From Desulfocapsa sp. (GTDB taxonomy: Bacteria; Desulfobacterota; Desulfobulbia; Desulfobulbales; Desulfocapsaceae), in NCBI GenBank assembly GCA_016765495.1, contig JAESPV010000027.1:310001-374000 (forward strand): a stretch of DNA of 64,000 nt. The letters are read 5' to 3'. Shown in pieces: positions 1 to 64,000 of the stretch; the first letter of the stretch is position 1; each line of letters opens with the position of its first letter. The notes under the pieces are model-generated. The model made no database searches. It saw nothing but the letters and a program-made list of their open reading frames with translations, and had not been told where the DNA came from. A program made the position numbers and the translations under genes.

Positions 1-378
1 AAACGGGAAATAAAACCTCTGCTCCCGGCATTTAGTGTTTGGGGCTTGATATATCTTGTGTTTACAAGTGTGAGTGTGAAAGCGGAGATGATTTTTAGTT
101 ATCCTGAACTTGTTATTCAGGCACTTTCCAGTCTGTTGCTCTGGTACTCCATCATTTTCATATTATGCATAAGTATTGGCCGCTATTTTTTCTCTCATAA
201 AGATGCAATAAGCCTGCTCCTGAATGTGGAATTACGAAATCTTCCAATCTGTATGGGGCTCGCTGTTACGGCTTTCCCTCCTCAAACAGCAATGATGGTA
301 GCTCTTGCATTTCTTTTTCAGCAACAGCTTGCTCTCTGGGTTTTGAAGCTTGATCAAAGGTATCGCTTGCTGGGATAG
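1..378 (+). CDS. C-terminal part of an integral membrane transporter, possibly bile acid:Na+ symporter/ACR3-like (partial)
   Basis: The reading frame is open from base 1, so the gene starts outside the window; only its last 125 codons are present. The product shows at least three hydrophobic segments. The segment around RNLPICMGLAV and the following FPP...ALAFLFQQQLALW look like the last helices of the SBF/ACR3 (bile acid symporter-like) fold, where a conserved E-R-N lies in a transmembrane crossover. That assignment rests on pattern memory of a fragment. Substrate cannot be told. The 160 bases after the stop show no gene. Confidence 0.5.
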   Translation, partial: KREIKPLLPAFSVWGLIYLVFTSVSVKAEMIFSYPELVIQALSSLLLWYSIIFILCISIGRYFFSHKDAISLLLNVELRNLPICMGLAVTAFPPQTAMMVALAFLFQQQLALWVLKLDQRYRLLG

Positions 379-538
379 TCGTATCACTGGAATTTGGCGG
401 TTCAATAGCAGACTGTTTCTTTCCAGCAGGTTTTTGGATCTTTTCTTTTGTGATAATTCAGATTATTGTGATCCACCAATTTGATGACCTTATTTCATAT
501 CTTCCAAAGATACAATCTACTACTACAGGAATATAACC

Positions 539-2221
539 ATGAGTGTTGATGACAAAAAAATCATCTATTCGATGATAAACGTCAGTAAATCGTATAATGA
601 CCAACCCATCCTGAAGAATATCTCACTTTCCTATTTCTATGGTGCCAAAATTGGAGTTCTTGGACTAAACGGTTCAGGAAAAAGTACTCTTCTCAGGATT
701 CTTGCAGGTATTGACACTGAATTCAACGGAGAAACAGTTATCTCTCCTGGACTCACCGTAGACTACCTGCCACAGGAACCAGAACTTGATCCTGCAAAAA
801 CAGTAAAGGCTATTGTTGAAGAAGGTGTTCAGGATACCGTTGATTTATTGCAGGAATTTAACGAAATCAATGAGAAGTTTGCCGAACCCATGACCGATGA
901 TGAGATGCAGGCTCTTATTGATCGTCAGGGTGAAGTTCAGGATAAACTGGATACTCTTGATGCATGGGATCTGGACTCCAAGCTTGAAATGGCAATGGAT
1001 GCTCTACGCTGCCCTCCTTCTGACAGCACCTGTAAGCATCTTTCCGGTGGTGAAAAACGTCGCGTAGCTTTATGTCGAATCCTCCTCAAAAAACCGGACA
1101 TTTTACTTCTCGATGAGCCAACAAATCATCTTGATGCAGAATCTGTTGCCTGGCTTGAGCACCATTTACAACAGTACGAAGGAACAGTCATCGCAGTAAC
1201 ACATGACAGATATTTTCTTGATAATGTTGCAGGGTGGATTCTTGAACTCGACCGAGGCCACGGAATTCCCTGGAAAGGAAATTACTCTTCCTGGCTTGAA
1301 CAAAAAGAAAAACGTCTTGCCAATGAGGAAAAGAAAGAAAGCGGTCGACAACGTACTTTGAAAAGAGAGCTTGAATGGATCAAAATGTCCCCCAAAGGCC
1401 GGCGCAGTAAATCCAAGGCTCGTATTGCCTCCTATGAAAAACTGATGGGGCAGGAAACTGAAAAACTGGTTAAAGAATTACAGATTTTCATTCCACCGGG
1501 ACCTCGTCTTGGAAAAGTTGTTATAGAAGCTGACCATATTAATAAGGCATTTGGAGATCGATTACTTGTTGAGGATATGAACTTTAAGCTTCCCGCAGGT
1601 GGTATTGTAGGAATCATTGGTCCCAACGGTGCCGGAAAGTCCACATTATTCAAAATGATTATTGGTGAAGAAACTCCGGATGAGGGCAGCATTCGTCTGG
1701 GAGATACCGTGAAACTTGCCTATGTTGATCAGGATCGTGATTCACTTGACCCCGATGCAACTATCTGGGAAGTCATTTCTGAAGGACAGGAAACAGTGAG
1801 CCTTGGCGATAGTGAAGTTAATTCTCGTGCATACGTAGGAAAATTTAACTTTTCAGGTTCTGAGCAGCAGAAAAAGGTTGGACTTCTTTCAGGTGGGCAA
1901 AGAAACCGTGTCCATCTGGCCCGCATGCTTAAAGAAGGGGGCAATGTCCTTCTGCTCGATGAGCCAACCAATGATCTCGATGTGAATACGTTAAGAGCAC
2001 TCGAAGAAGCACTCGACAATTTTGGCGGTTGTGCTGTTATTATCAGCCATGACAGATGGTTTCTTGATAGAGTAGCCACCCATATCCTTGCTTTTGAAGG
2101 TGATTCCAAGGTGGTATGGTTTGAAGGAAACTACTCTGATTACGATAAGGACCGGAAGAGACGTCTTGGGCCGAAGGCTGAGCAACCACATCGTATAAAG
2201 TATCGTCAACTCACCCGATAA
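539..2221 (+). CDS. ettA: Energy-dependent translational throttle protein EttA (ABC-F ATPase)
   Basis: A 560-residue soluble protein with two ABC ATPase domains and no membrane segment, as in the ABC-F family. Walker A motifs are GLNGSGKST (residues 42-50) and GPNGAGKST (from residue 361); both halves have LSGG signatures and LLLDEPTN Walker B motifs. The linker with KGRRSKSKARI matches the EttA interdomain linker, and the C-terminal EGNYSDYDKDRKRRLG...RIKY is typical of EttA. Members of this subfamily bind the ribosomal E site and gate the first peptide bonds according to the ATP/ADP ratio. A weak ribosome site (ACAGGA) lies about 8 bases before the ATG. It appears to be transcribed alone. 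Confidence 0.95.
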   Translation: MSVDDKKIIYSMINVSKSYNDQPILKNISLSYFYGAKIGVLGLNGSGKSTLLRILAGIDTEFNGETVISPGLTVDYLPQEPELDPAKTVKAIVEEGVQDTVDLLQEFNEINEKFAEPMTDDEMQALIDRQGEVQDKLDTLDAWDLDSKLEMAMDALRCPPSDSTCKHLSGGEKRRVALCRILLKKPDILLLDEPTNHLDAESVAWLEHHLQQYEGTVIAVTHDRYFLDNVAGWILELDRGHGIPWKGNYSSWLEQKEKRLANEEKKESGRQRTLKRELEWIKMSPKGRRSKSKARIASYEKLMGQETEKLVKELQIFIPPGPRLGKVVIEADHINKAFGDRLLVEDMNFKLPAGGIVGIIGPNGAGKSTLFKMIIGEETPDEGSIRLGDTVKLAYVDQDRDSLDPDATIWEVISEGQETVSLGDSEVNSRAYVGKFNFSGSEQQKKVGLLSGGQRNRVHLARMLKEGGNVLLLDEPTNDLDVNTLRALEEALDNFGGCAVIISHDRWFLDRVATHILAFEGDSKVVWFEGNYSDYDKDRKRRLGPKAEQPHRIKYRQLTR

Positions 2222-2268
2222 TTGTTTTGATGTGCGAATTTTCTTTTAATTGACTGTAAATTGTTTAT

Positions 2269-2300
2269 AATGGAGGTGTCTAGTGGTAGACATCTCCATT
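2269..2300 (+). promoter_or_regulatory. 14-bp stem hairpin directly after a TATAAT box, upstream of the Lys-rich miniprotein
   Basis: AATGGAGGTGTCTA pairs with TAGACATCTCCATT around a 4-base loop, with one G-T wobble. A TATAAT hexamer at 2266-2271 overlaps its left edge, but no good -35 box sits at the right distance. There is no T tract after the stem, so it is a poor intrinsic terminator for ettA. It could be a 5' leader hairpin of the short gene at 2351. Confidence 0.5.
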
Positions 2301-2350
2301 CTTTCACGGTAGCTATCCAGCTACTTAACCAAAAAAAAAGGAGCAACACC

Positions 2351-2455
2351 ATGTCAAAGAAGAAAGACAAAAAGAAAGAAGAAAAGAAAAAATCGTGCAA
2401 AAAATCTGAATGCAAATCAAAGAAAGCTGATAAAAAGAAAAGTAAGAAAAAATAG
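2351..2455 (+). CDS. Lysine-rich 34-residue protein
   Basis: ATG at 2351 follows a good ribosome site (AAAAGGAG, 7 bases upstream) and the frame closes at TAG 2453-2455. Twenty of 34 residues are Lys, the rest mainly Glu, Ser and Asp; two Cys occur at positions 16 and 21. It has its own upstream hairpin and an intrinsic terminator 13 bases after the stop, so it is a stand-alone transcription unit. Such extremely basic peptides suggest nucleic-acid or ribosome binding, but I recognise no family. The frame stays open further upstream to 2261 without a ribosome site, so the short start is preferred. Confidence 0.65.
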   Translation: MSKKKDKKKEEKKKSCKKSECKSKKADKKKSKKK

Positions 2456-2468
2456 TTTATCATGCTGA

Positions 2469-2506
2469 AAAAAAAGCCGTTGATTTAATTCGACGGCTTT
2501 TTTTTT
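2469..2506. terminator. Bidirectional intrinsic terminator
   Basis: AAAAAAAGCCGT and ACGGCTTTTTTTTT flank a 12-base loop. The A and T runs on both sides let it serve the Lys-rich gene on the plus strand and the converging RNase H gene on the minus strand. Confidence 0.85.
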
Positions 2507-2561
2507 GTTGATATATAGTGGCGACTCTTTTCGTGTCATTTCCAGGAAATTCCATTACGCT

Positions 2562-3470
2562 TTATCTGTTATCTGATCCATCTATAAAAGTTTCCACCCA
2601 CTCACCGGCAAGTTCTTTTGCTTCCTGACTGTGACAGGGAGGCATTTCTTTATCTATCTTATGAAAATTCACTGAATATTCCCGCAAAACTCGATTCAAC
2701 GCCTGCCACTCCTCTCTATTGCTTACACTTTTTCCTTCACGGGTATGCCAGTCATTTTGCTCCCAGCCTTTGAGCCAGTTTCCTGCTCCATCTTTTAAAT
2801 AACCGGAGCTGGTGTAGAGATGTATTGGCAAGCGACGTTTTAGATTTTGCAGGGCAGAACAGGCTGATTGAATATGAATACGATTGGCTGAAGAGTTTTC
2901 AACTGCCTCACCAATTACTTTAAAGTGCTTCTGATACCTGAAGATTGCAGCCCAGGAACCTATCTTCAACTTCTGTTTCCAGGTAATTCCAAGGAAAATA
3001 TGTACTGCTGTTTCTTCCGCCAAGGGAAGCGGAATACGCCCTCGAGCTGCAACAGCCAATGCATCGGCACGTTCATTATGAGGGTTGTCAGCATGTCCCT
3101 TTACCCAAAGCCATTGTACCTTGTGGCGTTGTATTTCCCGATTGAGTGCTTCCCAAAGGTCTCTATTTTTGACAGCTTCTTTTTGCGCCGTTAACCAGTT
3201 ATTGTTGCGCCAGTTTACAATCCATTTGCTGATACCATTCTGTACGTATTTTGAATCCGTATACAGTTGAACGGTACTTGGGCTTGCCAATGCCTGCAGA
3301 GCTTCAAGTGAAGCCTGAAGTTCCATACGGTTATTGGTTGTATTTTCGACCTTTCCCGACAATTCCCTTTTCTTTCCTTTCAGGGGCAAAATCACTACTC
3401 CCCATCCTCCAGGACCTGGATTGGGACTGCATGAACCATCGGTATAAATTGTAACAATCGGTAGAGACAT
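2562..3470 (-). CDS. rnhA: Ribonuclease H with a second, catalytically dead RNase H-like domain
   Basis: 302 residues, about twice a normal RNase HI. Residues 1-150 are a canonical bacterial RNase HI that cleaves RNA in RNA/DNA hybrids: catalytic D11 (YTDGS), E50 (NNRMELQ), D72 (YTDSKY), H126 (VKGHA) and D136 (ERADALA) are all visible. Residues about 156-295 repeat the same fold signature (NRIHIQSACSALQNL, LYTSSGYLKDG, GWEQNDWHTREGK) but all four acidic residues are replaced, so this half should be inactive. The second copy may help bind the hybrid or may be a decaying duplication. The gene is single, converging on the Lys-rich gene. Confidence 0.93.
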   Translation of the reverse strand: MSLPIVTIYTDGSCSPNPGPGGWGVVILPLKGKKRELSGKVENTTNNRMELQASLEALQALASPSTVQLYTDSKYVQNGISKWIVNWRNNNWLTAQKEAVKNRDLWEALNREIQRHKVQWLWVKGHADNPHNERADALAVAARGRIPLPLAEETAVHIFLGITWKQKLKIGSWAAIFRYQKHFKVIGEAVENSSANRIHIQSACSALQNLKRRLPIHLYTSSGYLKDGAGNWLKGWEQNDWHTREGKSVSNREEWQALNRVLREYSVNFHKIDKEMPPCHSQEAKELAGEWVETFIDGSDNR

Positions 3471-3617
3471 ATGGTCTGATGACGACTATGAATTATGAGT
3501 TTAAAAGTATGGCACCATGAAGATACATTGTACAAAATTCCTCAATAATAGCACAAACAATTGCAGCACAGAAGGCCTTAAGCTTAATGATAAAATATAG
3601 GAAACGCAGGAAGAAGG

Positions 3618-4415
3618 ATGAGTGAAATATTTTCAGGACATAAAGAACCGGATGAAATTTTTATTCCCTTAAGTGCTAATCGTTATGCAGAGTTCTATTC
3701 CATTGAGATGGATAGCTTCACGCAGGATATTGAATTTTACAGAAAACATTGTATACAAGGCTCAAAGGTGCTTGAACTAGGTTGTGGCACAGGCAGGATA
3801 AGTAAAGCTCTTGCCGCTTCAGGCTATCAAGTGACAGGACTTGACCGGTCGATGGCCATGCTCATGCAGGCCACGAATGATTCACCCCACCCTCCTTCTT
3901 ATATCTGTATGGATATGAGCAATATGGCATTTGTAGAGACCTTTGACCACATTCTCATCCCCTACAACACACTCAATCTTTTAAAAGAACCCGACCTTAT
4001 AAACGAATGCCTGCAACAGACCCGTCGCTACCTGAAACCTGATGGATCACTCCTTTTACAACTCTATATTCCTGATAGAGAACTTATGGCGATGAAAGAT
4101 CAAAAACTTTTTCAATTTCAAATGATCTTACTCGAAAATGATCAAGGCAAGCTGATTAAAGAAACTCTTCGCAGCTATCATAATGCCACTCAAGTAATCA
4201 GAATGGAAGAACGATATCGTTTCAGGCCACTTAACAGCAAAACCAGAAAAAATTTCAACCACACCATCCACCTTGCCGGATTCTCGGCAGACCAATGGAT
4301 GCGTATAATGCAGAATTGCGGCTTCCGGAATATCACCCTCTCCGGTGATTACAATTCACGCCCCTTCCATGATATAAATGATTCAATCTTACTTATCAAA
4401 GCATCCCCTGTCTGA
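3618..4415 (+). CDS. Class I SAM-dependent methyltransferase
   Basis: 265 residues. The SAM-binding motif I is VLELGCGTGRISKALAASGY (about residues 51-70), followed by the acidic motif II (GLDRS) and a motif resembling post-I YICMDMSNM. The C-terminal half holds a beta-rich insertion typical of small-molecule methyltransferases of the Methyltransf_25/11 type. The start ATG is preceded by AGGAAGAAGG, a strong ribosome site. No pathway neighbour tells the substrate: RNase H lies divergently upstream and hcp follows behind its own promoter. Confidence 0.8.
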   Translation: MSEIFSGHKEPDEIFIPLSANRYAEFYSIEMDSFTQDIEFYRKHCIQGSKVLELGCGTGRISKALAASGYQVTGLDRSMAMLMQATNDSPHPPSYICMDMSNMAFVETFDHILIPYNTLNLLKEPDLINECLQQTRRYLKPDGSLLLQLYIPDRELMAMKDQKLFQFQMILLENDQGKLIKETLRSYHNATQVIRMEERYRFRPLNSKTRKNFNHTIHLAGFSADQWMRIMQNCGFRNITLSGDYNSRPFHDINDSILLIKASPV

Positions 4416-4457
4416 AATAAAAAATAAAAAGTAAAAAGATAATAAAATTCCTTTTCT

Positions 4458-4499
4458 TTGATCTATGTCAAGGTAGCACCTGTTGCTTTCCCGTATACT
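4458..4499 (+). promoter_or_regulatory. CRP/FNR-family (HcpR-like) activator box and -10 element of hcp
   Basis: TTGATCTATGTCAA at 4458-4471 is an inverted repeat (TTGA-N6-TCAA) and differs from the FNR consensus TTGAT-N4-ATCAA at one base. A -10 hexamer TATACT lies at 4494-4499. Taking transcription to start near 4506, the box is centred at -41.5, the classical class II activator position, and there is no -35 hexamer. In Desulfobacterota hcp is usually controlled by HcpR, a CRP/FNR member; which regulator acts here is inferred. Confidence 0.7.
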
Positions 4500-4607
4500 C
4501 CTTTCCATAAGATGCAGAAAACGACTTGACCAGTTGACAATCATTCCTTTCTGCTGCACACTTTATATGAAGTTTTACTATTATAAAACATACCGGAGGA
4601 TTTACTT

Positions 4608-6251
4608 ATGTATTGCAATCAGTGCGAACAAACCGCTAAAGGCGTTGCCTGCACCAATGTTGGTGTTTGTGGAAAGAATGAAGAAGTCGCGGGACTTGAA
4701 GATCTGCTCACCCATGCTGTCCAAGGACTTTGTATTGTAGCTGACGCTGGTCGTAAGGTGAATGTAGTCGACAACGCTATTGATATCTTTGTTTGTGAAG
4801 CTATCTTTGCCTGCCTTACCAACGTTGATTTTGATCCAATTCGTTTTGAGGATCTCATTCGTAAAACCGTTGTTCTTCGTGAAGAGCTTAAAGCAAAAGT
4901 TGAAGCTGCCGGTGGCACAATTGACTCCACAGCTGCTGCTCTTACTTTCACTCCTGCTGACAGCCTTGGAGATCTTGAAGAACAGGGTGCAGCACTGAAC
5001 TTTATCAGCACACTCGACGCCAACGAAGACCTGCAGTCTCTGAAACAGATCACTCTGTACGGAATGCGCGGACTTGCAGCATATGCAGAGCATGCAGCAA
5101 TTCTTGGACAGGAAGATGATGAGGTATATGCTTTCGTTCATCGGGCAATGGCGGCTCTTACCACCGAGCTTGGCCTTGAAGACCTCGTTGCTCTTGCCCT
5201 GAAAACCGGTGAAGTAAACATTAAAGCCATGGAGCTTCTTGATGCTGGAAATACAGGAACCTACGGTCATCCAATACCCACCGAAGTCCCCCTTGGACAC
5301 AGACCCAATAAATGTATCCTTGTTACCGGTCATGACTTGAAAGATATTGCCATGCTTCTTGAGCAGACTGAAGGTAAGGGAATAGACATCTACACCCACG
5401 GTGAGATGCTTCCGTGTCACGGATATCCCGAGTTGAAGAAATATGACCATTTTTATGGACACTTTGGTACTGCATGGCAAAATCAGCAGAAAGAGATGCC
5501 GGAGTTCCCGGGTGCAATTCTCTTCACAACTAACTGCATCCAGAAACCAAAGGATTCCTACAAAGATAATGTTTTTACCACCGGCCTTGTTGGATGGCCC
5601 GATGTGAAACACGTTGAAACCGGTGACAATGGGAACAAAGACTTCAGTGCTGTAATCGGAAAAGCTTTGGCTTTGCCGGGATTTACCGATGACGTAGATA
5701 ATGATACCGTCATGGTTGGCTTTGCACGAAACGCTGTCCTTGGTGTTGCAGACAAAATAATCGAAGCTGTTAAATCCAAAGCTATCCGCCACTTCTTCCT
5801 TGTAGGTGGTTGCGATGGTGCCAAGCCAGGTCGTAACTATTATACCGATATGGCAGAACAAATTCCAGAGGATTGCATAATTCTGACTCTTGCCTGTGGA
5901 AAATTCCGCTTCTTTGATAAAAAACTTGGTGACATTGGTGGAATTCCTCGTCTCCTTGATGTCGGACAGTGCAACGATGCCTATTCAGCTATCCAGATTG
6001 CTGTAGCACTGGCAGGAGCATTTGAGTGCGATGTGAATGATCTGCCTCTCTCCTTTATTCTTTCCTGGTATGAGCAGAAGGCAGTTGTTATTCTTCTGTC
6101 TCTGTTTAGCCTTGGAATTAAAGATATCCGCCTTGGACCCTCCCTTCCAGCATTCATTACTCCAAACGTACTGAATGTCCTGGTTGAGAATTTCAACGTT
6201 ATGCCAGTTGGTGAAACAGCGGCTGACGATCTGAAAGCAATCCTCGGATAA
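4608..6251 (+). CDS. hcp: Hybrid-cluster protein (hydroxylamine/NO reductase)
   Basis: 547 residues, class I Hcp. The N-terminal cysteines C3, C6, C15 and C21 in the pattern CxxC-x8-C-x5-C bind the [4Fe-4S] cluster of the anaerobe type. The remainder covers the hybrid 4Fe-2O-2S cluster domains (VTGHDL, GEMLPCHGYPEL, FTTNCIQ, VGGCDGAKPGRNYY, ACGKFRF). Hcp reduces NO to N2O and hydroxylamine to ammonia in the cytoplasm, protecting the cell from nitrosative stress. A strong AGGAGG-like site (CCGGAGG) precedes the ATG. It is preceded by a CRP/FNR-type box at -41.5 and followed by a terminator, then a siroheme reductase gene. Confidence 0.96.
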   Translation: MYCNQCEQTAKGVACTNVGVCGKNEEVAGLEDLLTHAVQGLCIVADAGRKVNVVDNAIDIFVCEAIFACLTNVDFDPIRFEDLIRKTVVLREELKAKVEAAGGTIDSTAAALTFTPADSLGDLEEQGAALNFISTLDANEDLQSLKQITLYGMRGLAAYAEHAAILGQEDDEVYAFVHRAMAALTTELGLEDLVALALKTGEVNIKAMELLDAGNTGTYGHPIPTEVPLGHRPNKCILVTGHDLKDIAMLLEQTEGKGIDIYTHGEMLPCHGYPELKKYDHFYGHFGTAWQNQQKEMPEFPGAILFTTNCIQKPKDSYKDNVFTTGLVGWPDVKHVETGDNGNKDFSAVIGKALALPGFTDDVDNDTVMVGFARNAVLGVADKIIEAVKSKAIRHFFLVGGCDGAKPGRNYYTDMAEQIPEDCIILTLACGKFRFFDKKLGDIGGIPRLLDVGQCNDAYSAIQIAVALAGAFECDVNDLPLSFILSWYEQKAVVILLSLFSLGIKDIRLGPSLPAFITPNVLNVLVENFNVMPVGETAADDLKAILG

Positions 6252-6278
6252 GTTTTTTGTAATTCTTTTATGCACCAC

Positions 6279-6314
6279 CTCTTCATGGGGGTTCTTTTCT
6301 TTACCCATGAAGAG
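6279..6314 (+). other. 11-bp perfect stem-loop after hcp
   Basis: CTCTTCATGGG pairs perfectly with CCCATGAAGAG across a 14-base pyrimidine-rich loop, 28 bases after the hcp stop. No T tract follows directly, so it more likely protects the 3' end of the hcp message or assists the terminator 23 bases further on. Confidence 0.55.
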
Positions 6315-6336
6315 CAGCGCTCTATTTTCCTCCTCT

Positions 6337-6376
6337 GGCAGAGTACGTTAAGAGATTATCGTGCTCTGCCTTTTTT
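6337..6376 (+). terminator. Intrinsic terminator between hcp and the siroheme reductase gene
   Basis: GGCAGAGTACG pairs with CGTGCTCTGCC (one G-T wobble), followed by six Ts. It lies 22 bases before the next start codon, with no obvious promoter after it, so it probably lowers rather than abolishes read-through to the next two genes. Confidence 0.8.
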
Positions 6377-6398
6377 AGTTATTTCGTGAGTGTTAATT

Positions 6399-7037
6399 AT
6401 GGACAGTACAATTCAAAATAAAACATTTCGCGTGGTTCCTGGACTGAATATGGGGTTATTTGCCCCTGAAGACTTGGAAACAATTCTTAGAATTATTAAT
6501 AAATATGATGTTCCAGCAACAAAAATAACCTCAGCTCAACGTCTTGCCCTGCTCGGTATGGACAAGGATGAAATGGCAAAGCTCCTGCAGGAGTTAGAAC
6601 GTCATATCAGAAAAACACCTGCTAACGGCGTCACCTATGTTCAAGCCTGCCCTGGATCTAAGTGGTGTAAATTTGGAATCCGTGACGCTCTGTCCCTTGG
6701 GCAAAAGCTGGAAGAGCTCTCCATGGAGCAACCCTTCAAAGCAAAGGTTAAAGTTGGGGTTTCCGGATGTCGCATGTGTTGCACCGAACCCTATGTTCGT
6801 GATTTAGGGATTTTTGCTTCTAAAAAAGGCTGGACGTTGGTCTTTGGAGGAAATGGTGGTAATAATGCACGTATTGCAGATATCGTGGCAACAGGTTTGG
6901 ACGATGAGGAAGTCCTTACCCTCGCTAAAAAATGCCTTACAGTATACCAGGAAGAAGCTAATCCACGCTCCCGCAGTGCTCGATTTATTGAACGATTCGG
7001 TATTGAAGCTTTCAAAAAAAAGGTTTTAGAAAAATAG
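6399..7037 (+). CDS. Small siroheme/[4Fe-4S] sulfite or nitrite reductase-like protein
   Basis: 212 residues, matching the short assimilatory-type sulfite reductases of sulfate reducers rather than full CysI or NirB. The siroheme/[4Fe-4S] ligand pattern is visible: ACPGSKWCKFG (C-x5-C) and VSGCRMCCTEPYVRDLG (C-x3-C). An N-terminal ferrodoxin-like half-domain precedes it. Such proteins carry out six-electron reduction of sulfite or nitrite; together with Hcp a role in nitrite or NO-related detoxification is plausible. ATG 6399 has GTGAG 8 bases upstream; an in-frame GTG at 6390 is the alternative. It is 10 bases from the next gene, so the two are co-transcribed. Confidence 0.85.
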   Translation: MDSTIQNKTFRVVPGLNMGLFAPEDLETILRIINKYDVPATKITSAQRLALLGMDKDEMAKLLQELERHIRKTPANGVTYVQACPGSKWCKFGIRDALSLGQKLEELSMEQPFKAKVKVGVSGCRMCCTEPYVRDLGIFASKKGWTLVFGGNGGNNARIADIVATGLDDEEVLTLAKKCLTVYQEEANPRSRSARFIERFGIEAFKKKVLEK

Positions 7038-7047
7038 GAGAAAACAG

Positions 7048-7677
7048 ATGCAATGCCCCGGACAGGACAACAGATATTGGGATGGAGAAGCAGTTTTTGA
7101 GGTCTCCTGCCCTCACTGCGGGAATGTCCTTGAATTCTTCAAGGATGATAGTCAACGTAGCTGTAAAAAATGCGGGAACCGTGTCTTAAATCCTCGTATT
7201 GACTTTGGCTGTGCAGCATACTGTTCACATGCGGAACAGTGTTTAGGCTCTATGCCTGCCGAACTCCTTGCCGAGCAGAAAAATCTCTTTAAAGACAAAC
7301 TTTCCATTGCTGTTCGAAAACAATTAATTGGCAAAGAAGAACTCTACAAAAAAGCAAGTGATCGTACTGAAATAGCAGAACAACTCTGCAAAGACGAACA
7401 ACGTGGTGATATGGCAGCAGTTCTTGCAGCCACCCTTCTGCTTGATGTTGACGAACCTGAAACGCTGTTGGAAGAACTAAAGGCCGACAATAAGATGAAA
7501 GAGGCAGTAACTCAAATTCTTACTCATCAAAAAACTGACTCAGACACTGAACAAGCCTCATCTGATATCTTCCACGATGCCTGCCTGCTTGCAGATATCA
7601 AATCTGATCCGAACGCAAAAACATCGCCTTCTTTCAAAACTAAAAATGGGCAAAAAATATTTACCACACAACATTAA
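7048..7677 (+). CDS. Zinc-ribbon protein with a degenerate HD-domain-like region
   Basis: 209 residues. The N-terminus holds a zinc ribbon (CPHCG at residues 17-21 and CKKCG about 16 residues on) followed by a Cys-rich stretch, FGCAAYCSHAEQC. This head resembles a family found beside hcp in Desulfobacterota in which it is joined to an HD phosphohydrolase. Here the part that should carry the HD metal site reads AAVLAATLLLDVDEPE, with Leu at the expected His and only Asp kept, and the earlier His is also missing, so hydrolase activity is doubtful. The last 35 residues are polar and unstructured. A strong AGGAG ribosome site precedes the ATG. Function unknown; linked to the hcp/siroheme locus by position. 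Confidence 0.7.
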   Translation: MQCPGQDNRYWDGEAVFEVSCPHCGNVLEFFKDDSQRSCKKCGNRVLNPRIDFGCAAYCSHAEQCLGSMPAELLAEQKNLFKDKLSIAVRKQLIGKEELYKKASDRTEIAEQLCKDEQRGDMAAVLAATLLLDVDEPETLLEELKADNKMKEAVTQILTHQKTDSDTEQASSDIFHDACLLADIKSDPNAKTSPSFKTKNGQKIFTTQH

Positions 7678-7871
7678 GTTCCTGCCTCGCCCACTTACCA
7701 CTCTATTGTTTATTCACCTTTTCAGGCAAATCTTCACAATAAGCACATCGTCGCTTCATCTTGTTTGACTTCAAAAAACATTGATGCTATATAAATATTT
7801 GTTCAGTATAAACCCGTTTGGTTTTTATATAAAATTCGCCGTAAACGAAATTTCAATTTATCAGGATTACT

Positions 7872-8324
7872 ATGAATTTCTCTTTAAACGTTCGTAAAAT
7901 TTTCATTCCCCTATTCGTTCTGCTTCTTGTTCCAGCTCTATGTTTTGCCCAAGACGTCAGTGTAAAAAAAGATAATGTTAATGTGAGAACCGGCCCGGGA
8001 ACAGAATTTCCCGTTGCCATGGAATTATTTAAAGGGTACCCCCTGAAAGTTCTCGAAAAAAAAGGTGACTGGCTTAAGATTAATGATTTTGAAAATGATA
8101 AGGGTTGGATATTCTCCGCTTTGGTAGAACCCGGAACCACAGTTATTGTTAACGGGAAAAAATCCGTCAATATGCGTTCAAAACCCAGCACAACTGCATC
8201 AATTGTGGCCTCTGTTGATCGTGGAGTAGTTCTTACAAAGGTTACCACGAAGGGCAAATGGGTTAAGGTTAAGCATAGCCAGGGTACAACTGGATGGATT
8301 TACAGTCCTCTTCTCTGGCCTTAA
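7872..8324 (+). CDS. Exported protein with two bacterial SH3 domains
   Basis: 150 residues. Residues 1-26 form a signal peptide ending at ALCFAQ. Two SH3b repeats follow: VKKDNVNVRTGPGTEFPVA...GDWLKINDF...GWIFSALV and VNGKKSVNMRSKPSTTASIVA...GKWVKVKHS...GWIYSPLL. SH3b domains usually bind peptidoglycan or cell-wall peptides, so a periplasmic envelope role is likely. It is a lone gene with an AT-rich upstream region (TATATAAAA at about 7825). Confidence 0.85.
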   Translation: MNFSLNVRKIFIPLFVLLLVPALCFAQDVSVKKDNVNVRTGPGTEFPVAMELFKGYPLKVLEKKGDWLKINDFENDKGWIFSALVEPGTTVIVNGKKSVNMRSKPSTTASIVASVDRGVVLTKVTTKGKWVKVKHSQGTTGWIYSPLLWP

Positions 8325-8349
8325 AAAACACACAAGCAGCCAGAGGGTT

Positions 8350-8440
8350 GTTCGAGAATAGACATTTTGTTCAAAATCGAAGAATTGTCCAAAAATAAGC
8401 ATAGTCATACATTTGATATTGCGAACATTATTTTTGGACA
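8350..8440 (+). repeat. MITE-like dispersed repeat, copy A (right end lost)
   Basis: 91 bases match positions 48964-49054 without gaps, 78 identical (86%). The inner arms GTCCAAAAATAA and TTATTTTTGGAC are a perfect inverted repeat, so the element folds on itself. The right terminal inverted repeat seen in copy B is absent here; the sequence changes into a terminator of unrelated sequence. Confidence 0.85.
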
Positions 8441-8454
8441 GGCTTCTAATAACG

Positions 8455-8490
8455 AAGGCCTGGTAAGACATTTACCCGGCCTTTTTTTTT
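8455..8490 (+). terminator. Intrinsic terminator downstream of the SH3 gene
   Basis: AAGGCCTGG and CCCGGCCTT form a 9-bp stem with one mismatch, followed by a run of nine Ts. The rest of the gap up to 8688 (about 200 bases) shows no gene; it holds only AT-rich sequence that probably includes the promoter of the next gene. Confidence 0.75.
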
Positions 8491-8688
8491 GTTTCCTTAG
8501 ACATTGCAGTCTTAAGGTCGACAGGTCGAGCGAACTACCTTCCGGATTTATTGCGAAACAGAAAAAAACCATAGTGGGTTTACGCATTTTTCTGTAGGAG
8601 AGCTTGCATAAACAAGGTAGAGTGCCTACTTCGCAGGTAAGAATTACAAAAAACACTTTAATATAGAAACTATTTCACTTAAGAAACA

Positions 8689-10374
8689 ATGATCTCCATA
8701 GCAACATTAGGTCCCCAGGGTTCGGATGGGTACAGAGCTGCACTCCAGTATTCACAGGATGCCAAGCTCTCTCTTTATAACCGTATCCCGGATGTAATCA
8801 ATGCCTTTTTACAAGAAGATGTGGATATTGCTTTTGTCCCGATTTACAACACTCGTGAGGGCGAAATCAAAGAATATTTTCATCTCCAGGAACTGTTGGT
8901 GAATGGATATTGGGTCGATAACCTGGTTCTTCCCATACACCTGTCTTTTGGTTGTCTGAAACAGAGTGCCCCCCCCGTACCTCCTGAGAAAATAATTGGC
9001 CGGAGTTCAGTTTTTAAACAGTGCGATGATTACCTTAATGAGCATTATCCCAATGCTACTCTTATGTCAGTCCCTGATATTGGCGCAGCCATGGACGACA
9101 TAAAAGAAAACAGCCGCTATGAATATGCCATTGTCGATTCTGAAGAACTGCTTCTAGAGCATGGTTTTGAAATTAGAGACCGTGAAATTGCAGAACACAA
9201 CCGTACACGTTTTGCAATTCTTGGTGGAAATTTGAATAGTGCCACTGGCTATGACGCCTCTGCGGTTATCACCAGACCCCTTAAAGATCGTGTTGGGATG
9301 TTAGTTGATATTCTGGGTGAATTTACCAAGCGAGGAATCAATATTCTTGATCTCCGCTCAGAAAATGATATCAAATCACAAAAACTTCAGATTTATCTCG
9401 AGATAGAAGGTCATATTGGTAACAAATTACTCCAGGAAGCCTTGAAAAGTATTGAAACAGATGTGATCCAGGAAGAAAACAGTCTTCGCCTGCTTGGTTC
9501 TTTCCCACGTGTTGATATGCGTGTAAAAAAAATACGTTCTTTTGGTTTTATTGGCACCGGAGATATGAGTACATGGTTTGCTGAACGTCTTGAGAATGAA
9601 GGGTATACAACTCTCCTGACCGGTAGATCAACACATATAGGGCCTGAAGAAATGATAGCACAGGTTGATGTGGTTATTATCTGCGTTCCAATTTCGGTAA
9701 CCGTTGATACCATCAATCAGTACGGACCGTTACTTAAAGATGGTCAGGCCATGATTCTACTAGCCGGGGAATCCGAACAAACTCTTAAGGCTGCAACAGA
9801 AGCTACCTCCAATGGCGTTGAACTGATGCTCGTTCACAATCTCTGGGGACCACAAGCACAGAGTATGAAGGACAAAAATGCCTCTGTCGTAAGGACACCA
9901 CGCAGCGGCTCCTTTTGTTCTGAGTTTGAAGCTTTCCTATACAAACACGGTGCTGATATCTCTCACGACAGCCCAACAAAACACGATTTACTTATGGGGG
10001 TTGGACAAAAACTGCCAACTACCATCTCAACTGCTCTTGCCATGACTTTAAAACAACATTCCATTGCATGTGCAGATATTGGTACTCACTCTACACTGAC
10101 ATCCTTGTATGGCATCCTGGCCATGGCCAGAATTCACAACCAGAACCCGAGAACCTATGCAGAAATCATGTCTACAGGTGGAGACGGCCGGAAAATTGTT
10201 CGTAGTTTCGCAGAAAATTTACTACAAATTGTAAGCATGGCTGAAGAGCAAAACATCTCTGGACTCTGTGAACTGATTGAAAACAGCAAGTCACATCTCA
10301 GCCCCGAATTTCTCGCTGAACATATGAAGCGATCACGAGCTGTGGATTCAATACTGACAAAATCAGGAAACTAA
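8689..10374 (+). CDS. Fused prephenate dehydratase - ACT - prephenate dehydrogenase
   Basis: 561 residues joining the two branch enzymes of phenylalanine and tyrosine synthesis. Residues 1-180 are a prephenate dehydratase (LGPQG at 7-11, VPIYNTREG at 50-58, the TRF motif at 173-175). Residues about 198-270 are an ACT regulatory domain (GMLVDILGEFTKRGINIL). Residues about 284-555 are a TyrA-type dehydrogenase with the nucleotide-binding FGFIGTGDMSTWFAERL at 285-301. No chorismate mutase domain is present. The ACT domain lacks the ESRP motif that binds Phe in typical PheA, so feedback control may differ. Ribosome site is weak. A small membrane protein gene starts 5 bases after the stop. Confidence 0.88.
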   Translation: MISIATLGPQGSDGYRAALQYSQDAKLSLYNRIPDVINAFLQEDVDIAFVPIYNTREGEIKEYFHLQELLVNGYWVDNLVLPIHLSFGCLKQSAPPVPPEKIIGRSSVFKQCDDYLNEHYPNATLMSVPDIGAAMDDIKENSRYEYAIVDSEELLLEHGFEIRDREIAEHNRTRFAILGGNLNSATGYDASAVITRPLKDRVGMLVDILGEFTKRGINILDLRSENDIKSQKLQIYLEIEGHIGNKLLQEALKSIETDVIQEENSLRLLGSFPRVDMRVKKIRSFGFIGTGDMSTWFAERLENEGYTTLLTGRSTHIGPEEMIAQVDVVIICVPISVTVDTINQYGPLLKDGQAMILLAGESEQTLKAATEATSNGVELMLVHNLWGPQAQSMKDKNASVVRTPRSGSFCSEFEAFLYKHGADISHDSPTKHDLLMGVGQKLPTTISTALAMTLKQHSIACADIGTHSTLTSLYGILAMARIHNQNPRTYAEIMSTGGDGRKIVRSFAENLLQIVSMAEEQNISGLCELIENSKSHLSPEFLAEHMKRSRAVDSILTKSGN

Positions 10375-10379
10375 GTTTC

Positions 10380-10520
10380 ATGGAACAAAATAATACTCAG
10401 GAACATCTTTCCCGCAAAGACCAGAAAAAGAAAGCAAAAGGCAATACCATGTTAATTGTTATTATATCTTGCTGGTTGCTTTTTTACTTGTTTATGGGTT
10501 CACAAAGCGGGATTGGATGA
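10380..10520 (+). CDS. Small single-pass membrane protein (46 residues)
   Basis: ATG at 10380 lies 5 bases after the stop of the dehydratase-dehydrogenase gene, so it is probably translated by coupling. The product has a charged N-terminus (RKDQKKKAK, residues 12-20) and one hydrophobic helix (residues 24-40: MLIVIISCWLLFYLFMG). No family recognised. It is short and could be fortuitous, but the charge and helix pattern is that of a real membrane peptide. Confidence 0.5.
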   Translation: MEQNNTQEHLSRKDQKKKAKGNTMLIVIISCWLLFYLFMGSQSGIG

Positions 10521-10636
10521 AGACCTGGCCTCCTTCGGTCAGAGGGGAGTCAATGTGCAATGCCTGCCAGCTTTCAAGATAGCACTAAATCTGCTGTACA
10601 ATAATTTATCAGACTTTTACATATAGGAGTTTTATC

Positions 10637-11287
10637 ATGTACATTCAAAATCTTAGCGTCCTGGACGAAACCCATATCTGTCCAGACTGTGACATAAAAA
10701 TGTCCTGCTGTGAAGTCCCTCCCGTTCATGTTGGTGATGGCCTTGGCTGGGGCTCTGAAGTTATGTTTATCTGTTTAAATGATGAATGTCCGACATTTAA
10801 AGGGGGATGGAAAAAAATAGATGTGAATTATGGGCACAAAGGTTCGTTTAGAAATATGCAGCTTCCCGGTTCCAAGGAATTAAATGCCTTGATGGTTGCT
10901 TCCAAAATGGCATTTACCGGTTCAATCGTTGATCCGGAATCAATGCGTGAACAAAATGAACGTTACCAGAAGGAAAAAGAAGCTGTTGCTGCCCTTGATA
11001 CTTGTTTAGAGAAGAACGATATCACTCCCGTTATGACACTTATCCTTGACGAATCCGCAAACCCCAAGGATCGATCCCGCGCCATCGATTTACTTAAAAG
11101 CTTCAATGACCTTTCCTGTATTGATCCAATTAGGAATCATACATTTAGAAATACTGAATTTGAACAAAAATGCAATATGGTTATCTTTGTACTCTTAAAA
11201 GAGAATTACCAGAAAGAATGTCCATTCTGTGCCGAGTTAATAAAGGCTCAGGCGAAAAAATGTTTGCACTGCAAAGCTGAGGTTTAA
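10637..11287 (+). CDS. Hypothetical protein with zinc ribbons at both ends
   Basis: 216 residues. The N-terminus has CPDCDIKMSCC then CLNDECP (about residues 16-52), and the C-terminus has CPFCAELIKAQAKKCLHCK, a classic single zinc ribbon. The middle part is helical and may form a short HEAT-like or coiled segment (residues 105-190). A GGAG ribosome site sits 8 bases before the ATG. Zinc ribbons of this type mediate protein or nucleic-acid contacts; no specific function can be given. Single gene between the aromatic amino acid gene and tRNA-His. Confidence 0.7.
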   Translation: MYIQNLSVLDETHICPDCDIKMSCCEVPPVHVGDGLGWGSEVMFICLNDECPTFKGGWKKIDVNYGHKGSFRNMQLPGSKELNALMVASKMAFTGSIVDPESMREQNERYQKEKEAVAALDTCLEKNDITPVMTLILDESANPKDRSRAIDLLKSFNDLSCIDPIRNHTFRNTEFEQKCNMVIFVLLKENYQKECPFCAELIKAQAKKCLHCKAEV

Positions 11288-11373
11288 AAAGATTAAATGA
11301 TCAAAACTGACAGGTTTTTCAAAAGCTAACCTTTCAGACGGAGAGTTTTTTTACGACGCCAGCAAAATTATCC

Positions 11374-11402
11374 TTGCCAAACACAGAGGCAAAGGGTATA
11401 AA
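11374..11402 (+). promoter_or_regulatory. Sigma-70 promoter of tRNA-His
   Basis: TTGCCA at 11374-11379 and TATAAA at 11397-11402 are separated by 17 bases. Transcription would start about 14 bases before the tRNA. Confidence 0.75.
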
Positions 11403-11422
11403 AAACAGCGGAATTTTAGGCG

Positions 11423-11499
11423 GTGGGTGTAGCTCAGCTGGTGGTAGCACCTGGTTGTGACCCAGGAGGTCGTGGGTTCAAGTCCCATCACTCACCCCA
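11423..11499 (+). tRNA. tRNA-His (anticodon GTG)
   Basis: Full cloverleaf: acceptor GTGGGTG/CACTCAC (one G-T pair), anticodon stem CCTGG/CCAGG with loop TTGTGAC giving anticodon GTG, T arm GTGGG-TTCAAGT-CCCAT, and an encoded CCA. The histidine identity signs are present: G at position -1 (base 11422) opposite discriminator C73. Confidence 0.97.
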
Positions 11500-11509
11500 T
11501 TGATGAAAA

Positions 11510-11547
11510 AGAGTCCCAAGCGTATATGCTTGGGACTCTTTTTTTTT
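11510..11547 (+). terminator. Intrinsic terminator of tRNA-His
   Basis: A perfect 12-bp stem AGAGTCCCAAGC/GCTTGGGACTCT with a 6-base loop is followed by nine Ts. Confidence 0.93.
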
Positions 11548-11563
11548 ATACCAAAATCATATT

Positions 11564-12184
11564 ATGAAAACCCTCTATTTATTTTTTCTGATATCAGTTG
11601 CAACAATATTCCTCAGTAGCTGTTCAGCAAGCAAACTTCTTTCAAGCTGGAAAGACGAATCCCTTGAACAGGGCTCAATATCTCCAGTCCTTGTAATCGG
11701 TGTTGTAAAACATGACGAAACAAAACGAAGAATCTATGAGGATACTTTTGTCGACAGTTTTAAGTCAGCCGGGACAAATGCCATGGCCAGTTATACGTTA
11801 AGTAAAGCCCCCATCGAGCCTCATAAAACAGCATTACGTGAAATAATAAAAAAAGCAGAAGCTAAAACAATTCTCATTACCCATATGGTCAGCAGTCAAG
11901 AAAAAGATTTTTTTCAGCCCTCCTCTCGCATTATCGGTACAAACAGTTATTCAAATCAGAGTTTATTCAGCTATTACCCCTTTATATATAATTCTGTCTC
12001 TTCATCTGGAAGTTATATCAGCACGACCAAAGTATTGCTTGAAACCAGCCTCTACGATGTTAAAACTGAAAAACTTATATGGACAGCGCGTACGGAATCA
12101 ATTGATCCTGTAATGACACGAAAATATTACCAGCAGTTAATCGATCTGTTTTTACAAGACCTTGCCGATCAGAAAATACTCTGA
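11564..12184 (+). CDS. Lipoprotein of unknown function (DUF4136-like)
   Basis: 206 residues. Signal peptide with lipobox FLSSC at residues 16-20, so it should be lipid-anchored at Cys20. The mature part has VLVIGVVKHDETKRRIYEDTFVDSF and later VLLETSLYDVKTEKLIWTARTES, a pattern known from DUF4136-type envelope lipoproteins. No catalytic motif is visible. The gene begins 17 bases after the tRNA terminator, with no clear ribosome site, so its own promoter is not obvious. Confidence 0.7.
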   Translation: MKTLYLFFLISVATIFLSSCSASKLLSSWKDESLEQGSISPVLVIGVVKHDETKRRIYEDTFVDSFKSAGTNAMASYTLSKAPIEPHKTALREIIKKAEAKTILITHMVSSQEKDFFQPSSRIIGTNSYSNQSLFSYYPFIYNSVSSSGSYISTTKVLLETSLYDVKTEKLIWTARTESIDPVMTRKYYQQLIDLFLQDLADQKIL

Positions 12185-12218
12185 GTTGTACCTCCCCCGA
12201 TGGTTTCAACATGACATT

Positions 12219-13136
12219 TCAGCCCTCCTCGTTTCGTTTCTGTTTTCTTGAAAAAACGGCTGCCTCCATCCCGGCAACACACCCCTCTCCGACAGCCTTT
12301 GCCATCTGATATGGATGCCCGGTAATGTCCCCTGCTGCATAAACTCCGGCCACATTAGTTTCTGCCTTTTTATTGGTGTCGATATGACTCATGGTATCCA
12401 TATCAAGCTGAACACCGATTTCGAGGGCGAGTTCCATGGCGCCTTTTGCTCCAAGTTCGATGAAAACTCCATCAAGGTTTATTGTCTTACCATTTTCAAG
12501 AATCAAAGTCTTAACATCTCCATCTCCAGCAATCTCACTGACCCAGGTACCAGAAACATTTTCAACAGTAGACTCATTAAGTTTTTCGATTAATTCCCTG
12601 GAGGCAAGCAGTTCCTGATTCACAAGATACACCTTGGATGCATATCCTGTGAGGGTAAGAGCGCCATCAATTGCCGCACTCGCATTACCAACAACTGCAA
12701 CAATTGCATTTCGATAAAAGTTGGCATCACAATCAACGCAGTACGATACACCTCTGCCAAAAAATTCTTTTTCACCGGGAACTTTTAACTTTTTCCTGGA
12801 CGTACCATTTGCAAAAATTAGAGTTCTTGTGGAAACTGTAACACCACTCTCGAGTTCAACCGAGAAACCATCTCCTTCCTGATGAACCTTTAAAACATCA
12901 TCTTCCATGACTTCTGTACCAAAACGTTTTGCCTGATCCATTCCGGCAATAAGCATTTCCTCCCCGGTTTTCACTCCTTCTACACAGGCATAATTCTCAA
13001 CATGTGCAGAAAACAGGGCACTGCGTTCAATTCTACCAAGAAGCAAGACATTACACTTTTTTCGTACTGAATGGATGGCTGCCTGAATACCGGCAGGCCC
13101 TGCCCCTATAATAACCACATCTTTTTGCTCACTCAT
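12219..13136 (-). CDS. Thioredoxin reductase-like flavoprotein
   Basis: 305 residues. The FAD-binding GAGPAG lies at residues 11-16, the redox-active CVDC at 133-136 and the second FAD motif GVYAAGDITG near residue 265. The overall plan is that of low-Mr thioredoxin reductase. The NADPH-binding half is unusual: the GGGDSA motif is replaced by GNASAA (150-155) and the HRR arginine motif that grips the 2'-phosphate of NADPH is replaced by NQELLASRE. It may use NADH or another electron donor, or serve a different disulfide partner. Divergent from the lipid operon, convergent with the lipoprotein gene. Confidence 0.85.
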   Translation of the reverse strand: MSEQKDVVIIGAGPAGIQAAIHSVRKKCNVLLLGRIERSALFSAHVENYACVEGVKTGEEMLIAGMDQAKRFGTEVMEDDVLKVHQEGDGFSVELESGVTVSTRTLIFANGTSRKKLKVPGEKEFFGRGVSYCVDCDANFYRNAIVAVVGNASAAIDGALTLTGYASKVYLVNQELLASRELIEKLNESTVENVSGTWVSEIAGDGDVKTLILENGKTINLDGVFIELGAKGAMELALEIGVQLDMDTMSHIDTNKKAETNVAGVYAAGDITGHPYQMAKAVGEGCVAGMEAAVFSRKQKRNEEG

Positions 13137-13317
13137 TATTGATTAACTCCGTTTATGTCCATAGAAATATAAATAAAAGGAGAACAGCCTTATATAAAAG
13201 GTGCATTCCTCTTGAAATTTTTGTCAATTTATCATAAAAGTAACAGCCATTGCTAAATGTATATAACATATGATCCCGCATTATAATCAGCCACTCTACA
13301 TCAGTCAATCTGCCATC

Positions 13318-14556
13318 ATGGATACACAATCCCCTAGAATCGTTATAACAGGTGTTGGTCTTGCCGCACCAAACGCTGACAACCTGAAAACCTACCGTGA
13401 AAAATTACTGACAGGTGTCAGTGAAATCACCGAGCTTGATCTCCGATATTTCGGCAAAGCACCAGCTGGAATCTGTGACTTTAATGAAACAAAATATAGA
13501 AAGAAAAAAGAGAACAAACGAGGTACCCGTGCTGGATGTTTAGGCGTCTATTGTGCTAATGAAGCGCTTGCAGATGCGGATCTCTCAATTGATCATTATA
13601 AACGGTCTCGTATCGGTGTTTATGTTGGTCTTACAGAGCATGGTACCGTGGAAACGGAAAACGAGGTCTACAATATCAGCCAATTTGATTATAACGTAGA
13701 TTACTGGACCCATCACCATAATCCAAGAACTGTTCTGAACAACCCTGCCGGTGAAATCACCATGAATCTTGGTATAACTGGCCCTCATTATGTCATTGGA
13801 GCTGCTTGTGCTGCTGGTAACGCTTCGCTCATCCAGGGAGTACAGATGATGCGTCTTGGTGAAGTGGATATGGCACTTGCCGGAGGCGTGTCGGAATCTA
13901 CGGGTTCTTTTGGCATATTTGCAAGTTTTCAGGCACAGGGAGCTTTAGGTTCAGCAGCTGACCCCAGAGAAGCCTGTAGACCATTTGACACATCTCGAAA
14001 TGGTATTGTCGTATCCGAGGGAGCATGTATTTACGTGCTTGAACGACTAGAGAGCGCACTTGAGCGCGGAGCCAAAATATACGCTGAGATTGCTGGTTAT
14101 GCAATGAACTCCGATGCTAAAGATTATGTTCTTCCTTTCCACGAGAGACAGGCTGAGTGTATGGAGCTTGCCTTGGAAAGAGCTGGTCTTGCACCCGAAG
14201 ACATTGATATTCTGAACACTCATGCCACAGGAACCAAACAGGGTGACATTGAGGAATGTAAAGCTATTCGTCAAATTTTTGGTGAAGGAAGAAACACGTA
14301 CATTAATAATACCAAGTCTATTATTGGTCACGCAATGGGTGCCGCCGGCGTTCTTGAACTTGCTGGAAATCTCCCGGCATTTACAGATAAACTCGTCCAT
14401 CCTTCCATTAACTGCAATGATCTCGATCCAGAATGCAAGTTGAACAACATGGTTTTTGACAAACCCGTCGAGCTTGAAAAAGTAGATACAATTTTAAATA
14501 ACTCCTTTGGAATGGTGGGTATCAACTCTGTAATCATTGTGAAAAAGTACAAATAA
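13318..14556 (+). CDS. Beta-ketoacyl-ACP synthase II-like ketosynthase of the lipid operon
   Basis: 412 residues from ATG 13318 (an in-frame ATG at 13270 would add 16 residues with no family character; neither has a good ribosome site). The thiolase-fold triad is complete: C164 in GAACAAG, H302 in NTHATGT and H338 in SIIGHAMGAAG, so it should condense malonyl-ACP with an acyl primer. It is closer to KASII/FabF than to the KASIII/OleA type. It heads an operon with an ACP, two CrtI-like flavoproteins, a ketoreductase and a dehydratase, so it is probably a dedicated chain-elongating enzyme and not the housekeeping FabF. Confidence 0.88.
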   Translation: MDTQSPRIVITGVGLAAPNADNLKTYREKLLTGVSEITELDLRYFGKAPAGICDFNETKYRKKKENKRGTRAGCLGVYCANEALADADLSIDHYKRSRIGVYVGLTEHGTVETENEVYNISQFDYNVDYWTHHHNPRTVLNNPAGEITMNLGITGPHYVIGAACAAGNASLIQGVQMMRLGEVDMALAGGVSESTGSFGIFASFQAQGALGSAADPREACRPFDTSRNGIVVSEGACIYVLERLESALERGAKIYAEIAGYAMNSDAKDYVLPFHERQAECMELALERAGLAPEDIDILNTHATGTKQGDIEECKAIRQIFGEGRNTYINNTKSIIGHAMGAAGVLELAGNLPAFTDKLVHPSINCNDLDPECKLNNMVFDKPVELEKVDTILNNSFGMVGINSVIIVKKYK

Positions 14557-14572
14557 TCAAATGGTTGCGATT

Positions 14573-14632
14573 GTTGCGCAACTTTATAAAAAAACATATA
14601 AAAAACACTCGCGGTGTGTTATATTGCGCAAT
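14573..14632 (+). promoter_or_regulatory. Two TTGCGCAA palindromes, candidate operator pair
   Basis: GTTGCGCAAC at 14573-14582 and ATTGCGCAAT at 14623-14632 are perfect 10-bp palindromes with a shared 8-bp core, their centres exactly 50 bases apart. They lie in the 149-base gap between the ketosynthase and ACP genes. The spacing is near five helical turns. Binding of a dimeric regulator is inferred only from symmetry. Confidence 0.4.
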
Positions 14633-14705
14633 TTGTTTACGCAGTAATGACGTTTATTTATTTGTTTGAAACTATACAAAAAAGGCCGCGGCCGGAGACA
14701 TATAC

Positions 14706-14957
14706 ATGACACGTGATGCAATTAAGGAGCTCATCCTTGAAATAATTGAAGATATTGATGAGGATGCAGATTTCGATACTCTTCAGGCCGATAAACCTTT
14801 ACGCGATCAACTCGACCTTGATTCCATGGACTTTCTTGATATCGTAATGGAATTACGCAAACGCCATAAATTACAGATTCCTGAAGAAGATTACCCCGAG
14901 CTTGCAACTCTTGATTCCTGTGTAAACTACCTGGAACCCCTACTTGCCGACGCTTAA
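14706..14957 (+). CDS. Acyl carrier protein of the lipid operon
   Basis: 83 residues, acidic, with Ser40 in DLDSMDFLDIVMEL as the phosphopantetheine attachment site. It keeps the four-helix ACP pattern but has the variant DLDSMDF in place of DSLDTVE of FabF-associated housekeeping ACP, a mark of specialised ACPs. The ribosome site GGAGA precedes the ATG, just after a GC-rich palindrome GGCCGCGGCC. It ends 2 bases before the next start codon, so it is tightly coupled to the flavoprotein gene. Confidence 0.92.
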   Translation: MTRDAIKELILEIIEDIDEDADFDTLQADKPLRDQLDLDSMDFLDIVMELRKRHKLQIPEEDYPELATLDSCVNYLEPLLADA

Positions 14958-14959
14958 AA

Positions 14960-16345
14960 GTGTACGTTCCTTTGTTGATCATCGGCGGCGGTCTATCAGG
15001 ACTTGCCGCCGCTCTTCGTTTTGCCCGTTTCATCCCTGATGTCCTGCTTCTTGAACAACATTCCAGAATAGGTGGCCTAAACTCTTATTATTACAGGAAT
15101 AACAGGCTGTTTGAAACAGGGCTTCATGCCATCACCAACTATGCACCAGCAGCAGTTAAAAACGCACCTTTAAATCGACTCCTTAGACAGTTGAAAATCA
15201 AACGAAAAGAGCTTGATCTTCATCAACAGAATCAAAGTGAAATTCGATTTCTCAATCAGCAGTCACTGCTTTTTTCCAATGATTTTTCACTTTTTGCAGC
15301 TGAGATTGCAAACAAATTTCCTGCCAGTTACCCTGGTTTTCAGAAATTACTGCAGTTAATTGACCAGTATGACCCCTTCACCCCCCTCCCCTTTGTCTCT
15401 GCAAAGAAAGTACTACAGGAACACCTTCAGGATACACTTTTAACAGACATGCTTCTCTGCCCGTTGATGTATTACGGTTCATCCATTGAACGGGATATGG
15501 ATCTTGGCCAATTTGTTATTATGTTCCGGGCTATCTTCCTTGAAGGAATGTTCAGACCCGGTGGAACCATTAAGGATCTACTTGATTTACTGCTTAAACA
15601 CTACACTGACCACGGCGGAAAAATTAAAACCAAAGCAACTGTCAAGCGGATCCTTCATACTGGCAAAAAAATCCATGGGGTGCTTCTCAGCGATGGTCAA
15701 GAGATACGCTGTGATTATATACTCTCGACCATTGGTTCAGAGGAGACCTTTACACTCCTTGATGAGCCTTCTGGTCTTGAAACTCTTCCCAGGATGGGTT
15801 TTGTAGAAACAATTTTTGAACTTGAAAAAAGTGCCGAACTCAAACAGGGTCATGAGCGTACAATAATATTTTACAATACCGCCGAGCACTTTTTATACCA
15901 GCAGCCCGACCCTTTAGTTGATTTTAACTCAGGCGTCATCTGCCTTCCTCAGAATTTTCAAGATCTACCAGAATCATCTTTCCAAGAGGTTCGCACTACA
16001 CATCTGGCAAATTACAGTGAGTGGAAAAGTCTTCAGCAGGACAAAAGTTCTTACAATTCTGCTAAGGACAGAGTCGCACTCACATCGCTTGCCGTTGCAG
16101 AAAAAATCCTTGGTAATTTCGCTCAAAACATAGTATATCGTGATACTTTCACTCCACTGACTATTGAGCGTTTTACAGCCAAAAAGAATGGTGCTATATA
16201 CGGGAATCCCGTTAAAATCAAGGATGGCGACATTGGATATGATAATCTCTATTTAGCTGGTACAGACCAGGGTTTTCTTGGCATCATTGGTTCCATGCTA
16301 AGTGGTGTGTCTATCGTAAATCAGCATATCCTGCCTCGCTTGTAA
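14960..16345 (+). CDS. CrtI/phytoene-desaturase-like FAD oxidoreductase, first copy
   Basis: 461 residues from a GTG start, 2 bases after the ACP stop. The N-terminal FAD motif is LLIIGGGLSGLAAALRFA with the acidic ribose-binding residue in VLLLEQHSRIGGLNSYY. The C-terminus has NLYLAGTDQGFLGIIGSMLSG, the second FAD contact of the carotenoid desaturase/isomerase family. These enzymes introduce, reduce or isomerise C=C bonds in long chains. Since it sits directly behind an ACP, an ACP-bound acyl chain is the likely substrate (inference). The start codon falls inside the recurring GTGTACGTTCCT motif. Confidence 0.83.
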   Translation: MYVPLLIIGGGLSGLAAALRFARFIPDVLLLEQHSRIGGLNSYYYRNNRLFETGLHAITNYAPAAVKNAPLNRLLRQLKIKRKELDLHQQNQSEIRFLNQQSLLFSNDFSLFAAEIANKFPASYPGFQKLLQLIDQYDPFTPLPFVSAKKVLQEHLQDTLLTDMLLCPLMYYGSSIERDMDLGQFVIMFRAIFLEGMFRPGGTIKDLLDLLLKHYTDHGGKIKTKATVKRILHTGKKIHGVLLSDGQEIRCDYILSTIGSEETFTLLDEPSGLETLPRMGFVETIFELEKSAELKQGHERTIIFYNTAEHFLYQQPDPLVDFNSGVICLPQNFQDLPESSFQEVRTTHLANYSEWKSLQQDKSSYNSAKDRVALTSLAVAEKILGNFAQNIVYRDTFTPLTIERFTAKKNGAIYGNPVKIKDGDIGYDNLYLAGTDQGFLGIIGSMLSGVSIVNQHILPRL

Positions 16346-16379
16346 ATTTCACTCAATACAACACTTTAAAAGTTTTATT

Positions 16380-17789
16380 ATGCCTGTTTCTTTTTCACAA
16401 GCCGATGACAAATATGACGTTATTGTAATTGGTTCGGGACTAGGAGGTCTCACTTCAGCAAACCGTCTTGTCTACTGCGGTTATAGCGTCCTCCTTCTTG
16501 AATATCACAGTCAACTCGGAGGCTTGGCCACCTGGTTTAAACGAAAGGACCATATCTTTGACGTTTCACTCCATGGATTTCCATACGGGATGGTTAAAAC
16601 CTGTAAGAAATACTGGAATAAAGAGATCATGAACTCAATCGTTCAGTTGAAAAATATTATTTTTGATAATCCACAATTTCATTTAAAAACCACCTTTGAT
16701 CGAATTGATTTCACGCAAAAACTCAATAAACAATTCAAGATTCCACAATCAACCATAGACGCTTTTTTTACCCGGGTTGCCGGTATGAATTTCTATGACG
16801 ACCAATCCATGACCACAAGGGAATTGTTTGAAGAGTTTTTTCCCGGTCGCAGTGATGTACATCGTCTGCTTATGGAACCAATCAGTTATGCAAACGGTTC
16901 AACCCTTGATGATCCTGCTATTACCTACGGTATCGTTTTTTCCAATTTTATGAACAAGGGTGTTTTCACTTTTGAAGGCGGAACCGACAAACTCATAGGT
17001 ATGATGACCACAGAACTTGAGAACAATGGCGTTACTCTCTGCACAAATGCCAAGGTTGATCGAATTGTCGTTGATAAAGGAGTTGTCAGAGGAATTGAAT
17101 GCCAGGGAAGAATGATTGAAGCAGGAGCCGTTGTTTCAAACTCAGGCATTACAAATACCATCCATAACCTCACCGATCAGGATGCGTTTTCTTCTGAGTT
17201 TATGGAAAAAGCCAACAAGATTCGTGTTAACAACTCCTCCTGCCAGGTTTACATGGGTGTAAAAAAGGAAGATACGATAGATGATATTGGCGATCTTCTC
17301 TTTACCTCAACCGTAGCTGAGTTTGACTCTACTGAACTTCGTGATTTCAAAACCGGGTCAAAAACGTTTTCTGTATACTATCCCAAAACCAGACCAGGAC
17401 ACGACCGTTATACCATCGTTGCCTCAATGAACTCGAATTATTCAGACTGGGAAAAATTTACAGAAGAAGAATACAAGAAAGAAAAAGAAGATCTTATTCA
17501 ACGTACTCTCATTGATCTGAATCGTTATTTTCCAAATGCCCGGGAAAGAATGGACTGGATAGAAGCAGCCACTCCAAGAACATTCAATCGTTACACCCTT
17601 CATACGCACGGAACCTCTTTTGGCACAAAATTTGAGGGCCTTGAGGTATCCCGTTCAATATTCAAAGAAGTTAAAGGCTTATTTCATGTTGGTTCGGTCG
17701 GGATTATTATGTCCGGCTGGCTTGGAGCAATTAACTACGGAGTTATTGTCTCAAATGATGTTGATGCATATATGAGAAGCAAGGATTAA
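16380..17789 (+). CDS. CrtI/phytoene-desaturase-like FAD oxidoreductase, second copy
   Basis: 469 residues. FAD motif DVIVIGSGLGGLTSANRLVYCGYSVLLLEYHSQLGG (about residues 14-47, read in two parts around the GxGxxG) and C-terminal FHVGSVGIIMSGWLGAINYG. It is closest in style to the phytoene desaturase/retinol saturase group. It differs clearly from the first flavoprotein, so the two are not a recent duplication; they may act in turn or as a heterodimer on the same chain. It begins 34 bases after the first and ends 5 bases before the ketoreductase gene. Confidence 0.83.
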   Translation: MPVSFSQADDKYDVIVIGSGLGGLTSANRLVYCGYSVLLLEYHSQLGGLATWFKRKDHIFDVSLHGFPYGMVKTCKKYWNKEIMNSIVQLKNIIFDNPQFHLKTTFDRIDFTQKLNKQFKIPQSTIDAFFTRVAGMNFYDDQSMTTRELFEEFFPGRSDVHRLLMEPISYANGSTLDDPAITYGIVFSNFMNKGVFTFEGGTDKLIGMMTTELENNGVTLCTNAKVDRIVVDKGVVRGIECQGRMIEAGAVVSNSGITNTIHNLTDQDAFSSEFMEKANKIRVNNSSCQVYMGVKKEDTIDDIGDLLFTSTVAEFDSTELRDFKTGSKTFSVYYPKTRPGHDRYTIVASMNSNYSDWEKFTEEEYKKEKEDLIQRTLIDLNRYFPNARERMDWIEAATPRTFNRYTLHTHGTSFGTKFEGLEVSRSIFKEVKGLFHVGSVGIIMSGWLGAINYGVIVSNDVDAYMRSKD

Positions 17790-17794
17790 AAAAA

Positions 17795-18541
17795 ATGCAA
17801 AATTTTGATTTTACGGGACAAAAAGTTGTTATCACAGGTGCTAGTAGAGGTATTGGCAAGGCAATCAGTCTCGCATTTCTTGAGTGCGGCGCAACAGTAA
17901 TTGGTATATTTGGTGGGAATAAAGAAGCCGCCGATATATTTCAGACAGAATGTTTGCATTTTAGCGGAAAGTTGCAATTATATCAATGTGATGTTTCAGA
18001 TGAGAACCAGGTTCAACGCTTTTACGACCAAGTTGAGGAACAATTTTCCACAGTCGATATCCTGGTGAATAATGCAGGAATCAGAAATGACAAACTCCTT
18101 GCTCTGATGGATCAGACAAGCTGGCAAAGAGTCATTGATATTAATCTTACTGGAACATTTAATATGTGTCGCCATGCTGTAATGCTTATGCTTAAACAAA
18201 AATATGGACGCATCATTAATATCACATCTCCTGTTGCAACTCTTGGACTTGTAGGGCAAACAAATTATGGAGCCTCAAAAGCAGGTCAAATTGGTCTTAC
18301 AAGGAGCCTCTGTAAGGAGGTTGCCCGTAAAAAAATCACTGTCAACTGTGTTTCCCCCGGCTTTATAGAAACAGAACTTATTGAAGATCTCAGCCCGGAA
18401 TTACTGAAAAGTCACAAAAGGTCCGTGCCTATGCGCAGATTTGGAAAGGTTGAAGAGGTTGCCGATGCAGTCCTTTTTCTTGCATCAAAAAATGCGGCAT
18501 ATATTAGTGGGACAGTACTTGATGTGAATGGAGGATTGTAA
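17795..18541 (+). CDS. 3-oxoacyl-ACP reductase-like SDR of the lipid operon
   Basis: 248 residues, classical short-chain dehydrogenase. Cofactor motif TGASRGIGKA (about residues 13-22), NNAG at about 90, catalytic Ser in NITSP and Y-x3-K in YGASK, ending with GTVLDVNGGL. The length and end match FabG. It should reduce the beta-keto group made by the ketosynthase, with NADPH as probable donor. It starts 5 bases after the second flavoprotein and ends 3 bases before the dehydratase. Confidence 0.88.
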   Translation: MQNFDFTGQKVVITGASRGIGKAISLAFLECGATVIGIFGGNKEAADIFQTECLHFSGKLQLYQCDVSDENQVQRFYDQVEEQFSTVDILVNNAGIRNDKLLALMDQTSWQRVIDINLTGTFNMCRHAVMLMLKQKYGRIINITSPVATLGLVGQTNYGASKAGQIGLTRSLCKEVARKKITVNCVSPGFIETELIEDLSPELLKSHKRSVPMRRFGKVEEVADAVLFLASKNAAYISGTVLDVNGGL

Positions 18542-18544
18542 CAT

Positions 18545-18985
18545 ATGATTCAGGATCTGAAAGTTACGGATCTTATCCCCCATCGTGCCCCTTTTCTCTG
18601 GGTCGATTCCATGATCGGATATGACCAATCATCACTTATCACCGAAAAATATATTCCTGAAGATCTGGATGTTTTTAAAGGCCATTACCCCGGCCATCCA
18701 ATCCTGCCTGGGGTACTGTTATGTGAAGCAATTTTTCAGACAGGCGCCCTTTTCATTGCACTTCTTTTAAAAGAATCTCAAGTACCCTCAATGGGGGTGC
18801 CTGTATTGACACGAGTTGAAGGGATTAAATTCAAACGTCCTGTCGGCCCAGGTGACACTATTCGCATGAAAGTAGCACTTAAAGAAACTCTTGGTGGCGC
18901 CTGGTTTTTAAAAGGAACCCTTCGCGTCAAAGAAAAGGTTTCTGTGCAGGTTGATTTTGCCTGTACTCTAGCTAACCTCAAATGA
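18545..18985 (+). CDS. FabZ-like 3-hydroxyacyl-ACP dehydratase of the lipid operon
   Basis: 146 residues, single hotdog fold. The catalytic motif FKGHYPGHPILPGVLLCEAIFQTGA (about residues 39-63) holds the active His and Glu of FabZ. It dehydrates 3-hydroxyacyl-ACP to the trans-2-enoyl form. No enoyl reductase gene follows in the operon, so products could stay unsaturated unless the general enzyme acts; the two CrtI-like proteins could take over later redox steps. The Tol operon starts 83 bases downstream. Confidence 0.88.
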   Translation: MIQDLKVTDLIPHRAPFLWVDSMIGYDQSSLITEKYIPEDLDVFKGHYPGHPILPGVLLCEAIFQTGALFIALLLKESQVPSMGVPVLTRVEGIKFKRPVGPGDTIRMKVALKETLGGAWFLKGTLRVKEKVSVQVDFACTLANLK

Positions 18986-19068
18986 AATCATTCATCAGCT
19001 GTATTAATTAATTCGACAAATAAACGACAAGAATTCTCAATAGTTTTTTCTGAAAGGGATTACCAATA

Positions 19069-19770
19069 GTGCAACTCTCAATTTCCGACATGATTATGCA
19101 TGCCGGCCCCATGGGGCAGATGGTCATGCTTACGCTTCTTTTTTTCTCTATAGCTTCCTGGTCTATTATTTTTATGAAAATCAGATTGTTTAAAAAAGCT
19201 GCAAGAGAGACAGATGATTTTCTGGAATCCTTCTGGTCATCCAAAACATTAAACGATGCCGACGATGCTGCAAAAAGCTTCCCTTTAAGTCCTGAAGCAG
19301 CTGTTTTTTCAGCTGGCTTTTCTGAGCTGCAAAAAATAAATAAAATTAGAAACCGCAGTGAAGATGACACCCGTAATGAGCCGCTTGAAATGCAGCTTGC
19401 CACCATGGATAACCTAAAACGTGCTATTAGAAAGGCAGAATCCCAGGAGCTTTCTGATCTGGGAAAGTCCCTTCCCTTTCTTGCGACCACTGGTTCTGCT
19501 GCACCTTTTATCGGACTTTTTGGGACAGTATGGGGCATAATGGCATCATTTCATGATATCGGAGTACGCGGTTCAGCATCCCTTGCTGTTGTTGCCCCGG
19601 GTATTTCCGAGGCACTTGTGGCTACAGCAGCAGGACTTGCAGCAGCCATTCCCGCGGTTATTGCCTATAATTATTTTGCAAATCAATTGAATCAGATAGA
19701 AAATGAGATGCAGAATTTTTCCACTGATTTTCTCAATCTTGTTGAACGAGATCTCCTCAGCCGGGTATAA
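19069..19770 (+). CDS. tolQ: TolQ, proton channel subunit of the Tol system
   Basis: 233 residues from GTG 19069 with GAAAGGGA upstream. Three transmembrane helices: near residues 14-36, 145-170 and 180-205, with the conserved FGTVWGIMASF and SEALVATAAGLAAAIPAVIAYN of the ExbB/TolQ/MotA family. It forms the inner-membrane proton channel with TolR that drives TolA. The order tolQ-tolR-tolA-tolB-cpoB argues for Tol rather than ExbB. An insertion of about 20 polar residues occurs near position 90-115. Confidence 0.9.
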   Translation: MQLSISDMIMHAGPMGQMVMLTLLFFSIASWSIIFMKIRLFKKAARETDDFLESFWSSKTLNDADDAAKSFPLSPEAAVFSAGFSELQKINKIRNRSEDDTRNEPLEMQLATMDNLKRAIRKAESQELSDLGKSLPFLATTGSAAPFIGLFGTVWGIMASFHDIGVRGSASLAVVAPGISEALVATAAGLAAAIPAVIAYNYFANQLNQIENEMQNFSTDFLNLVERDLLSRV

Positions 19771-19776
19771 AATAAA

Positions 19777-20196
19777 ATGGGATTAAATTCCTCCAAAACC
19801 AGGGGTGGTCTAGTATCTGAAATCAATGTAACCCCACTTGTCGATGTAATGCTGGTACTCCTTATCGTCTTTATGGTTACTGCCCCCATGATGAATCAGG
19901 GTCTTGAGGTTGACCTTCCTGAAACAACAGCCAAATCGCTTAATCAGGAAGAAGACCCTATCATTGTAACTCTTGATAAAGATGGAAAAATAATGCTCGG
20001 TAAAATAGCAGTAAACCAAGCCCTGTTCAGACAGCAACTGGAAAATTCTTATGGCAAGAATACAGATCAACCTATTTTTCTAAAAGCAGACAGAGAAGTT
20101 GCCTATGGGATGGTAGTTACTATTATGGCTGACATCAAAGCTGCTGGATTTGACAAGCTTGGTATGATCACTCAACCAAAAGAAGAGGCTCAGTAG
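19777..20196 (+). CDS. tolR: TolR/ExbD-type proton channel subunit
   Basis: 139 residues. One N-terminal membrane helix (VTPLVDVMLVLLIVFMVTAPM) carrying the essential Asp of the TolR/ExbD family (VDVMLVLL), followed by a periplasmic domain with IVTLDKDGKIMLG and ADREVAYGMVVTIMADIKAAGFDKLGMIT. It starts 6 bases after tolQ and ends 2 bases before the GTG of tolA. It works with TolQ in using the proton gradient. Confidence 0.92.
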   Translation: MGLNSSKTRGGLVSEINVTPLVDVMLVLLIVFMVTAPMMNQGLEVDLPETTAKSLNQEEDPIIVTLDKDGKIMLGKIAVNQALFRQQLENSYGKNTDQPIFLKADREVAYGMVVTIMADIKAAGFDKLGMITQPKEEAQ

Positions 20197-20198
20197 TC

Positions 20199-21116
20199 GT
20201 GTCTGCGGTCTTTGGAATGACTTCTGGTGTAACAGGATGGAAGTTGCCTTTCAACTTGGCGGTTTTATTCCATCTTTTCGTCCTCACAGCTATGCTTATC
20301 ATACCTCAATATCTTGACAAAAAACCGATTATACAGGAATACCTCACAGTTGATCTCGTTAATATATCGGCCCCTTTGCCAGCACCCGTGGTTAAAACAG
20401 CATCACAAACTCAAAAATCGCCTGTAAAACCCATTGTCAGCAAGCCTGACCCCAAAAAAACAGTTTCCATTGCCCCGGTGATCCCTGAGAAGATTACGCC
20501 CCCCGTTGCAGCTCCAGTTAAAGCTATCTCTATTAAACCTATTAAACGTAAAATTAAGAAAACGATTAGGCCTGACACAACTGTTGCCGATGCTATAAAA
20601 GCACGGGACGCTAAGTTGAAAAGACAGCAGGAAATTGAACTACGAGAGCAACAATTATTACAAGAAGCACAACGTACAAAAGCTCTTGCGGATGCCGAAC
20701 AAGCTGCAGCAAATGATGCCGTGAATGCACTTAGAAAAATGTTGATTACTGATTCAGAGTTAGCCGCTTCAACTTTACAAACAAATAGCGCTCCCACTCA
20801 AAGAACTGGTGGTGGCTCAAGCAACATTATAGAAAGCCAGTATCAATCAACCATATTCAGCAGTCTCCATGAACACTGGGCATTGCCCGAAATAAAACCA
20901 TGGGATCCAGACCTTACAGCAGTGGTTGTAATACACATCGCCAAAAATGGTCGCATCATCAGCCACCGTTTTGAAAAAAGATCCGGAGATCGGGTGTTTG
21001 ATCAATTTGTCGGCAGAACTATTCAAGAGGCCAATCCTTTGCCTGCCATTCCTTCAGCTATGCGAGTGCAGCAATACAGCATCGGACTGCGCTTTAAGCC
21101 TGGACAAATTCAGTAA
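20199..21116 (+). CDS. tolA: TolA/TonB-like periplasm-spanning protein
   Basis: 305 residues from GTG 20199 (ATG 20217 is an alternative). One membrane anchor (residues about 17-40), a long Pro/Lys-rich section, an Ala/Glu/Gln-rich coiled coil at about 120-175 typical of TolA, and a C-terminal TonB-like domain (SSLHEHWALPEI...VVIHIAKNGRIISHRFEKRSGDRVFDQ). It transmits TolQR energy to the outer membrane. Shorter than enterobacterial TolA, as usual in this phylum. Confidence 0.88.
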   Translation: MSAVFGMTSGVTGWKLPFNLAVLFHLFVLTAMLIIPQYLDKKPIIQEYLTVDLVNISAPLPAPVVKTASQTQKSPVKPIVSKPDPKKTVSIAPVIPEKITPPVAAPVKAISIKPIKRKIKKTIRPDTTVADAIKARDAKLKRQQEIELREQQLLQEAQRTKALADAEQAAANDAVNALRKMLITDSELAASTLQTNSAPTQRTGGGSSNIIESQYQSTIFSSLHEHWALPEIKPWDPDLTAVVVIHIAKNGRIISHRFEKRSGDRVFDQFVGRTIQEANPLPAIPSAMRVQQYSIGLRFKPGQIQ

Positions 21117-21157
21117 TATGCTCAACTTATTTCATTCCCGTTCCTTACTGAAAAAGG

Positions 21158-21185
21158 TTGACTGGTAGTATCAAACATTTATAAT
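21158..21185 (+). promoter_or_regulatory. Sigma-70 promoter of tolB
   Basis: TTGACT (21158-21163) and TATAAT (21180-21185) with 16-base spacing, 55 bases before the tolB start. tolB-cpoB can therefore be transcribed apart from tolQRA. Confidence 0.8.
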
Positions 21186-21239
21186 CGAAATATAAGATAT
21201 TTTCCTTTTTCTTAACAACTACCACAACTACTCACAACT

Positions 21240-22526
21240 ATGAAATCATTTTTTTTACTCGTTTTCCTCTTTATATTATTTCCACTTCCTGCTCACTTAC
21301 AGGCTAAAGAGATCGCCTACATCGACATCACCTCACCTGATGCCCGAAGAATTACCATAGCCATCCCTTGGTTTATGAGTAAAGAACGGCCTGAGAGTTT
21401 ACAGGTTTATGGACGAGATCTGGCAGATACACTGGGAAAAGCGTTAGACTTTCATGGAATATTTTCTCTTATTCCTCCCGAACAGTATGGAAACACCCAA
21501 AATGCAAACTGGAAATCCCTTGGTGCGGACTTTGTTATACTAGGTAACTATAGTCTTTCAGCCAAGGGGGTGAAGATGGAAATAAGACTCCTGGATGTTG
21601 GTGCAGGAGACATGCTCATGGGCAAAATATATAATGGCAATCGAAGCCATGAGCAGAGTATGCTCTATAAATTTACAGACTCTGTAATCAAAAACATGAC
21701 AGGCCAGAATGGGATAGCATCATCCAAGATTGCCTTTGTGTCCGACCAAAACGGATTTAAAGAAATATATACTACAGATATTCTGGGTAACGAAACACGT
21801 CAAATTACACGTCACAAAAATCTGGTAGTCTCCCCGCGTTTTTTGCCTGGAGGCAATTTTCTCACCTACACTTCCTATCATTCAGGAAATCAAAATCTTT
21901 ATATTACCGACCTCAAACAAAGTAAAACCACCAGACCCCTCTCCCGCCGTAAAGGGATGAATCTTGCGCCTGCATGGTCCCCCGACGGTAAGACCATGAT
22001 ACTTACCTTAAGCAAAGATGGTAATCCTGATCTTTTCATGTGTGACAGGAAGGGAAAAATTATCAAACAACTTACTCGTCGTTCCGGAATAAATGTATCA
22101 CCCACATGGTCACCTGATGGCAAACAGATAGCATTTGTTTCAGACCGCAGTGGTCGGCCTCAAATTTATATCATGCAGTTAAAAAATGGTAAAGTACAGC
22201 GAATCACATTTAAAGGTCAAGAGAATGCAGAGCCTAGCTGGTCCCCTAAAGAAGGGTTGATTTCGTATTCAAGCCTTGTTGATGGCTCCTATCAGATTTT
22301 CACCATTGCTGTCCGGCCAGGCAGTGCTCCCAGACAAATAACCAATGGCCCCGGAGACCATGAATCACCGACATGGTCTCCAGACGGAAAACAGATACTC
22401 TTTTCCTATAGAACCGGAAGAACACAAAAAATATATGCGATTCTCAAAAATGGTACGAATATGAGACAACTTTTCAACATGAAAGGGAATCAAACCTATC
22501 CCCAATGGACAAACACCCGTGATTAA
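21240..22526 (+). CDS. tolB: TolB, periplasmic beta-propeller of the Tol-Pal system
   Basis: 428 residues. Signal peptide of about 22 residues ending AHLQAKE. The N-terminal alpha/beta domain is followed by a six-bladed propeller with repeated PxWSPDGK motifs (APAWSPDGK, SPTWSPDGK, EPSWSPKEG, SPTWSPDGK). TolB binds Pal and TolA's partner proteins at the outer membrane. Pal itself is not encoded next to it: the next gene starts 34 bases later and is cpoB. Confidence 0.93.
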   Translation: MKSFFLLVFLFILFPLPAHLQAKEIAYIDITSPDARRITIAIPWFMSKERPESLQVYGRDLADTLGKALDFHGIFSLIPPEQYGNTQNANWKSLGADFVILGNYSLSAKGVKMEIRLLDVGAGDMLMGKIYNGNRSHEQSMLYKFTDSVIKNMTGQNGIASSKIAFVSDQNGFKEIYTTDILGNETRQITRHKNLVVSPRFLPGGNFLTYTSYHSGNQNLYITDLKQSKTTRPLSRRKGMNLAPAWSPDGKTMILTLSKDGNPDLFMCDRKGKIIKQLTRRSGINVSPTWSPDGKQIAFVSDRSGRPQIYIMQLKNGKVQRITFKGQENAEPSWSPKEGLISYSSLVDGSYQIFTIAVRPGSAPRQITNGPGDHESPTWSPDGKQILFSYRTGRTQKIYAILKNGTNMRQLFNMKGNQTYPQWTNTRD

Positions 22527-22560
22527 TTGTTATTTATTCACACAGACATAGAGAAAGCCC

Positions 22561-23592
22561 ATGAAAAAAAGATACTTTACATCTCTCATTCTTGTTGCCT
22601 TTATACCTCTTCTGAGCAACTGTGCCTCGCAGCAGGATGTGCAAAACCTTAATTATCATGTCAGATCAATAAATAAAAAACTTGAAGACATGAAAGTTAA
22701 TACAGTTGATCAAATGCAACAGCGTCAGGCATCATCTTCGGGGCAACTTGATCAGTTACAGGCAGACATCCTTAAACTGAGAAGTAAACTTGAAGAAAAT
22801 GCACATATGAACCGTATTGTGCAGGAGCAGAATAAAGAATTACAGCTTGCCATACAAAATCTTTCTTCGCAGCAGGAAGAAAAAATAAATACCAAAATTG
22901 CAGAGCTGGATTCAAAAATCAGTTTGCAGAAAGAATCTCTCACTGCAATGCAGCAAGCTCGCGTTCAAGATGCGGAAAGACGTTCAAGAGCTGCAAAAAA
23001 AGCGGCCGACGATGCGATGCGGAGAGCTCAGCAGGCAAGTCTTGCTACTAAAGCTTCACAATCGTCACGAGCTACAGAAGTAGTGCGTATATCCCCTTCT
23101 GCCAAAAAAGTTCTTTTCGCAAAAAGTAGTCCGGCAGTAAAGAAAAAAGATCCAGTTAATCCCATTTCAACTCCTGCTAGCACCAGTGCTGTGAAGGCCA
23201 GCGTCCCCAAACCAGTTGCTGAGGAAGCAACGGATACTCTTGCTAAAGCGCAGCAAAAATTTAGAGAAGGTAAATACAAGGATGCTTATAAGCTTTTTAA
23301 AAAAAATATCTCCCAGAAAAGTTCGACAAAGACTTCTATCACAGCCAGGTATATGATGGGAGAATGCCTTTTTAAACAGGGTGAATTTGACCAGGCAATT
23401 ATACAATATCAACAGATAATATCCAATTACCCTGGTAATCCTCAGGCTGCCAAAGCACTTCTTAGACAGGGGGAAGCCTTTGAACAGCTTTCTGATACAG
23501 AAACTGCCCGCATTATCTATAGAAAGATAACAGCTTCCTATGGATCATCACCTGAGGCAGAAACCGCAAGGAAGAAAATAAATTCACTTTAA
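22561..23592 (+). CDS. cpoB: CpoB/YbgF-like TPR lipoprotein
   Basis: 343 residues. Signal peptide with lipobox LLSNC (Cys at about 21), so lipid-anchored, unlike the soluble CpoB of E. coli. A long coiled coil spans about 40-160, then a Ser/Ala/Pro linker, then C-terminal TPR repeats (AQQKFREGKYKDAYKLFKK, GECLFKQGEFDQAIIQYQQII, RQGEAFEQLSDTETARIIY). CpoB coordinates peptidoglycan synthesis with Tol-driven outer-membrane constriction. Last gene of the tol operon. Confidence 0.88.
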   Translation: MKKRYFTSLILVAFIPLLSNCASQQDVQNLNYHVRSINKKLEDMKVNTVDQMQQRQASSSGQLDQLQADILKLRSKLEENAHMNRIVQEQNKELQLAIQNLSSQQEEKINTKIAELDSKISLQKESLTAMQQARVQDAERRSRAAKKAADDAMRRAQQASLATKASQSSRATEVVRISPSAKKVLFAKSSPAVKKKDPVNPISTPASTSAVKASVPKPVAEEATDTLAKAQQKFREGKYKDAYKLFKKNISQKSSTKTSITARYMMGECLFKQGEFDQAIIQYQQIISNYPGNPQAAKALLRQGEAFEQLSDTETARIIYRKITASYGSSPEAETARKKINSL

Positions 23593-23607
23593 GGGTATCT
23601 TTTGATC

Positions 23608-24336
23608 ATGGCCAAAATTCGTCTGGACGAGCTACTTGTTTGTTCAGGCTTAAGCACGGATCTGCAGCAGGCACGAAGAATTATAGGTGCCGGTGAAGTG
23701 ACCATTGATGGTCATTGTGTTGATAAAGCCGGAACGTTATTCCCCGAAAAATCTATACCCGTCGTAAAAAGCAAATGCCCCTATGTGTCACGAGGCGGAT
23801 ATAAATTAAAAGGCGGATTGGAAAAGTTTGGTTTTAATCCAACAGGGATGATTTGTGTTGATGTAGGAGCATCAAGTGGTGGGTTCACTGATTGTCTGCT
23901 TCAGCATGGGGCCAGAAAAGTATATGCTGTGGATGTGGCATATGGAATGCTTGACTGGAAATTACGGCAGGATTCACGAGTTGTTGTAATAGAACGATTT
24001 AATGCTAGAAACATCAGCGCAAAACAGATCCCTGAACCCATTGACCTTGCTGTTATTGATGCGGCCTTTATATCTCTTACCAAACTTATCCCACCACTTG
24101 TGCCACTTTTTGGGAAAAACCTTTCAATTATCTGTTTGATTAAACCGCAATTTGAACTTCCTCCTAATCGTATTCCTAAGGGTGGTGTGGTCAAAAACAC
24201 AGAACATCATCAGCAAGCCATTGATAAGATCATAACTTTTATTACCTCTTCGGGTTTAAACGCTGAAGGCCTTGAACCAAGTCCCATTCTCGGCCCCAAG
24301 GGAAATTGTGAGTTTCTTCTCAAAATTACACGTTAG
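23608..24336 (+). CDS. tlyA: TlyA-family rRNA 2'-O-methyltransferase
   Basis: 242 residues from ATG 23608. AAGGG lies 12 bases before it and 6 before an in-frame TTG at 23602, so the start could be the TTG. Residues 1-60 are an S4 RNA-binding domain (IRLDELLVCSGL...ARRIIGAGEVTIDG). The rest is an FtsJ-type methyltransferase with VDVGASSGGFTDCLLQHGA and the KDKE-type residues (FNAR, DAAFIS, KPQFEL). TlyA methylates 16S and 23S rRNA riboses; the old hemolysin name is historical. It ends just before a dispersed repeat. Confidence 0.9.
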   Translation: MAKIRLDELLVCSGLSTDLQQARRIIGAGEVTIDGHCVDKAGTLFPEKSIPVVKSKCPYVSRGGYKLKGGLEKFGFNPTGMICVDVGASSGGFTDCLLQHGARKVYAVDVAYGMLDWKLRQDSRVVVIERFNARNISAKQIPEPIDLAVIDAAFISLTKLIPPLVPLFGKNLSIICLIKPQFELPPNRIPKGGVVKNTEHHQQAIDKIITFITSSGLNAEGLEPSPILGPKGNCEFLLKITR

Positions 24337-24339
24337 GAA

Positions 24340-24405
24340 CGGGGACAAAGGGCAACCAGGTAAGCGAAGACTCCGTAGCTGTGCAAGTTATTTCGTGTAC
24401 GTTCC
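24340..24405 (-). repeat. Dispersed intergenic repeat, copy at 24.3 kb
   Basis: Read on the minus strand it aligns with 59789-59850 over about 60 bases: shared blocks are ACGTACAC-AAATA, CTTG-ACA, CGGA-TCT, and TGCCCTTTG-CCC. It fills the gap between the converging tlyA and M48 protease genes and contains a near-perfect inverted repeat (GTTAGGAACG with CGTTCCTTAAC), which could also act in transcript ending. Confidence 0.7.
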
Positions 24406-24421
24406 TTAACTTGTACCTGGA

Positions 24422-25876
24422 TCAGTTTTCCTCTAACATCTTTATCGTCTTCTGTATTTTTTTTATCTCTTCTTTATACTCCTCAGTCAATCCCGGTCCC
24501 TTTAATGCAATTTTTATATTATGTTTGGATAATCTCAAGCGCCCCTCATACAGATTGTACCTGGCAAGATAGAAAGCGGAGTTTGCCTTCTCACCCATTG
24601 CTGCTTTGAGCTTTCCCAGCTCAAAATATACTTTTGAATACTCGGGCATTTTATCCTGAACTTCTTTTAAATATCTCTCACCCTTGTCATACTCTTCTAA
24701 TTCAATCCACATGCGTGCAAGCTGGAAGGCAGCCCACATATCATGTCTGTCTTTATCGTAGGCGCTTCGGAATAATGTTAGCGCACGTTCTTTGTTTCCT
24801 GATTCTTTTTCTACAAGTCCCAGATCAACCAGAAGTATGGATTTATTCGGATAGAAATGTATTACTTCCTGCAAATATTTTTTACTGGAATCATAATTGT
24901 TGTCCATTCTATCAAGTTGGGAGAGACCATAATGCAGCATAATTCTTTCACTCTGAGTAAGCGTAGAATCTGCGAGACGGTTGTGAAGAAGATTCCGTAG
25001 TTTTTTTCCATCTTTCACAAGAGAGAGAATACGGTATTTCATGCGCAAAAAACCAAAATCACAGGTTTCTTCAAATTCCTGCAACTTTTTTTCCTCAAAA
25101 GCAATTAAAGATTGCACATAATCAAGCCTTTCATCAGGATAGGGATGAGTAAGAAGATATTGAGGAATATTATTTCCCATCGTGTAGCGATTAATACGAC
25201 GCATGGCATGGAGCATAGCTTCCTGTCCCTGTGGATGTCTGCCCATTTCTTTCATCCAGCCGTAGGCGAGTCGATCCGCTTCTTCTTCATGTTTTCTGCT
25301 AAAATGAAGGTTTGCAGTCTGGCCCGCAGCAAGAGACCCTACAAGCAGTGCCTGACTAACTGCCCCAGCACCCAGTGCCAGGCTGGCCAGTGCAAGTAGC
25401 GTTGTGGCCACAGTTATTTTTGACCCCTTATCCATTCCCTGGGCAATGTGTCTGGCCGCAACATGACCAATTTCATGGGCAAGTACTGAAACAAGCTCAT
25501 CTTCATGTTCCATTTTTTCAATTAAGCCTGAATAGAAAAAGACAAGCCCGGAGGGTGCTGCGAAAGCATTGAATTGGGAAGAGGCGATAATATTAAAACG
25601 ATAGTCAAAAAATTGAAAACCAGCGACTTCCAGAACTTCACCACCAAGTTCATTGATATATTGAGAGATGTCAGGGTCGTCAAGGAGTGGGAAGGCGAGC
25701 CGTATCTGATAAAGCAGCTTCTGCCCTATTTTTCGTTCCTCACCTACGGTTAAAGCCATGCTCCTGCTACCATTTGCAGCCATAAGAAAGCACACTATTA
25801 AAAAACAGTTAAAAACCTTCTGCAGAAATCTCTTAACAAACAAGCGACAACCTCTTTGTTTTGAATCCTTCAACAT
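24422..25876 (-). CDS. M48 family metalloprotease with TPR repeats (BepA-like)
   Basis: 484 residues. A hydrophobic N-terminus (residues about 20-38) serves as signal peptide. Zinc motif HEIGH at 134-138 with the third ligand in HEEEADRLAYGWM. The C-terminal half carries TPR-like repeats (YLQEVIHFYPNKSILLVDLGLVEKE, RALTLFRSAYDKDRHD, KGERYLKEVQDKMPEYSKVYFELGKLKA). BepA-type proteases degrade or assist misassembled outer-membrane proteins. It overlaps oleD by 7 bases, so it is read as fourth gene of the ole transcript. Confidence 0.9.
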   Translation of the reverse strand: MLKDSKQRGCRLFVKRFLQKVFNCFLIVCFLMAANGSRSMALTVGEERKIGQKLLYQIRLAFPLLDDPDISQYINELGGEVLEVAGFQFFDYRFNIIASSQFNAFAAPSGLVFFYSGLIEKMEHEDELVSVLAHEIGHVAARHIAQGMDKGSKITVATTLLALASLALGAGAVSQALLVGSLAAGQTANLHFSRKHEEEADRLAYGWMKEMGRHPQGQEAMLHAMRRINRYTMGNNIPQYLLTHPYPDERLDYVQSLIAFEEKKLQEFEETCDFGFLRMKYRILSLVKDGKKLRNLLHNRLADSTLTQSERIMLHYGLSQLDRMDNNYDSSKKYLQEVIHFYPNKSILLVDLGLVEKESGNKERALTLFRSAYDKDRHDMWAAFQLARMWIELEEYDKGERYLKEVQDKMPEYSKVYFELGKLKAAMGEKANSAFYLARYNLYEGRLRLSKHNIKIALKGPGLTEEYKEEIKKIQKTIKMLEEN

Positions 25877-26856
25877 GATGTTAGATTTTTCATTCCATCA
25901 TTTGTACTAACGCGCACTTTATATCCTAAATCCTTAGTTGCTTTAGCTATTGAAAAATAGTGTGATTTAGCCAGTTGCTCAGCAAGGAATCTCGTCATTT
26001 TCGGCTCTTTCCGGGGTGCGAAAGTATGGTGAAAACCTTCAAGAATCGCTCCGATTGAATACGCCAGTGGGAAAGGTACCGTGGTTGTAATTGGTGGAAC
26101 ATCCATCTGCTCAAATAATGTATCAATCCATTTCCAGAGATTAACCGGTTCCCCCTGACTTATAAAATAAGCTTCTCCTGCTGCCGTTCCAGATTCTTCC
26201 AAATTTAGAGCAGCAAGAATGTGGGCCTCAGCAACATTTTCAACATAACTGATATCAACACGATTTTGGCAATCACCAATTTTTTTTAATTGTCTCTGTC
26301 TCCCGCGCTCAAGAAGACGAGGAATAAGATGGGGATCCCCAGGGCCCCAGACTAAATGAGGGCGAATTGCACAAGTAAGAAATTGTTTCTGTTCATCGTT
26401 ACTCCTAAGCACTAATTTCTCAGCAACAACCTTGCTTTTTGCATAATGACAGAGAAAGCGTTTTGCGTATGGCAGAGTCTCATCACCATTTTCAATATCT
26501 TCACCATTGAATACCACGGATGGGGTAGACGTATAGACGAGGGAGGAAACCTTATTTTCCTTACAAGCCGCTATAACGTTTTCAGTTCCCTGGACGTTTA
26601 CTTTGAAATAATCTTCCCACTTTCCCCAGATTCCGGCTAAAGCTGCAACATGAAATACAGTATCAATCCCTTGCATTGAGTCAGACAGAAACGCAGCATC
26701 ACCGATATCACCACGGAGACAGTTTGCCCCAAGAGCAGAAAGTTCAGGGTAGAAATTACGCCCAACAACAGAACAATGCACCCCTTTCTTAAGGAGTTGC
26801 TTTACAATATAGCTTCCGACAAAACCACCACCTCCAGTTACAAGGGCTTTTATCAT
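25870..26856 (-). CDS. oleD: OleD, 2-alkyl-3-oxoalkanoate reductase
   Basis: 328 residues, extended SDR of the 3-beta-HSD type. Cofactor motif VTGGGGFVGSYIVKQLLKKG at the N-terminus, DTVFHVAA near 65-72, catalytic Y-x3-K in HYAKSK near 139-144. In Ole pathways OleD reduces the beta-keto acid from OleA to a beta-hydroxy acid, which OleC turns into a beta-lactone. The assignment comes from order and overlaps with oleC (ATGA, 4 bases) and oleB. It overlaps the protease gene that follows. Confidence 0.82.
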   Translation of the reverse strand: MIKALVTGGGGFVGSYIVKQLLKKGVHCSVVGRNFYPELSALGANCLRGDIGDAAFLSDSMQGIDTVFHVAALAGIWGKWEDYFKVNVQGTENVIAACKENKVSSLVYTSTPSVVFNGEDIENGDETLPYAKRFLCHYAKSKVVAEKLVLRSNDEQKQFLTCAIRPHLVWGPGDPHLIPRLLERGRQRQLKKIGDCQNRVDISYVENVAEAHILAALNLEESGTAAGEAYFISQGEPVNLWKWIDTLFEQMDVPPITTTVPFPLAYSIGAILEGFHHTFAPRKEPKMTRFLAEQLAKSHYFSIAKATKDLGYKVRVSTNDGMKNLTSC

Positions 26857-28490
26857 ATCTGTCCCTCCAGTTGAGATGTTGCCCAGAGGCTGAGTTTCTC
26901 TCTGAAAATTTTGGCATTATGCCTGATATCGACAGGGAAATCCGGATGGATAAGATACGTATCTATTTCCAGGGTTAAAGGATTGTTTTTACCAATTTCC
27001 CGTAACTCGTGAATAAGTTGCTGAGTATCAATGGCGGATTCTTTTTCAAGTTCAACAATAATAGCAGGAATACAATCGGCACCTGAAGAAAGAGGAATAG
27101 CAACCAGCGCCGAACGAAAAACGTCAGGATGACTATTAAAAAATGCCTCACAGGGAATTGAATAAAATGTTTTATTATATTTCCTGCAAACAACCCGATG
27201 AGCACGTCTCCCGCAAAACCACAGTCTCCCGCTGCCATCCAGATACCCGACATCTCCCATTCTGTGCCAGAAACTGTTACCATCTGAAATTTTGGCCAGC
27301 TTATTTTCCCTATCATTATTTTCATAGGAACTGGTGACAACATTGCCCTGTACTATAATTTCACCAATTTTTCCTGATGGCAGAAAAGTTTGTCGTTCAA
27401 GTTTGCTAATAGCCATATCACTGATTGGTATAATTGCTATCTCTATACCCGGTAAAGATCGTCCTACGCAGGTTCCCTGTCCACGTCTGGTTAAGTCCCA
27501 GGTTTCTCTTACCACTTCTGTTCCTTCAATGGAGGCGATGGGTAGGCTTTCTGTTGCTCCATATGGGGTATGGATAACAGCATCCTCAGGTAGCACATCC
27601 TGCATTGCTTCAATAAGTGCACCCGAGACAGGAGCTCCAGCCATAAGAACCTTTTTTAATGTTTTCAGTCTTTTATCACGATCCTCACAGGAGGAGGCAA
27701 CAACATTCCATAGCGCAGGAGAGCCAAAAGAATAACTTACCTTATATTTTTCAATGGAGGCTGTGAATACAGCAGAATCTACTTTGGCAGGACGAGTTGG
27801 GTCCATGTCAGGAATAACAGCCTGAGCCCCTAGAGCGGTCGAGAATAGAGCAAAGAGTGGAAACGCAGGCTGATCAACATCTCCAGGCCCTATTCCGTAA
27901 TAGTCACGAATCAGACCAAGTTGCGCCTGAAAAATGGAATGCTCATAGCGAACACCTTTGGGAGGACCGGTTGAACCAGTGGTAAATATTATTGCTGCCA
28001 GATCATCAACTTCAGGTTCAAATACCGGAAATTCCGGATAGTCCTGATCGGCAAGCTTTGCAATATCAGGGCCAAAGAGACCAAGTGAGAAACCACAGCA
28101 AAAAGTATATTTTACAGTATTGAATGGTTTTCTAAAAAGGGTTTTAAAAAAAAGGGCTTTGGGTATTCCGATAAATCCTTTAGGGCGGACTCCTTCAATG
28201 CATCTTAACAAATTCACATATCCCATCCCGGGATCAATCAGGATAACAGGAGCACCAATCTTAAATAGTGCAAAAGTAAGACAGATAAAATCAGCAGAAG
28301 GTTTTACCATGAGCATCACCCTCTCTCCCGATTCCACCCCCCTGTTTTTCAAAATATGAGCGAATGCATCGGATCTTCTGTTCAACTCGTTAAAGGTCAG
28401 ACTTTTTCCAGTAACTGCCTCAACAAGACCAACCCTGTCTCTAATGTCTTTGGCAGTTTCGACGAGGGTATGGGCAATATTGAGACTCAC
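26853..28490 (-). CDS. oleC: OleC, AMP-dependent beta-lactone synthetase
   Basis: 545 residues, member of the AMP-forming acyl ligase family. P-loop-like TTGSTGPPKG at 170-179; later TPYGATES and the hinge region MGDVGYLDGSGRLWFCGR. OleC adenylates the beta-hydroxy acid from OleD and closes it to a beta-lactone. It differs from acyl-CoA ligases in lacking the usual C-terminal lysine context. Start overlaps the oleB stop by 4 bases (ATGA), and its stop overlaps the oleD start likewise. Confidence 0.85.
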   Translation of the reverse strand: MSLNIAHTLVETAKDIRDRVGLVEAVTGKSLTFNELNRRSDAFAHILKNRGVESGERVMLMVKPSADFICLTFALFKIGAPVILIDPGMGYVNLLRCIEGVRPKGFIGIPKALFFKTLFRKPFNTVKYTFCCGFSLGLFGPDIAKLADQDYPEFPVFEPEVDDLAAIIFTTGSTGPPKGVRYEHSIFQAQLGLIRDYYGIGPGDVDQPAFPLFALFSTALGAQAVIPDMDPTRPAKVDSAVFTASIEKYKVSYSFGSPALWNVVASSCEDRDKRLKTLKKVLMAGAPVSGALIEAMQDVLPEDAVIHTPYGATESLPIASIEGTEVVRETWDLTRRGQGTCVGRSLPGIEIAIIPISDMAISKLERQTFLPSGKIGEIIVQGNVVTSSYENNDRENKLAKISDGNSFWHRMGDVGYLDGSGRLWFCGRRAHRVVCRKYNKTFYSIPCEAFFNSHPDVFRSALVAIPLSSGADCIPAIIVELEKESAIDTQQLIHELREIGKNNPLTLEIDTYLIHPDFPVDIRHNAKIFREKLSLWATSQLEGQI

Positions 28491-29347
28491 TCGGTATCCT
28501 CAAAGAAGCTCAGAGCAAGCGGAGCAATTTCATCAAAGGCATCTTCTAAAATATAATGTCCACCGTCTTTAAAATAATGAGCATCAGCATGAGGAAAACG
28601 TTTACACCATTCATCATAAAAAGAATCGTTGAAGCAGAAATCTTTTCCACCCCAGCAGATGAGCATTGGCAACTGTCTTGTCTGTAACTGTTCAAGGCCT
28701 TTTTCAACTTTGAGCAGGGTCTGATAAGAGGGGTGACTGGAATCAAGTGGAATATCTTCAACAAATGAGGAGACAGCAACCCGGTTATTCCAGGAATCAT
28801 AGGGTGCAAGAAAGGCAGCGGCCACATTTTTTGCCATCTTTTTACTCACTGCCATTTTTACAGCGGGACCTGCAAAACCATTCAGCCCACGTACCAGAAG
28901 CTTACCAACAACGGGCCAGCGACAAACGCTGATGCGAAAGGGAATGCGGTCTGATCTAAATGCTGCTGTATTTAGAACCATTGCCCGTTGAATTGAATCG
29001 ATATTTTTTACAGCAACACCCATCCCAATGGCTCCCCCCCAATCATGAACCACCAGTGAAAATGATTTAACCCGAAGGTGCTGCAAAAGGGCATCAAGAT
29101 TGTTGATATGGTTTTGCAGGGAGTAATTATACTCCTGAGGCTTGTCAGAGAGCCCGCACCCTAAATGATCAACTGCAATTATTCGATGATTTTTTGCAAG
29201 AAGAGTAATCAATTTGCGGAAATAAAATGACCAGGTGGGATTGCCGTGAACCATTAGGATTACATCACCTTGACCTTCGTCCACATAATGTAGTCGGTGA
29301 TTCCCTATGGTATAATAATTGGATTGAAACGGGTAGTCTGGATACAC
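28487..29347 (-). CDS. oleB: OleB, beta-lactone decarboxylase (haloalkane dehalogenase-like)
   Basis: 286 residues, alpha/beta hydrolase. Oxyanion motif HGNPTWSFYF (34-43), nucleophile D102 in VVHDWGGAIG, catalytic H264 in GGHYILED. The Asp nucleophile with HGNPT marks the haloalkane dehalogenase/OleB group. OleB removes CO2 from the beta-lactone to give a long cis-olefin. First gene of the oleB-oleC-oleD-protease transcript. oleA, the condensing enzyme, is not present in the window. Confidence 0.85.
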   Translation of the reverse strand: MYPDYPFQSNYYTIGNHRLHYVDEGQGDVILMVHGNPTWSFYFRKLITLLAKNHRIIAVDHLGCGLSDKPQEYNYSLQNHINNLDALLQHLRVKSFSLVVHDWGGAIGMGVAVKNIDSIQRAMVLNTAAFRSDRIPFRISVCRWPVVGKLLVRGLNGFAGPAVKMAVSKKMAKNVAAAFLAPYDSWNNRVAVSSFVEDIPLDSSHPSYQTLLKVEKGLEQLQTRQLPMLICWGGKDFCFNDSFYDEWCKRFPHADAHYFKDGGHYILEDAFDEIAPLALSFFEDTE

Positions 29348-29524
29348 GATACGTTGCTTAAGTAGAGGTTAAAAAGATTGAGTAATACTTAGGCTGACCA
29401 GGGGAAAGTGTCAACTCTTTTCCATGAATTACAAGCTCTATTCTTCTTGCTCACCGATAGATATTATGTATAGTATATTCATTTCGTCATATTCTTAAAT
29501 TTAACAAACTCTGTGGATTATCGA

Positions 29525-31138
29525 ATGCTTCTCAATATAGACACTTTCAACCTAAGCTTCCATCTCGATACCGGAAAAAAAGAACCTGAAAGAAAACAGG
29601 TTCTTTTTGATATTTCTCTTTCGATCAAGCAAAGAGAAACCATCGCTCTGGTAGGTGAATCAGGTTCCGGAAAATCCGTTACTGCCCTGTCAGTAATGCG
29701 GCTTCTTGAAGATTCATCAAGTGTTGATTGCAGTGGATCTATTCATTTTGAAGGAAAGGATGTTTATAAATTAAGTAAAAATGGAATACGAGAACTTCGA
29801 GGAAATCGTGTAGCCATGATTTTTCAAGAACCAATGACTTCTCTGAATCCTGTTTATTCCATTGGCAATCAACTCATCGAGCCCTTACTTCTGCACCAGA
29901 ACATGAAAAAGTCTGATGCAACTAAAGAGGCGATCAGGCTTCTTGAACGTACCGGCATAAAAGAAGCTCCTGCACGTATGCAACTTTTTCCGCACCAGCT
30001 TTCTGGTGGCCAGCGTCAAAGAATCATGATTGCCATGGCTCTTGCCTGTAGACCCTCATTACTTATTGCTGATGAACCAACAACTGCACTGGATGTAACA
30101 ATTCAGGCACAGATTCTCGAACTTATACAGGATTTACAGAAAGAACTGGGCATGGCTCTCCTGCTCATTACCCATGATCTTGCCATGGTACGAAAGGTTG
30201 CCGACCATGTTCACATCATGAAGGATGGCAGAATTGTTGAAAATGATGAGACTGAAAGCATATTCAAAAATCCGCAGCATCCATATACCAAACATTTAAT
30301 GAATTCAGTGCCCAATGAACGACGCATAATAAGACCTGAGAACAATCCTCTTATTGAACTTCATAATGTAAATTGTCATTTCAAATTAAAGAGTGGCTGG
30401 AAAGGATTTATGCAGAGGGATTATAAAATCATTCGTGCAGTGGATCAGGTGAGTCTTACGATTCATCGTGGCACAACATTTGGGCTTGTCGGTGAGTCGG
30501 GATCAGGAAAATCCACCCTCGCAAATGCGATATTAAAACTTAACAAAAGTTCAGGAGAGATTGTCTATAAAGATAAAAATCTTCAAGAACTCTCTGGCAA
30601 TGAAATGCGGCCTTTGCGGAAAAATCTGCAAATTGTCTTTCAAGACCCTTTTTCTTCTCTTTCACCACGCCTCACCACCGAACAGATTATTGGTGAGGGA
30701 ATGAAAGTACATGGTATTGGAGAAAACGCAGCAGAACGACGTGAAATAGTTTCCGGAGCACTGGTTGACGTCGGTCTTACTTCCGACATGATGCACCGGT
30801 TTCCACACGAATTCTCAGGGGGCCAGCGGCAACGAATAGCCATTGCCCGTTCCATTGTTTTAAAACCTGATTTCCTTGTTCTTGACGAACCCACTTCAGC
30901 GCTCGATATGACTATCCAGAAACAGATTATTGAGCTTCTAAAAGAACTGCAGGACAGATATACACTTACCTATCTGTTTATCTCCCATGATCTTCGAGTG
31001 GTTCGTGCTCTTGCTGATCATGTTGCTGTGATGCAGAATGGTTTGATTGTCGAGTCAGGGCCTGCAGACAAGATATTTGCGTCTCCACAACACGAGTATA
31101 CTAAACGGTTATTTGATGCGGCTCTCAGTATCCACTAA
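29525..31138 (+). CDS. Fused peptide/nickel-type ABC transporter ATPase (YejF/DppDF-like)
   Basis: 537 residues from ATG 29525; a GTG at 29513 would add 4. Two ATP-binding halves, each with a Walker A GESGSGKS and signature (LSGGQRQRI and [12 protein letters not shown]), plus the oligopeptide C-terminal regions ([24 protein letters not shown]) that define the DppD/DppF class. Both ATPases are joined in one chain as in E. coli YejF. The permeases and the binding protein that should accompany it are not in the window. Confidence 0.9.
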
Positions 31139-31241
31139 AACGCATGATATATATCTTATACCTTGAGGGATGCTGAGGAGATAGAATAATTCATTTTCAG
31201 AGAAAATGTTGTGCTGCTCTGCACTGAACGACATTGTAAGC

Positions 31242-31565
31242 CTACACTTCCTGCAGGAGATCCAGGAGTTTTTCAAGCTCCGGGAGCTGGGCTGTAACCA
31301 CACCCAATGAACCGTTGCGACAATCTGTTTCCATTGCCTCAGTCACTTCCCTGAGCCCATGAAATCCTAAACTTGCCGCTGCTCCTTTAATGGAATGTGC
31401 ACTTGCCTCCCCCATGACAGCATCCCCTTTTTCAATACCTTGTTGTATACCTGCAAGATCCGACAATGCTGATTCTTTAAATATTTCGACCAATTCCTGT
31501 AACAATCCCTCGTCATCTGCTACTTGTTCCAATGCAAACGCTTTATCCCATTTCAAATCGCTCAT
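31242..31565 (-). CDS. Hpt domain phosphotransfer protein
   Basis: 107 residues from ATG 31565, preceded by AGGAGC at 7 bases; the frame extends further but without a ribosome site. Nearly the whole protein is one histidine phosphotransfer domain: the phosphorylated His is in AHSIKGAAASLGF. It relays phosphate between a hybrid kinase and a response regulator, neither of which is nearby. Last gene behind purD and tsaC. Confidence 0.88.
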   Translation of the reverse strand: MSDLKWDKAFALEQVADDEGLLQELVEIFKESALSDLAGIQQGIEKGDAVMGEASAHSIKGAAASLGFHGLREVTEAMETDCRNGSLGVVTAQLPELEKLLDLLQEV

Positions 31566-31656
31566 ATATAGCTCCTGTTCGTTACTTTTGGGGATTCGGA
31601 TATTTATTTTCAGTAGAAGAAACGGATACACCTTGCGGCAGGTTATCACAATGTGC

Positions 31657-32301
31657 TCAACCTTTGCAAATAGTATAATTAGAAGGAAGAATATTACTTA
31701 TTTCCTTACAGCTAATAGCTCCTTCCCGTATAATACGACATTCTCTTTTGGTCTCATTGCATCGAACAATGGTGGATGCCCCACCTCCTGGTGTCACCCC
31801 ACCATCAAGAATCTGATCAATACGATCACCCCACAGTTTTTTGACCTCCTCAGCACTTACGAGTGCAGATTCACCACTGATATTAGCACTTGTTGTTGTG
31901 ATAGCATGTCCCCAGGAAATGCATAACCTTTGGGCAATGGGATTTGAAGAGACACGAATGGCTATATCTTTTCTATCACTGCAAAGCTTAGCAGACACAT
32001 TTGGTAAAATGGGGAATATTAAGGTAAGAGGACCTGGCCAGAAAGCATCAATCAGCTTTTCATAGGAGGGACAAAGAGAAACACAACTTGAAAGATACTC
32101 GATATTGGGCACAAGAAGAGAAAGAGCCTTGTGCCCTTCTCTCTTTTTAAGCTCATAGAGTGAAGCTATGGCCCGATCATTGCTTGGGTCAACGGCCAGG
32201 CCATAGAATGTTTCTGTGGGATACGCTACAATACCACCCTCTTTTAAAGCTACGAGTGCCTGAGCAAAATCAGAGTCACTTGGTTGAACAGAAATATTCA
32301 A
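31657..32301 (-). CDS. tsaC: Threonylcarbamoyl-AMP synthase (TsaC/Sua5-type)
   Basis: 214 residues, YrdC domain. KEGGIVAYPTETFYGLAVD binds threonine/bicarbonate, KKREGHKALSLLV and TTTSANISGE complete the active cleft. It makes the threonylcarbamoyl-AMP used for t6A at tRNA position 37. The additional Sua5 C-terminal domain is absent. Starts 6 bases after the purD stop. Confidence 0.92.
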   Translation of the reverse strand: MNISVQPSDSDFAQALVALKEGGIVAYPTETFYGLAVDPSNDRAIASLYELKKREGHKALSLLVPNIEYLSSCVSLCPSYEKLIDAFWPGPLTLIFPILPNVSAKLCSDRKDIAIRVSSNPIAQRLCISWGHAITTTSANISGESALVSAEEVKKLWGDRIDQILDGGVTPGGGASTIVRCNETKRECRIIREGAISCKEISNILPSNYTICKG

Positions 32302-32307
32302 AACAAT

Positions 32308-33636
32308 TTAGTTCCCAATATGCTTTGCTTTATTCTCAACTTCCTTTCTCATGCTTGTTTCGTGTACGTTCCTAAGCGCTTTTGCGCCAATATCAGTTCT
32401 AAAAAAAGAACCTGTCCAGGCTATATGCCCAACCGCCTTATAGGCCAGGTTAATAGCTTTTTCAAGATCAGTCCCAATTGCTGTAACACCAAGTACTCTT
32501 CCTCCTGCTGAGACAACTCTTCCATCTTTTACTGTTGTTCCTGCATGAAAGACAACCACATCTCTCATATCGGATACTTTTTCAAGCCCTTCGATAAGCT
32601 TGCCACTCTCATAGCTGCCTGGGTAGCCGCCAGATGCCATAACAACACAAACTGTGGGACGCGGGTCAATTTTCATTTCAACCTGATCAAGACGCTCATC
32701 AATAACAGCATCAAAAATGTCAACAACATCACTTTCAAGGCGCATCAATAGGGGTTGCGCTTCCGGGTCTCCAAATCGACAATTAAATTCCAGCACATTT
32801 ACCTTGTCTCCATCAATCATAAGTCCGGCATATAGCATTCCCTTGTAAGGTCTTCCTTCCTTAGCCATTCCTTGAATAGTTGGCAGCATAACCTCTTGCA
32901 TAACCTGGTCCGCAATCTTTTCAGTTACTACCGGGGCAGGAGAATATGCCCCCATACCACCTGTGTTAGGCCCGAGGTCACCATCAAAAGCTGCTTTGTG
33001 ATCCTGCGATGTAGGTAAGGGAAGAATAGTTTGTCCATCTGTAAAAGCAATAAATGAAGCTTCTTCACCTTTTAAACATTCCTCAACAATAAGAAAGTTT
33101 CCTGCATCCCCGAATGCCTTGTCTCTCATTATAAGATCAACCGCTTCTTTTGCTTCTTGAACAGTTGAAGCAACAATTACTCCTTTTCCAGCAGCCAGGC
33201 CATCGGCTTTAACTACCAGCGGAGCGCCACATTCATCAATATATTGTTTAGCTTTTTCCCTATCTTTAAAAACTTTAAATTTGGCCGAAGGAATGTTATA
33301 TTTTTTAAGAAATTCTTTGGTGTAGACTTTGCTTCCTTCAAGTATGGCACCATCTTGAGAAGGGCCAAAGATCCTGAGACCTTGTTGTTCAAAGGTGTCA
33401 ACAATTCCGGCTGTTAGAGAAAGTTCCGGGCCAACAACTGTGAGATCAATTTTTTCTTTTTTAGCAAAGCTGAGCAGCCCCTCAACGTCAGTAACGCTGA
33501 GTTCAACACATTCAGCCATGCGTTGAATGCCAGCATTCCCTGGAGCACAATAAATTTTGCTTACCCTGGGACTTTGATGGATTTTCCACACAAGGGCATG
33601 TTCTCTGCCACCTGATCCTATAACCAGAACTTTCAT
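32308..33636 (-). CDS. purD: Phosphoribosylamine-glycine ligase PurD
   Basis: 442 residues from ATG 33636 (AGGAGTGAAAGA upstream). N-terminal MKVLVIGSGGREHALVWK, ATP-grasp with GPNTGGMGAYSPAP and NCRFGDPEAQPLL. It joins glycine to phosphoribosylamine in purine synthesis. The family usually ends close to the RTDIGxxAL motif; here about 20 further residues follow (from RNVHETSMRKEV on). The start of that tail is encoded by the recurring AGGAACGTACACGAAA motif, so a small repeat may have extended the gene. Confidence 0.93.
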   Translation of the reverse strand: MKVLVIGSGGREHALVWKIHQSPRVSKIYCAPGNAGIQRMAECVELSVTDVEGLLSFAKKEKIDLTVVGPELSLTAGIVDTFEQQGLRIFGPSQDGAILEGSKVYTKEFLKKYNIPSAKFKVFKDREKAKQYIDECGAPLVVKADGLAAGKGVIVASTVQEAKEAVDLIMRDKAFGDAGNFLIVEECLKGEEASFIAFTDGQTILPLPTSQDHKAAFDGDLGPNTGGMGAYSPAPVVTEKIADQVMQEVMLPTIQGMAKEGRPYKGMLYAGLMIDGDKVNVLEFNCRFGDPEAQPLLMRLESDVVDIFDAVIDERLDQVEMKIDPRPTVCVVMASGGYPGSYESGKLIEGLEKVSDMRDVVVFHAGTTVKDGRVVSAGGRVLGVTAIGTDLEKAINLAYKAVGHIAWTGSFFRTDIGAKALRNVHETSMRKEVENKAKHIGN

Positions 33637-33691
33637 TCTTTCACTCCTGATAATTTTTAATTTGTCAATACATAAATGTGTCGACAAAACA

Positions 33692-33736
33692 TTGACAATT
33701 CTGATGATGTGAATATTATGAATGAATCGTCATTCA
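33692..33736 (+). promoter_or_regulatory. fadR promoter and overlapping FadR-type operator
   Basis: TTGACA at 33692-33697 and TATTAT at 33714-33719 (16-base spacing). The 18-bp operator TGAATGAATCGTCATTCA at 33719-33736 has perfect 7-bp arms and fits the Bacillus subtilis FadR pattern TGAATGA-N4-TCATTCA. It overlaps the -10/start region, the usual place for repression, so autoregulation released by acyl-CoA is expected. Confidence 0.75.
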
Positions 33737-33803
33737 TTGTGTAGTTCTCTGTGATTTTGTAAATTTAAAAAAATACTTGTAAAATAGAACCATTCGCACT
33801 CCT

Positions 33804-34415
33804 ATGAAAGTCTCAAATAAACATTCTAAAATTATTGCCGGTGCAACAAAAGTTTTTGCCAAAAAAGGTTTTTTCAATGCCAGAATATCCGATATCGCCA
33901 GGGAAGCCAAGGTAGCCGATGGAACTATTTACCTTTACTTCAATAATAAGTTTGATATCCTTATCTCGGTTTTTGAAGAAGAAATCGGCAATTTAATCAA
34001 ACAAGTCAACAAACTGCTCGCCGCTGAAGATGACCCACGAAAGATGCTCGAAATTTTTGCCAGAAAGCATCTAACTGTAATGAAAAAAAACAAAAACCTG
34101 GCAGAAGTTATCCAGATTGAACTGAGACAAAGTGCCAAACTCGTAAAAGATTATCGAAATAACAGGTTCAGCGAATACATAAACATCATTTCTTTCATCA
34201 TAGAACTTGGGCAGGAACAGAACATTTACCGAATCTCCATTAACCCCTGCATAGCAAAACGAGCTTTTTTTGGTGCACTTGATGAAATTTCACGAATATG
34301 GACTGTGGGTACAACAACCGGGTTCACTGTTGAAGAAATCACCCAACAGATTTTAGAAATATTTCTATGTGGAATCCTCGAGCCCGAAGCGTCCTTTTCT
34401 TATACCATTAATTGA
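33804..34415 (+). CDS. fadR: TetR-family fatty acid regulator, FadR (YsiA)-like
   Basis: 203 residues. The N-terminal helix-turn-helix ISDIAREAKVADGTIYLYFNNKFDILISVFEEE is very close to B. subtilis FadR, and the ligand half keeps IQIELRQSAKLVKDYRN. FadR represses beta-oxidation genes and is released by long-chain acyl-CoA. The perfect operator in front supports the identity. It could also control purD-side or ole genes, but no second operator was noticed near them. Its stop overlaps the converging greA stop by 8 bases. Confidence 0.82.
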   Translation: MKVSNKHSKIIAGATKVFAKKGFFNARISDIAREAKVADGTIYLYFNNKFDILISVFEEEIGNLIKQVNKLLAAEDDPRKMLEIFARKHLTVMKKNKNLAEVIQIELRQSAKLVKDYRNNRFSEYINIISFIIELGQEQNIYRISINPCIAKRAFFGALDEISRIWTVGTTTGFTVEEITQQILEIFLCGILEPEASFSYTIN

Positions 34416-34893
34416 AGTTCGATGGTGTAATAGCGATAACTTCAAATTCTCTTGTTCCTCCTGGAGTATTGGTAACGACATCATCCCCTACTTCTTTTCC
34501 AAGAATACTTTTTCCAAGTGGCGAGAAGACTGATATTGATCCTTTCTTAACATCAGCTTCTTCAGCCCCTAACAGTTGATACGAAACTTCCTCGTCCGTA
34601 TCCATATCAAGTAATTCTACAACCGTACCAAAGACCGCTCTCGAGCAATCCACCATCACACAATCAATCACTTCAGCTCTGCCAAGTTTATCTTTTAAAT
34701 CCCTGATACGGGCTTCTATCATACCCTGTCGTTCTTTAGCTGCATGATACTCAGCGTTTTCCTTGAGGTCACCGTGTGCCCTTGCAATTTCTATAGCTTT
34801 TACAACAACGTGCCTTTCTACACGTTCAAGAGTGTTCAGTTCTTCTTTTAATTTAAGATGTCCTGTTTTTGACATCGGTACACGCTCAACCAT
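34408..34893 (-). CDS. greA: Transcription elongation factor GreA
   Basis: 161 residues from ATG 34893 with GGAGGAAG directly upstream. N-terminal coiled coil (LKLKEELNTLERVERHVVVKAIEIARAHGDLKENAEYHAAKERQ) carries the acidic tip D-x-x-E; C-terminal domain has LGAEEADVKKGSISVFSPLGKSILGKEVGD. GreA rescues backtracked RNA polymerase by stimulating transcript cleavage. Convergent with fadR. Confidence 0.95.
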   Translation of the reverse strand: MVERVPMSKTGHLKLKEELNTLERVERHVVVKAIEIARAHGDLKENAEYHAAKERQGMIEARIRDLKDKLGRAEVIDCVMVDCSRAVFGTVVELLDMDTDEEVSYQLLGAEEADVKKGSISVFSPLGKSILGKEVGDDVVTNTPGGTREFEVIAITPSNFN

Positions 34894-34966
34894 TACTTCC
34901 TCCAAATAAAAAAACAAAATCCTGCAAAGCTGTCGCTTCACAGGAGTGGTATGTGAATTATTCTTT

Positions 34967-37900
34967 CTACCAACGATAAATTACGGAGCACAAAATAGAT
35001 GTTTCCTCAACATTTGCTCCGCGAATAATTTCGAAACTGCTATTTAATAAAAGATGGCGACTCATTTCAAGGAAAATCTGCGCTTTGACCTCATGATTAT
35101 CATAGCCACCAATTTCATATCCGAATGAATATTCAAGAGTATAGTAGCTGGGAGCACCACGACCTAGTATATTTTCAGCCAACTGATGTTCAAAGGAAGC
35201 CGTAAATAAATGCTGCCAGTATTCATTTGGACTCCAATAGGGGTGATCGTCGGGACCGAAACCGGAGTCAAACGAATAATCACGTTTCATATTTCCTTCA
35301 GCACTACGGGAAAACTCATACCCGTATCGCAATTGAAGCATTGTGGGTTCACTGGCTAAGATATATGATGTCCATAATTCATATCTGTTCTGATGGTTAC
35401 CGTCGGAATATTCAGTGAAAAGATATTCTCCACCTCCAAAAAGGCGGGGAAGAATGTCCAATTTCATCCCTGCCCCATACTCTTTTTGGTAAATGCCTCT
35501 TTTTAATGACTCAAGGGTATCATCAACAACATCCTGAGAAAAACCAAGGTAACCAGAGGCCATATCTCCCACCCGGCCATTTACCTGAAAATTATACGGT
35601 ATAGTATTTTCATAATTATCATTATCCGTGTGATCAAAACCTACTGATACAAGAAAATCAAGATCATAAATAGGGCTCCACTTCATTTCAGCTTCGATAC
35701 GATTTCGCCAAAAGCTGTCATCGAGTTCAATAGATTCATTGAGGATACGTCTGACATCAAACAAAAATTCATGCTCAAGAGTTGGAAAGAACAGAGCTTG
35801 TAATCCTCCAGCCTTTTCTTTGAGATCAAAATACCCATCTCTCCCTTTTTTTTGACCAAATTCGTAAAAAGGCATCATTCGAGCTTTACGTTTAAGAGTA
35901 TTACGCTGGATAGCTTCCTCAAGATCTGGATATCCAGGACTTTCCTTTTTGATGATCTTGTAAAGAGCAGCCTCTTTCCCTGAAAAACCCAGTCGACTAT
36001 ATATCCCGGCAAGATCATATAAACTTTCCGGTGAAGAATCAGGTCTAAGCATGTCCTGGTATTCCTTCATAGCCTGATAATAATTTCCATCCACCATGGC
36101 CTCTCTAACAGAGAGTTCTCTCATTACTATTTGTTGCCATCGATAATTGGCATAGAGTTTTGAAGCAATTTGAACAACAGGAAGAGCTAAATTGTGTACG
36201 GTGAATTCCGGACTCATCACAACATCGAGTCTATCGGGTTCTGCTGGATTTGTGAACGTAATGGTATTTAAGAACGATTTTTCAGGTGGAGGAAGATGTA
36301 ATTGAATTTTGTTTGCATTCAGCAGCTCAGAAAATTCATGATCAACAGCAGGTATAAGAAGAGAACGATATAAGAGTAGTGCGTCTTCCCTTCTGTTATC
36401 TGCCCAGAAAGCCCTTGCGAGTAAAAGTCTTTGATTAATTGGCAGAGATTTTATATCCGGTACTACTTTACGCACACTTATTGTACTCTCTGCGCTCCGC
36501 ACAGGTTTCCATTCAGGAGCGAGTTCTTCTATCAGGTTACGAAATTTTGCATTCTTAAACTCTTTTTTTAATATATTTTGTTTGAAATATTCTTCATCGG
36601 GATACTCCAGTGCCAGTTTTTTGAAAAATGCAAGGGGAATAAAATCGTCCCCAATATCTTCCAGTAATTTTGCATGCATAACTCGTGCACGAAGCGAATC
36701 CGGATATTGAACAAGGAATTTCCTGCAAAGTTCAAGAGCTGTATGGTATTCACCATACTTTCTGTAAGTGACTGCATGCTTTAAATAATTTAATATTGGA
36801 AGCACGAGCACTGTTTTATTGAGTTTCTTACTTGTCACTTGATCCAGGATCTTTAAATCCATATCATCAGGATATATCGAAATAAGATTATGCAAAATTG
36901 CCTTAGCTTCTGGAAAGTCTTCATTCAGGTAATACGATTCGGCGAGAGCTGACCGTAGACTATAGCAGTGGTCAGCTATATCAGAGCAGGAAGAATCATG
37001 TTCATAAAGAAAATCTTCTGCCATTTCAATTGCAACTTCAAGCTGACCAGATTCTTTTAAAATCCTTATTTTGTCAATAAACAAATCGTAATCAGCATTC
37101 AAATCATCAGGCAGCAAGGAATGCGACGCCGTAACTAGAAGTTCGTACCATTTCCAAGCGTTGTGCCAGTCTTTTTGTGACAGATTTGTTTGAATTAATT
37201 GGCGTATTATCGTAAGTTTTTGCAGAGTGGCAGTCGTTTCGATCAATGAAGCCCTCAATTGCTGTTCTGTTTCAAAATACTTTTCTTCAGACGCCAGGAT
37301 TCTGATCAATTGTCCAGCAACAATTGAACGCTCCTCATAATTTAATTCAGTATTTTTTCGAAAGTCCTGATAGAATTTTCTTGCCTGGGAATAGAGATTG
37401 TTTAAAATTAAGGCTTCACCGTATAATAAATTCCCTTGCTTATAGATCGCAAACTGTTCTGATTTCAGCGGAAGAAGTTCATAAAAATAGTTTAGCTTAT
37501 TTACAAGGCCAACATCTCCAGAGAGTTTTAGACATTTCATCACAAGAGAATAATCTTCAGTAATTTGTAACAGATACTGTTTATAAAAATCCAATGCCTC
37601 AGTATAATCGCTGTTCTTTTCGGCTATCCTGGCACGAAGAAAAAAGTATTTTTTTCCCCGCTTCTCCTGAAGATTTAAAGAATTCAGGGTAGTGCGAGAA
37701 GCAGTGGTATCTCCAAAGTTAAAATGAAGCTCCGCCAACTTGAAAATAATTTTCTGGTCATCCGGGTTGTGAGTTTGGATAATTTGCAGTACTTCCAATA
37801 ATTCATTTTCTTTTCCCAATGCCTCAAGCTGTTCTGCCATGGAATAATACACTGCCAGACGATCAGGAATTACCTTCGCCAGGTCTCTCCAAAGATTCCA

Positions 37901-39001
37901 TGCGCCTTCATTCTCGACAATAACCAGAAGGTCATTGGCAAGGATGGCCTGTATACGTTTAATTTCGGAGACAACCTGTTTGTCATGCGGACTTCTCTTG
38001 CGATATTCTTCGTAATAGTACAAAGCCTTATCGGGTCGCCCTTTCTCATAAAGGTAGAGACTTCCTGTCTGTAAAAAAATAGCTGGGGAATCTTCTCCAT
38101 GGGCGATAAGAATCAGGAGATGTTCCAATGCTTTGTGTTCAAGATTATTTTCAAGATAATATGTAGAGAGTTTTTTATGAAATGGGATATAAAACGGATG
38201 ATACGTAAGGTACCCCAGCCAACATTTCAGTGACATTTCAATGTCACCTTCAGCTTGAAAGAGTGGCTCACTCTCCAGGTAATCAAGATCAGTTCCTGCA
38301 AACTCTGTTATAAGGGTTTTGTAGTAAACCGATGCCTTCGCATCATAACCAAGATCCTTACTCAACCTTGCAAGTTGTCTGAGAAAAGTCTCTTCGTCTG
38401 GAGCAAGGAGGCACAGTTGTTCCATCAAGGGATGGGCCAGCTCCTTGCGTCCCATGTTCTGTAAAGCTGTTATTTGACCTTTTAATGCTTCAAGGGAGAA
38501 AGGACCGTCAGGAGCCATATTATATACTTGGCTCAAGTATTTGGCAGCTCTCTCGTATCGTTTTTGCATAAGAGCTATGCGCCCGCCATAGAGTTGATAG
38601 TCAAGGGATGTCGAATCGATCTCAAGGAGCTTCTGATTTACTTTTCCAGCTTCCTGCCATTGTTCAATATCCATAAGAACAACGACGTATTCTCTCAGAG
38701 CCTCTTCGATCAGTGGTTTCTCGGCAAAAAGTTCCTGGTATCTAAGAATTGCATTCTGTTTGTCTCCATTTTTAACTGCAGACCTCGCTTTTTCCCAAAG
38801 TTCCATCCAGTGAGGTTGTTCTGTAATGTTTTTTAGAATGACTTCATGACTTGTCGCAGAAATTGTGGGAGTATTCTTTTGCTCTGCAAATAATGGATTG
38901 GGGTGACTTATAAAAAAGCACAAAAAAGCAAATTTAAGCGGATAGATAAAGAAATTGGATTTGTTACGTATCATACAGTCAGGAATTCTAATACATGCCA
39001 T
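34967..39001 (-). CDS. Giant TPR protein with C-terminal outer-membrane beta-barrel-like domain
   Basis: 1344 residues. A signal peptide is visible whether the start is 39001 or the second Met at 38974 (NFFIYPLKFAFLCFFISHPNPLFAE). Residues about 60-1000 consist of degenerate TPR units (e.g. AILRYQELFAEKP, ALEHLLILIAHGEDSP, ALLLYRSLLIP). The last 300 residues show alternating aromatic strands (YDLDFLVSVGFDH, YGAGMKLDILPRLFGGGEYLF, LQLRYGYEFSRS) and end in VIYRW, the aromatic end typical of outer-membrane barrels. The plan resembles exopolysaccharide export porins (PelB, PgaA, BcsC), but no polymer synthase is nearby. Role in envelope or polysaccharide export is inferred. Confidence 0.75.
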   Translation of the reverse strand: MACIRIPDCMIRNKSNFFIYPLKFAFLCFFISHPNPLFAEQKNTPTISATSHEVILKNITEQPHWMELWEKARSAVKNGDKQNAILRYQELFAEKPLIEEALREYVVVLMDIEQWQEAGKVNQKLLEIDSTSLDYQLYGGRIALMQKRYERAAKYLSQVYNMAPDGPFSLEALKGQITALQNMGRKELAHPLMEQLCLLAPDEETFLRQLARLSKDLGYDAKASVYYKTLITEFAGTDLDYLESEPLFQAEGDIEMSLKCWLGYLTYHPFYIPFHKKLSTYYLENNLEHKALEHLLILIAHGEDSPAIFLQTGSLYLYEKGRPDKALYYYEEYRKRSPHDKQVVSEIKRIQAILANDLLVIVENEGAWNLWRDLAKVIPDRLAVYYSMAEQLEALGKENELLEVLQIIQTHNPDDQKIIFKLAELHFNFGDTTASRTTLNSLNLQEKRGKKYFFLRARIAEKNSDYTEALDFYKQYLLQITEDYSLVMKCLKLSGDVGLVNKLNYFYELLPLKSEQFAIYKQGNLLYGEALILNNLYSQARKFYQDFRKNTELNYEERSIVAGQLIRILASEEKYFETEQQLRASLIETTATLQKLTIIRQLIQTNLSQKDWHNAWKWYELLVTASHSLLPDDLNADYDLFIDKIRILKESGQLEVAIEMAEDFLYEHDSSCSDIADHCYSLRSALAESYYLNEDFPEAKAILHNLISIYPDDMDLKILDQVTSKKLNKTVLVLPILNYLKHAVTYRKYGEYHTALELCRKFLVQYPDSLRARVMHAKLLEDIGDDFIPLAFFKKLALEYPDEEYFKQNILKKEFKNAKFRNLIEELAPEWKPVRSAESTISVRKVVPDIKSLPINQRLLLARAFWADNRREDALLLYRSLLIPAVDHEFSELLNANKIQLHLPPPEKSFLNTITFTNPAEPDRLDVVMSPEFTVHNLALPVVQIASKLYANYRWQQIVMRELSVREAMVDGNYYQAMKEYQDMLRPDSSPESLYDLAGIYSRLGFSGKEAALYKIIKKESPGYPDLEEAIQRNTLKRKARMMPFYEFGQKKGRDGYFDLKEKAGGLQALFFPTLEHEFLFDVRRILNESIELDDSFWRNRIEAEMKWSPIYDLDFLVSVGFDHTDNDNYENTIPYNFQVNGRVGDMASGYLGFSQDVVDDTLESLKRGIYQKEYGAGMKLDILPRLFGGGEYLFTEYSDGNHQNRYELWTSYILASEPTMLQLRYGYEFSRSAEGNMKRDYSFDSGFGPDDHPYWSPNEYWQHLFTASFEHQLAENILGRGAPSYYTLEYSFGYEIGGYDNHEVKAQIFLEMSRHLLLNSSFEIIRGANVEETSILCSVIYRW

Positions 39002-39133
39002 TTGGGGGGCTTTATAGAATTTTAATAGTATAAGAAATTATTCTGTAAGGTATTTTCACCCCTCAGGGAGGGGACTAAAAAAAGGTAGGTTCCAGAGGGC
39101 GTGTCAAGTATCAATTGACACGACACCACATAG

Positions 39134-40309
39134 TTAAGACTTGTAAAAAGAAACGATTTGCTCAACAACATATTTCTGCATTTCTAATGTCAACTCAGGG
39201 TATATGGGTAGTGCAAGACTACTCCGGGCAGCCTTCTCGGCATGAGGCAAAACAGGTCTGTCAATGAGCTCTGCAAGGCATTCCTGTTCGTGGAGACAGA
39301 GAGGGTAGTAGATTTCACAGCCGATATCCCTGGAAGTGAGCCATTTAATTAACCCATCCCGATTTTCAACAGTAATCACATACTGATTATAAATATGATA
39401 ATTCCTCGACGTACCTGAGAGTTCAGCCTGTTCTTTATAGACAGCCACTGGAACCTTTACCTTTTGTTCTTCAAGCAAAGAGGTTTCCGCGAAAAATGTA
39501 TTGTATGCCGAAGCATTTTCTCTTCTCGCAGCATGCCACTTCTCCAGATATTTCAGTTTGATTCGTAACACTGTGGCCTGAATCGGATCTAATCGAAAAT
39601 TTCCGCCAATTTCAGCATGATAATACTTAGGTTCTGCACCATGATTACGAAGCATCCGAACCAGTTCCCCAAACTTGGAATCATTACTGACAAGCATCCC
39701 GCCATCACCTATTCCTCCAAGATTTTTACTTGGAAAGAAAGAGAAACAGCCTGCAATCCCCATGGAGCCGCTTCGAACCCATCTACCTGACTCCAAGGGA
39801 TATTCCGCACCTATTGCCTGTGCTGCATCTTCAACAACCGGGATATCATATTGATCAGCTAAGGCCATGATAGCAGTCATATCTGCACATTGTCCATACA
39901 GATGTACAGGAATGATAGCTTTAATTGTTTTATCTGTATCATTCTTAAGAACAGCAGCCATTGCAAGTGGATCAATATTGTAGGAAACAGGATCAATATC
40001 AGCAAAAACAGGTTTAGCCCCACATCGTACTATAACACCCATGGTGGCAAAGAATGAGTAGGAGGTAGTCAGAACTCTATCTCCTGGTCCAATTTTTAAA
40101 GCCATGAGCGCAACAAGAAGCGCATCTGTTCCACTGGAAACACCAACGGCGCTGGCAGTATTACAATAGTTGGCCACTTCACTTTCAAGTCCAATTACTT
40201 CAGGGCCTTGAATATAAGTGGTTGAGTCAATAACCTTAGTAACGGCCTCAATTATTTCTTCACGTAAAGGTTTTAACTGGCTTCCAAGATCTAATAATGG
40301 AATTTTCAT
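39134..40309 (-). CDS. DegT/DnrJ/EryC1/StrS sugar aminotransferase
   Basis: 391 residues, PLP-dependent fold type I. SSGTDALLVALMAL, VPVHLYGQCADM, EDAAQAIGAEY and the PLP lysine in FFPSKNLGGIGDGG are all visible. Such enzymes aminate nucleotide-bound keto-sugars for surface polysaccharides. Start overlaps the end of the sigma-factor gene by 4 bases (ATGA), and the giant TPR gene follows 130 bases on, so an envelope-sugar operon is possible. Confidence 0.9.
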   Translation of the reverse strand: MKIPLLDLGSQLKPLREEIIEAVTKVIDSTTYIQGPEVIGLESEVANYCNTASAVGVSSGTDALLVALMALKIGPGDRVLTTSYSFFATMGVIVRCGAKPVFADIDPVSYNIDPLAMAAVLKNDTDKTIKAIIPVHLYGQCADMTAIMALADQYDIPVVEDAAQAIGAEYPLESGRWVRSGSMGIAGCFSFFPSKNLGGIGDGGMLVSNDSKFGELVRMLRNHGAEPKYYHAEIGGNFRLDPIQATVLRIKLKYLEKWHAARRENASAYNTFFAETSLLEEQKVKVPVAVYKEQAELSGTSRNYHIYNQYVITVENRDGLIKWLTSRDIGCEIYYPLCLHEQECLAELIDRPVLPHAEKAARSSLALPIYPELTLEMQKYVVEQIVSFYKS

Positions 40310-41304
40310 ACTTTCTGAACCATTCGCTTTCCATCAAAAAAGTCGATAATATCCGGCATTTCAGCTTCAAGGTATTTTTTCATTTTTTTCAATAAATTTA
40401 CTTCAATCTGACGAACACGTTCTCTTGAGATGCCAAAACGATCAGCAATTGTCTGTAGAGTAAGGGGTTCATCTGTAAGCAACCTTTCCTCGAGGATCAT
40501 TGTTTCTTTTTCATTAAGTTTTTCTTTAAGAATGGTCAACAAAGCAGCGAGTTTGGTTTTCATCTCCTCACCGGCTACTATATCTTCAATTTGCGGTCCA
40601 TTTGATGGAAGAAAACTTTTTTGTTCATCTTCAGAGTCAGAGCGAACGGGACTTTCCAGTGAGACATCCCAGCTATCCATCCTCTGACTCATTTCAATAA
40701 CTTCACTTTCCTTAACGCTTAGCCGCTCAGCAAGAAGTTTCACCTCAGGCTTAAAACCCTGAGATTCAAGTAGTTTCTTCTCTTTATTAAGAGAGAAAAA
40801 CAACTTTCTCTGAGCCTGAGTTGTGCCGATCTTGACCAACCGCCAGTTATCCATAATAAATTTCAGGATATATGCACGAATCCAATATGCTGCGTAATAG
40901 GAAAATTTAACACCTCGGTAGGGGTCAAACTTCTTCGTTGCCTGAACCAGCCCTACATTTCCTTCCTGAATCAGATCCATAAAATTCTGCATCCAGTATT
41001 TCTGAAAATCCATGGCAACTTTAACAACAAGGCGGAGATTAGCTGAAACCAGCCTGTACGCAGCATCACGATCATCATTTTCACGAAAACGAATAGCTAA
41101 CTCATCCGTTTCTTCACGGCTGAGAAGTTCATACTGGCTTATCTCCTGCAAATATCTGTGCAATGCAGGATTACTAACTGTTGGCAGGTTAGCATCATCA
41201 GATAAAGCAAGCAAAGGATTTTCATGATGGCCTATATTAACAGCCATTTTCGCATCCTTCTTTTTCCGGGTAGTTTTTTTTGTATTTTTTTTCTTTGAGG
41301 TCAT
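40306..41304 (-). CDS. rpoH: Sigma-32-like alternative sigma factor
   Basis: 332 residues. The first 20 are very Lys/Thr-rich (KKKNTKKTTRKKKDAK), unusual for RpoH. Region 2 is NFMDLIQEGNVGLVQATKKFDPYRGVKFSYYAAYWIRAYILKFI (read in two parts) with the RpoH-like AYWIRA; region 4 is LTLQTIADRFGISRERVRQIEVNLLKKMKKYL. Known RpoH proteins have a QRKLFFNLR box; here TQAQRKLFFSLNKEKK is close, supporting sigma-32 type. Target genes cannot be told. It is coupled to an aminotransferase gene. Confidence 0.85.
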   Translation of the reverse strand: MTSKKKNTKKTTRKKKDAKMAVNIGHHENPLLALSDDANLPTVSNPALHRYLQEISQYELLSREETDELAIRFRENDDRDAAYRLVSANLRLVVKVAMDFQKYWMQNFMDLIQEGNVGLVQATKKFDPYRGVKFSYYAAYWIRAYILKFIMDNWRLVKIGTTQAQRKLFFSLNKEKKLLESQGFKPEVKLLAERLSVKESEVIEMSQRMDSWDVSLESPVRSDSEDEQKSFLPSNGPQIEDIVAGEEMKTKLAALLTILKEKLNEKETMILEERLLTDEPLTLQTIADRFGISRERVRQIEVNLLKKMKKYLEAEMPDIIDFFDGKRMVQKV

Positions 41305-41965
41305 ATCCTCTATCTCATGTTCATATGAATGCCTGATTACAGTGGATTTATTCTACAAAATCATCTTCAGACAATGTCTGTATTATTACTACTGCTACAG
41401 GAAAAGGCAATCATTATATCAAAGTTCTGGAGGTTCGACATAAGGCCAGGCGTAATCATCACACACCGTTACAAGCGCTGTGAGAGCACGCCTGTTGTCA
41501 CTTGAACGGTTCAGGCGCTAGTGCTTAAGGGGATGTTACAAAGTGGTGCAACACCCAAATGACGTAATAAAGGGAGACAGGTTTTTCATCCCCAAAAAAA
41601 CAGTTCAGCCTAGGGAAAGCCTTGAAGTTACGTGTAATCCTGAAAACTCATATTGCGCCCAAACAATGTCCTGGTAAGAACGAATCAACAAATAGCGATT
41701 GACAAACCGATTAGGGGTTAATAAAACATCTACAACTTTGGCCATAAAAACAGATCAAAGTCTTCAGGTAGTCATAAATACTAGACCTGATATTCCAATT
41801 TTGGAACGGGAACTCAACAATTTGAGCATATTACACCGCTACTCCCCTTACTCTTCTCCATGGAAAAGCTTTCCAGGCGGTAAAACATCCCTGCTAATTC
41901 AAACAGCCTGAACGTTGGCACCAAACATTGCTCAGTTTTGCAAAAACAGTTATAAACTCAAAATA
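41305..41965. other. Long gene-free region between rpoH-like gene and topB, partly structured
   Basis: 660 bases with no convincing coding frame. On the minus strand a TATAAT lies at 41413-41418, a possible -10 for the sigma-factor gene. Between 41480 and 41600 there are several stems: AGCACGCCTG with CAGGC(GCTA)GTGCT, GGTG-CAA-CACC inside a longer GGGGATG/CATCCCC pair (41530-41536 with about 41589-41595). This could be a leader or a small RNA; I cannot match it to 6S, SRP, tmRNA or RNase P RNA. The 41699-41911 frame starts at TTG with no ribosome site. Confidence 0.4.
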
Positions 41966-44431
41966 ATGACAGAAAAAACACTCATCATAGCAGAAAAGCC
42001 CAGTGTGGCTGGAGACCTTACAAAGGCTCTGCCAGGGAAATTCAAAAAGCTGAAAACGCATTACGAAAGTGACTCTTATATAGTATCCTATGCCATCGGG
42101 CATTTGGTTGCCATTCAGTATCCTGAAGAAATGGATCCTAAATATAAAAGTTGGTCTCTTGCGAATCTTCCGATAATCCCTGAGGAATTCCACTTAAAAG
42201 GATTACAGGGAACCAAGGGGCAGCTTAATGCGCTGCAAAAGCTGATACGACGCAAAGATGTCACGGAGATTATCAATGCCTGTGATGCCGGTCGAGAAGG
42301 TGAACTCATCTTCAAATATATCATGCGCTATGTGTGGAATAAAAATGTAGCCAGAAAAAGTTTTAAACGGTTATGGCTTCAATCCATGACGAAAGATGCC
42401 ATAAAAAATGGCTTTGCCAACCTGCGCGACAATGACGAAATGCATGCGCTGGAAGATGCCGCATTGTGCCGGTCTGAATCCGATTGGCTTATTGGACTCA
42501 ACGCTACACGAGCACTCACCGGTTTTAACTCCAGAAAAGGCGGTTTTTTTCTTACTTCCTGCGGGAGAGTTCAAACTCCTACTTTGTCACTGCTTGTTAA
42601 ACGTGAACAATTTCGACTGGCTTTTAAACCACGTGAGTATTTCACCCTGCTGGGAACATTCACCTTTAATGACAGTAGTTACATCGGTAAATGGATCGAC
42701 CCGAACTTTAAAAAAGACCCCGACAATGAGCATGCTCGAGCGGATAGGATCTGGATAGAGGAAGATGCAGGCAATCGCGTGGTTAAATGTACCGATAAGC
42801 CAGCAGTTGTCACCGAAACCAGCAAAAAATCGAGCCAGCGGGCACCTGGTCTATACGACCTCACGTCTCTGCAGCGTGAAGCAAATGGACGTTTTGGCTT
42901 CTCTGCAAAAAACACATTATCAATTGCCCAGTCTTTATATGAGCGGCATAAAGTTCTTACCTATCCTCGTACCGATAGCCGACATCTTCCTGAAGATTAT
43001 TTAAGTATTGTGAAAAAAACAGTTAAGCAGCAGCAGAATTGGCAGCTTGGAGTCCATGCCACAACAGCACTTGAAAAAGCTTACATCAAGAAGGATAAAA
43101 AGATTTTTGATGACAGAAAAATTTCAGATCATCATGCCATTATCCCCACCACTACATTACCGGAAAGCCTGAGTGAACCTGAGTTGAAAGTTTATACTAT
43201 GGTGACCCAGCGATTTCTTGCTGTTTTTTTCCCCCCTGCACGATACCTCAATACCAGAAGGCTGTCGGTGGTGAGTGAAGAGACATTTCTTACAGAGGGA
43301 AAAATTCAGATTGATCCCGGTTGGAAAATCATCTATCAGGGAAATGGCAATCAGGAAATGGACAAGCTCCTGGTTGAAATCCCCGAAGGCACCGATGTTC
43401 ACTGCAAGAGTGTCACGAAAGAACAATCTGAGACGAAGCCGCCACCACGATTCAACGAGGCAACTCTGCTCTCTGCCATGGAACATTCAGGCAAATTTGT
43501 AGATGACGAAGAACTGGCTGAAGCCATGAAAGATCGAGGTTTGGGGACTCCTGCCACACGTGCTGCCATTATTGAAAAGCTCCTGAAGGAAAAGTATATT
43601 GTTCGTGAAGGCAAGGAACTCACCCCAACGGGTAAGGCCTTTGAACTGTTTGCGCTCCTTGAAGCTTTAAAAATAGAAGTTCTGGCATCACCTCAAATGA
43701 CAGGGGAATGGGAGTTCAAACTCAACCAGATCCTGCACGGAAAGTTCACAAGAGAAAAGTTTATGGGGGAGATTCGTGAACTCACCGAGCATATTATCTC
43801 TCAGGTTCGTGCATTTGAAAAAGCTCCCACTACAAAAGAAGCACCTTTTAGTCCTGTTGGGGATATTCACTTTGTTGAGACCCCCACAGCCTATGTTTCA
43901 GAAGATGAAAAAATCACCCTTCGAAAAATTCTTGGTGGGAGAATAATGAGCCAGGATGAAATCGTGCGTATTATCAAAGGTGAAACACTCGGCCCCTTCA
44001 GTGATTTTAGAAGCAAACGCGGCAAACCATTTACGGCCTCTGTTCGCTTAACAAACAGCAAGATAGAATTTCTTTTTGCTGATTCCATTGACGATCTCGA
44101 TATTGAGGCCATTAAAAAAAGTGCCCCTCTCGGCCTCTCTCCCATTGACGGGACTCCTGTTTTCGCAACCCCCGCTGCCTATATGTCAGGTTCAAAACTT
44201 GATGGCGATAAAGAAAACGGATTGCAGATCAGTAAGATTATTCTTGACCGGGCTATAACCGAAGACCATATCAGACAACTCTTGCAGGATGGAAAAACAG
44301 AGCTGATAACCAAATTTATCTCCAAGAAAAAAAGACCATTTGACGCCTACCTTCTTATGAATAAATCCGGAAAAATAACTTTTGAATTTCCGCCGCGTAA
44401 AAAGAAGGGACAGGCAAAAAGTAACAGCTAA
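41966..44431 (+). CDS. topB: DNA topoisomerase III
   Basis: 821 residues from ATG 41966 (MTEKTLIIAEKPSVA). Toprim domain with ACDAGREGELIF-type NACDAGREGE; catalytic Tyr333 in VLTYPRTDSRHLP; RFNEATLLSAMEHSGKF and GLGTPATRAAIIEKL complete the type IA core. The C-terminus holds two topoisomerase C-terminal repeats (LRKILGGRIMSQDEIVRII... and ISKIILDRAITEDHIRQLL...) in place of zinc fingers. It decatenates and relaxes single-stranded regions during replication and recombination. The ribosome site is weak. It heads the topB-rsfS-thrC-punA group. Confidence 0.95.
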   Translation: MTEKTLIIAEKPSVAGDLTKALPGKFKKLKTHYESDSYIVSYAIGHLVAIQYPEEMDPKYKSWSLANLPIIPEEFHLKGLQGTKGQLNALQKLIRRKDVTEIINACDAGREGELIFKYIMRYVWNKNVARKSFKRLWLQSMTKDAIKNGFANLRDNDEMHALEDAALCRSESDWLIGLNATRALTGFNSRKGGFFLTSCGRVQTPTLSLLVKREQFRLAFKPREYFTLLGTFTFNDSSYIGKWIDPNFKKDPDNEHARADRIWIEEDAGNRVVKCTDKPAVVTETSKKSSQRAPGLYDLTSLQREANGRFGFSAKNTLSIAQSLYERHKVLTYPRTDSRHLPEDYLSIVKKTVKQQQNWQLGVHATTALEKAYIKKDKKIFDDRKISDHHAIIPTTTLPESLSEPELKVYTMVTQRFLAVFFPPARYLNTRRLSVVSEETFLTEGKIQIDPGWKIIYQGNGNQEMDKLLVEIPEGTDVHCKSVTKEQSETKPPPRFNEATLLSAMEHSGKFVDDEELAEAMKDRGLGTPATRAAIIEKLLKEKYIVREGKELTPTGKAFELFALLEALKIEVLASPQMTGEWEFKLNQILHGKFTREKFMGEIRELTEHIISQVRAFEKAPTTKEAPFSPVGDIHFVETPTAYVSEDEKITLRKILGGRIMSQDEIVRIIKGETLGPFSDFRSKRGKPFTASVRLTNSKIEFLFADSIDDLDIEAIKKSAPLGLSPIDGTPVFATPAAYMSGSKLDGDKENGLQISKIILDRAITEDHIRQLLQDGKTELITKFISKKKRPFDAYLLMNKSGKITFEFPPRKKKGQAKSNS

Positions 44432-44455
44432 GAGGACACACAGCATAGATATATT

Positions 44456-44833
44456 ATGAAAAAACTAAAAAAAGAACTTCACGAGAAGAGCAGCCTGGAA
44501 CTTGTCACAATCTGTGCCAAGGCAGCACTCGATACCAAAGCAGAAGACCTTATCGTTCTTGATGTACAAGGAATTTCCTCCTTCACCGATTATTTTATCA
44601 TCATGAGCGGCAGATCAAGCCGCCATGTACAAGGCCTTGCAGAAGCCATGGAAAAAGCAATGCGATCCAAACGGATAAGTGCTGCCAAGGCAGAAGGAAT
44701 CAAGGAAGGAATGTGGGTTCTTCTTGACTTTGATGACGTAGTCGTTCATATCTTCTATCACGAGCAGCGATCCTTTTATGATCTGGAAGGGCTGTGGCAT
44801 GATGCCCCAAGAGTTGAAATAAACGAGAGCTAA
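44456..44833 (+). CDS. rsfS: Ribosome silencing factor RsfS
   Basis: 125 residues, Iojap family. AALDTKAEDLIVLDVQGISSFTDYFIIMSGRSSRHVQGLAEAM is diagnostic (read in parts), then WVLLDFDDVVVHIFYHEQRSFYDLEGLW. RsfS binds ribosomal protein L14 and blocks subunit joining when nutrients are low. It starts 24 bases after topB and ends 3 bases before thrC. The usual partner nadD is not here. Confidence 0.95.
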   Translation: MKKLKKELHEKSSLELVTICAKAALDTKAEDLIVLDVQGISSFTDYFIIMSGRSSRHVQGLAEAMEKAMRSKRISAAKAEGIKEGMWVLLDFDDVVVHIFYHEQRSFYDLEGLWHDAPRVEINES

Positions 44834-44836
44834 CGC

Positions 44837-46234
44837 ATGCAATATATCAGTACACGAGGCGGTATCAATCCCGTTTCCTTCACCGAAGCAGTATTGATGG
44901 GACTGGCAACTGATGGCGGACTCATCCTTCCGAGGACCATCCCTAGAATTGGCAGCGAAACCTATGCAGAGTGGCAGGAGCTTTCCTACCAGGAACTAGC
45001 CTTCGAAGTTATGTCACGTTTTATCGATGACATCCCCGAAGCAGAACTGCGAGAATTGATCTCCCGTTCCTACGCATCCTTTGATACCGAGGAAGTAGTC
45101 CCTCTTGTACATCATGGATCACTCCATATTGTTGAACTTTTCCATGGCCCGACCCTGGCTTTTAAAGATGTGGCTTTGCAATTTCTGGGTAATATCTTTG
45201 AGTACCTTCTGGAGAAGAACGATTCGGTGATGAATATCCTTGGTGCAACCTCAGGGGATACCGGCAGTGCTGCCATTTATGGTGTTCGAGGTAAGGAGCG
45301 AATTAACATTTTCATCCTCCATCCACATGAACGGGTAAGTAAGATTCAGGAAAAACAGATGACCACCGTGACTGACAGCAATGTGTTTAATATTGCTATC
45401 CGCGGAACCTTTGATGATGGTCAGGCCATTGTTAAGTCCATATTCAATGACTTGGACTTCAAAGAAAAACAGCATCTCGGTGCCATCAATTCCATAAACT
45501 GGGCAAGAGTTCTCGCACAAGTTGTCTATTATGTACATGCATGTTTACACATCGCAAGTCATGAAAGTGATAAGGCTACGGATTTCTCTGTACCCACTGG
45601 AAATTTCGGTGATATTTTTGCAGGATATATTGCAAAACGAATGCTTCCAGAAGGAACTATCCGCAAACTCCTCCTGGCAACAAATTCCAATGATATCCTT
45701 TCACGCATGGTACAGGACGGAGATTACTCGCTTAGCGAAGTTGTGCCCACATCAAGCCCTTCAATGGATATCCAGTCAGCCTCAAATTTTGAACGGTATC
45801 TCTATTATCTGCTTGATGAAGATCCAAATCGTACAACTCAGGCCATGACCCGGTTTGTGGAAACCGGAAGTATTGATCTCACCGATTTTCGAGATCAGAT
45901 CCAGCGGGATTTTGTGGCCGAAAAAGCAACAGAAGCCGATGTGAGCACCTGCATAGCTGACTTTTACAAGAAACACGGCTACATAATGGATCCTCACACT
46001 GCTGTTGGTGTACACTGTGCCCTGAAACATCAAAGAAAAGGCATCCCATTATGCTGTCTTGCAACGGCCCATCCCGGTAAATTTGGTGACATAGTGGAGG
46101 CAGCCATTAAAAAAACTCTTGAGTTGCCCGAATCCATACAAAATTTGAGCGACAAAGAGTCTCGTTGCGAACTCATGGATGCAGACAGAAACCTGATTAA
46201 GGATTTTGTCAAAAAACACGCAAAACACATTTGA
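44837..46234 (+). CDS. thrC: Threonine synthase
   Basis: 465 residues. PLP lysine K110 in HGPTLAFKDVALQFLGN; phosphate-binding loop GATSGDTGSAA; SINWARVLAQVVYYVH and VPTGNFGDIFAGYIAKRM match the long (class I, yeast/E. coli-like) threonine synthases. It converts O-phosphohomoserine to threonine. It follows rsfS by 3 bases and precedes the nucleoside phosphorylase by 7. Confidence 0.95.
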   Translation: MQYISTRGGINPVSFTEAVLMGLATDGGLILPRTIPRIGSETYAEWQELSYQELAFEVMSRFIDDIPEAELRELISRSYASFDTEEVVPLVHHGSLHIVELFHGPTLAFKDVALQFLGNIFEYLLEKNDSVMNILGATSGDTGSAAIYGVRGKERINIFILHPHERVSKIQEKQMTTVTDSNVFNIAIRGTFDDGQAIVKSIFNDLDFKEKQHLGAINSINWARVLAQVVYYVHACLHIASHESDKATDFSVPTGNFGDIFAGYIAKRMLPEGTIRKLLLATNSNDILSRMVQDGDYSLSEVVPTSSPSMDIQSASNFERYLYYLLDEDPNRTTQAMTRFVETGSIDLTDFRDQIQRDFVAEKATEADVSTCIADFYKKHGYIMDPHTAVGVHCALKHQRKGIPLCCLATAHPGKFGDIVEAAIKKTLELPESIQNLSDKESRCELMDADRNLIKDFVKKHAKHI

Positions 46235-46241
46235 TGCAACC

Positions 46242-47075
46242 ATGAAAAGAATGGAAGAGCACCAGCGACAAGTAGAACAATGTGTTTCTTTTTTAAGTGA
46301 AGTTGTTCCCTTTTCTCCCGACATCGTAATTCAACTGGGAACTGGCCTTGGTAATTTTGGGGATACAATCCAGAGGACCTTCAGCCTGCCTTATAGCGAC
46401 ATTCCCCATTTTCCACAATCCACGGTTGCCAGCCATAAAGGCAACCTGATTCTTGGCCACCTTGGAGATAAAAAAGTAGCTGTTCTCCAAGGAAGGTTCC
46501 ACTTCTACGAAGGGTATTCCACCAAAGAAGTTACCTTTCCCATTCGGGTGCTCTCTCTTCTAGGTGCCAAAACACTTATCCTTACAAATGCGGCAGGTGG
46601 CCTAAATCCGCTATTTCTTCCCGGCTCCATTATGGTCATGCGTGACCATCTCAATTTTCTTGGTGAAAACCCTCTGCGCGGACCCAATGTTGATAACTGG
46701 GGTCCACGTTTCCCCGATTTTTCCACCCCGTATCATCCTGGGTTGATAAAGCTTGCACTGGATAGTGCAAGCCGGTGTAAAATCGATAGTGTCATTAGCG
46801 GTGTGTATGTCTGTATTCCGGGTCCAAGCCTTGAAACACCTGCTGAAACCAGGTGGCTACGGGAGTGCGGTGCCGATGCTGTTGGTATGTCTTCTGTTCC
46901 TGAAAGTATTGTGGCAAAACATGCCGGAATGGATGTTCTTGGTTTATCTGTTGTCTCCAACGTAAATGATCCTGATCACTTTGAACCCATCATCCTTGAA
47001 GATATTATCGCCACAGCAGAAGCCATGGAGGCAAAACTTGAGAGCCTGCTTATAGAGATAGTTGGACAAATATAA
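46242..47075 (+). CDS. punA: Purine nucleoside phosphorylase (trimeric PunA/PNP type)
   Basis: 277 residues from ATG 46242, 7 bases after the thrC stop; the frame is open into thrC but that upstream part is a shadow. Diagnostic parts: IQLGTGLGNFGD (phosphate loop), SHKGNLILGHLGDKKVAVLQGRFHFYEGY, LTNAAGGLN, and ADAVGMSSVPESIVAKHAGMDVLGLSVVSN. The enzyme splits purine nucleosides with phosphate. The next gene is an MTA/SAH deaminase, so the pair could handle methylthioinosine or adenosine salvage. Confidence 0.92.
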   Translation: MKRMEEHQRQVEQCVSFLSEVVPFSPDIVIQLGTGLGNFGDTIQRTFSLPYSDIPHFPQSTVASHKGNLILGHLGDKKVAVLQGRFHFYEGYSTKEVTFPIRVLSLLGAKTLILTNAAGGLNPLFLPGSIMVMRDHLNFLGENPLRGPNVDNWGPRFPDFSTPYHPGLIKLALDSASRCKIDSVISGVYVCIPGPSLETPAETRWLRECGADAVGMSSVPESIVAKHAGMDVLGLSVVSNVNDPDHFEPIILEDIIATAEAMEAKLESLLIEIVGQI

Positions 47076-47077
47076 TC

Positions 47078-47228
47078 GTAACTATTCAGCAGCACCTCAC
47101 CTTCGTCCATTCTGACCAATTTGAGTAGCACAAGTACTCATCGTTGCTCAGAATGAACGAATATGAGGCACTTCTAAACAGTTACAACTCAGAGGTTAGG
47201 GTAATATCCTGCCCTGCTGAATAGTTAC
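47078..47228 (+). repeat. 151-bp palindromic element with 15-bp terminal inverted repeats
   Basis: GTAACTATTCAGCAG (47078-47092) is the perfect reverse complement of 47214-47228. Nested inside are further pairings (CATTCTGA with TCAGAATG; GAGTA-gcacaag-TACTC). No open reading frame of note. It fills almost the whole gap between punA and mtaD and has the form of a MITE or large REP-type element. Confidence 0.8.
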
Positions 47229-47261
47229 ATATAATCTTTCCTTTGCCTTAAAACTTTCAAC

Positions 47262-48587
47262 ATGAAAAAAGTAGCAGATCTTATCATCTCGGGGAGTTAT
47301 CTTCTGCCCGATGCCAGTCAAAGGAATCTCATTTTAAATGGTGCCATAGCGATAAACGGTGATATCATCGCAGCCATTGGCGCAAAAGAAACAATTTTTG
47401 CCGAGTTCAGCACTGACCATCATCTCCATACAGATCATGGTCTCATTATGCCTGGCCTTGTCAACACCCACACCCATGCTGCCATGGCATGTTTCCGTGG
47501 ACTTGCAGATGATTTGCCACTTATGACCTGGCTCGAAGAACATATCTTTCCTGTGGAATCCCGCTGGACACCTGAAATGATTTATCAATCCACCCTGCTC
47601 TCTTTAGCAGAAATGATCAAATCGGGAACAACCAGTTTTTGTGACATGTATCTCTTTGCCAAAGAGGTGGCACGTGCCACTGAGGAATCCGGCATGCGTG
47701 CCTGGATAGGTGAAGTTCTCTATGATTTTCCATCGCCGTGTTACGGTGAGCTGGAAAATGGCTTTTCGTACACGGACGAGCTTTTTGCGCAATATAAAAA
47801 CCATCCGCTTATTTCGGTCACTGCCTCCCCCCATGCAGTTTATACCTGCTCACCTGCGCTGCTTACACGGATTGGCAGAGTTGCACTGGACCACGATTCT
47901 CTTTTCATAATTCATCTTTCCGAAAATGAAGCTGAAGTAAATAGCTGCAAAGAGATGTACAACTGTAGCCCGGTTGTACATTTAGAACGTTTAGGCCTTC
48001 TTGGGCCAAAAACTCTGGCTGCCCATTGCGTAATGCTTGATGGAAAAGAAATCGAGCTTCTTGCAGAACGTAACGTTAACGTATCCCACTGCCCGGAGTC
48101 CAACATGAAACTTGCATCAGGTACTGCTCCGGTGGTGAAGATGTTGGAAGCCGGAATCACCGTTGGAATAGGAACCGACGGGGCAGCGTCCAACAACGAT
48201 GTGGATATGTTTGGGGAAATGAACAGTGTTGCCAAAATCCATAAAGCCTCACAAATGGATCCTACGGCTATGAATGCAGAACAAACTCTTCATGCAGCAA
48301 CTCTTGCCGGGGCTGAGACTTTAAATAGTGATAAACAGACTGGTTCTCTTGAAATCGGAAAAAAAGCAGACATGATTGTGCTCAACATGAACCAACCGCA
48401 CCTCACACCGCTCTACAATATTCCATCCCATTTGGTTTATGCTGCACGGGGTGCCGATGTCCTCCATTCAATCATTAACGGACGTGTTGTAATGCAATCA
48501 CGAGAGTTGAAAACCCTTGATGAAAACAGGATCCTTGCTCAGATGCGTGAAATAGCGCTAAACGTTGCCAACCATGGAAAGGATTGA
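47262..48587 (+). CDS. mtaD: 5-methylthioadenosine/S-adenosylhomocysteine deaminase
   Basis: 441 residues, amidohydrolase family. Metal ligands H70 and H72 (NTHTHAAM), later HLSENEAEV, AAHCVMLD and GIGTDGAASNNDVDMF supply the remaining His and Asp. FRGLADDLPLMTWLEEHIFPVE matches the MtaD/SAH deaminase group within the guanine-deaminase-like family. It converts MTA or SAH to the inosine derivatives, fitting the purine nucleoside phosphorylase one gene upstream. Confidence 0.9.
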   Translation: MKKVADLIISGSYLLPDASQRNLILNGAIAINGDIIAAIGAKETIFAEFSTDHHLHTDHGLIMPGLVNTHTHAAMACFRGLADDLPLMTWLEEHIFPVESRWTPEMIYQSTLLSLAEMIKSGTTSFCDMYLFAKEVARATEESGMRAWIGEVLYDFPSPCYGELENGFSYTDELFAQYKNHPLISVTASPHAVYTCSPALLTRIGRVALDHDSLFIIHLSENEAEVNSCKEMYNCSPVVHLERLGLLGPKTLAAHCVMLDGKEIELLAERNVNVSHCPESNMKLASGTAPVVKMLEAGITVGIGTDGAASNNDVDMFGEMNSVAKIHKASQMDPTAMNAEQTLHAATLAGAETLNSDKQTGSLEIGKKADMIVLNMNQPHLTPLYNIPSHLVYAARGADVLHSIINGRVVMQSRELKTLDENRILAQMREIALNVANHGKD

Positions 48588-48749
48588 CATTCTGGTATTT
48601 TTGCTCTACATTTAAGCGACTGTAACGAAAAAAAAATCACCGGTGATGCGGCGGTCAGCCGGAACTATTTTCAGTATCCCCTTGTGGGGTATAAGTACCT
48701 TGTAAATTCTTTCCAAGGTACAAATCATGACTTTATAAGAGGTATTAAT

Positions 48750-48935
48750 ATGTTTGGACTCGGCATGCCGGAATTGATTGTAATATTGGTCATAATAGTC
48801 ATTATCTTTGGTGCTGGTAAGCTTCCCGAAATTGGTTCAGGAATTGGTAAGGGTATCAAAAACTTTAAAGATGCCACAAAGAAAGAAGAAGCAAAAAAAA
48901 TTGACGATGACACCAAAGGTGACACACAGGCCTAA
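48750..48935 (+). CDS. tatA: Twin-arginine translocase TatA, first copy
   Basis: 61 residues from ATG 48750 (AGAGG upstream). One N-terminal helix [29 protein letters not shown] (in two parts), amphipathic helix [18 protein letters not shown] and an acidic tail, as in TatA. It forms the pore for folded proteins. A perfect 8-bp hairpin (GTACCTTG/CAAGGTAC, 48695-48721) lies in its leader. tatC is not in the window. Confidence 0.93.
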
Positions 48936-48953
48936 GCCAGCAGATCATCGCCA

Positions 48954-49100
48954 CTAGGAGCTTGTCCGAGAATAGGTATTTCGTTCACAATCGAAGAATT
49001 TTCTAAAAATAAGCACAGCCATATGTTTGATATTGCGAGCATTATTTTTTGACAATTCTGAAGAGTTTGGGCGAAAGGGCATTCTCGGACAAGCTCCTAG
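48954..49100 (+). repeat. MITE-like element, copy B, complete with 20-bp terminal inverted repeats
   Basis: CTAGGAGCTTGTCCGAGAAT at 48954-48973 is the exact reverse complement of 49081-49100. Inside, 48964-49054 match 8350-8440 (86%, no gaps). The 147-bp unit has no coding frame. It is inserted between two tatA genes; the same three bases CCA stand at both borders, possibly a target duplication. Confidence 0.85.
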
Positions 49101-49125
49101 CCACTTTTTCCGATTGGAGAAACCC

Positions 49126-49371
49126 ATGTTTGGATTAGGAACCCCTGAATTAATAGTCATCTTAGGAATTGCGGTACTTGTTTTTGGTGGTAAAAAACTA
49201 CCTGAGATCGGTTCCGGCCTGGGCAAAGCCATCTCTTCTTTTAAAAAAGGTATTGGTGATATTGAAGAAGGCGGAAAAAACATCCTGGAAGATGTTCCCG
49301 GTGTAAAAGAAGTTTCTGCTGTAAAGGACAAAGTTGATGCAATAAAAAATGTGGGAAAAATTCTTAAATGA
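49126..49371 (+). CDS. tatA: Twin-arginine translocase TatA, second copy
   Basis: 81 residues from ATG 49126 with GGAGA at 7 bases. [42 protein letters not shown] matches TatA (in parts); the tail is longer than in the first copy and more hydrophobic-charged (EDVPGVKEVSAVKDKVDAIKN). A tandem duplication with later divergence is likely, now separated by a MITE-like element. Confidence 0.93.
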   Translation: MFGLGTPELIVILGIAVLVFGGKKLPEIGSGLGKAISSFKKGIGDIEEGGKNILEDVPGVKEVSAVKDKVDAIKNVGKILK

Positions 49372-49383
49372 TTCTTCGACATT

Positions 49384-49455
49384 AGAACATGGTTCCCTGT
49401 GGATGGTAAAAGGTATTCGGTACCTGATACTTCTGCTCACAGGGCATCATGTTCT
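49384..49455 (+). other. 72-base stem-loop after tatA copy 2
   Basis: AGAACATGGTTCCCTGTG pairs with CACAGGGCATCATGTTCT at 16 of 18 positions, with an inner GGTA-ttcgg-TACC stem. No T run follows, so it may stabilise the message or be a further small palindromic repeat. Confidence 0.5.
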
Positions 49456-49512
49456 TAAAGAAGACAAGCATCTCTTGGTTAACAAACTTCCCGTCTAACA
49501 AAAAGGTGCACT

Positions 49513-49824
49513 ATGTCAAACCGTCGTGACTATGAACGGCTTCTAATTCGCAAATACGCACTTCTTAAACTCGCCAACGGTGAAATAATCGAAGGAGAAA
49601 CCCGTGACATGGGTATGAGCGGAGCCTTTATTGAGTGTGATCCTGACATTGATCTGTCAGATGGTACAGAATGCACCATCAGGCTGATGCTTGATGAAGA
49701 AGACAAAGAGCTGACAACAGAAATATACGGCGATATCCGGTACAGCGATGCTGAAGGGATCGGCTGTCATTTCCTGAAAGTAAACGCCATCTACTATCAG
49801 TTCATCAGAGCACTCTATGACTGA
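49513..49824 (+). CDS. PilZ domain protein
   Basis: 103 residues. The c-di-GMP-binding signature is visible: N-terminal basic RRDYERLLIR and the D-x-S-x-x-G element in RDMGMSGAFIEC. The rest forms the PilZ barrel (GTECTIRLMLDEEDKELTTEIYGDIRYSDAEGIGCHF). Single-domain PilZ proteins act as c-di-GMP receptors. AAAGGTG precedes the ATG. It stands alone; no cyclase or phosphodiesterase lies nearby. Confidence 0.88.
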   Translation: MSNRRDYERLLIRKYALLKLANGEIIEGETRDMGMSGAFIECDPDIDLSDGTECTIRLMLDEEDKELTTEIYGDIRYSDAEGIGCHFLKVNAIYYQFIRALYD

Positions 49825-49844
49825 CGCCCTTTACAGGAGGAAGA

Positions 49845-50168
49845 TTATGGCTGGCTGCTGTCAGACATTCCGCATTCCTTAAGAATAGCAGGGTCAGAAG
49901 TATACAGGCACTCTGACAAAACCACCTGCTCGTCCGCATTAAGTTCGGCACCACGTCGCTTAACCATTCTCTTCAAAGTAGCCTTCCAGCCACGCTTTGA
50001 CTTTTCACCCACTTTGCTGCAAATACGTTCCAGATAGTGACAAGACTGACAGCGGTTCAGTAATAACTCGCGACACTCTGATCCTTTTTCGGATTCAGAT
50101 CCAGCAGAGACAGATCCTGCAAGAAGACACAACATAAGCAATGCAACCAAAGAAACAAACTTCTTCAT
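49845..50168 (-). CDS. Periplasmic c-type heme protein with one CxxCH
   Basis: 107 residues from ATG 50168. Signal peptide MKKFVSLVALLMLCLLAGSVSAG; heme motif CQSCH at about residues 38-42 in LLLNRCQSCHYLERICSKVG. Two further cysteines lie in the C-terminal LSECLYTSDPAILKEC. The pattern fits small monoheme cytochromes or heme-sensing proteins of Desulfobacterota. Redox partner unknown. It diverges from the glutamate synthase operon. Confidence 0.75.
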   Translation of the reverse strand: MKKFVSLVALLMLCLLAGSVSAGSESEKGSECRELLLNRCQSCHYLERICSKVGEKSKRGWKATLKRMVKRRGAELNADEQVVLSECLYTSDPAILKECGMSDSSQP

Positions 50169-50326
50169 AAATCTATACCCCATCACCTTTTCAAACACCT
50201 GCAAGGAAGCACCCGGCACATTCCGCAATCGAATCATTATCAGGTATCTTTATACTATTATTCCTCAGACTATACACGTTTCAACTCAACTTAACAAATT
50301 ATTAAGAGTGCCATTCCCCTTTCACC

Positions 50327-50355
50327 TTGACAACGAACAGATTACCCTGTATTCA
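50327..50355 (+). promoter_or_regulatory. Sigma-70-like promoter of the glutamate synthase operon
   Basis: TTGACA at 50327-50332, 17-base spacer, TATTCA at 50350-50355. A leader of about 130 bases follows, containing a run of nine Ts near 50372-50380 and no clear stem. Confidence 0.65.
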
Positions 50356-50489
50356 TGGGGGTTCGCCAATTCTTTTTTTTTGTCTTTTATGTTTAAATAA
50401 TAGAAAAAGAATCTTTGATACAACAAGTAAATAATCCTGTTGTTTTTTTTCAAACCAACAGGTCTCTTTTAACTAATCAGGAGTAATGC

Positions 50490-51632
50490 ATGTGTCGTAT
50501 AGCCCTGAAAACCGCCAGTGAGGCTTTCTCTCCTTATGAAGTACTACAGGGGATGGAGGCCATGCAGGAAGGTTACGATGGCTCCGGTCTCGGACTTCTT
50601 CTGCGCGGTCTTGAATTCGAGGATTTCAAGTATAACTCGAAGTTCCCCATCCTTTCAGGTATTGCCCATACCGAGGAAGCTTGGCATCGCCTGAACCTTT
50701 TCATGGAAAACCGAGGTTTTGAACTCAGATATGACCATGAGTTTGAGACCAGACCCGAGATGATTGAAGCCAAGGATCGGTATCGTTATTTCCTTCGTGC
50801 ATATAAGATTCCTGTCTCTTTATCAAAAAAAACAAAGGACGAAATCGAAACCGAACTGATGCTTACCCGCCTTGCACTTCGCAAAGATGGTGAAGATCAT
50901 GGCAATGACCTGACCGCCTTTTCCTTCTGGCCCGATGTTGCAACCATTAAAGAAGTTGGTTGGCCACTTGAGATCGGTGATGCCCTCAATCTATCCGACA
51001 ACCGGATTAAATCCAGGGTATGTATGGCGCAAGGTCGACAGAACACCAATTACGGAATTAATCTTTATGCATGCCATCCCTTCTTTATTCAGGGTATTGC
51101 CACCATGACCAACGGTGAGAACACTGCTTTTGTTCCCATCCGCGACTGGCTGCTCGGCAAGCATTTCCCTGGTTACACAGGGTATCAGAGTGACTCGGAG
51201 ACATTTACCCATATCCTCCATTACACCCTGAAACAGCTCAAACTTCCACTTCAGGCCTATAAGCATATCATCACTCCCCTTCGAGGTGAAGAACTAGCCA
51301 ATCATCCGCAGGGAAAATTCCTTACGGGTCTTCGTGATTCCTGCCGCCGTCTCATCATTGATGGTCCCAACGCAGTAATCGGGACCTTACCTGATGAAAC
51401 CTGCTTGCTGGTCATGGATCAGAAAAAATTACGGCCTGCTACTGTGGGCGGAAGACCAGGTTCCTGGGCATTCGCATCTGAAATGTGCGGAGTTGATGCC
51501 ATGGTTCCTGACCGTGATCCGAAACTTGATTTCCAACCCATGCGTGAACACACAATTATTGTACCACCAGAACGAAAGGAACTGACAATATGGTCTCAAC
51601 ACGATCCGTACCCGTTGGGCCAAGCAGCTTAA
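50490..51632 (+). CDS. Glutamate synthase, glutamine amidotransferase subunit
   Basis: 380 residues, class II (Ntn) amidotransferase. The nucleophile is Cys2 of MCRIALKTASEAFSPYEVLQGM, freed on removal of Met1. It supplies ammonia from glutamine to the FMN subunit encoded next. Detached amidotransferase subunits are usual for the archaeal-type split glutamate synthase found in many anaerobes. AGGAG precedes the ATG. Its 3' end overlaps the next gene by 43 bases. Confidence 0.9.
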   Translation: MCRIALKTASEAFSPYEVLQGMEAMQEGYDGSGLGLLLRGLEFEDFKYNSKFPILSGIAHTEEAWHRLNLFMENRGFELRYDHEFETRPEMIEAKDRYRYFLRAYKIPVSLSKKTKDEIETELMLTRLALRKDGEDHGNDLTAFSFWPDVATIKEVGWPLEIGDALNLSDNRIKSRVCMAQGRQNTNYGINLYACHPFFIQGIATMTNGENTAFVPIRDWLLGKHFPGYTGYQSDSETFTHILHYTLKQLKLPLQAYKHIITPLRGEELANHPQGKFLTGLRDSCRRLIIDGPNAVIGTLPDETCLLVMDQKKLRPATVGGRPGSWAFASEMCGVDAMVPDRDPKLDFQPMREHTIIVPPERKELTIWSQHDPYPLGQAA

Positions 51633-53230
51633 GTTACACTGACCTGCCTTGGATAATCCAGCACCGCGAAGACAGATGTACCCTCTGCGGCCATTGCACC
51701 GCAGTTTGCCCAAAAGAGGCCATCTACCTCGCCTATAGACGACAGAGGATGCCAAAACTTGATGTCCTCAAGAAGAAACGCGGCAACGAATACCGAACAT
51801 TTGTCGGTATCCGCCAGAGAAAAAACATGGCTAACGCCTGTATCGGCTGTTCCATGTGTTCAGTTGTTTGTCCAAACGAGGCCATCCAGCCCGTTCCGAA
51901 CACCAACGAGCATCGGACACTCTTCTTTAACAACCAGAAAGGTGAACCTGCGAAACGTGGAGGACGACGCAATAGTATCGGGCCCACACTCCTTGACCGG
52001 ATCATGTTTAACCGCATTTCCATGCTCACCGATCCGGCACTAGATGCTGGCCGCCATGAGTTCAATATTACAACCACCCTTGGTCGTACTCTTGATCCGG
52101 TAGAGTTTTTGAAACGTACCCGGGAAGGCGGCTGGATTCCTCCAACAAGAGAAATCTTTCCCTTTGTGATTGGTTCCATGTCTTTTGGTGCACTGTCTCC
52201 AAATATGTGGCTGGGTCTGTTACAAGGTGTTGCCTACTGTAATGAAGTGCTTGGTATTCCGGTTGTGATGTGTACTGGTGAAGGTGGTTGCCCACCATGG
52301 GTTTTGAAAAGCCCATACCTGAAGTACATTGTGCTCCAGATTGCGTCCGGTTATTTTGGATGGGATGAGATTATCCGAGCCATTCCTGATATGCAGTGTG
52401 ATCCTGCTGCCATTGAAATCAAATACGGTCAGGGGGCAAAACCTGGCGACGGCGGACTGCTTATGTGGTTCAAGGTTTCCAAATTGATTGCTCGTTTACG
52501 TGGTGTGCCAGAAGGCGTTGACCTTCCATCACCACCTGTTCATCAGACTCTGTATTCCATCGAGGAGTCGGTGATGAAAATGATTCAGACCCTGTCAACT
52601 GCATTTGGCCACAAGGTTCCGATCTATCCGAAAATCTCTGCCTCAACCAGTGCAAAATCCGTATTAAACAATCTGGTTCGTAATCCATATGCTGGCGGTT
52701 TATTAATCGATGGTATTGATGGTGGGACAGGAGCAGCGTACAATGTTTCCATGGACGCAACAGGACACCCTATTGCTTCCAATGTTCGTGAGTGTTACCT
52801 GGACTTGGTTAAACAGGGTAAGCAAAACGAAATCCCAATTTTTGCGGCAGGCGGAATTGGTAAAAACGGAAACGTAACCCAAAACGGGCTTGCACTTATC
52901 ATGCTTGGCGCATCCGGTGTTCATATCGGGAAATACATCATGCAGGCTGCGGCAGGTTGTCTTGGTAACGAAAAGAACCGCTGTAATGTCTGTAACGTTG
53001 GTATCTGTCCGAAGGGTATCACCAGCCAAAATCCAAAACTGTACCGCCGACTCGATCCAGATCTGGTCGCCGAGCGTGTGGGTCATGTATTCATGTCCAT
53101 ACGTACCGAGATGAAGAAAATCATGGCACCGCTGGGACGCTCGCAGTCCCTTCCGGTTGGCATGTCTGATGCGCTTGGTATAGCCGATAAGGATGCGGCC
53201 GATAGATTGAATATTAAATATGTATGTTAG
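51590..53230 (+). CDS. gltB: Glutamate synthase, FMN-binding synthase subunit with ferredoxin domain
   Basis: 546 residues. An N-terminal 2[4Fe-4S] ferredoxin domain carries CTLCGHCTAVCPKEA (from about residue 27) and CIGCSMCSVVCPNEA. The central barrel has GSMSFGALSPNM, KYGQGAKPGDGG and LIDGIDGGTGAA, the GltB FMN/2-oxoglutarate site; CNVCNVGICPKGI near 465 binds the 3Fe-4S cluster. It makes two glutamates from 2-oxoglutarate and amidotransferase-derived ammonia. The stop codon lies within a TTAG tandem repeat. Confidence 0.93.
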   Translation: MVSTRSVPVGPSSLSYTDLPWIIQHREDRCTLCGHCTAVCPKEAIYLAYRRQRMPKLDVLKKKRGNEYRTFVGIRQRKNMANACIGCSMCSVVCPNEAIQPVPNTNEHRTLFFNNQKGEPAKRGGRRNSIGPTLLDRIMFNRISMLTDPALDAGRHEFNITTTLGRTLDPVEFLKRTREGGWIPPTREIFPFVIGSMSFGALSPNMWLGLLQGVAYCNEVLGIPVVMCTGEGGCPPWVLKSPYLKYIVLQIASGYFGWDEIIRAIPDMQCDPAAIEIKYGQGAKPGDGGLLMWFKVSKLIARLRGVPEGVDLPSPPVHQTLYSIEESVMKMIQTLSTAFGHKVPIYPKISASTSAKSVLNNLVRNPYAGGLLIDGIDGGTGAAYNVSMDATGHPIASNVRECYLDLVKQGKQNEIPIFAAGGIGKNGNVTQNGLALIMLGASGVHIGKYIMQAAAGCLGNEKNRCNVCNVGICPKGITSQNPKLYRRLDPDLVAERVGHVFMSIRTEMKKIMAPLGRSQSLPVGMSDALGIADKDAADRLNIKYVC

Positions 53231-53250
53231 TTAGTTAGTTAGTTAGTTAA
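53227..53250 (+). repeat. TTAG tetranucleotide repeat at the gltB stop codon
   Basis: Five TTAG units and one TTAA in a row; the first TAG is the stop codon of the FMN subunit. A change in unit number would not alter the protein, but would add stop codons and change the spacing to the next gene. Confidence 0.95.
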
Positions 53251-53306
53251 TAGTTTTCATCTTTTCTGCGATCAATTTTCAACATATCGACGTTTCATGT
53301 CTTTTC

Positions 53307-53334
53307 TGAAAACTGAAAACTGAAAACTGAAAAC
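53307..53334 (+). repeat. TGAAAAC heptanucleotide repeat, four units
   Basis: Four exact tandem TGAAAAC units just before the ribosome site (AAGGAG 53343-53348) of the third glutamate synthase gene. Slippage here would change the leader length by 7 bases per unit. Confidence 0.95.
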
Positions 53335-53354
53335 TTTCTTATAAGGAGTTTTCT

Positions 53355-55718
53355 GTGAGTGCTACTGTTGTAAAAGGCCTGGATAAGAATGGCCGTAGAA
53401 TCAGTTCCATGGACTTTGAGGCCATGGTTCGGGCAGCTGCTGAAACAAACAATACTATCCAAGTTGAATCCATGGGGCAACATAACCTTGGTATTCGATT
53501 GCAGCATGCTGATGGCCTATCCATTTCAGTCTCAGGCCCTACGGGGCAGAGACTTGGCTGTATGGGGCTTCCTGGAACCACTATCACCTGCAATGGTGCA
53601 GCTTCTGATGATGTCGGATATCTAAACATCGGAGCAGAAATCACTGTACTCGGTGATGCCACCAATGGTGTCTGTAATGCCATGGCCAATGGTAAGGTCT
53701 ATATCGCAGGTTCCATTGGTGCCCGTGGACTGACCATGACTAAATGGAATCCCGATTACGAGAAACCCGAGCTCTGGGTTTTAGGATCCACCGGCGATTC
53801 CTTTGCTGAGTTTAACTGTGGCGGTATAGGTGTTGTTTGTGGAGTTGAGGCCAAGAACCCTCAAAATGTAACCGGCTATCGTCCCTGCGTAGGTATGGTT
53901 GGGGGAACCATCTTCTTCCGAGGCGAAACCGACGACTCCTATTCCAGAAACAATGCCAGACTTGCAGCACCAACAGATGAGCAGTGGCAATGGCTTGAAG
54001 AAAACATGCCAGTGTATCTTGCCAAAATATCACGTGAAGACCTGAAAAGCTCACTTCTTATTCGTGATGAATGGCAGGTGCTTAATACTGTATCCCCTCA
54101 GGAACGGGCTTTAATCTTCTCAGGCCCCATGCCCATGGCTGAATTCCGCAACAAACACTGGAATCACGCATTTGGAGGTGGTGATCCTCTTCGTGATCTT
54201 GCACCAGGTCTTGATCGCAGTCCAATTGGAACCATTCCAACGGGTAGCATGCGGCGCAAGAAACCCTTCTGGGCCAACCGGGAATCAGCAGCACCCTGTA
54301 CCTATTACTGCCCAGTACATATACCCACAGTTGATCGTTTGCGTTTAATCCGCGAAGGTCAGGTTGACGAAGCTTATGAAATGCTGCTTCACTATACACC
54401 ACTCCCCGCTTCTATTTGTGGATCTGTATGCCCTAATCTTTGTATGGAGAACTGTTCCCGTCAAGAGGTGGATGATTCCATTGAAGTTCAGGTTCTTGGC
54501 CGTTCCGTAGGCAGTGCGAAATCTCCTGAAGTTGCAGCATCTCTAGGAAAAAAAGTAGCCATCGTTGGTGGTGGTCCTGCTGGGATGAATGCTGCATGGC
54601 AGCTGGCACTTGCAGGTATTGATGCACATATTTTTGAGAAAGATGAATTTATCGGCGGAAAGCTTGCTCAGGTTATTCCATGGGAACGCCTTTCTCAAGC
54701 CATCTGGGATCAGGAGATAAAACGCTTTCTGGAAACTCCAAATATTCATACCAACCTTGGTGTGGATATGAACAAAGAAACTTTTGCCAAACTCAAAGAA
54801 GATTTTGACTATGTGATCGTGGCAGTCGGAACTCATGAACCTCGGAAAATACCCTTCCCGGGACATGAAACTGTAATACCAGCACTTGACTTTCTTAAGA
54901 GAGCAAAGAGTTCCAGTCCTGATAAGGTTGGAAAAGAAGTTGTAATTATCGGTGCCGGTAATGTTGGTTGTGATGTTGCCTGTGAAGCCTATCGTCTTGG
55001 TGCTGAAAAAGTCACCCTGGTTGATATCCAGAAACCTCTTGCATTTGGTAAAGAAAAGGACGCAGCGGAGGCTCTTGGCGCTGAATTTCGCTGGCCGGTG
55101 ATGACCAAGGAGGTCACTTCTGATGGTCTTGTTATGGATACCGGCGAGGTAATCCCAGCACAAACGGTTATTATCTCCATTGGTGATGTACCCGAACTGA
55201 AGTTTCTTCCTGACTCAATTGAAACACTCACAGTTGGCGGCGCTGCATGGATGAAAACAAATAAGGCACACCTCACCACTGATTCCAAAGTTCTTGCCAT
55301 CGGCGATGTTGAACGACCGGGCCTTGCCACCAACGCACTTGGTGCCGGTAAAACTGCTGCAGAATACATTATTGCTCAGTTTAAAGGTGAGGAGTGGAAG
55401 CCCTTCACCAAAGAGGTTATCACCCAGAAGGCACTTACTATTACTCATTATACACCGGATGTTAATCATGAGCACTCTCAGGGAGACTCGGCAGATCGCT
55501 GTCTTTCCTGTGCATCATGTCGTGATTGTCACCTCTGTGAGACAATCTGTCCTGAAGGTGCAATTAGCCGTCGTGAACTTAAATTCCCTCATAGCAAAGG
55601 GTATGAATCCGGACTTGCTGCAACATACGAGTATGTCTCCGATGATAACAAATGTATTGCATGTGGTTTTTGTGCGGACACCTGTCCTTGCGGTATATGG
55701 GTGATGCAACCTTTCTAA
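53355..55718 (+). CDS. Glutamate synthase GXGXG domain fused to a GltD-like oxidoreductase and ferredoxin
   Basis: 787 residues from GTG 53355. Residues about 1-240 are the GXGXG beta-helix of GltB (NIGAEITVLGDATNGVCNAMANG...GSIGARGLT). Residues about 310-690 are a GltD/NfnB-like flavoprotein: Cys clusters CTYYCPVHIPTVDRL and CPNLCMENCSR, FAD motif VAIVGGGPAGMNAAWQLA, NAD(P) motif VVIIGAGNVGCDVACEA. The C-terminus has two [4Fe-4S] motifs (CLSCASCRDCHLCETICP and CIACGFCADTCPCG). It should pass electrons from NAD(P)H or ferredoxin to the synthase. The fusion replaces two genes of the archaeal set. Confidence 0.92.
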   Translation: MSATVVKGLDKNGRRISSMDFEAMVRAAAETNNTIQVESMGQHNLGIRLQHADGLSISVSGPTGQRLGCMGLPGTTITCNGAASDDVGYLNIGAEITVLGDATNGVCNAMANGKVYIAGSIGARGLTMTKWNPDYEKPELWVLGSTGDSFAEFNCGGIGVVCGVEAKNPQNVTGYRPCVGMVGGTIFFRGETDDSYSRNNARLAAPTDEQWQWLEENMPVYLAKISREDLKSSLLIRDEWQVLNTVSPQERALIFSGPMPMAEFRNKHWNHAFGGGDPLRDLAPGLDRSPIGTIPTGSMRRKKPFWANRESAAPCTYYCPVHIPTVDRLRLIREGQVDEAYEMLLHYTPLPASICGSVCPNLCMENCSRQEVDDSIEVQVLGRSVGSAKSPEVAASLGKKVAIVGGGPAGMNAAWQLALAGIDAHIFEKDEFIGGKLAQVIPWERLSQAIWDQEIKRFLETPNIHTNLGVDMNKETFAKLKEDFDYVIVAVGTHEPRKIPFPGHETVIPALDFLKRAKSSSPDKVGKEVVIIGAGNVGCDVACEAYRLGAEKVTLVDIQKPLAFGKEKDAAEALGAEFRWPVMTKEVTSDGLVMDTGEVIPAQTVIISIGDVPELKFLPDSIETLTVGGAAWMKTNKAHLTTDSKVLAIGDVERPGLATNALGAGKTAAEYIIAQFKGEEWKPFTKEVITQKALTITHYTPDVNHEHSQGDSADRCLSCASCRDCHLCETICPEGAISRRELKFPHSKGYESGLAATYEYVSDDNKCIACGFCADTCPCGIWVMQPF

Positions 55719-55748
55719 ACAGTTCACGTGGGAACGGGAACTGTTTAG
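55715..55748 (+). terminator. Stem-loop overlapping the stop codon of the last glt gene
   Basis: CTAAACAGTTC (including the TAA stop) pairs perfectly with GAACTGTTTAG over a 12-base loop. The T tract is weak, so it may be a 3'-end stabiliser rather than a full terminator. Confidence 0.5.
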
Positions 55749-55778
55749 CTTGAACAGAGTATGCCGCAATTTTCTCGT

Positions 55779-55841
55779 CACCTGTACTTGAAAAAATGTT
55801 ACATCATACCAGCATGTAACGATTTTTTTCAGGTACAGGTG
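55779..55841. repeat. Long hairpin of about 27 bp between converging genes, part of a dispersed repeat
   Basis: CACCTGTACTTGAAAAAA-TGTTACAT pairs with ATGTAACGATTTTTTTCAGG and TACAGGTG, one mismatch and one bulge. It stands between the converging glt operon and the Cys-rich gene and may end transcription from both sides. Positions 55823-55859 match the reverse complement of 59832-59867 at 30 of 36 bases. Confidence 0.75.
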
Positions 55842-55875
55842 GCAGAACAAAGGGCAGGATTTCTGCTGTACCCAT

Positions 55876-56409
55876 CTATCTGTTCTGTGACTGTAAAAAC
55901 CCTATGATTAACAGTTCAAGCTGGCCCTGAGCTGTCAGAACTGTACCGGTTTCCTGTTCCAGTAATCGTAATTGCTTTTCACTGGATCCTTTCTGAATAC
56001 GGCTGCAAAGATAATTGAGACAGAAAATTGGTTTGAAAAGCAAAATACATCCGGTTTCAGCAAGAAAACAGCATTCTATCTCGTCATCGCGAACCAATCT
56101 CACATCCACGCCAGCAAGGATATTCATCATAAGCAGCAAAGCATCATTATTTTCATGTCCCATATAGGCACTGCAACATCCTCCTCCAGGCGCCGCAGCA
56201 CATGCAATACATGTCTTTCCCAACTCCATTGCTATCATCTGTGTATCGAGCGCTAACACAGCACCTTTTACTATGGACAACTGCTTTTGAATGGTTTCTT
56301 CCTTTGTTAAAAGGTCTGTACCATAGGACGAAATAAGAGCCTCAGCCTTTTTTAACTTTTCTCCTCCGTCGCCACAATAGCAACTGCTGATAATCTCTTT
56401 ATAATCCAT
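55876..56409 (-). CDS. Cys-rich hypothetical protein
   Basis: 177 residues with about 12 Cys, including CIACAAAPGGGCC (near 67-79), ECCFLAETGCILLF and FCLNYLC. The grouping suggests metal or Fe-S binding in the cytoplasm, as no signal peptide is seen. N- and C-terminal parts are helical. No family recognised with certainty. It starts 9 bases after the PBP gene and is probably co-transcribed. Confidence 0.65.
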   Translation of the reverse strand: MDYKEIISSCYCGDGGEKLKKAEALISSYGTDLLTKEETIQKQLSIVKGAVLALDTQMIAMELGKTCIACAAAPGGGCCSAYMGHENNDALLLMMNILAGVDVRLVRDDEIECCFLAETGCILLFKPIFCLNYLCSRIQKGSSEKQLRLLEQETGTVLTAQGQLELLIIGFLQSQNR

Positions 56410-56418
56410 AATATCCTT

Positions 56419-58275
56419 TCAGGGTTTTGCTGCCCTGCTCATAAAATTATGCCAGATAGGTGCCGCTACAACTCCTCCACTCTTTCCTCTTCCCATACTC
56501 TTGTTATCATCATAGCCCAACCATACCCCACTGACGCGCTGTCCTGAAAACCCGACAAACCAGGCATCTCTGTTTTTATTGGTGGTGCCTGTTTTCCCCC
56601 CAGTTAAACCTGTAATCCCTGCAGCACGTTTCCCGGTTCCCCTCTGAATAACCTCACTAAGAAGATTTTTCATTGTATTTGCAACATGTTTCTGCACAAC
56701 CTGTCTCGCAATGGGTTTTGCCCGAAAAATCTTTTTGCCATCATTGGAATCTATACTGCTGATCAGGGTTGGAGAATAATAATTCCCTTCACATACAAAG
56801 GGAGAATACGCAGCTGTAATCTCAAGAAGTGACACACCCGTGGCACCAAGCGCTAAAGAAAGATCTGCAGTTATCGGCGGCCTGATCCCAAACCTTTCCG
56901 CAATTGCCTGAACTCTTTTCACACCAATTTTTCGCAGCAATTTAATCGCTATGATGTTTCGTGAGAATACAAGTGCTTCACGTAGTGAGGTTTCCCCATA
57001 GTGTTTTCCGGTAAAATTCTTTGGTTTCCATGTTTTTCCATTATGACCAGCGATGGAGAGTGGTGAATCGAACATTGTTGAATCCGGCGTGTAGCCATTT
57101 TCAAAAGCAGCAGCATACAATAAAGGTTTAAAGAGAGATCCGGCAGATCGTCTGGCCTGTGTGCTACGATCAAAAGCGCTTATGTTAAAATCCCGCCCTC
57201 CGACCAAGGCTCTGACTCGACCATTACAAGCATCAAGTGACACAAAAGCACCCTGTATTTTTTTATCCCCTGGAAAAGACGCCTTGAGACCATCCATAAG
57301 AGCATCGGCAGCCTGTTTTTGTTGTGCAGAATCCATGGTGGTTCTAATCCGAACACCTGCCCTGTTCAATGAGCTGCCCAGAATTTTTTCTGCCTGTTTT
57401 TTCACCAGTTGTACAAAATAGCCATTTACCGCTCTCTTGTTAATATTGTTTTCAGCAATTCTTACAGGGCTGTTATAGGCGGATCTGGCTGCCTCCTCGT
57501 TCACATATTCATTGGCCACCATACGATTCAAAACATACCGCTGTCTGGCTCGTGCCGCACTCAAATGACGATCTGGAGAATAGCGGCTCGGAGCCTGAGG
57601 AAGCCCGGCAAGAATGGCAGCCTCTCCAAGACTCAGGTTCCTGGCATTCTTGCCAAAATAGACCTGTGCAGCAGCCTCCACACCATAGGCACCGTTACCA
57701 AGATAAATCTGATTGAGATAAATATGGAGAATATCATCTTTGCTGAGAAGCGTATCAATTCGCCAGGCAAGAATGGCCTCCTTAAATTTACGCAGATAGG
57801 TTTTCTCTGGAGTAAGAAGCAGAGAACGCGCCACCTGCTGGGTGATTGTTGACCCCCCCTGCCCTCGTCGTCCACTACGCATATTATTAATGGCTGCACG
57901 AAAAACCGACCATAAATCAAGACCTGGATGAGTATAAAAGCGACTATCTTCTGCAGCAACAAAAGCCTGTGGGAGATACACAGGCATTGCTGACAGAGGA
58001 ACGACCGTACGATTTTCAGTAAAAATTCGTTCTATAACAATCCCATTACGATCAAGGATTTCCGAGGCTTGGGCAGGTTGATACTCAGCAATACTCCTGA
58101 TGTCAGGGACTTTTAACAGAGAAAGAACAAGTAGAAGACTACCAAGAAAGAGGGTTAAGCAGAAACTTATGGAAAACAAAAAACCAATGATATGCTTTTC
58201 GTTATACGGTTTTTTATAAACCCGTTTGGGTTTATTTACAGGACGAACTGAGATTTTCTTTTTAGCTGGGGACAC
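56419..58275 (-). CDS. Class A penicillin-binding protein (PBP1A-like)
   Basis: 618 residues. Cytoplasmic basic N-terminus and one membrane anchor (residues about 28-52). Transglycosylase GT51 with AAEDSRFYTHPGLDL, GGSTITQQVARSLLL and LNQIYLGNGAYGVEAAA. Transpeptidase with Ser-x-x-Lys in AGSLFKPLLYAAAF, SRN (FSRNIIAIKLL) and KTGTTNKNRDAWFVGFS. It polymerises and cross-links peptidoglycan. Shorter than E. coli PBP1a, without its OB insertion. Confidence 0.93.
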   Translation of the reverse strand: MSPAKKKISVRPVNKPKRVYKKPYNEKHIIGFLFSISFCLTLFLGSLLLVLSLLKVPDIRSIAEYQPAQASEILDRNGIVIERIFTENRTVVPLSAMPVYLPQAFVAAEDSRFYTHPGLDLWSVFRAAINNMRSGRRGQGGSTITQQVARSLLLTPEKTYLRKFKEAILAWRIDTLLSKDDILHIYLNQIYLGNGAYGVEAAAQVYFGKNARNLSLGEAAILAGLPQAPSRYSPDRHLSAARARQRYVLNRMVANEYVNEEAARSAYNSPVRIAENNINKRAVNGYFVQLVKKQAEKILGSSLNRAGVRIRTTMDSAQQKQAADALMDGLKASFPGDKKIQGAFVSLDACNGRVRALVGGRDFNISAFDRSTQARRSAGSLFKPLLYAAAFENGYTPDSTMFDSPLSIAGHNGKTWKPKNFTGKHYGETSLREALVFSRNIIAIKLLRKIGVKRVQAIAERFGIRPPITADLSLALGATGVSLLEITAAYSPFVCEGNYYSPTLISSIDSNDGKKIFRAKPIARQVVQKHVANTMKNLLSEVIQRGTGKRAAGITGLTGGKTGTTNKNRDAWFVGFSGQRVSGVWLGYDDNKSMGRGKSGGVVAAPIWHNFMSRAAKP

Positions 58276-58304
58276 GTTATTAGAAGCCAGAAGACAGAAG
58301 AACC

Positions 58305-58334
58305 GTCAAGTGTCTCAACAATGAGACACTTGAC
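58305..58334 (-). terminator. 13-bp perfect stem after the phosphate transporter gene
   Basis: GTCAAGTGTCTCA and TGAGACACTTGAC with a 4-base loop, 12 bases after the pit stop on the minus strand. It is followed there by GGTTCTTCTGTCTTC, a T-rich but imperfect tail, so termination is likely though not classical. Confidence 0.7.
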
Positions 58335-58345
58335 AGGTTTTCACC

Positions 58346-59611
58346 TTAACCGAAGATGCCTTTAAGGATGAAAAAGAACACCATGGCCATGACAGCACCG
58401 GCAGGCACGGTTACAATCCAGGAAATAACAATATTTAAAACCACTCGAAGGTCGAGTGCTCCTATACCACGTGCCAGCCCGACACCAAGTACTGCCCCCA
58501 CCAGAATATGGGTAGTAGAAACCGGAAGACCGGTTCTGGAAGCAAGCACAACGGTGCTTGCCGCAGCAAGTTCAGCACAAAAACCGCGGGACGGAGTAAG
58601 CTCTGTAATCTTAGTGCCAACTGTAAGCATAACCTTATAACCAAGGGTCACAAGACCAAGGACAATTCCGCCGCCACCAACAAACAAAATCCAGACAGGC
58701 ATGGCTGATTTCTGCATAACCTCACCACCGGATGTAACTATACTGATAACTGCAGCAAGTGGTCCAATTCCGTTGGCAACATCATTTGAACCGTGAGCAA
58801 AGGCCATGGCACATGCGGTAAAAAGCATCATGGGGGTAAATACCTTCTCCACACTTGCAAAATGAAAATCCCTGTCCGCTTCCGGATCTTCCTCGATTTT
58901 ACTTACAAAATAGTAGCCAATTCCACTGGCCAGCAAACCTAACAGAATAGCCAATCCAAAACTCTGTAGTCCGGTAAGGGCAATATTCAGATGTTTCAAT
59001 CCTTTAAACAACGTAATCAGGGAAATAATAAAACCTCCCAGAAAAATATAGAGAGGTGCATAACGTTTAGCCATTTTTAACGGGTTTTCTGTATTAAAAA
59101 TCAGCTTTCTTGTGGACATCACCAGAAGAAACGCAATGGTACCGCCAATGACAGGAGAAATAACCCAGCTGGCAACAATTTTTCCGACTTTTCCCCAGTT
59201 CACAGCATCAGGCCCAATTCCAACAACGGCAAAGCCTATTAAAGCACCAACAATGGCATGGGTGGTGGATACAGGCCAGCCCCTGGTTGATGCTACCATC
59301 AACCAGACAGCCGCAGCCAACAATGCAGCAAGCATTCCATAAACCAGGATCTCAGGAGTCGCCACAATGGTTGTTGGATCAATAATTCCCTTACGAATCG
59401 TGTTAGTAACATTACCACCGGCAATCACAGCACCGGCAAACTCGAAGACAATGGCAATACAAATAGCCTGTTTTACTGTAACAGCACCAGCTCCCACGGA
59501 TGTCCCCATGGCATTAGCCAGATCATTTGCTCCAATTCCCCAGGTCATATAGACACCAAAGATAACAGCAAGCGCAATCAGGATTGTTCCGTACGCAGCA
59601 ATAACTTCCAT
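58346..59611 (-). CDS. pit: Inorganic phosphate transporter, PiT family
   Basis: 421 residues with about ten membrane helices. The duplicated family signature is present: GANDLANAMGTSVGAGAVTVKQA near the N-terminus and HGSNDVANGIGPLAAV in the second half, each with the key Asp/Asn. PiT proteins import metal-phosphate with protons or Na+. The PhoU-like DUF47 partner often found beside pit in this group is absent here. Confidence 0.93.
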   Translation of the reverse strand: MEVIAAYGTILIALAVIFGVYMTWGIGANDLANAMGTSVGAGAVTVKQAICIAIVFEFAGAVIAGGNVTNTIRKGIIDPTTIVATPEILVYGMLAALLAAAVWLMVASTRGWPVSTTHAIVGALIGFAVVGIGPDAVNWGKVGKIVASWVISPVIGGTIAFLLVMSTRKLIFNTENPLKMAKRYAPLYIFLGGFIISLITLFKGLKHLNIALTGLQSFGLAILLGLLASGIGYYFVSKIEEDPEADRDFHFASVEKVFTPMMLFTACAMAFAHGSNDVANGIGPLAAVISIVTSGGEVMQKSAMPVWILFVGGGGIVLGLVTLGYKVMLTVGTKITELTPSRGFCAELAAASTVVLASRTGLPVSTTHILVGAVLGVGLARGIGALDLRVVLNIVISWIVTVPAGAVMAMVFFFILKGIFG

Positions 59612-59788
59612 ATTTTCTCTCTTTCCTAATTTTGATCAATAAAACCCATATGTCGTCAGGTATTTCCCCTCAAGACACGCTCTACGCAGATAAAAATAAC
59701 CAGAGGTGATCGGCCATATTTTCTGCATGACCAGAGGGCCCCCAAGTTATTCTATGATTCGACACCAGAACATAACTGATTGGGATAA

Positions 59789-59868
59789 GAAACGTACACT
59801 AAATACCTTGAACATCTCGGAATCTGCGCCTTCCTGCCCTTTGGCCCGCTGCCTGTACTGAAAAAAAG
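59789..59868 (+). repeat. Dispersed intergenic repeat, copy at 59.8 kb
   Basis: Positions 59789-59850 match the minus strand of 24340-24405, and 59832-59867 match the minus strand of 55823-55859. So this copy links both loci into one family. GCTGCC and GGCAGC at 59849 and following form a hairpin. The surrounding gap 59612-59920 (309 bases) holds the pit promoter side and no gene. Confidence 0.7.
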
Positions 59869-59920
59869 GCAGCACAATGTTTCTAAGTTGTTGAGTTTAC
59901 GACTCGAAGTAGTTTTTTTG

Positions 59921-62008
59921 TCATACCTGTTTAATTTCGTTAATTATTTTCGTTAGAGGCTCAGCCGGGTAACTCAAAGGAATTATTTTTTTTTGTATCT
60001 GCATAAAAATAGCCGGCCCGTCTTCTCGACCACTGTATATAATATGATGCCCCTTAATATTACCAGCATTTTTCCAAAAACTATTGAATGGATCAAGGGG
60101 AGTATGGCCAACCACGAATGACGTTCGCTTCGGAAGCCCCAGACTTTGTCGGAACTGTTTGACATTCCTCTTCTCGTAACCAGCTAAGTAGTGTGATCGT
60201 TTAAGTCTGTTTGTTAGTATTTCATGACATATTACCGGATAGTTGCGAAGATTTATCAGTTCATAACGAGTTATTTTTTTTCCAGGTGGAGCAGCATGAC
60301 AGGCAATACATGAATCAGTCTTCATAACGATAGGAAGCAGATCGTAAAACTTCTGCATCTCTGTCACATACTCTTCTCCTCGCAACTCATGTAGGCGCTT
60401 ACGCATTAATATACCCTGTAAAATTGCGCCCTTTCCAATTTCTCTATGAAAACTATCGTGGTTTCCTAAAAGATAAAAGAAATTATCAGGAAAATGGATT
60501 TTCATTTTAAAGATCAGGTCCATCATTAATATGGAGCCGTCCATATCTTCCATTTCTTTTGATATTTCAGAGTGCACTGCATCCCCAAGTACGACAAGTG
60601 ATGCACTATTTGATGCCAGATGAGCCAGCAGGCAGTTTTCAACAAGAATTTTCAGAAAGTTATCAACCTGTGCATGAAGATCACCTGCTATAAGTAATCG
60701 TGATTTTCCAGGAAGTTCAACAAGCGCTCCCGGAGCACCGGAGTCGTCTTTATCTCTATAGGCCTCACTGGAAAGGACTGTATTAACATTCTGGATGGTC
60801 TTAAGAGCCTCGTCGGGGGGGAGCATGACAATGGAATCACCATAGATTTCACGAATACCAAGGATTGCATTAAATCGATTTGTCCCGATCCGTCCCCGAA
60901 TATCCTGATTGCCACTTCGAACAATCTGGATTGCTGCCTTTCCCTCAAGCGGACTGATCATTAGATCGCCTCTGATATTGGTCACCATCAGATGCCTTTT
61001 GGAGACGCTTTTTGGAAAGTTAAATATTTCATCGTACTGACGATTATCCCGTCCAATCAGCACCCTTTCTCCGACTTTAATTCTGGCAAAGCCATTGATC
61101 GTATCTGTAGAACAAGCCTTGGAAGGCGAAATAAGCCAGTTCTTCTGAATATTTTTTTTCTTTACTCCAATGATTACCTCTGGATGAAACACTAGCTTCT
61201 GATCGCCAATGACCATCTCAAAGGCCTTTCCATCGTGGGCGATACGACACTCCTTTTTAAGAACCTGCAGTTGATCTGTGACCATGAACCATTCTATGGG
61301 ATTCTTCCGGAAAATGAATGCTTTCCAGCCTGATAATGATTTCAAATCACTTCTGTGTTCAGATTCAGCCCGAGCCCATTTAGGAACATCTACATCACCT
61401 TGTTCTGCAATGCGTAATGGTGGCTTACTTAGATCTTCACGGACATAAACCTGCATCTGTGCCTCATGCATATATAAGGCAACTTCACGGTAGATATCGA
61501 GTTGCCGAACAACCATCTCAAGTGTAAGATTTTTATCAACTGGAAAATACCCTTCCTTATGTCTCTCCATACGCCTTTTGAAAATTGTTTTTGGATCAGG
61601 TAACAAAAATTCAAAAATATACCGATTTCTCCAGTTTGTCTGAAACATATTGTTACTGGAAGGTGGAATCTGGATTCGTTTCAGCTCAAGATACAGAGGT
61701 TCTTCTGCGTCAAGCCATTCCTTATCAAAAACGGTTAATGCTTCGGAAAAACCTTTGAAGGGAAAGCCCAGATGCACCTCGCGCGGTCGATACGTAAGAG
61801 TCTGATCCTTCCACCAGCCCTTACGGGTCAGATCCACATACCCTTCATTGGGCCAACCATGCACATGATTAATGTAATAGGTTTTACCGGATCCCGGTGG
61901 GCCGGTCACCACGAGTTGAACAAAATTCAATCTGGCTGGAAGCTGCACACCCCGGATGTCCTGAAGATGTTCTATGGGAACAAGTTTTTTTCTTAGAGGA
62001 TCAGGCAT
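59921..62008 (-). CDS. P-loop ATPase/kinase - FHA-like - calcineurin-type phosphoesterase fusion
   Basis: 695 residues, no signal peptide. Residues 1-200: P-loop domain with GPPGSGKT at 36-43. Residues about 305-385: FHA-like domain, with IGRD (318-321) and SVSKRH (334-339), the GR and SxxH phosphothreonine-binding signs. Residues about 436-680: metallophosphoesterase with GDLH (442-445), GDAVH (475-479), GNHD (515-518), ACHAAP near 570 and GHTP near the end. This places a nucleotide-binding or kinase module, a phospho-reader and a phosphatase in one chain, comparable in plan with polynucleotide kinase-phosphatases, though with different order and fold types. Substrate unknown. Divergent from mutL (145-base gap). 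Confidence 0.72.
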   Translation of the reverse strand: MPDPLRKKLVPIEHLQDIRGVQLPARLNFVQLVVTGPPGSGKTYYINHVHGWPNEGYVDLTRKGWWKDQTLTYRPREVHLGFPFKGFSEALTVFDKEWLDAEEPLYLELKRIQIPPSSNNMFQTNWRNRYIFEFLLPDPKTIFKRRMERHKEGYFPVDKNLTLEMVVRQLDIYREVALYMHEAQMQVYVREDLSKPPLRIAEQGDVDVPKWARAESEHRSDLKSLSGWKAFIFRKNPIEWFMVTDQLQVLKKECRIAHDGKAFEMVIGDQKLVFHPEVIIGVKKKNIQKNWLISPSKACSTDTINGFARIKVGERVLIGRDNRQYDEIFNFPKSVSKRHLMVTNIRGDLMISPLEGKAAIQIVRSGNQDIRGRIGTNRFNAILGIREIYGDSIVMLPPDEALKTIQNVNTVLSSEAYRDKDDSGAPGALVELPGKSRLLIAGDLHAQVDNFLKILVENCLLAHLASNSASLVVLGDAVHSEISKEMEDMDGSILMMDLIFKMKIHFPDNFFYLLGNHDSFHREIGKGAILQGILMRKRLHELRGEEYVTEMQKFYDLLPIVMKTDSCIACHAAPPGKKITRYELINLRNYPVICHEILTNRLKRSHYLAGYEKRNVKQFRQSLGLPKRTSFVVGHTPLDPFNSFWKNAGNIKGHHIIYSGREDGPAIFMQIQKKIIPLSYPAEPLTKIINEIKQV

Positions 62009-62153
62009 GGGCTCAAAAAAACTAAAGGAAAAGATAAAAAAACTGGTATATTAATTCTCACTGGAGAAAACTTGCTATCAAGACAGCTTACCACGAAGTC
62101 TCAACCCCGGTAAACTGGATTTTATAAATATTCGTATCGTATCTACCCACCAT

Positions 62154-63998
62154 ATGTCAAAAATCCGTGTCCTTCCTGAACAACTGGCCAACCGCATAGC
62201 CGCTGGTGAAGTGGTTGAACGCCCTGCTTCAGTTGTAAAAGAACTCATTGAAAACAGTCTCGATGCAGGAGCTGACCGGATTGAAATTGAAATTGAAGGT
62301 GGTGGAACACGACTGATTCGGATCATCGACAATGGAGAAGGCATGGACGAGGATGACGTACTCCTCTGCCTGGAGCGCCATGGCACGTCAAAAATACTCG
62401 ATGATCAGGATCTTGAAACAATACACTCTTTAGGATTTCGCGGAGAGGCGATTCCTTCCATTTCTTCAGTTTCACGTATGAGTATCACCTCACGGCACCA
62501 GTCAGCAGATCTTGGCACCACAGCTATTCTCAACTATGGAAAGCTGTACAAGGTACATGAATCTGGATGTGCACAGGGTACCATTATTGAAATTAAGAAT
62601 CTCTTTGGCAACACCCCGGCACGCAGAAAATTCCTTCGCACCAAACGTACAGAACTTGGACATATTGACGAGGTTGTGAAAAATTATAGCCTTGCAGCTC
62701 CTGAAGTCAGCTTTACTCTCCGGATTGATGGCAGACAAACCTTGTCATTTGACTCCCATCAAAATCTAAAACAACGTCTCGCCGCTATTTTACATTATTC
62801 AGGTTCATTTATTGAAATCGACCATTCTGAAAAGGGAGGTCCCCTACCGCATCTTTCCGGATTTATGGTTCCGCCTGATCACCCCGTAAAAGGGTCATCA
62901 CGCATCAAGATCCTGGTGAATGGCCGATCTGTTAAAGATAGAATGTTAATCCACGGTGCCGCCGAGGGACTACGCGGATTTCTCATGAAGCACCATAGCC
63001 CTGCCGGACTCCTGCACTTGCATCTTGATCCTGCCGAGGTGGATGTAAATGTTCACCCGACCAAGCAGGAAGTTCGCTTCAGAAGCAGTCGTGATATTCA
63101 TCAACTTATTGTAAGGGCGATCCAACAGGGGATGGGTGAATATCAGCGAACATTACAGAGTGTTTTTCGTAAGCCACCCTCTGCAGAGAGTAACATCCAT
63201 AATGAGAGTGAAAAAGCACACAACCTTCCCTCTCCCATACTTCAGGAAGTGGAGACAACACAAAGAGAAATAACACAGCCGCTACCAGAAAAATATCCAG
63301 CTCAGACACAAACCCGAGAACCAACCTACAGGCAGGAGCCCACACCCGTCCTTCCCCGGAAAACCAACAAAACAGAACCACCCGTCCCACTGTCAGTCTT
63401 GAACGAGGAACAGACAGTAGGTCATGGTCTGAAGATCATAGGTCAATACGATAATCTCTATATTTTCTGCCAGTCGAGCGATGGTCTAGTGGTGATTGAT
63501 CAGCACGCAGCCCATGAACGTCTTCTTTTTGAAAAACTAAAAAAGCAGTTCCTCCAAGGTACTATTACCAGCCAAACCCTCCTCTTCCCCGAAACCGTCG
63601 AACTCTCCATGGCAGACCTGCACAAAGTTGAGCAATACGGAGAAGAAATCAAAAAAATGGGCTTTACAGTGAGAGAATTTGGTGGGAACTCCTATGTCAT
63701 CTCCGCAATCCCTGCACTCGGCCGACATATGGCGCCCACTGAACTCTTTCTTGATACCCTTGAACAGTTTGACAGTCCTTCCGGCAATAAACGAGACGGA
63801 TCACTTCTTGAAGATGTACTTGCTTCCATGGCCTGTAAAGCTGCTGTAAAGGCGGGTGACAAACTGCCTACTGAAGAAATCGAAGCCCTTCTTACCAACA
63901 TGGCTAAAGCCGATCTCTTTTCTCATTGTCCCCATGGTCGGCCGGTTCTGAAAAACTTTTCAACAAATGATATTAAAAAATGGTTTCATCGTTCCTGA
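62154..63998 (+). CDS. mutL: DNA mismatch repair protein MutL (endonuclease type)
   Basis: 614 residues. GHKL ATPase: RIAAGEVVERPASVVKELIENSLDAGA, DNGEGM, LGFRGEAIPSISSV. A proline/threonine-rich linker spans about 340-420. The C-terminal dimer domain has DQHAAHERLLFE from residue 449 (D-Q-H-A-x2-E-x4-E), ACKAAVKAGD and CPHGRP, the metal site of nicking MutL proteins, so it should cut DNA itself, as in species without MutH. The TGA stop (63996-63998) shares its A with an ATG at 63998-64000, the likely start of a coupled next gene cut by the window edge. Confidence 0.96.
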   Translation: MSKIRVLPEQLANRIAAGEVVERPASVVKELIENSLDAGADRIEIEIEGGGTRLIRIIDNGEGMDEDDVLLCLERHGTSKILDDQDLETIHSLGFRGEAIPSISSVSRMSITSRHQSADLGTTAILNYGKLYKVHESGCAQGTIIEIKNLFGNTPARRKFLRTKRTELGHIDEVVKNYSLAAPEVSFTLRIDGRQTLSFDSHQNLKQRLAAILHYSGSFIEIDHSEKGGPLPHLSGFMVPPDHPVKGSSRIKILVNGRSVKDRMLIHGAAEGLRGFLMKHHSPAGLLHLHLDPAEVDVNVHPTKQEVRFRSSRDIHQLIVRAIQQGMGEYQRTLQSVFRKPPSAESNIHNESEKAHNLPSPILQEVETTQREITQPLPEKYPAQTQTREPTYRQEPTPVLPRKTNKTEPPVPLSVLNEEQTVGHGLKIIGQYDNLYIFCQSSDGLVVIDQHAAHERLLFEKLKKQFLQGTITSQTLLFPETVELSMADLHKVEQYGEEIKKMGFTVREFGGNSYVISAIPALGRHMAPTELFLDTLEQFDSPSGNKRDGSLLEDVLASMACKAAVKAGDKLPTEEIEALLTNMAKADLFSHCPHGRPVLKNFSTNDIKKWFHRS

Positions 63999-64000
63999 TG

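Follow-up and report, generated by a model that had tools for sequence, protein, structure and literature searches.

Rattray et al. 2009 (PMC2649909) asked how an anaerobe that lacks Pfa makes polyenes of the C31:9 type, and no answer was found among the matches listed in the open-licence literature. Desulfotalea psychrophila, in which no PUFA genes are known, produces C31:8 and C31:9 hydrocarbons (PMC2649909). In Shewanella, Pfa is required for C31:9, and its 16:4 chain is thought to be the substrate of OleA (PMC6463001). Rattray et al. 2009 described fatty-acid gene clusters that encode phytoene-dehydrogenase-like proteins in both D. psychrophila and the anammox bacterium Kuenenia, and suggested that in Desulfotalea such genes serve an anaerobic route to polyunsaturated compounds (PMC2649909). 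The locus considered here lies in a stretch of 64,000 nucleotides from Desulfocapsa sp. (the window). It resembles those clusters, as they are described, in joining FASII genes to phytoene-dehydrogenase-like proteins, the consecutively numbered DP2405 and DP2406 of D. psychrophila included (PMC2649909).

As an earlier note on this DNA had proposed, six genes on one strand make up the operon:

13318..14556, plus strand: ketosynthase KS (FabF-like), a dedicated paralogue; longer ORF from the in-frame ATG at 13270; Pfam ketoacyl-synt
14706..14957, plus strand: acyl carrier protein ACP; Ser40; Pfam PP-binding
14960..16345, plus strand: FAD1, CrtI/CRTISO-like flavoprotein; GTG start; Pfam Amino_oxidase/NAD_binding_8; alignment A1; AF2 pLDDT 91.8; best Foldseek matches 4rep and 4dgk
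16380..17789, plus strand: FAD2, CrtD/CRTISO-like flavoprotein; Pfam Amino_oxidase/NAD_binding_8; alignment A2; AF2 pLDDT 90.9; best Foldseek match 4rep
17795..18541, plus strand: SDR, FabG-like 3-oxoacyl-ACP reductase (KR); Pfam adh_short; Y158-xxx-K
18545..18985, plus strand: DH, FabZ-like 3-hydroxyacyl-ACP dehydratase; Pfam FabA-like domain; motif PGVLLCE

The intergenic gaps are 149 bases between KS and ACP and then 2, 34, 5 and 3 bases, in line with the 2-34 bases given for most of them. Catalytic residues are intact in KS (C164/H302/H338), ACP and SDR, the FabZ motif is present as claimed, and the Pfam domains of all six proteins score above cut-off. The two flavoproteins, rightly called dissimilar, share 21% identity. 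A promoter scan gave 14 matches versus 13.9 in shuffles, and a terminator scan gave a slight excess (8 versus 5.2, sd 2.2).

The complete six-gene order is kept in 63 of the 80 best related loci, and the operon is therefore more than a chance assembly. A further 13 loci lie on contigs too short to judge, and four (L049, L061, L067 and L069) have enough room but SDR and/or DH undetected. Judged by pairwise identities rather than a tree, the operon genes differ from the genome's housekeeping FASII set. KS is 33% identical to the genome's own FabF, SDR 39% to FabG and ACP 26% to AcpP. Identity to kept orthologues is at least 57% for KS (76 sequences, floor 50%), at least 50% for SDR (floor 48%) and at least 64% for ACP (floor 50%), minima that depend on the floors set, with the window's own copy contained in the KS and ACP sets. 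The remaining floors were 36% for FAD1, 48% for FAD2, 38% for DH, 50% for ER (the enoyl reductase described below) and 40% for OleA, at a coverage of 85%. Motif patterns, some of them too narrow, matched 22 of 76 DH sequences (GHYPGxP-type), 64 of 82 SDR and 72 of 81 FAD1 sequences (glycine motifs), and 68 of 76 KS sequences (first-His motif). Conservation and non-housekeeping identities together support the earlier note's idea of a dedicated system, whose ACP-bound chain would be unusual and is probably polyunsaturated. The housekeeping grouping that it had named as a possible refutation is at odds with the low identity to the genome's own fab genes.

What that note missed is the Ole partner. 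The window carries oleBCD about 7 kb downstream of the operon, and OleA and a FabI-type enoyl reductase (ER) are encoded on another contig of the same genome. Neighbouring genes at 8-26 kb were assessed from a reading of the ORFs, and some of them by family search.

25870..26856, minus strand: OleD, 2-alkyl-3-oxoalkanoate reductase; Shewanella-type model best; NF042423 E 5e-116, below cut-off (387 of 580 bits)
26853..28490, minus strand: OleC, olefin beta-lactone synthetase; NF006754 above cut-off; NF045785 (Shewanella-type) 525 bits against 504 for NF045786 (Xanthomonas-type), both below cut-off
28487..29347, minus strand: OleB, alpha/beta hydrolase of haloalkane-dehalogenase type; models below cut-off; overlaps oleC
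G000:C3:14207-15238, other contig: OleA; NF006720, which we take to be the OleA model, 434 bits versus a cut-off of 285; best solved match 3row, presumably Xanthomonas OleA, E 1.5e-61
G000:C3:59255-60061, other contig: FabI-type enoyl reductase (ER)

All four members of OleABCD, including an OleA-type thiolase with its active-site Cys, are thus present in this genome, and an olefin product is predicted. The NACLG active-site Cys motif occurs in 13 of 13 OleA sequences checked, and oleB orthologues in relatives lie between oleA and oleC. The gene set is split in this genome, with ER and OleA 44 kb apart on a contig other than the operon's. The earlier note correctly found no enoyl reductase within the operon, but the genome has one, and each of the 15 other FAD2 genomes searched has its orthologue next to FAD2 or OleA. 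At five related loci (L081, L062, L082, L165 and L169), the whole series KS-ACP-FAD1-FAD2-SDR-DH-ER-OleA-OleB-OleC-OleD is fused on one strand. The same fusion begins at ACP in L075, is seen until the contig ends in L083, L084 and L168, and occurs in L067 and L069 with SDR and DH, or only DH, undetected. A second arrangement, in another family, places oleABCD between FAD1 and FAD2 (L159 and L160). No prior report of a link between the cassette (the six genes with ER) and Ole was found in the open-licence literature, among the matches listed, and the terms oleA and oleABCD are absent from the accessible text of Rattray et al. 2009 (PMC2649909). FabK had no strong match in this genome (best E 2e-4); within the order, 11 of the 13 genomes had divergent matches to its model (E near 1e-50), with scores above cut-off only in G008 and G045. 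The FabV model, which matched nothing anywhere, control genomes included, was uninformative. Consequently, this genome may rely on its FabI-type reductase for housekeeping as well.

The link is also evident in distribution. Among 297 genomes of the phylum, with the cassette counted by FAD2 alone (E<=1e-30), FAD2 is present in 16; the other cassette genes, or part of them, were checked in 12 contexts (L159-L170), representing nine of these 16 besides the window's own genome. Close OleA homologues (E<=1e-50) occur in 34 genomes, of which 14 have FAD2, 20 have a PfaA-type synthase, and none has both or neither. At E<=1e-15 the OleA count is 55; no E-value falls between 1.8e-54 and 4.5e-27, and the 21 weaker matches were left out. 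At a threshold of E<=1e-120, PfaA is found in 28 genomes, 13 of them above the curated cut-off and eight without OleA. Genomes without OleA have either supplier in only 10 of 263 cases. OleA is found in 14 of 16 genomes with FAD2 versus 20 of 281 without (Fisher p 4e-13, kinship ignored); such p-values overstate the case, because the genomes are not independent and the OleA tree implies only about two changes of supplier type (30 of the 34 OleA genomes as rows; G202, G222, G242 and G282 left out). Within the order, OleA is present in 9 of 9 FAD2 genomes, the window's own included, and in none of the four without FAD2. FAD2 and OleA are less than 4 kb apart in 8 of the 14 genomes with both, and ER (E<=1e-15) occurs in 16 of 16 FAD2 genomes and in none of the four order-mates lacking FAD2. 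At OleC E<=1e-70, no match was found in G129 (FAD2 and OleA) or in G033 and G255 (Pfa and OleA), and G063, G147, G183 and G191 have OleC with neither supplier, their OleA divergent or absent at E<=1e-15.

Since each of the 34 OleA genomes has exactly one of FAD2 and PfaA, the most likely reading is that the polyunsaturated acyl-ACP for hydrocarbons of the C31:9 type comes from the cassette in place of Pfa. The cassette would thereby resemble the Pfa and OleABCD pairing of Shewanella and Geobacter bemidjiensis, in which polyunsaturated acyl-ACP is supplied to OleA and the downstream Ole genes are the same. In contrast to those systems, PfaA was not found in any of the 16 FAD2 genomes, either above the cut-off of TIGR02813 or at E<=1e-120. 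Matches below cut-off occur in all 16. The best (230 bits) is a frame of 1450 residues in G011 that includes KS and KR pieces, and some other multidomain synthase therefore exists there.

Two FAD2 genomes, G008 and G045 (family f12), lack OleA, so the cassette's product is not always a hydrocarbon. In G045 the seven genes stand beside a glycosyltransferase and membrane proteins with weak MBOAT matches, an arrangement that would suit a chain made chiefly for a membrane ester or glycolipid, the Ole link being secondary. This reading has a small chance of being correct, given the presence of OleA in the other 14 FAD2 genomes and the two different operon fusions of cassette and ole genes.

The Ole partners also bear on the ladderane link drawn by the earlier note, a link that is not supported. 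Similar flavoproteins do occur among the fatty-acid genes of Kuenenia, but D. psychrophila is described, in the accessible text, as having no detected ladderanes (Rattray et al. 2009, PMC2649909). What part CrtI-like proteins play in ladderane synthesis is reported as unsolved, attempts with Kuenenia genes having been unsuccessful (PMC4790861). Unlike the Kuenenia cluster, the operon has no radical SAM gene among its six genes (ORF list and Pfam), and the cassette is tied to oleABCD by position and distribution. It is accordingly very improbable that the operon's product leads to ladderanes or ladderane-like lipids, even though another cluster of this genome (L098) has two radical-SAM-like and two KS genes. 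By gene descriptions, it is L098 that is more like the radical-SAM-bearing Kuenenia cluster, and the window's operon is therefore not to be equated with the latter. A KS, ACP, KR and DH set could also make a conjugated polyene with all-trans bonds, for instance an aryl polyene or a pigment like flexirubin, and SDR scores 244 bits against FlxB, below the cut-off of 340. However, the six genes include neither a second KS (chain-length factor) nor an aromatic-starter gene, and with an enoyl reductase and Ole partners accompanying the cassette, this reading is highly unlikely.

The flavoproteins themselves have a CrtI/CRTISO-type fold and keep the FAD-binding glycines (alignments A1 and A2, of 34 and 38 rows, comprising the window's proteins and rows picked from 81 and 91 kept orthologues). 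Unlike CrtI, CrtD and CRTISO, they lie in an acyl-ACP gene context, share 14-18% identity with 4rep, 4dgk and 5mog, and score far under the curated cut-offs (66 of 587 and 114 of 550 bits); the top NCBIfam model of FAD1, also far under its cut-off, is carotenoid isomerase. Fold and weak matches would fit carotenoid biosynthesis with isoprenoid substrates, but the scores and the accompanying acyl-ACP and Ole enzymes leave that reading next to no probability, and no sign of carotenoid synthesis was seen. A third CrtI-like protein of this genome (L097), with 19-22% identity to FAD1 and FAD2, lies with an ACP, a KS and a radical-SAM-like protein.

On balance, the operon probably represents most of a dedicated type II synthase for polyunsaturated acyl-ACP, coupled to ER and OleABCD and leading to a C31 polyene; of this, the gene content and the connection to Ole are shown, and the supply of polyunsaturated chains to OleA is very probable. 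KS, KR and DH would run elongation cycles on the dedicated ACP. In some cycles ER would remove the new double bond, and in others FAD1 or FAD2 would convert it to a retained cis bond. Head-to-head condensation by OleA would then link two of these chains, from which OleBCD would yield a polyene of the C31:9/C31:8 type, its predicted chain length and bond positions being taken from other bacteria. Elongation by KS, KR, DH and ER with kept cis bonds, as in Pfa, would fit the cassette's gene content, and the shared logic would be that of ER together with trans-2 to cis-2/cis-3 isomerisation (PMC4882568, PMC6463001, PMC3098273). Unlike Pfa, the cassette has KS, ACP, KR, DH and ER as separate proteins, and two CrtI-like flavoproteins apparently instead of FabA-like dehydratase/isomerase domains. 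Enumeration of 2187 seven-cycle programmes returned just one that yields 16:4 (4,7,10,13), namely reduce, 3-cis, 2-cis, reduce, 3-cis, 2-cis, reduce; ER and both kinds of kept bond are therefore required.

FAD1 and FAD2 are likely makers of the cis double bonds. By pathway logic, the chances are even that they are isomerases (one trans-2 to cis-3, one trans-2 to cis-2) and not dehydrogenases; the cis-2 bond could instead come from the dehydratase itself. With the same product and partners, they might be true desaturases that dehydrogenate ACP-bound chains next to double bonds already present, with quinone or another acceptor taking up the electrons, which we consider rather unlikely. The nearest solved structure of both proteins (Foldseek on AF2 models) is 4rep, a gamma-carotenoid desaturase, followed for FAD1 by CrtI 4dgk, and this favours desaturation. 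However, the flavoproteins are accompanied by an elongation set with ER, superfluous for an enzyme using ready-made chains, and CrtI-type desaturation yields conjugated bonds, whereas the predicted product has methylene-interrupted ones. Desaturation in Desulfotalea was the proposal of Rattray et al. 2009, who inferred that monounsaturated chains are desaturated from the similarity in isotope values between the C31 polyenes and a single C16:1 isomer (-20.1/-20.4 and -20.8; PMC2649909), but two Kuenenia homologues in Escherichia coli formed no lycopene (PMC4790861). Helicobacter pylori FabX is likewise a flavoprotein creating a cis double bond on ACP-bound chains, and its formation of a cis-3 bond via dehydrogenation and isomerisation lends desaturation some support; unlike FAD1 and FAD2, it is a FabK-related FMN enzyme with an Fe-S cluster and an oxygen-requiring dehydrogenation (PMC8626469).

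In its broadest form, the isomerase proposal is put forward tentatively, at slightly less than even chances. The cassette would be a dissociated (type II) synthase of polyunsaturated chains that needs no oxygen and has no relation to Pfa, with two CrtI/CRTISO-family flavoproteins as trans-2 to cis-3 and cis-2 enoyl-ACP isomerases. It would serve hydrocarbon-making Desulfobacterota as a general Pfa substitute, a portable seven-gene unit able to couple with either Ole or acyltransferases, and its reactions may hold the key to the related flavoproteins of ladderane clusters. The seven genes and OleA form a defined, transferable set with a clear expected product, and an isomerase or desaturase reaction of FAD1 and FAD2 is directly testable. 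The cassette would explain the polyunsaturated hydrocarbons of such anaerobes without known enzymes and, if the proposal is true, would constitute a second, Pfa-unrelated way to build polyunsaturated chains without oxygen.

The six-gene operon most likely supplies, without the multidomain polyunsaturated fatty acid synthase Pfa, polyunsaturated chains for head-to-head hydrocarbon synthesis. Its genes (window 13318-18985, forward strand) encode a ketosynthase (KS), an acyl carrier protein (ACP), two amine-oxidase/CrtI-superfamily flavoproteins (FAD1 and FAD2), a FabG-like reductase (SDR) and a FabZ-like dehydratase (DH), with successive gaps of 149, 2, 34, 5 and 3 bases. A sequence check of the window bears out the earlier note's description of an acyl-chain operon on one strand, and each catalytic residue that it named lies at its claimed position. 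The source genome (G000) comprises 3.8 Mb in 108 contigs, with a contamination estimate of 7.28; among named records, FAD2 is most similar to a protein from Desulfocapsa sulfexigens (95% identity).

This genome also carries an ordinary fab cluster with fabH-, fabG-, acpP- and fabF-like genes (L192). The window KS, SDR and ACP are 33%, 39% and 26% identical to its FabF, FabG and AcpP, respectively, whereas their orthologues from the fetched loci retain at least 57% (76 kept), 50% (82 kept) and 64% (79 kept) identity. The minima for FAD1 and FAD2 are 40% (81 kept) and 51% (91 kept), and all lie above the preset floors (KS 50, SDR 48, ACP 50, FAD1 36 and FAD2 48%). The operon is thus a dedicated one, distinct from the housekeeping genes. 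Synteny is also kept in relatives: the six genes are complete and in order at 63 of the 80 best related loci, the contig is too short to judge at 13, and SDR and/or DH went undetected at four (L049, L061, L067 and L069). A TolQ orthologue, present in the window too, accompanies 57 of these 80 loci.

Family models identify three ole genes in the window, while oleA lies outside it:
28487-29347, reverse strand, oleB
26853-28490, reverse strand, oleC
25870-26856, reverse strand, oleD
G000 contig C3, 14207-15238, outside the window, oleA

Among olefin-specific OleC and OleD models, the Shewanella type scored highest against the window proteins, yet below strict cut-offs. The best solved-structure match of the G000 OleA is 3row. 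A BepA-like M48 protease gene (24422-25876, reverse strand), which shares 7 bases with the end of oleD, is possibly part of the oleBCD transcript.

At five loci (L081, from Candidatus Desulfobia pelagia, L062, L082, L165 and L169), one strand carries all six operon genes and, after them, a FabI-type enoyl reductase (ER) gene and oleA-oleB-oleC-oleD. The same run begins at ACP in L075, extends as far as the contig end in L083, L084 and L168, and is without detected SDR and DH, or DH, in L067 and L069. Two genomes of family f30 (L159 and L160) instead have the ole genes inside the cassette: KS-ACP-FAD1-oleA-oleB-oleC-oleD-FAD2-SDR-DH-ER. The same eleven genes in two different arrangements point to a common pathway, and would otherwise be hard to explain.

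According to two papers, C31:9 is thought to be made by OleABCD from two 16:4 n-3 chains supplied by Pfa (PMC4882568, PMC6463001). A third reports that ole genes co-occur with Pfa-type clusters in 44 of 80 genomes, and proposes that in Geobacter and other bacteria these clusters supply the precursors of olefins (PMC3098273). Desulfotalea psychrophila produces C31:8 and C31:9 with no known PUFA pathway, and its fatty-acid genes are accompanied by three phytoene-dehydrogenase-like ones, DP1860, DP2405 and DP2406 (PMC2649909). That 2009 study, which contains neither the word oleA nor oleABCD, proposed desaturases together with radical SAM enzymes. The consecutive numbers DP2405 and DP2406 would fit a FAD1-FAD2 pair, a likeness in gene numbering.

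Among 297 genomes of the phylum (completeness at least 85), all searched for the same four proteins, FAD2 was found in 16 (E≤1e-30), OleA in 34 (E≤1e-50), OleC in 35 (E≤1e-70) and PfaA in 28 (E≤1e-120). OleA occurs with FAD2 in 14 genomes and with PfaA in 20; none of the 297 holds both FAD2 and PfaA, and no OleA genome (0/34) lacks both. Only 10 of the 263 genomes without OleA have either (8 PfaA, 2 FAD2). In a separate model search, nothing in the 16 FAD2 genomes passed the PfaA cut-off, the best match being 230 bits to a 1450-residue frame of G011, while the 20 other OleA genomes all matched at E≤1e-60, 12 of them over the cut-off. Along the OleA tree, built from 30 of the 34 rows, the supplier label switches no more than about two times, so this distribution reflects a few evolutionary events and should not be read as 34 independent cases. 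OleC at E≤1e-70 is absent from three OleA genomes (G033, G129 and G255), and four genomes (G063, G147, G183 and G191) have OleC without a close OleA, FAD2 or PfaA.

There are 2187 possible seven-cycle elongation programmes if each cycle ends in reduction, a kept C2 bond or a bond moved to C3. By computation, exactly one yields 16:4 (4,7,10,13), with reduction at C4, C10 and C16, a C3 bond at C6 and C12, and a C2 bond at C8 and C14; a single kind of kept bond makes this product impossible. Were one step missed, the chain would be 16:3, and joining it to 16:4 would yield C31:8. The cassette contains KS, ACP, ketoreductase, DH and ER plus two further enzymes, FAD1 and FAD2. All 76 dehydratases carry the motif PGxxxCE, which we take to be FabZ-like, not FabA-like. 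Because both kinds of kept bond are needed, the dehydratase appears FabZ-like and two further enzymes are present, our proposal is that FAD1 and FAD2 serve as the isomerases giving the two kinds. They would act like CRTISO, whose isomerisation works on reduced flavin. Their structure models (pLDDT 91.8 and 90.9) are closest to the CrtI/CrtD fold, with 4rep best for both and 4dgk, 3ka7 and 5mog among the matches; desaturases use this fold, as do isomerases. Alternatively, the cis-2 bond could be made by the dehydratase itself. The operon flavoproteins might be kept reduced by a thioredoxin-reductase-like flavoprotein, whose gene (12219-13136, reverse strand) is divergent from the operon and has an orthologue at the same place in 31 of 80 loci.

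Searched with the L081 ER at E≤1e-15, all 16 FAD2 genomes give a match (56-75% identity), and none of four order-mates without FAD2 does. This reductase adjoins FAD2 or OleA in 15 of the 16; in G000 it lies apart from both (C3, 59255-60061; L193). Since a model search of G000 gave no strong match to FabK, its ER may also serve housekeeping synthesis.

Both FAD2 genomes lacking OleA (G008 and G045) belong to one family, f12. The G008 contig begins within FAD1. In G045, the full seven-gene cassette (L161, C28:3001-22000, at 4196-18878) lies beside several membrane proteins and a macrolide-type glycosyltransferase; two scanned membrane proteins match MBOAT_2 weakly (26.8 and 23.2 bits, cut-off 25). 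The product here is perhaps a polyunsaturated ester or glycolipid. Two extra FAD2 copies in G045 (L162, 8334-9788; L163, 8323-9795), 52% identical to the window FAD2, have no other cassette genes nearby.

Two other clusters with KS genes occur in G000. The fatty-acid-like L098 (C17:1001-21000) encodes two KS, assigned by family search (PF00109), and, from reading the sequences, two radical-SAM-like proteins and one each of thioesterase-like, MMPL-like membrane and polysaccharide-deacetylase-like type. Judged by gene descriptions, it is closer than the window operon to the radical-SAM-bearing Kuenenia/Desulfotalea cluster. L097 (C37:34001-54000) has in a row, at 10374-15835, ACP, KS, acyltransferase-like, radical-SAM-like, a third CrtI-like flavoprotein and methyltransferase-like genes, the KS and flavoprotein named by search and others partly by reading the sequences.

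The earlier note had compared the operon with ladderane candidate clusters of anammox bacteria, a reading that is not supported. The predicted function of the operon is itself of a known kind, and its chemistry is possibly new enzyme chemistry.
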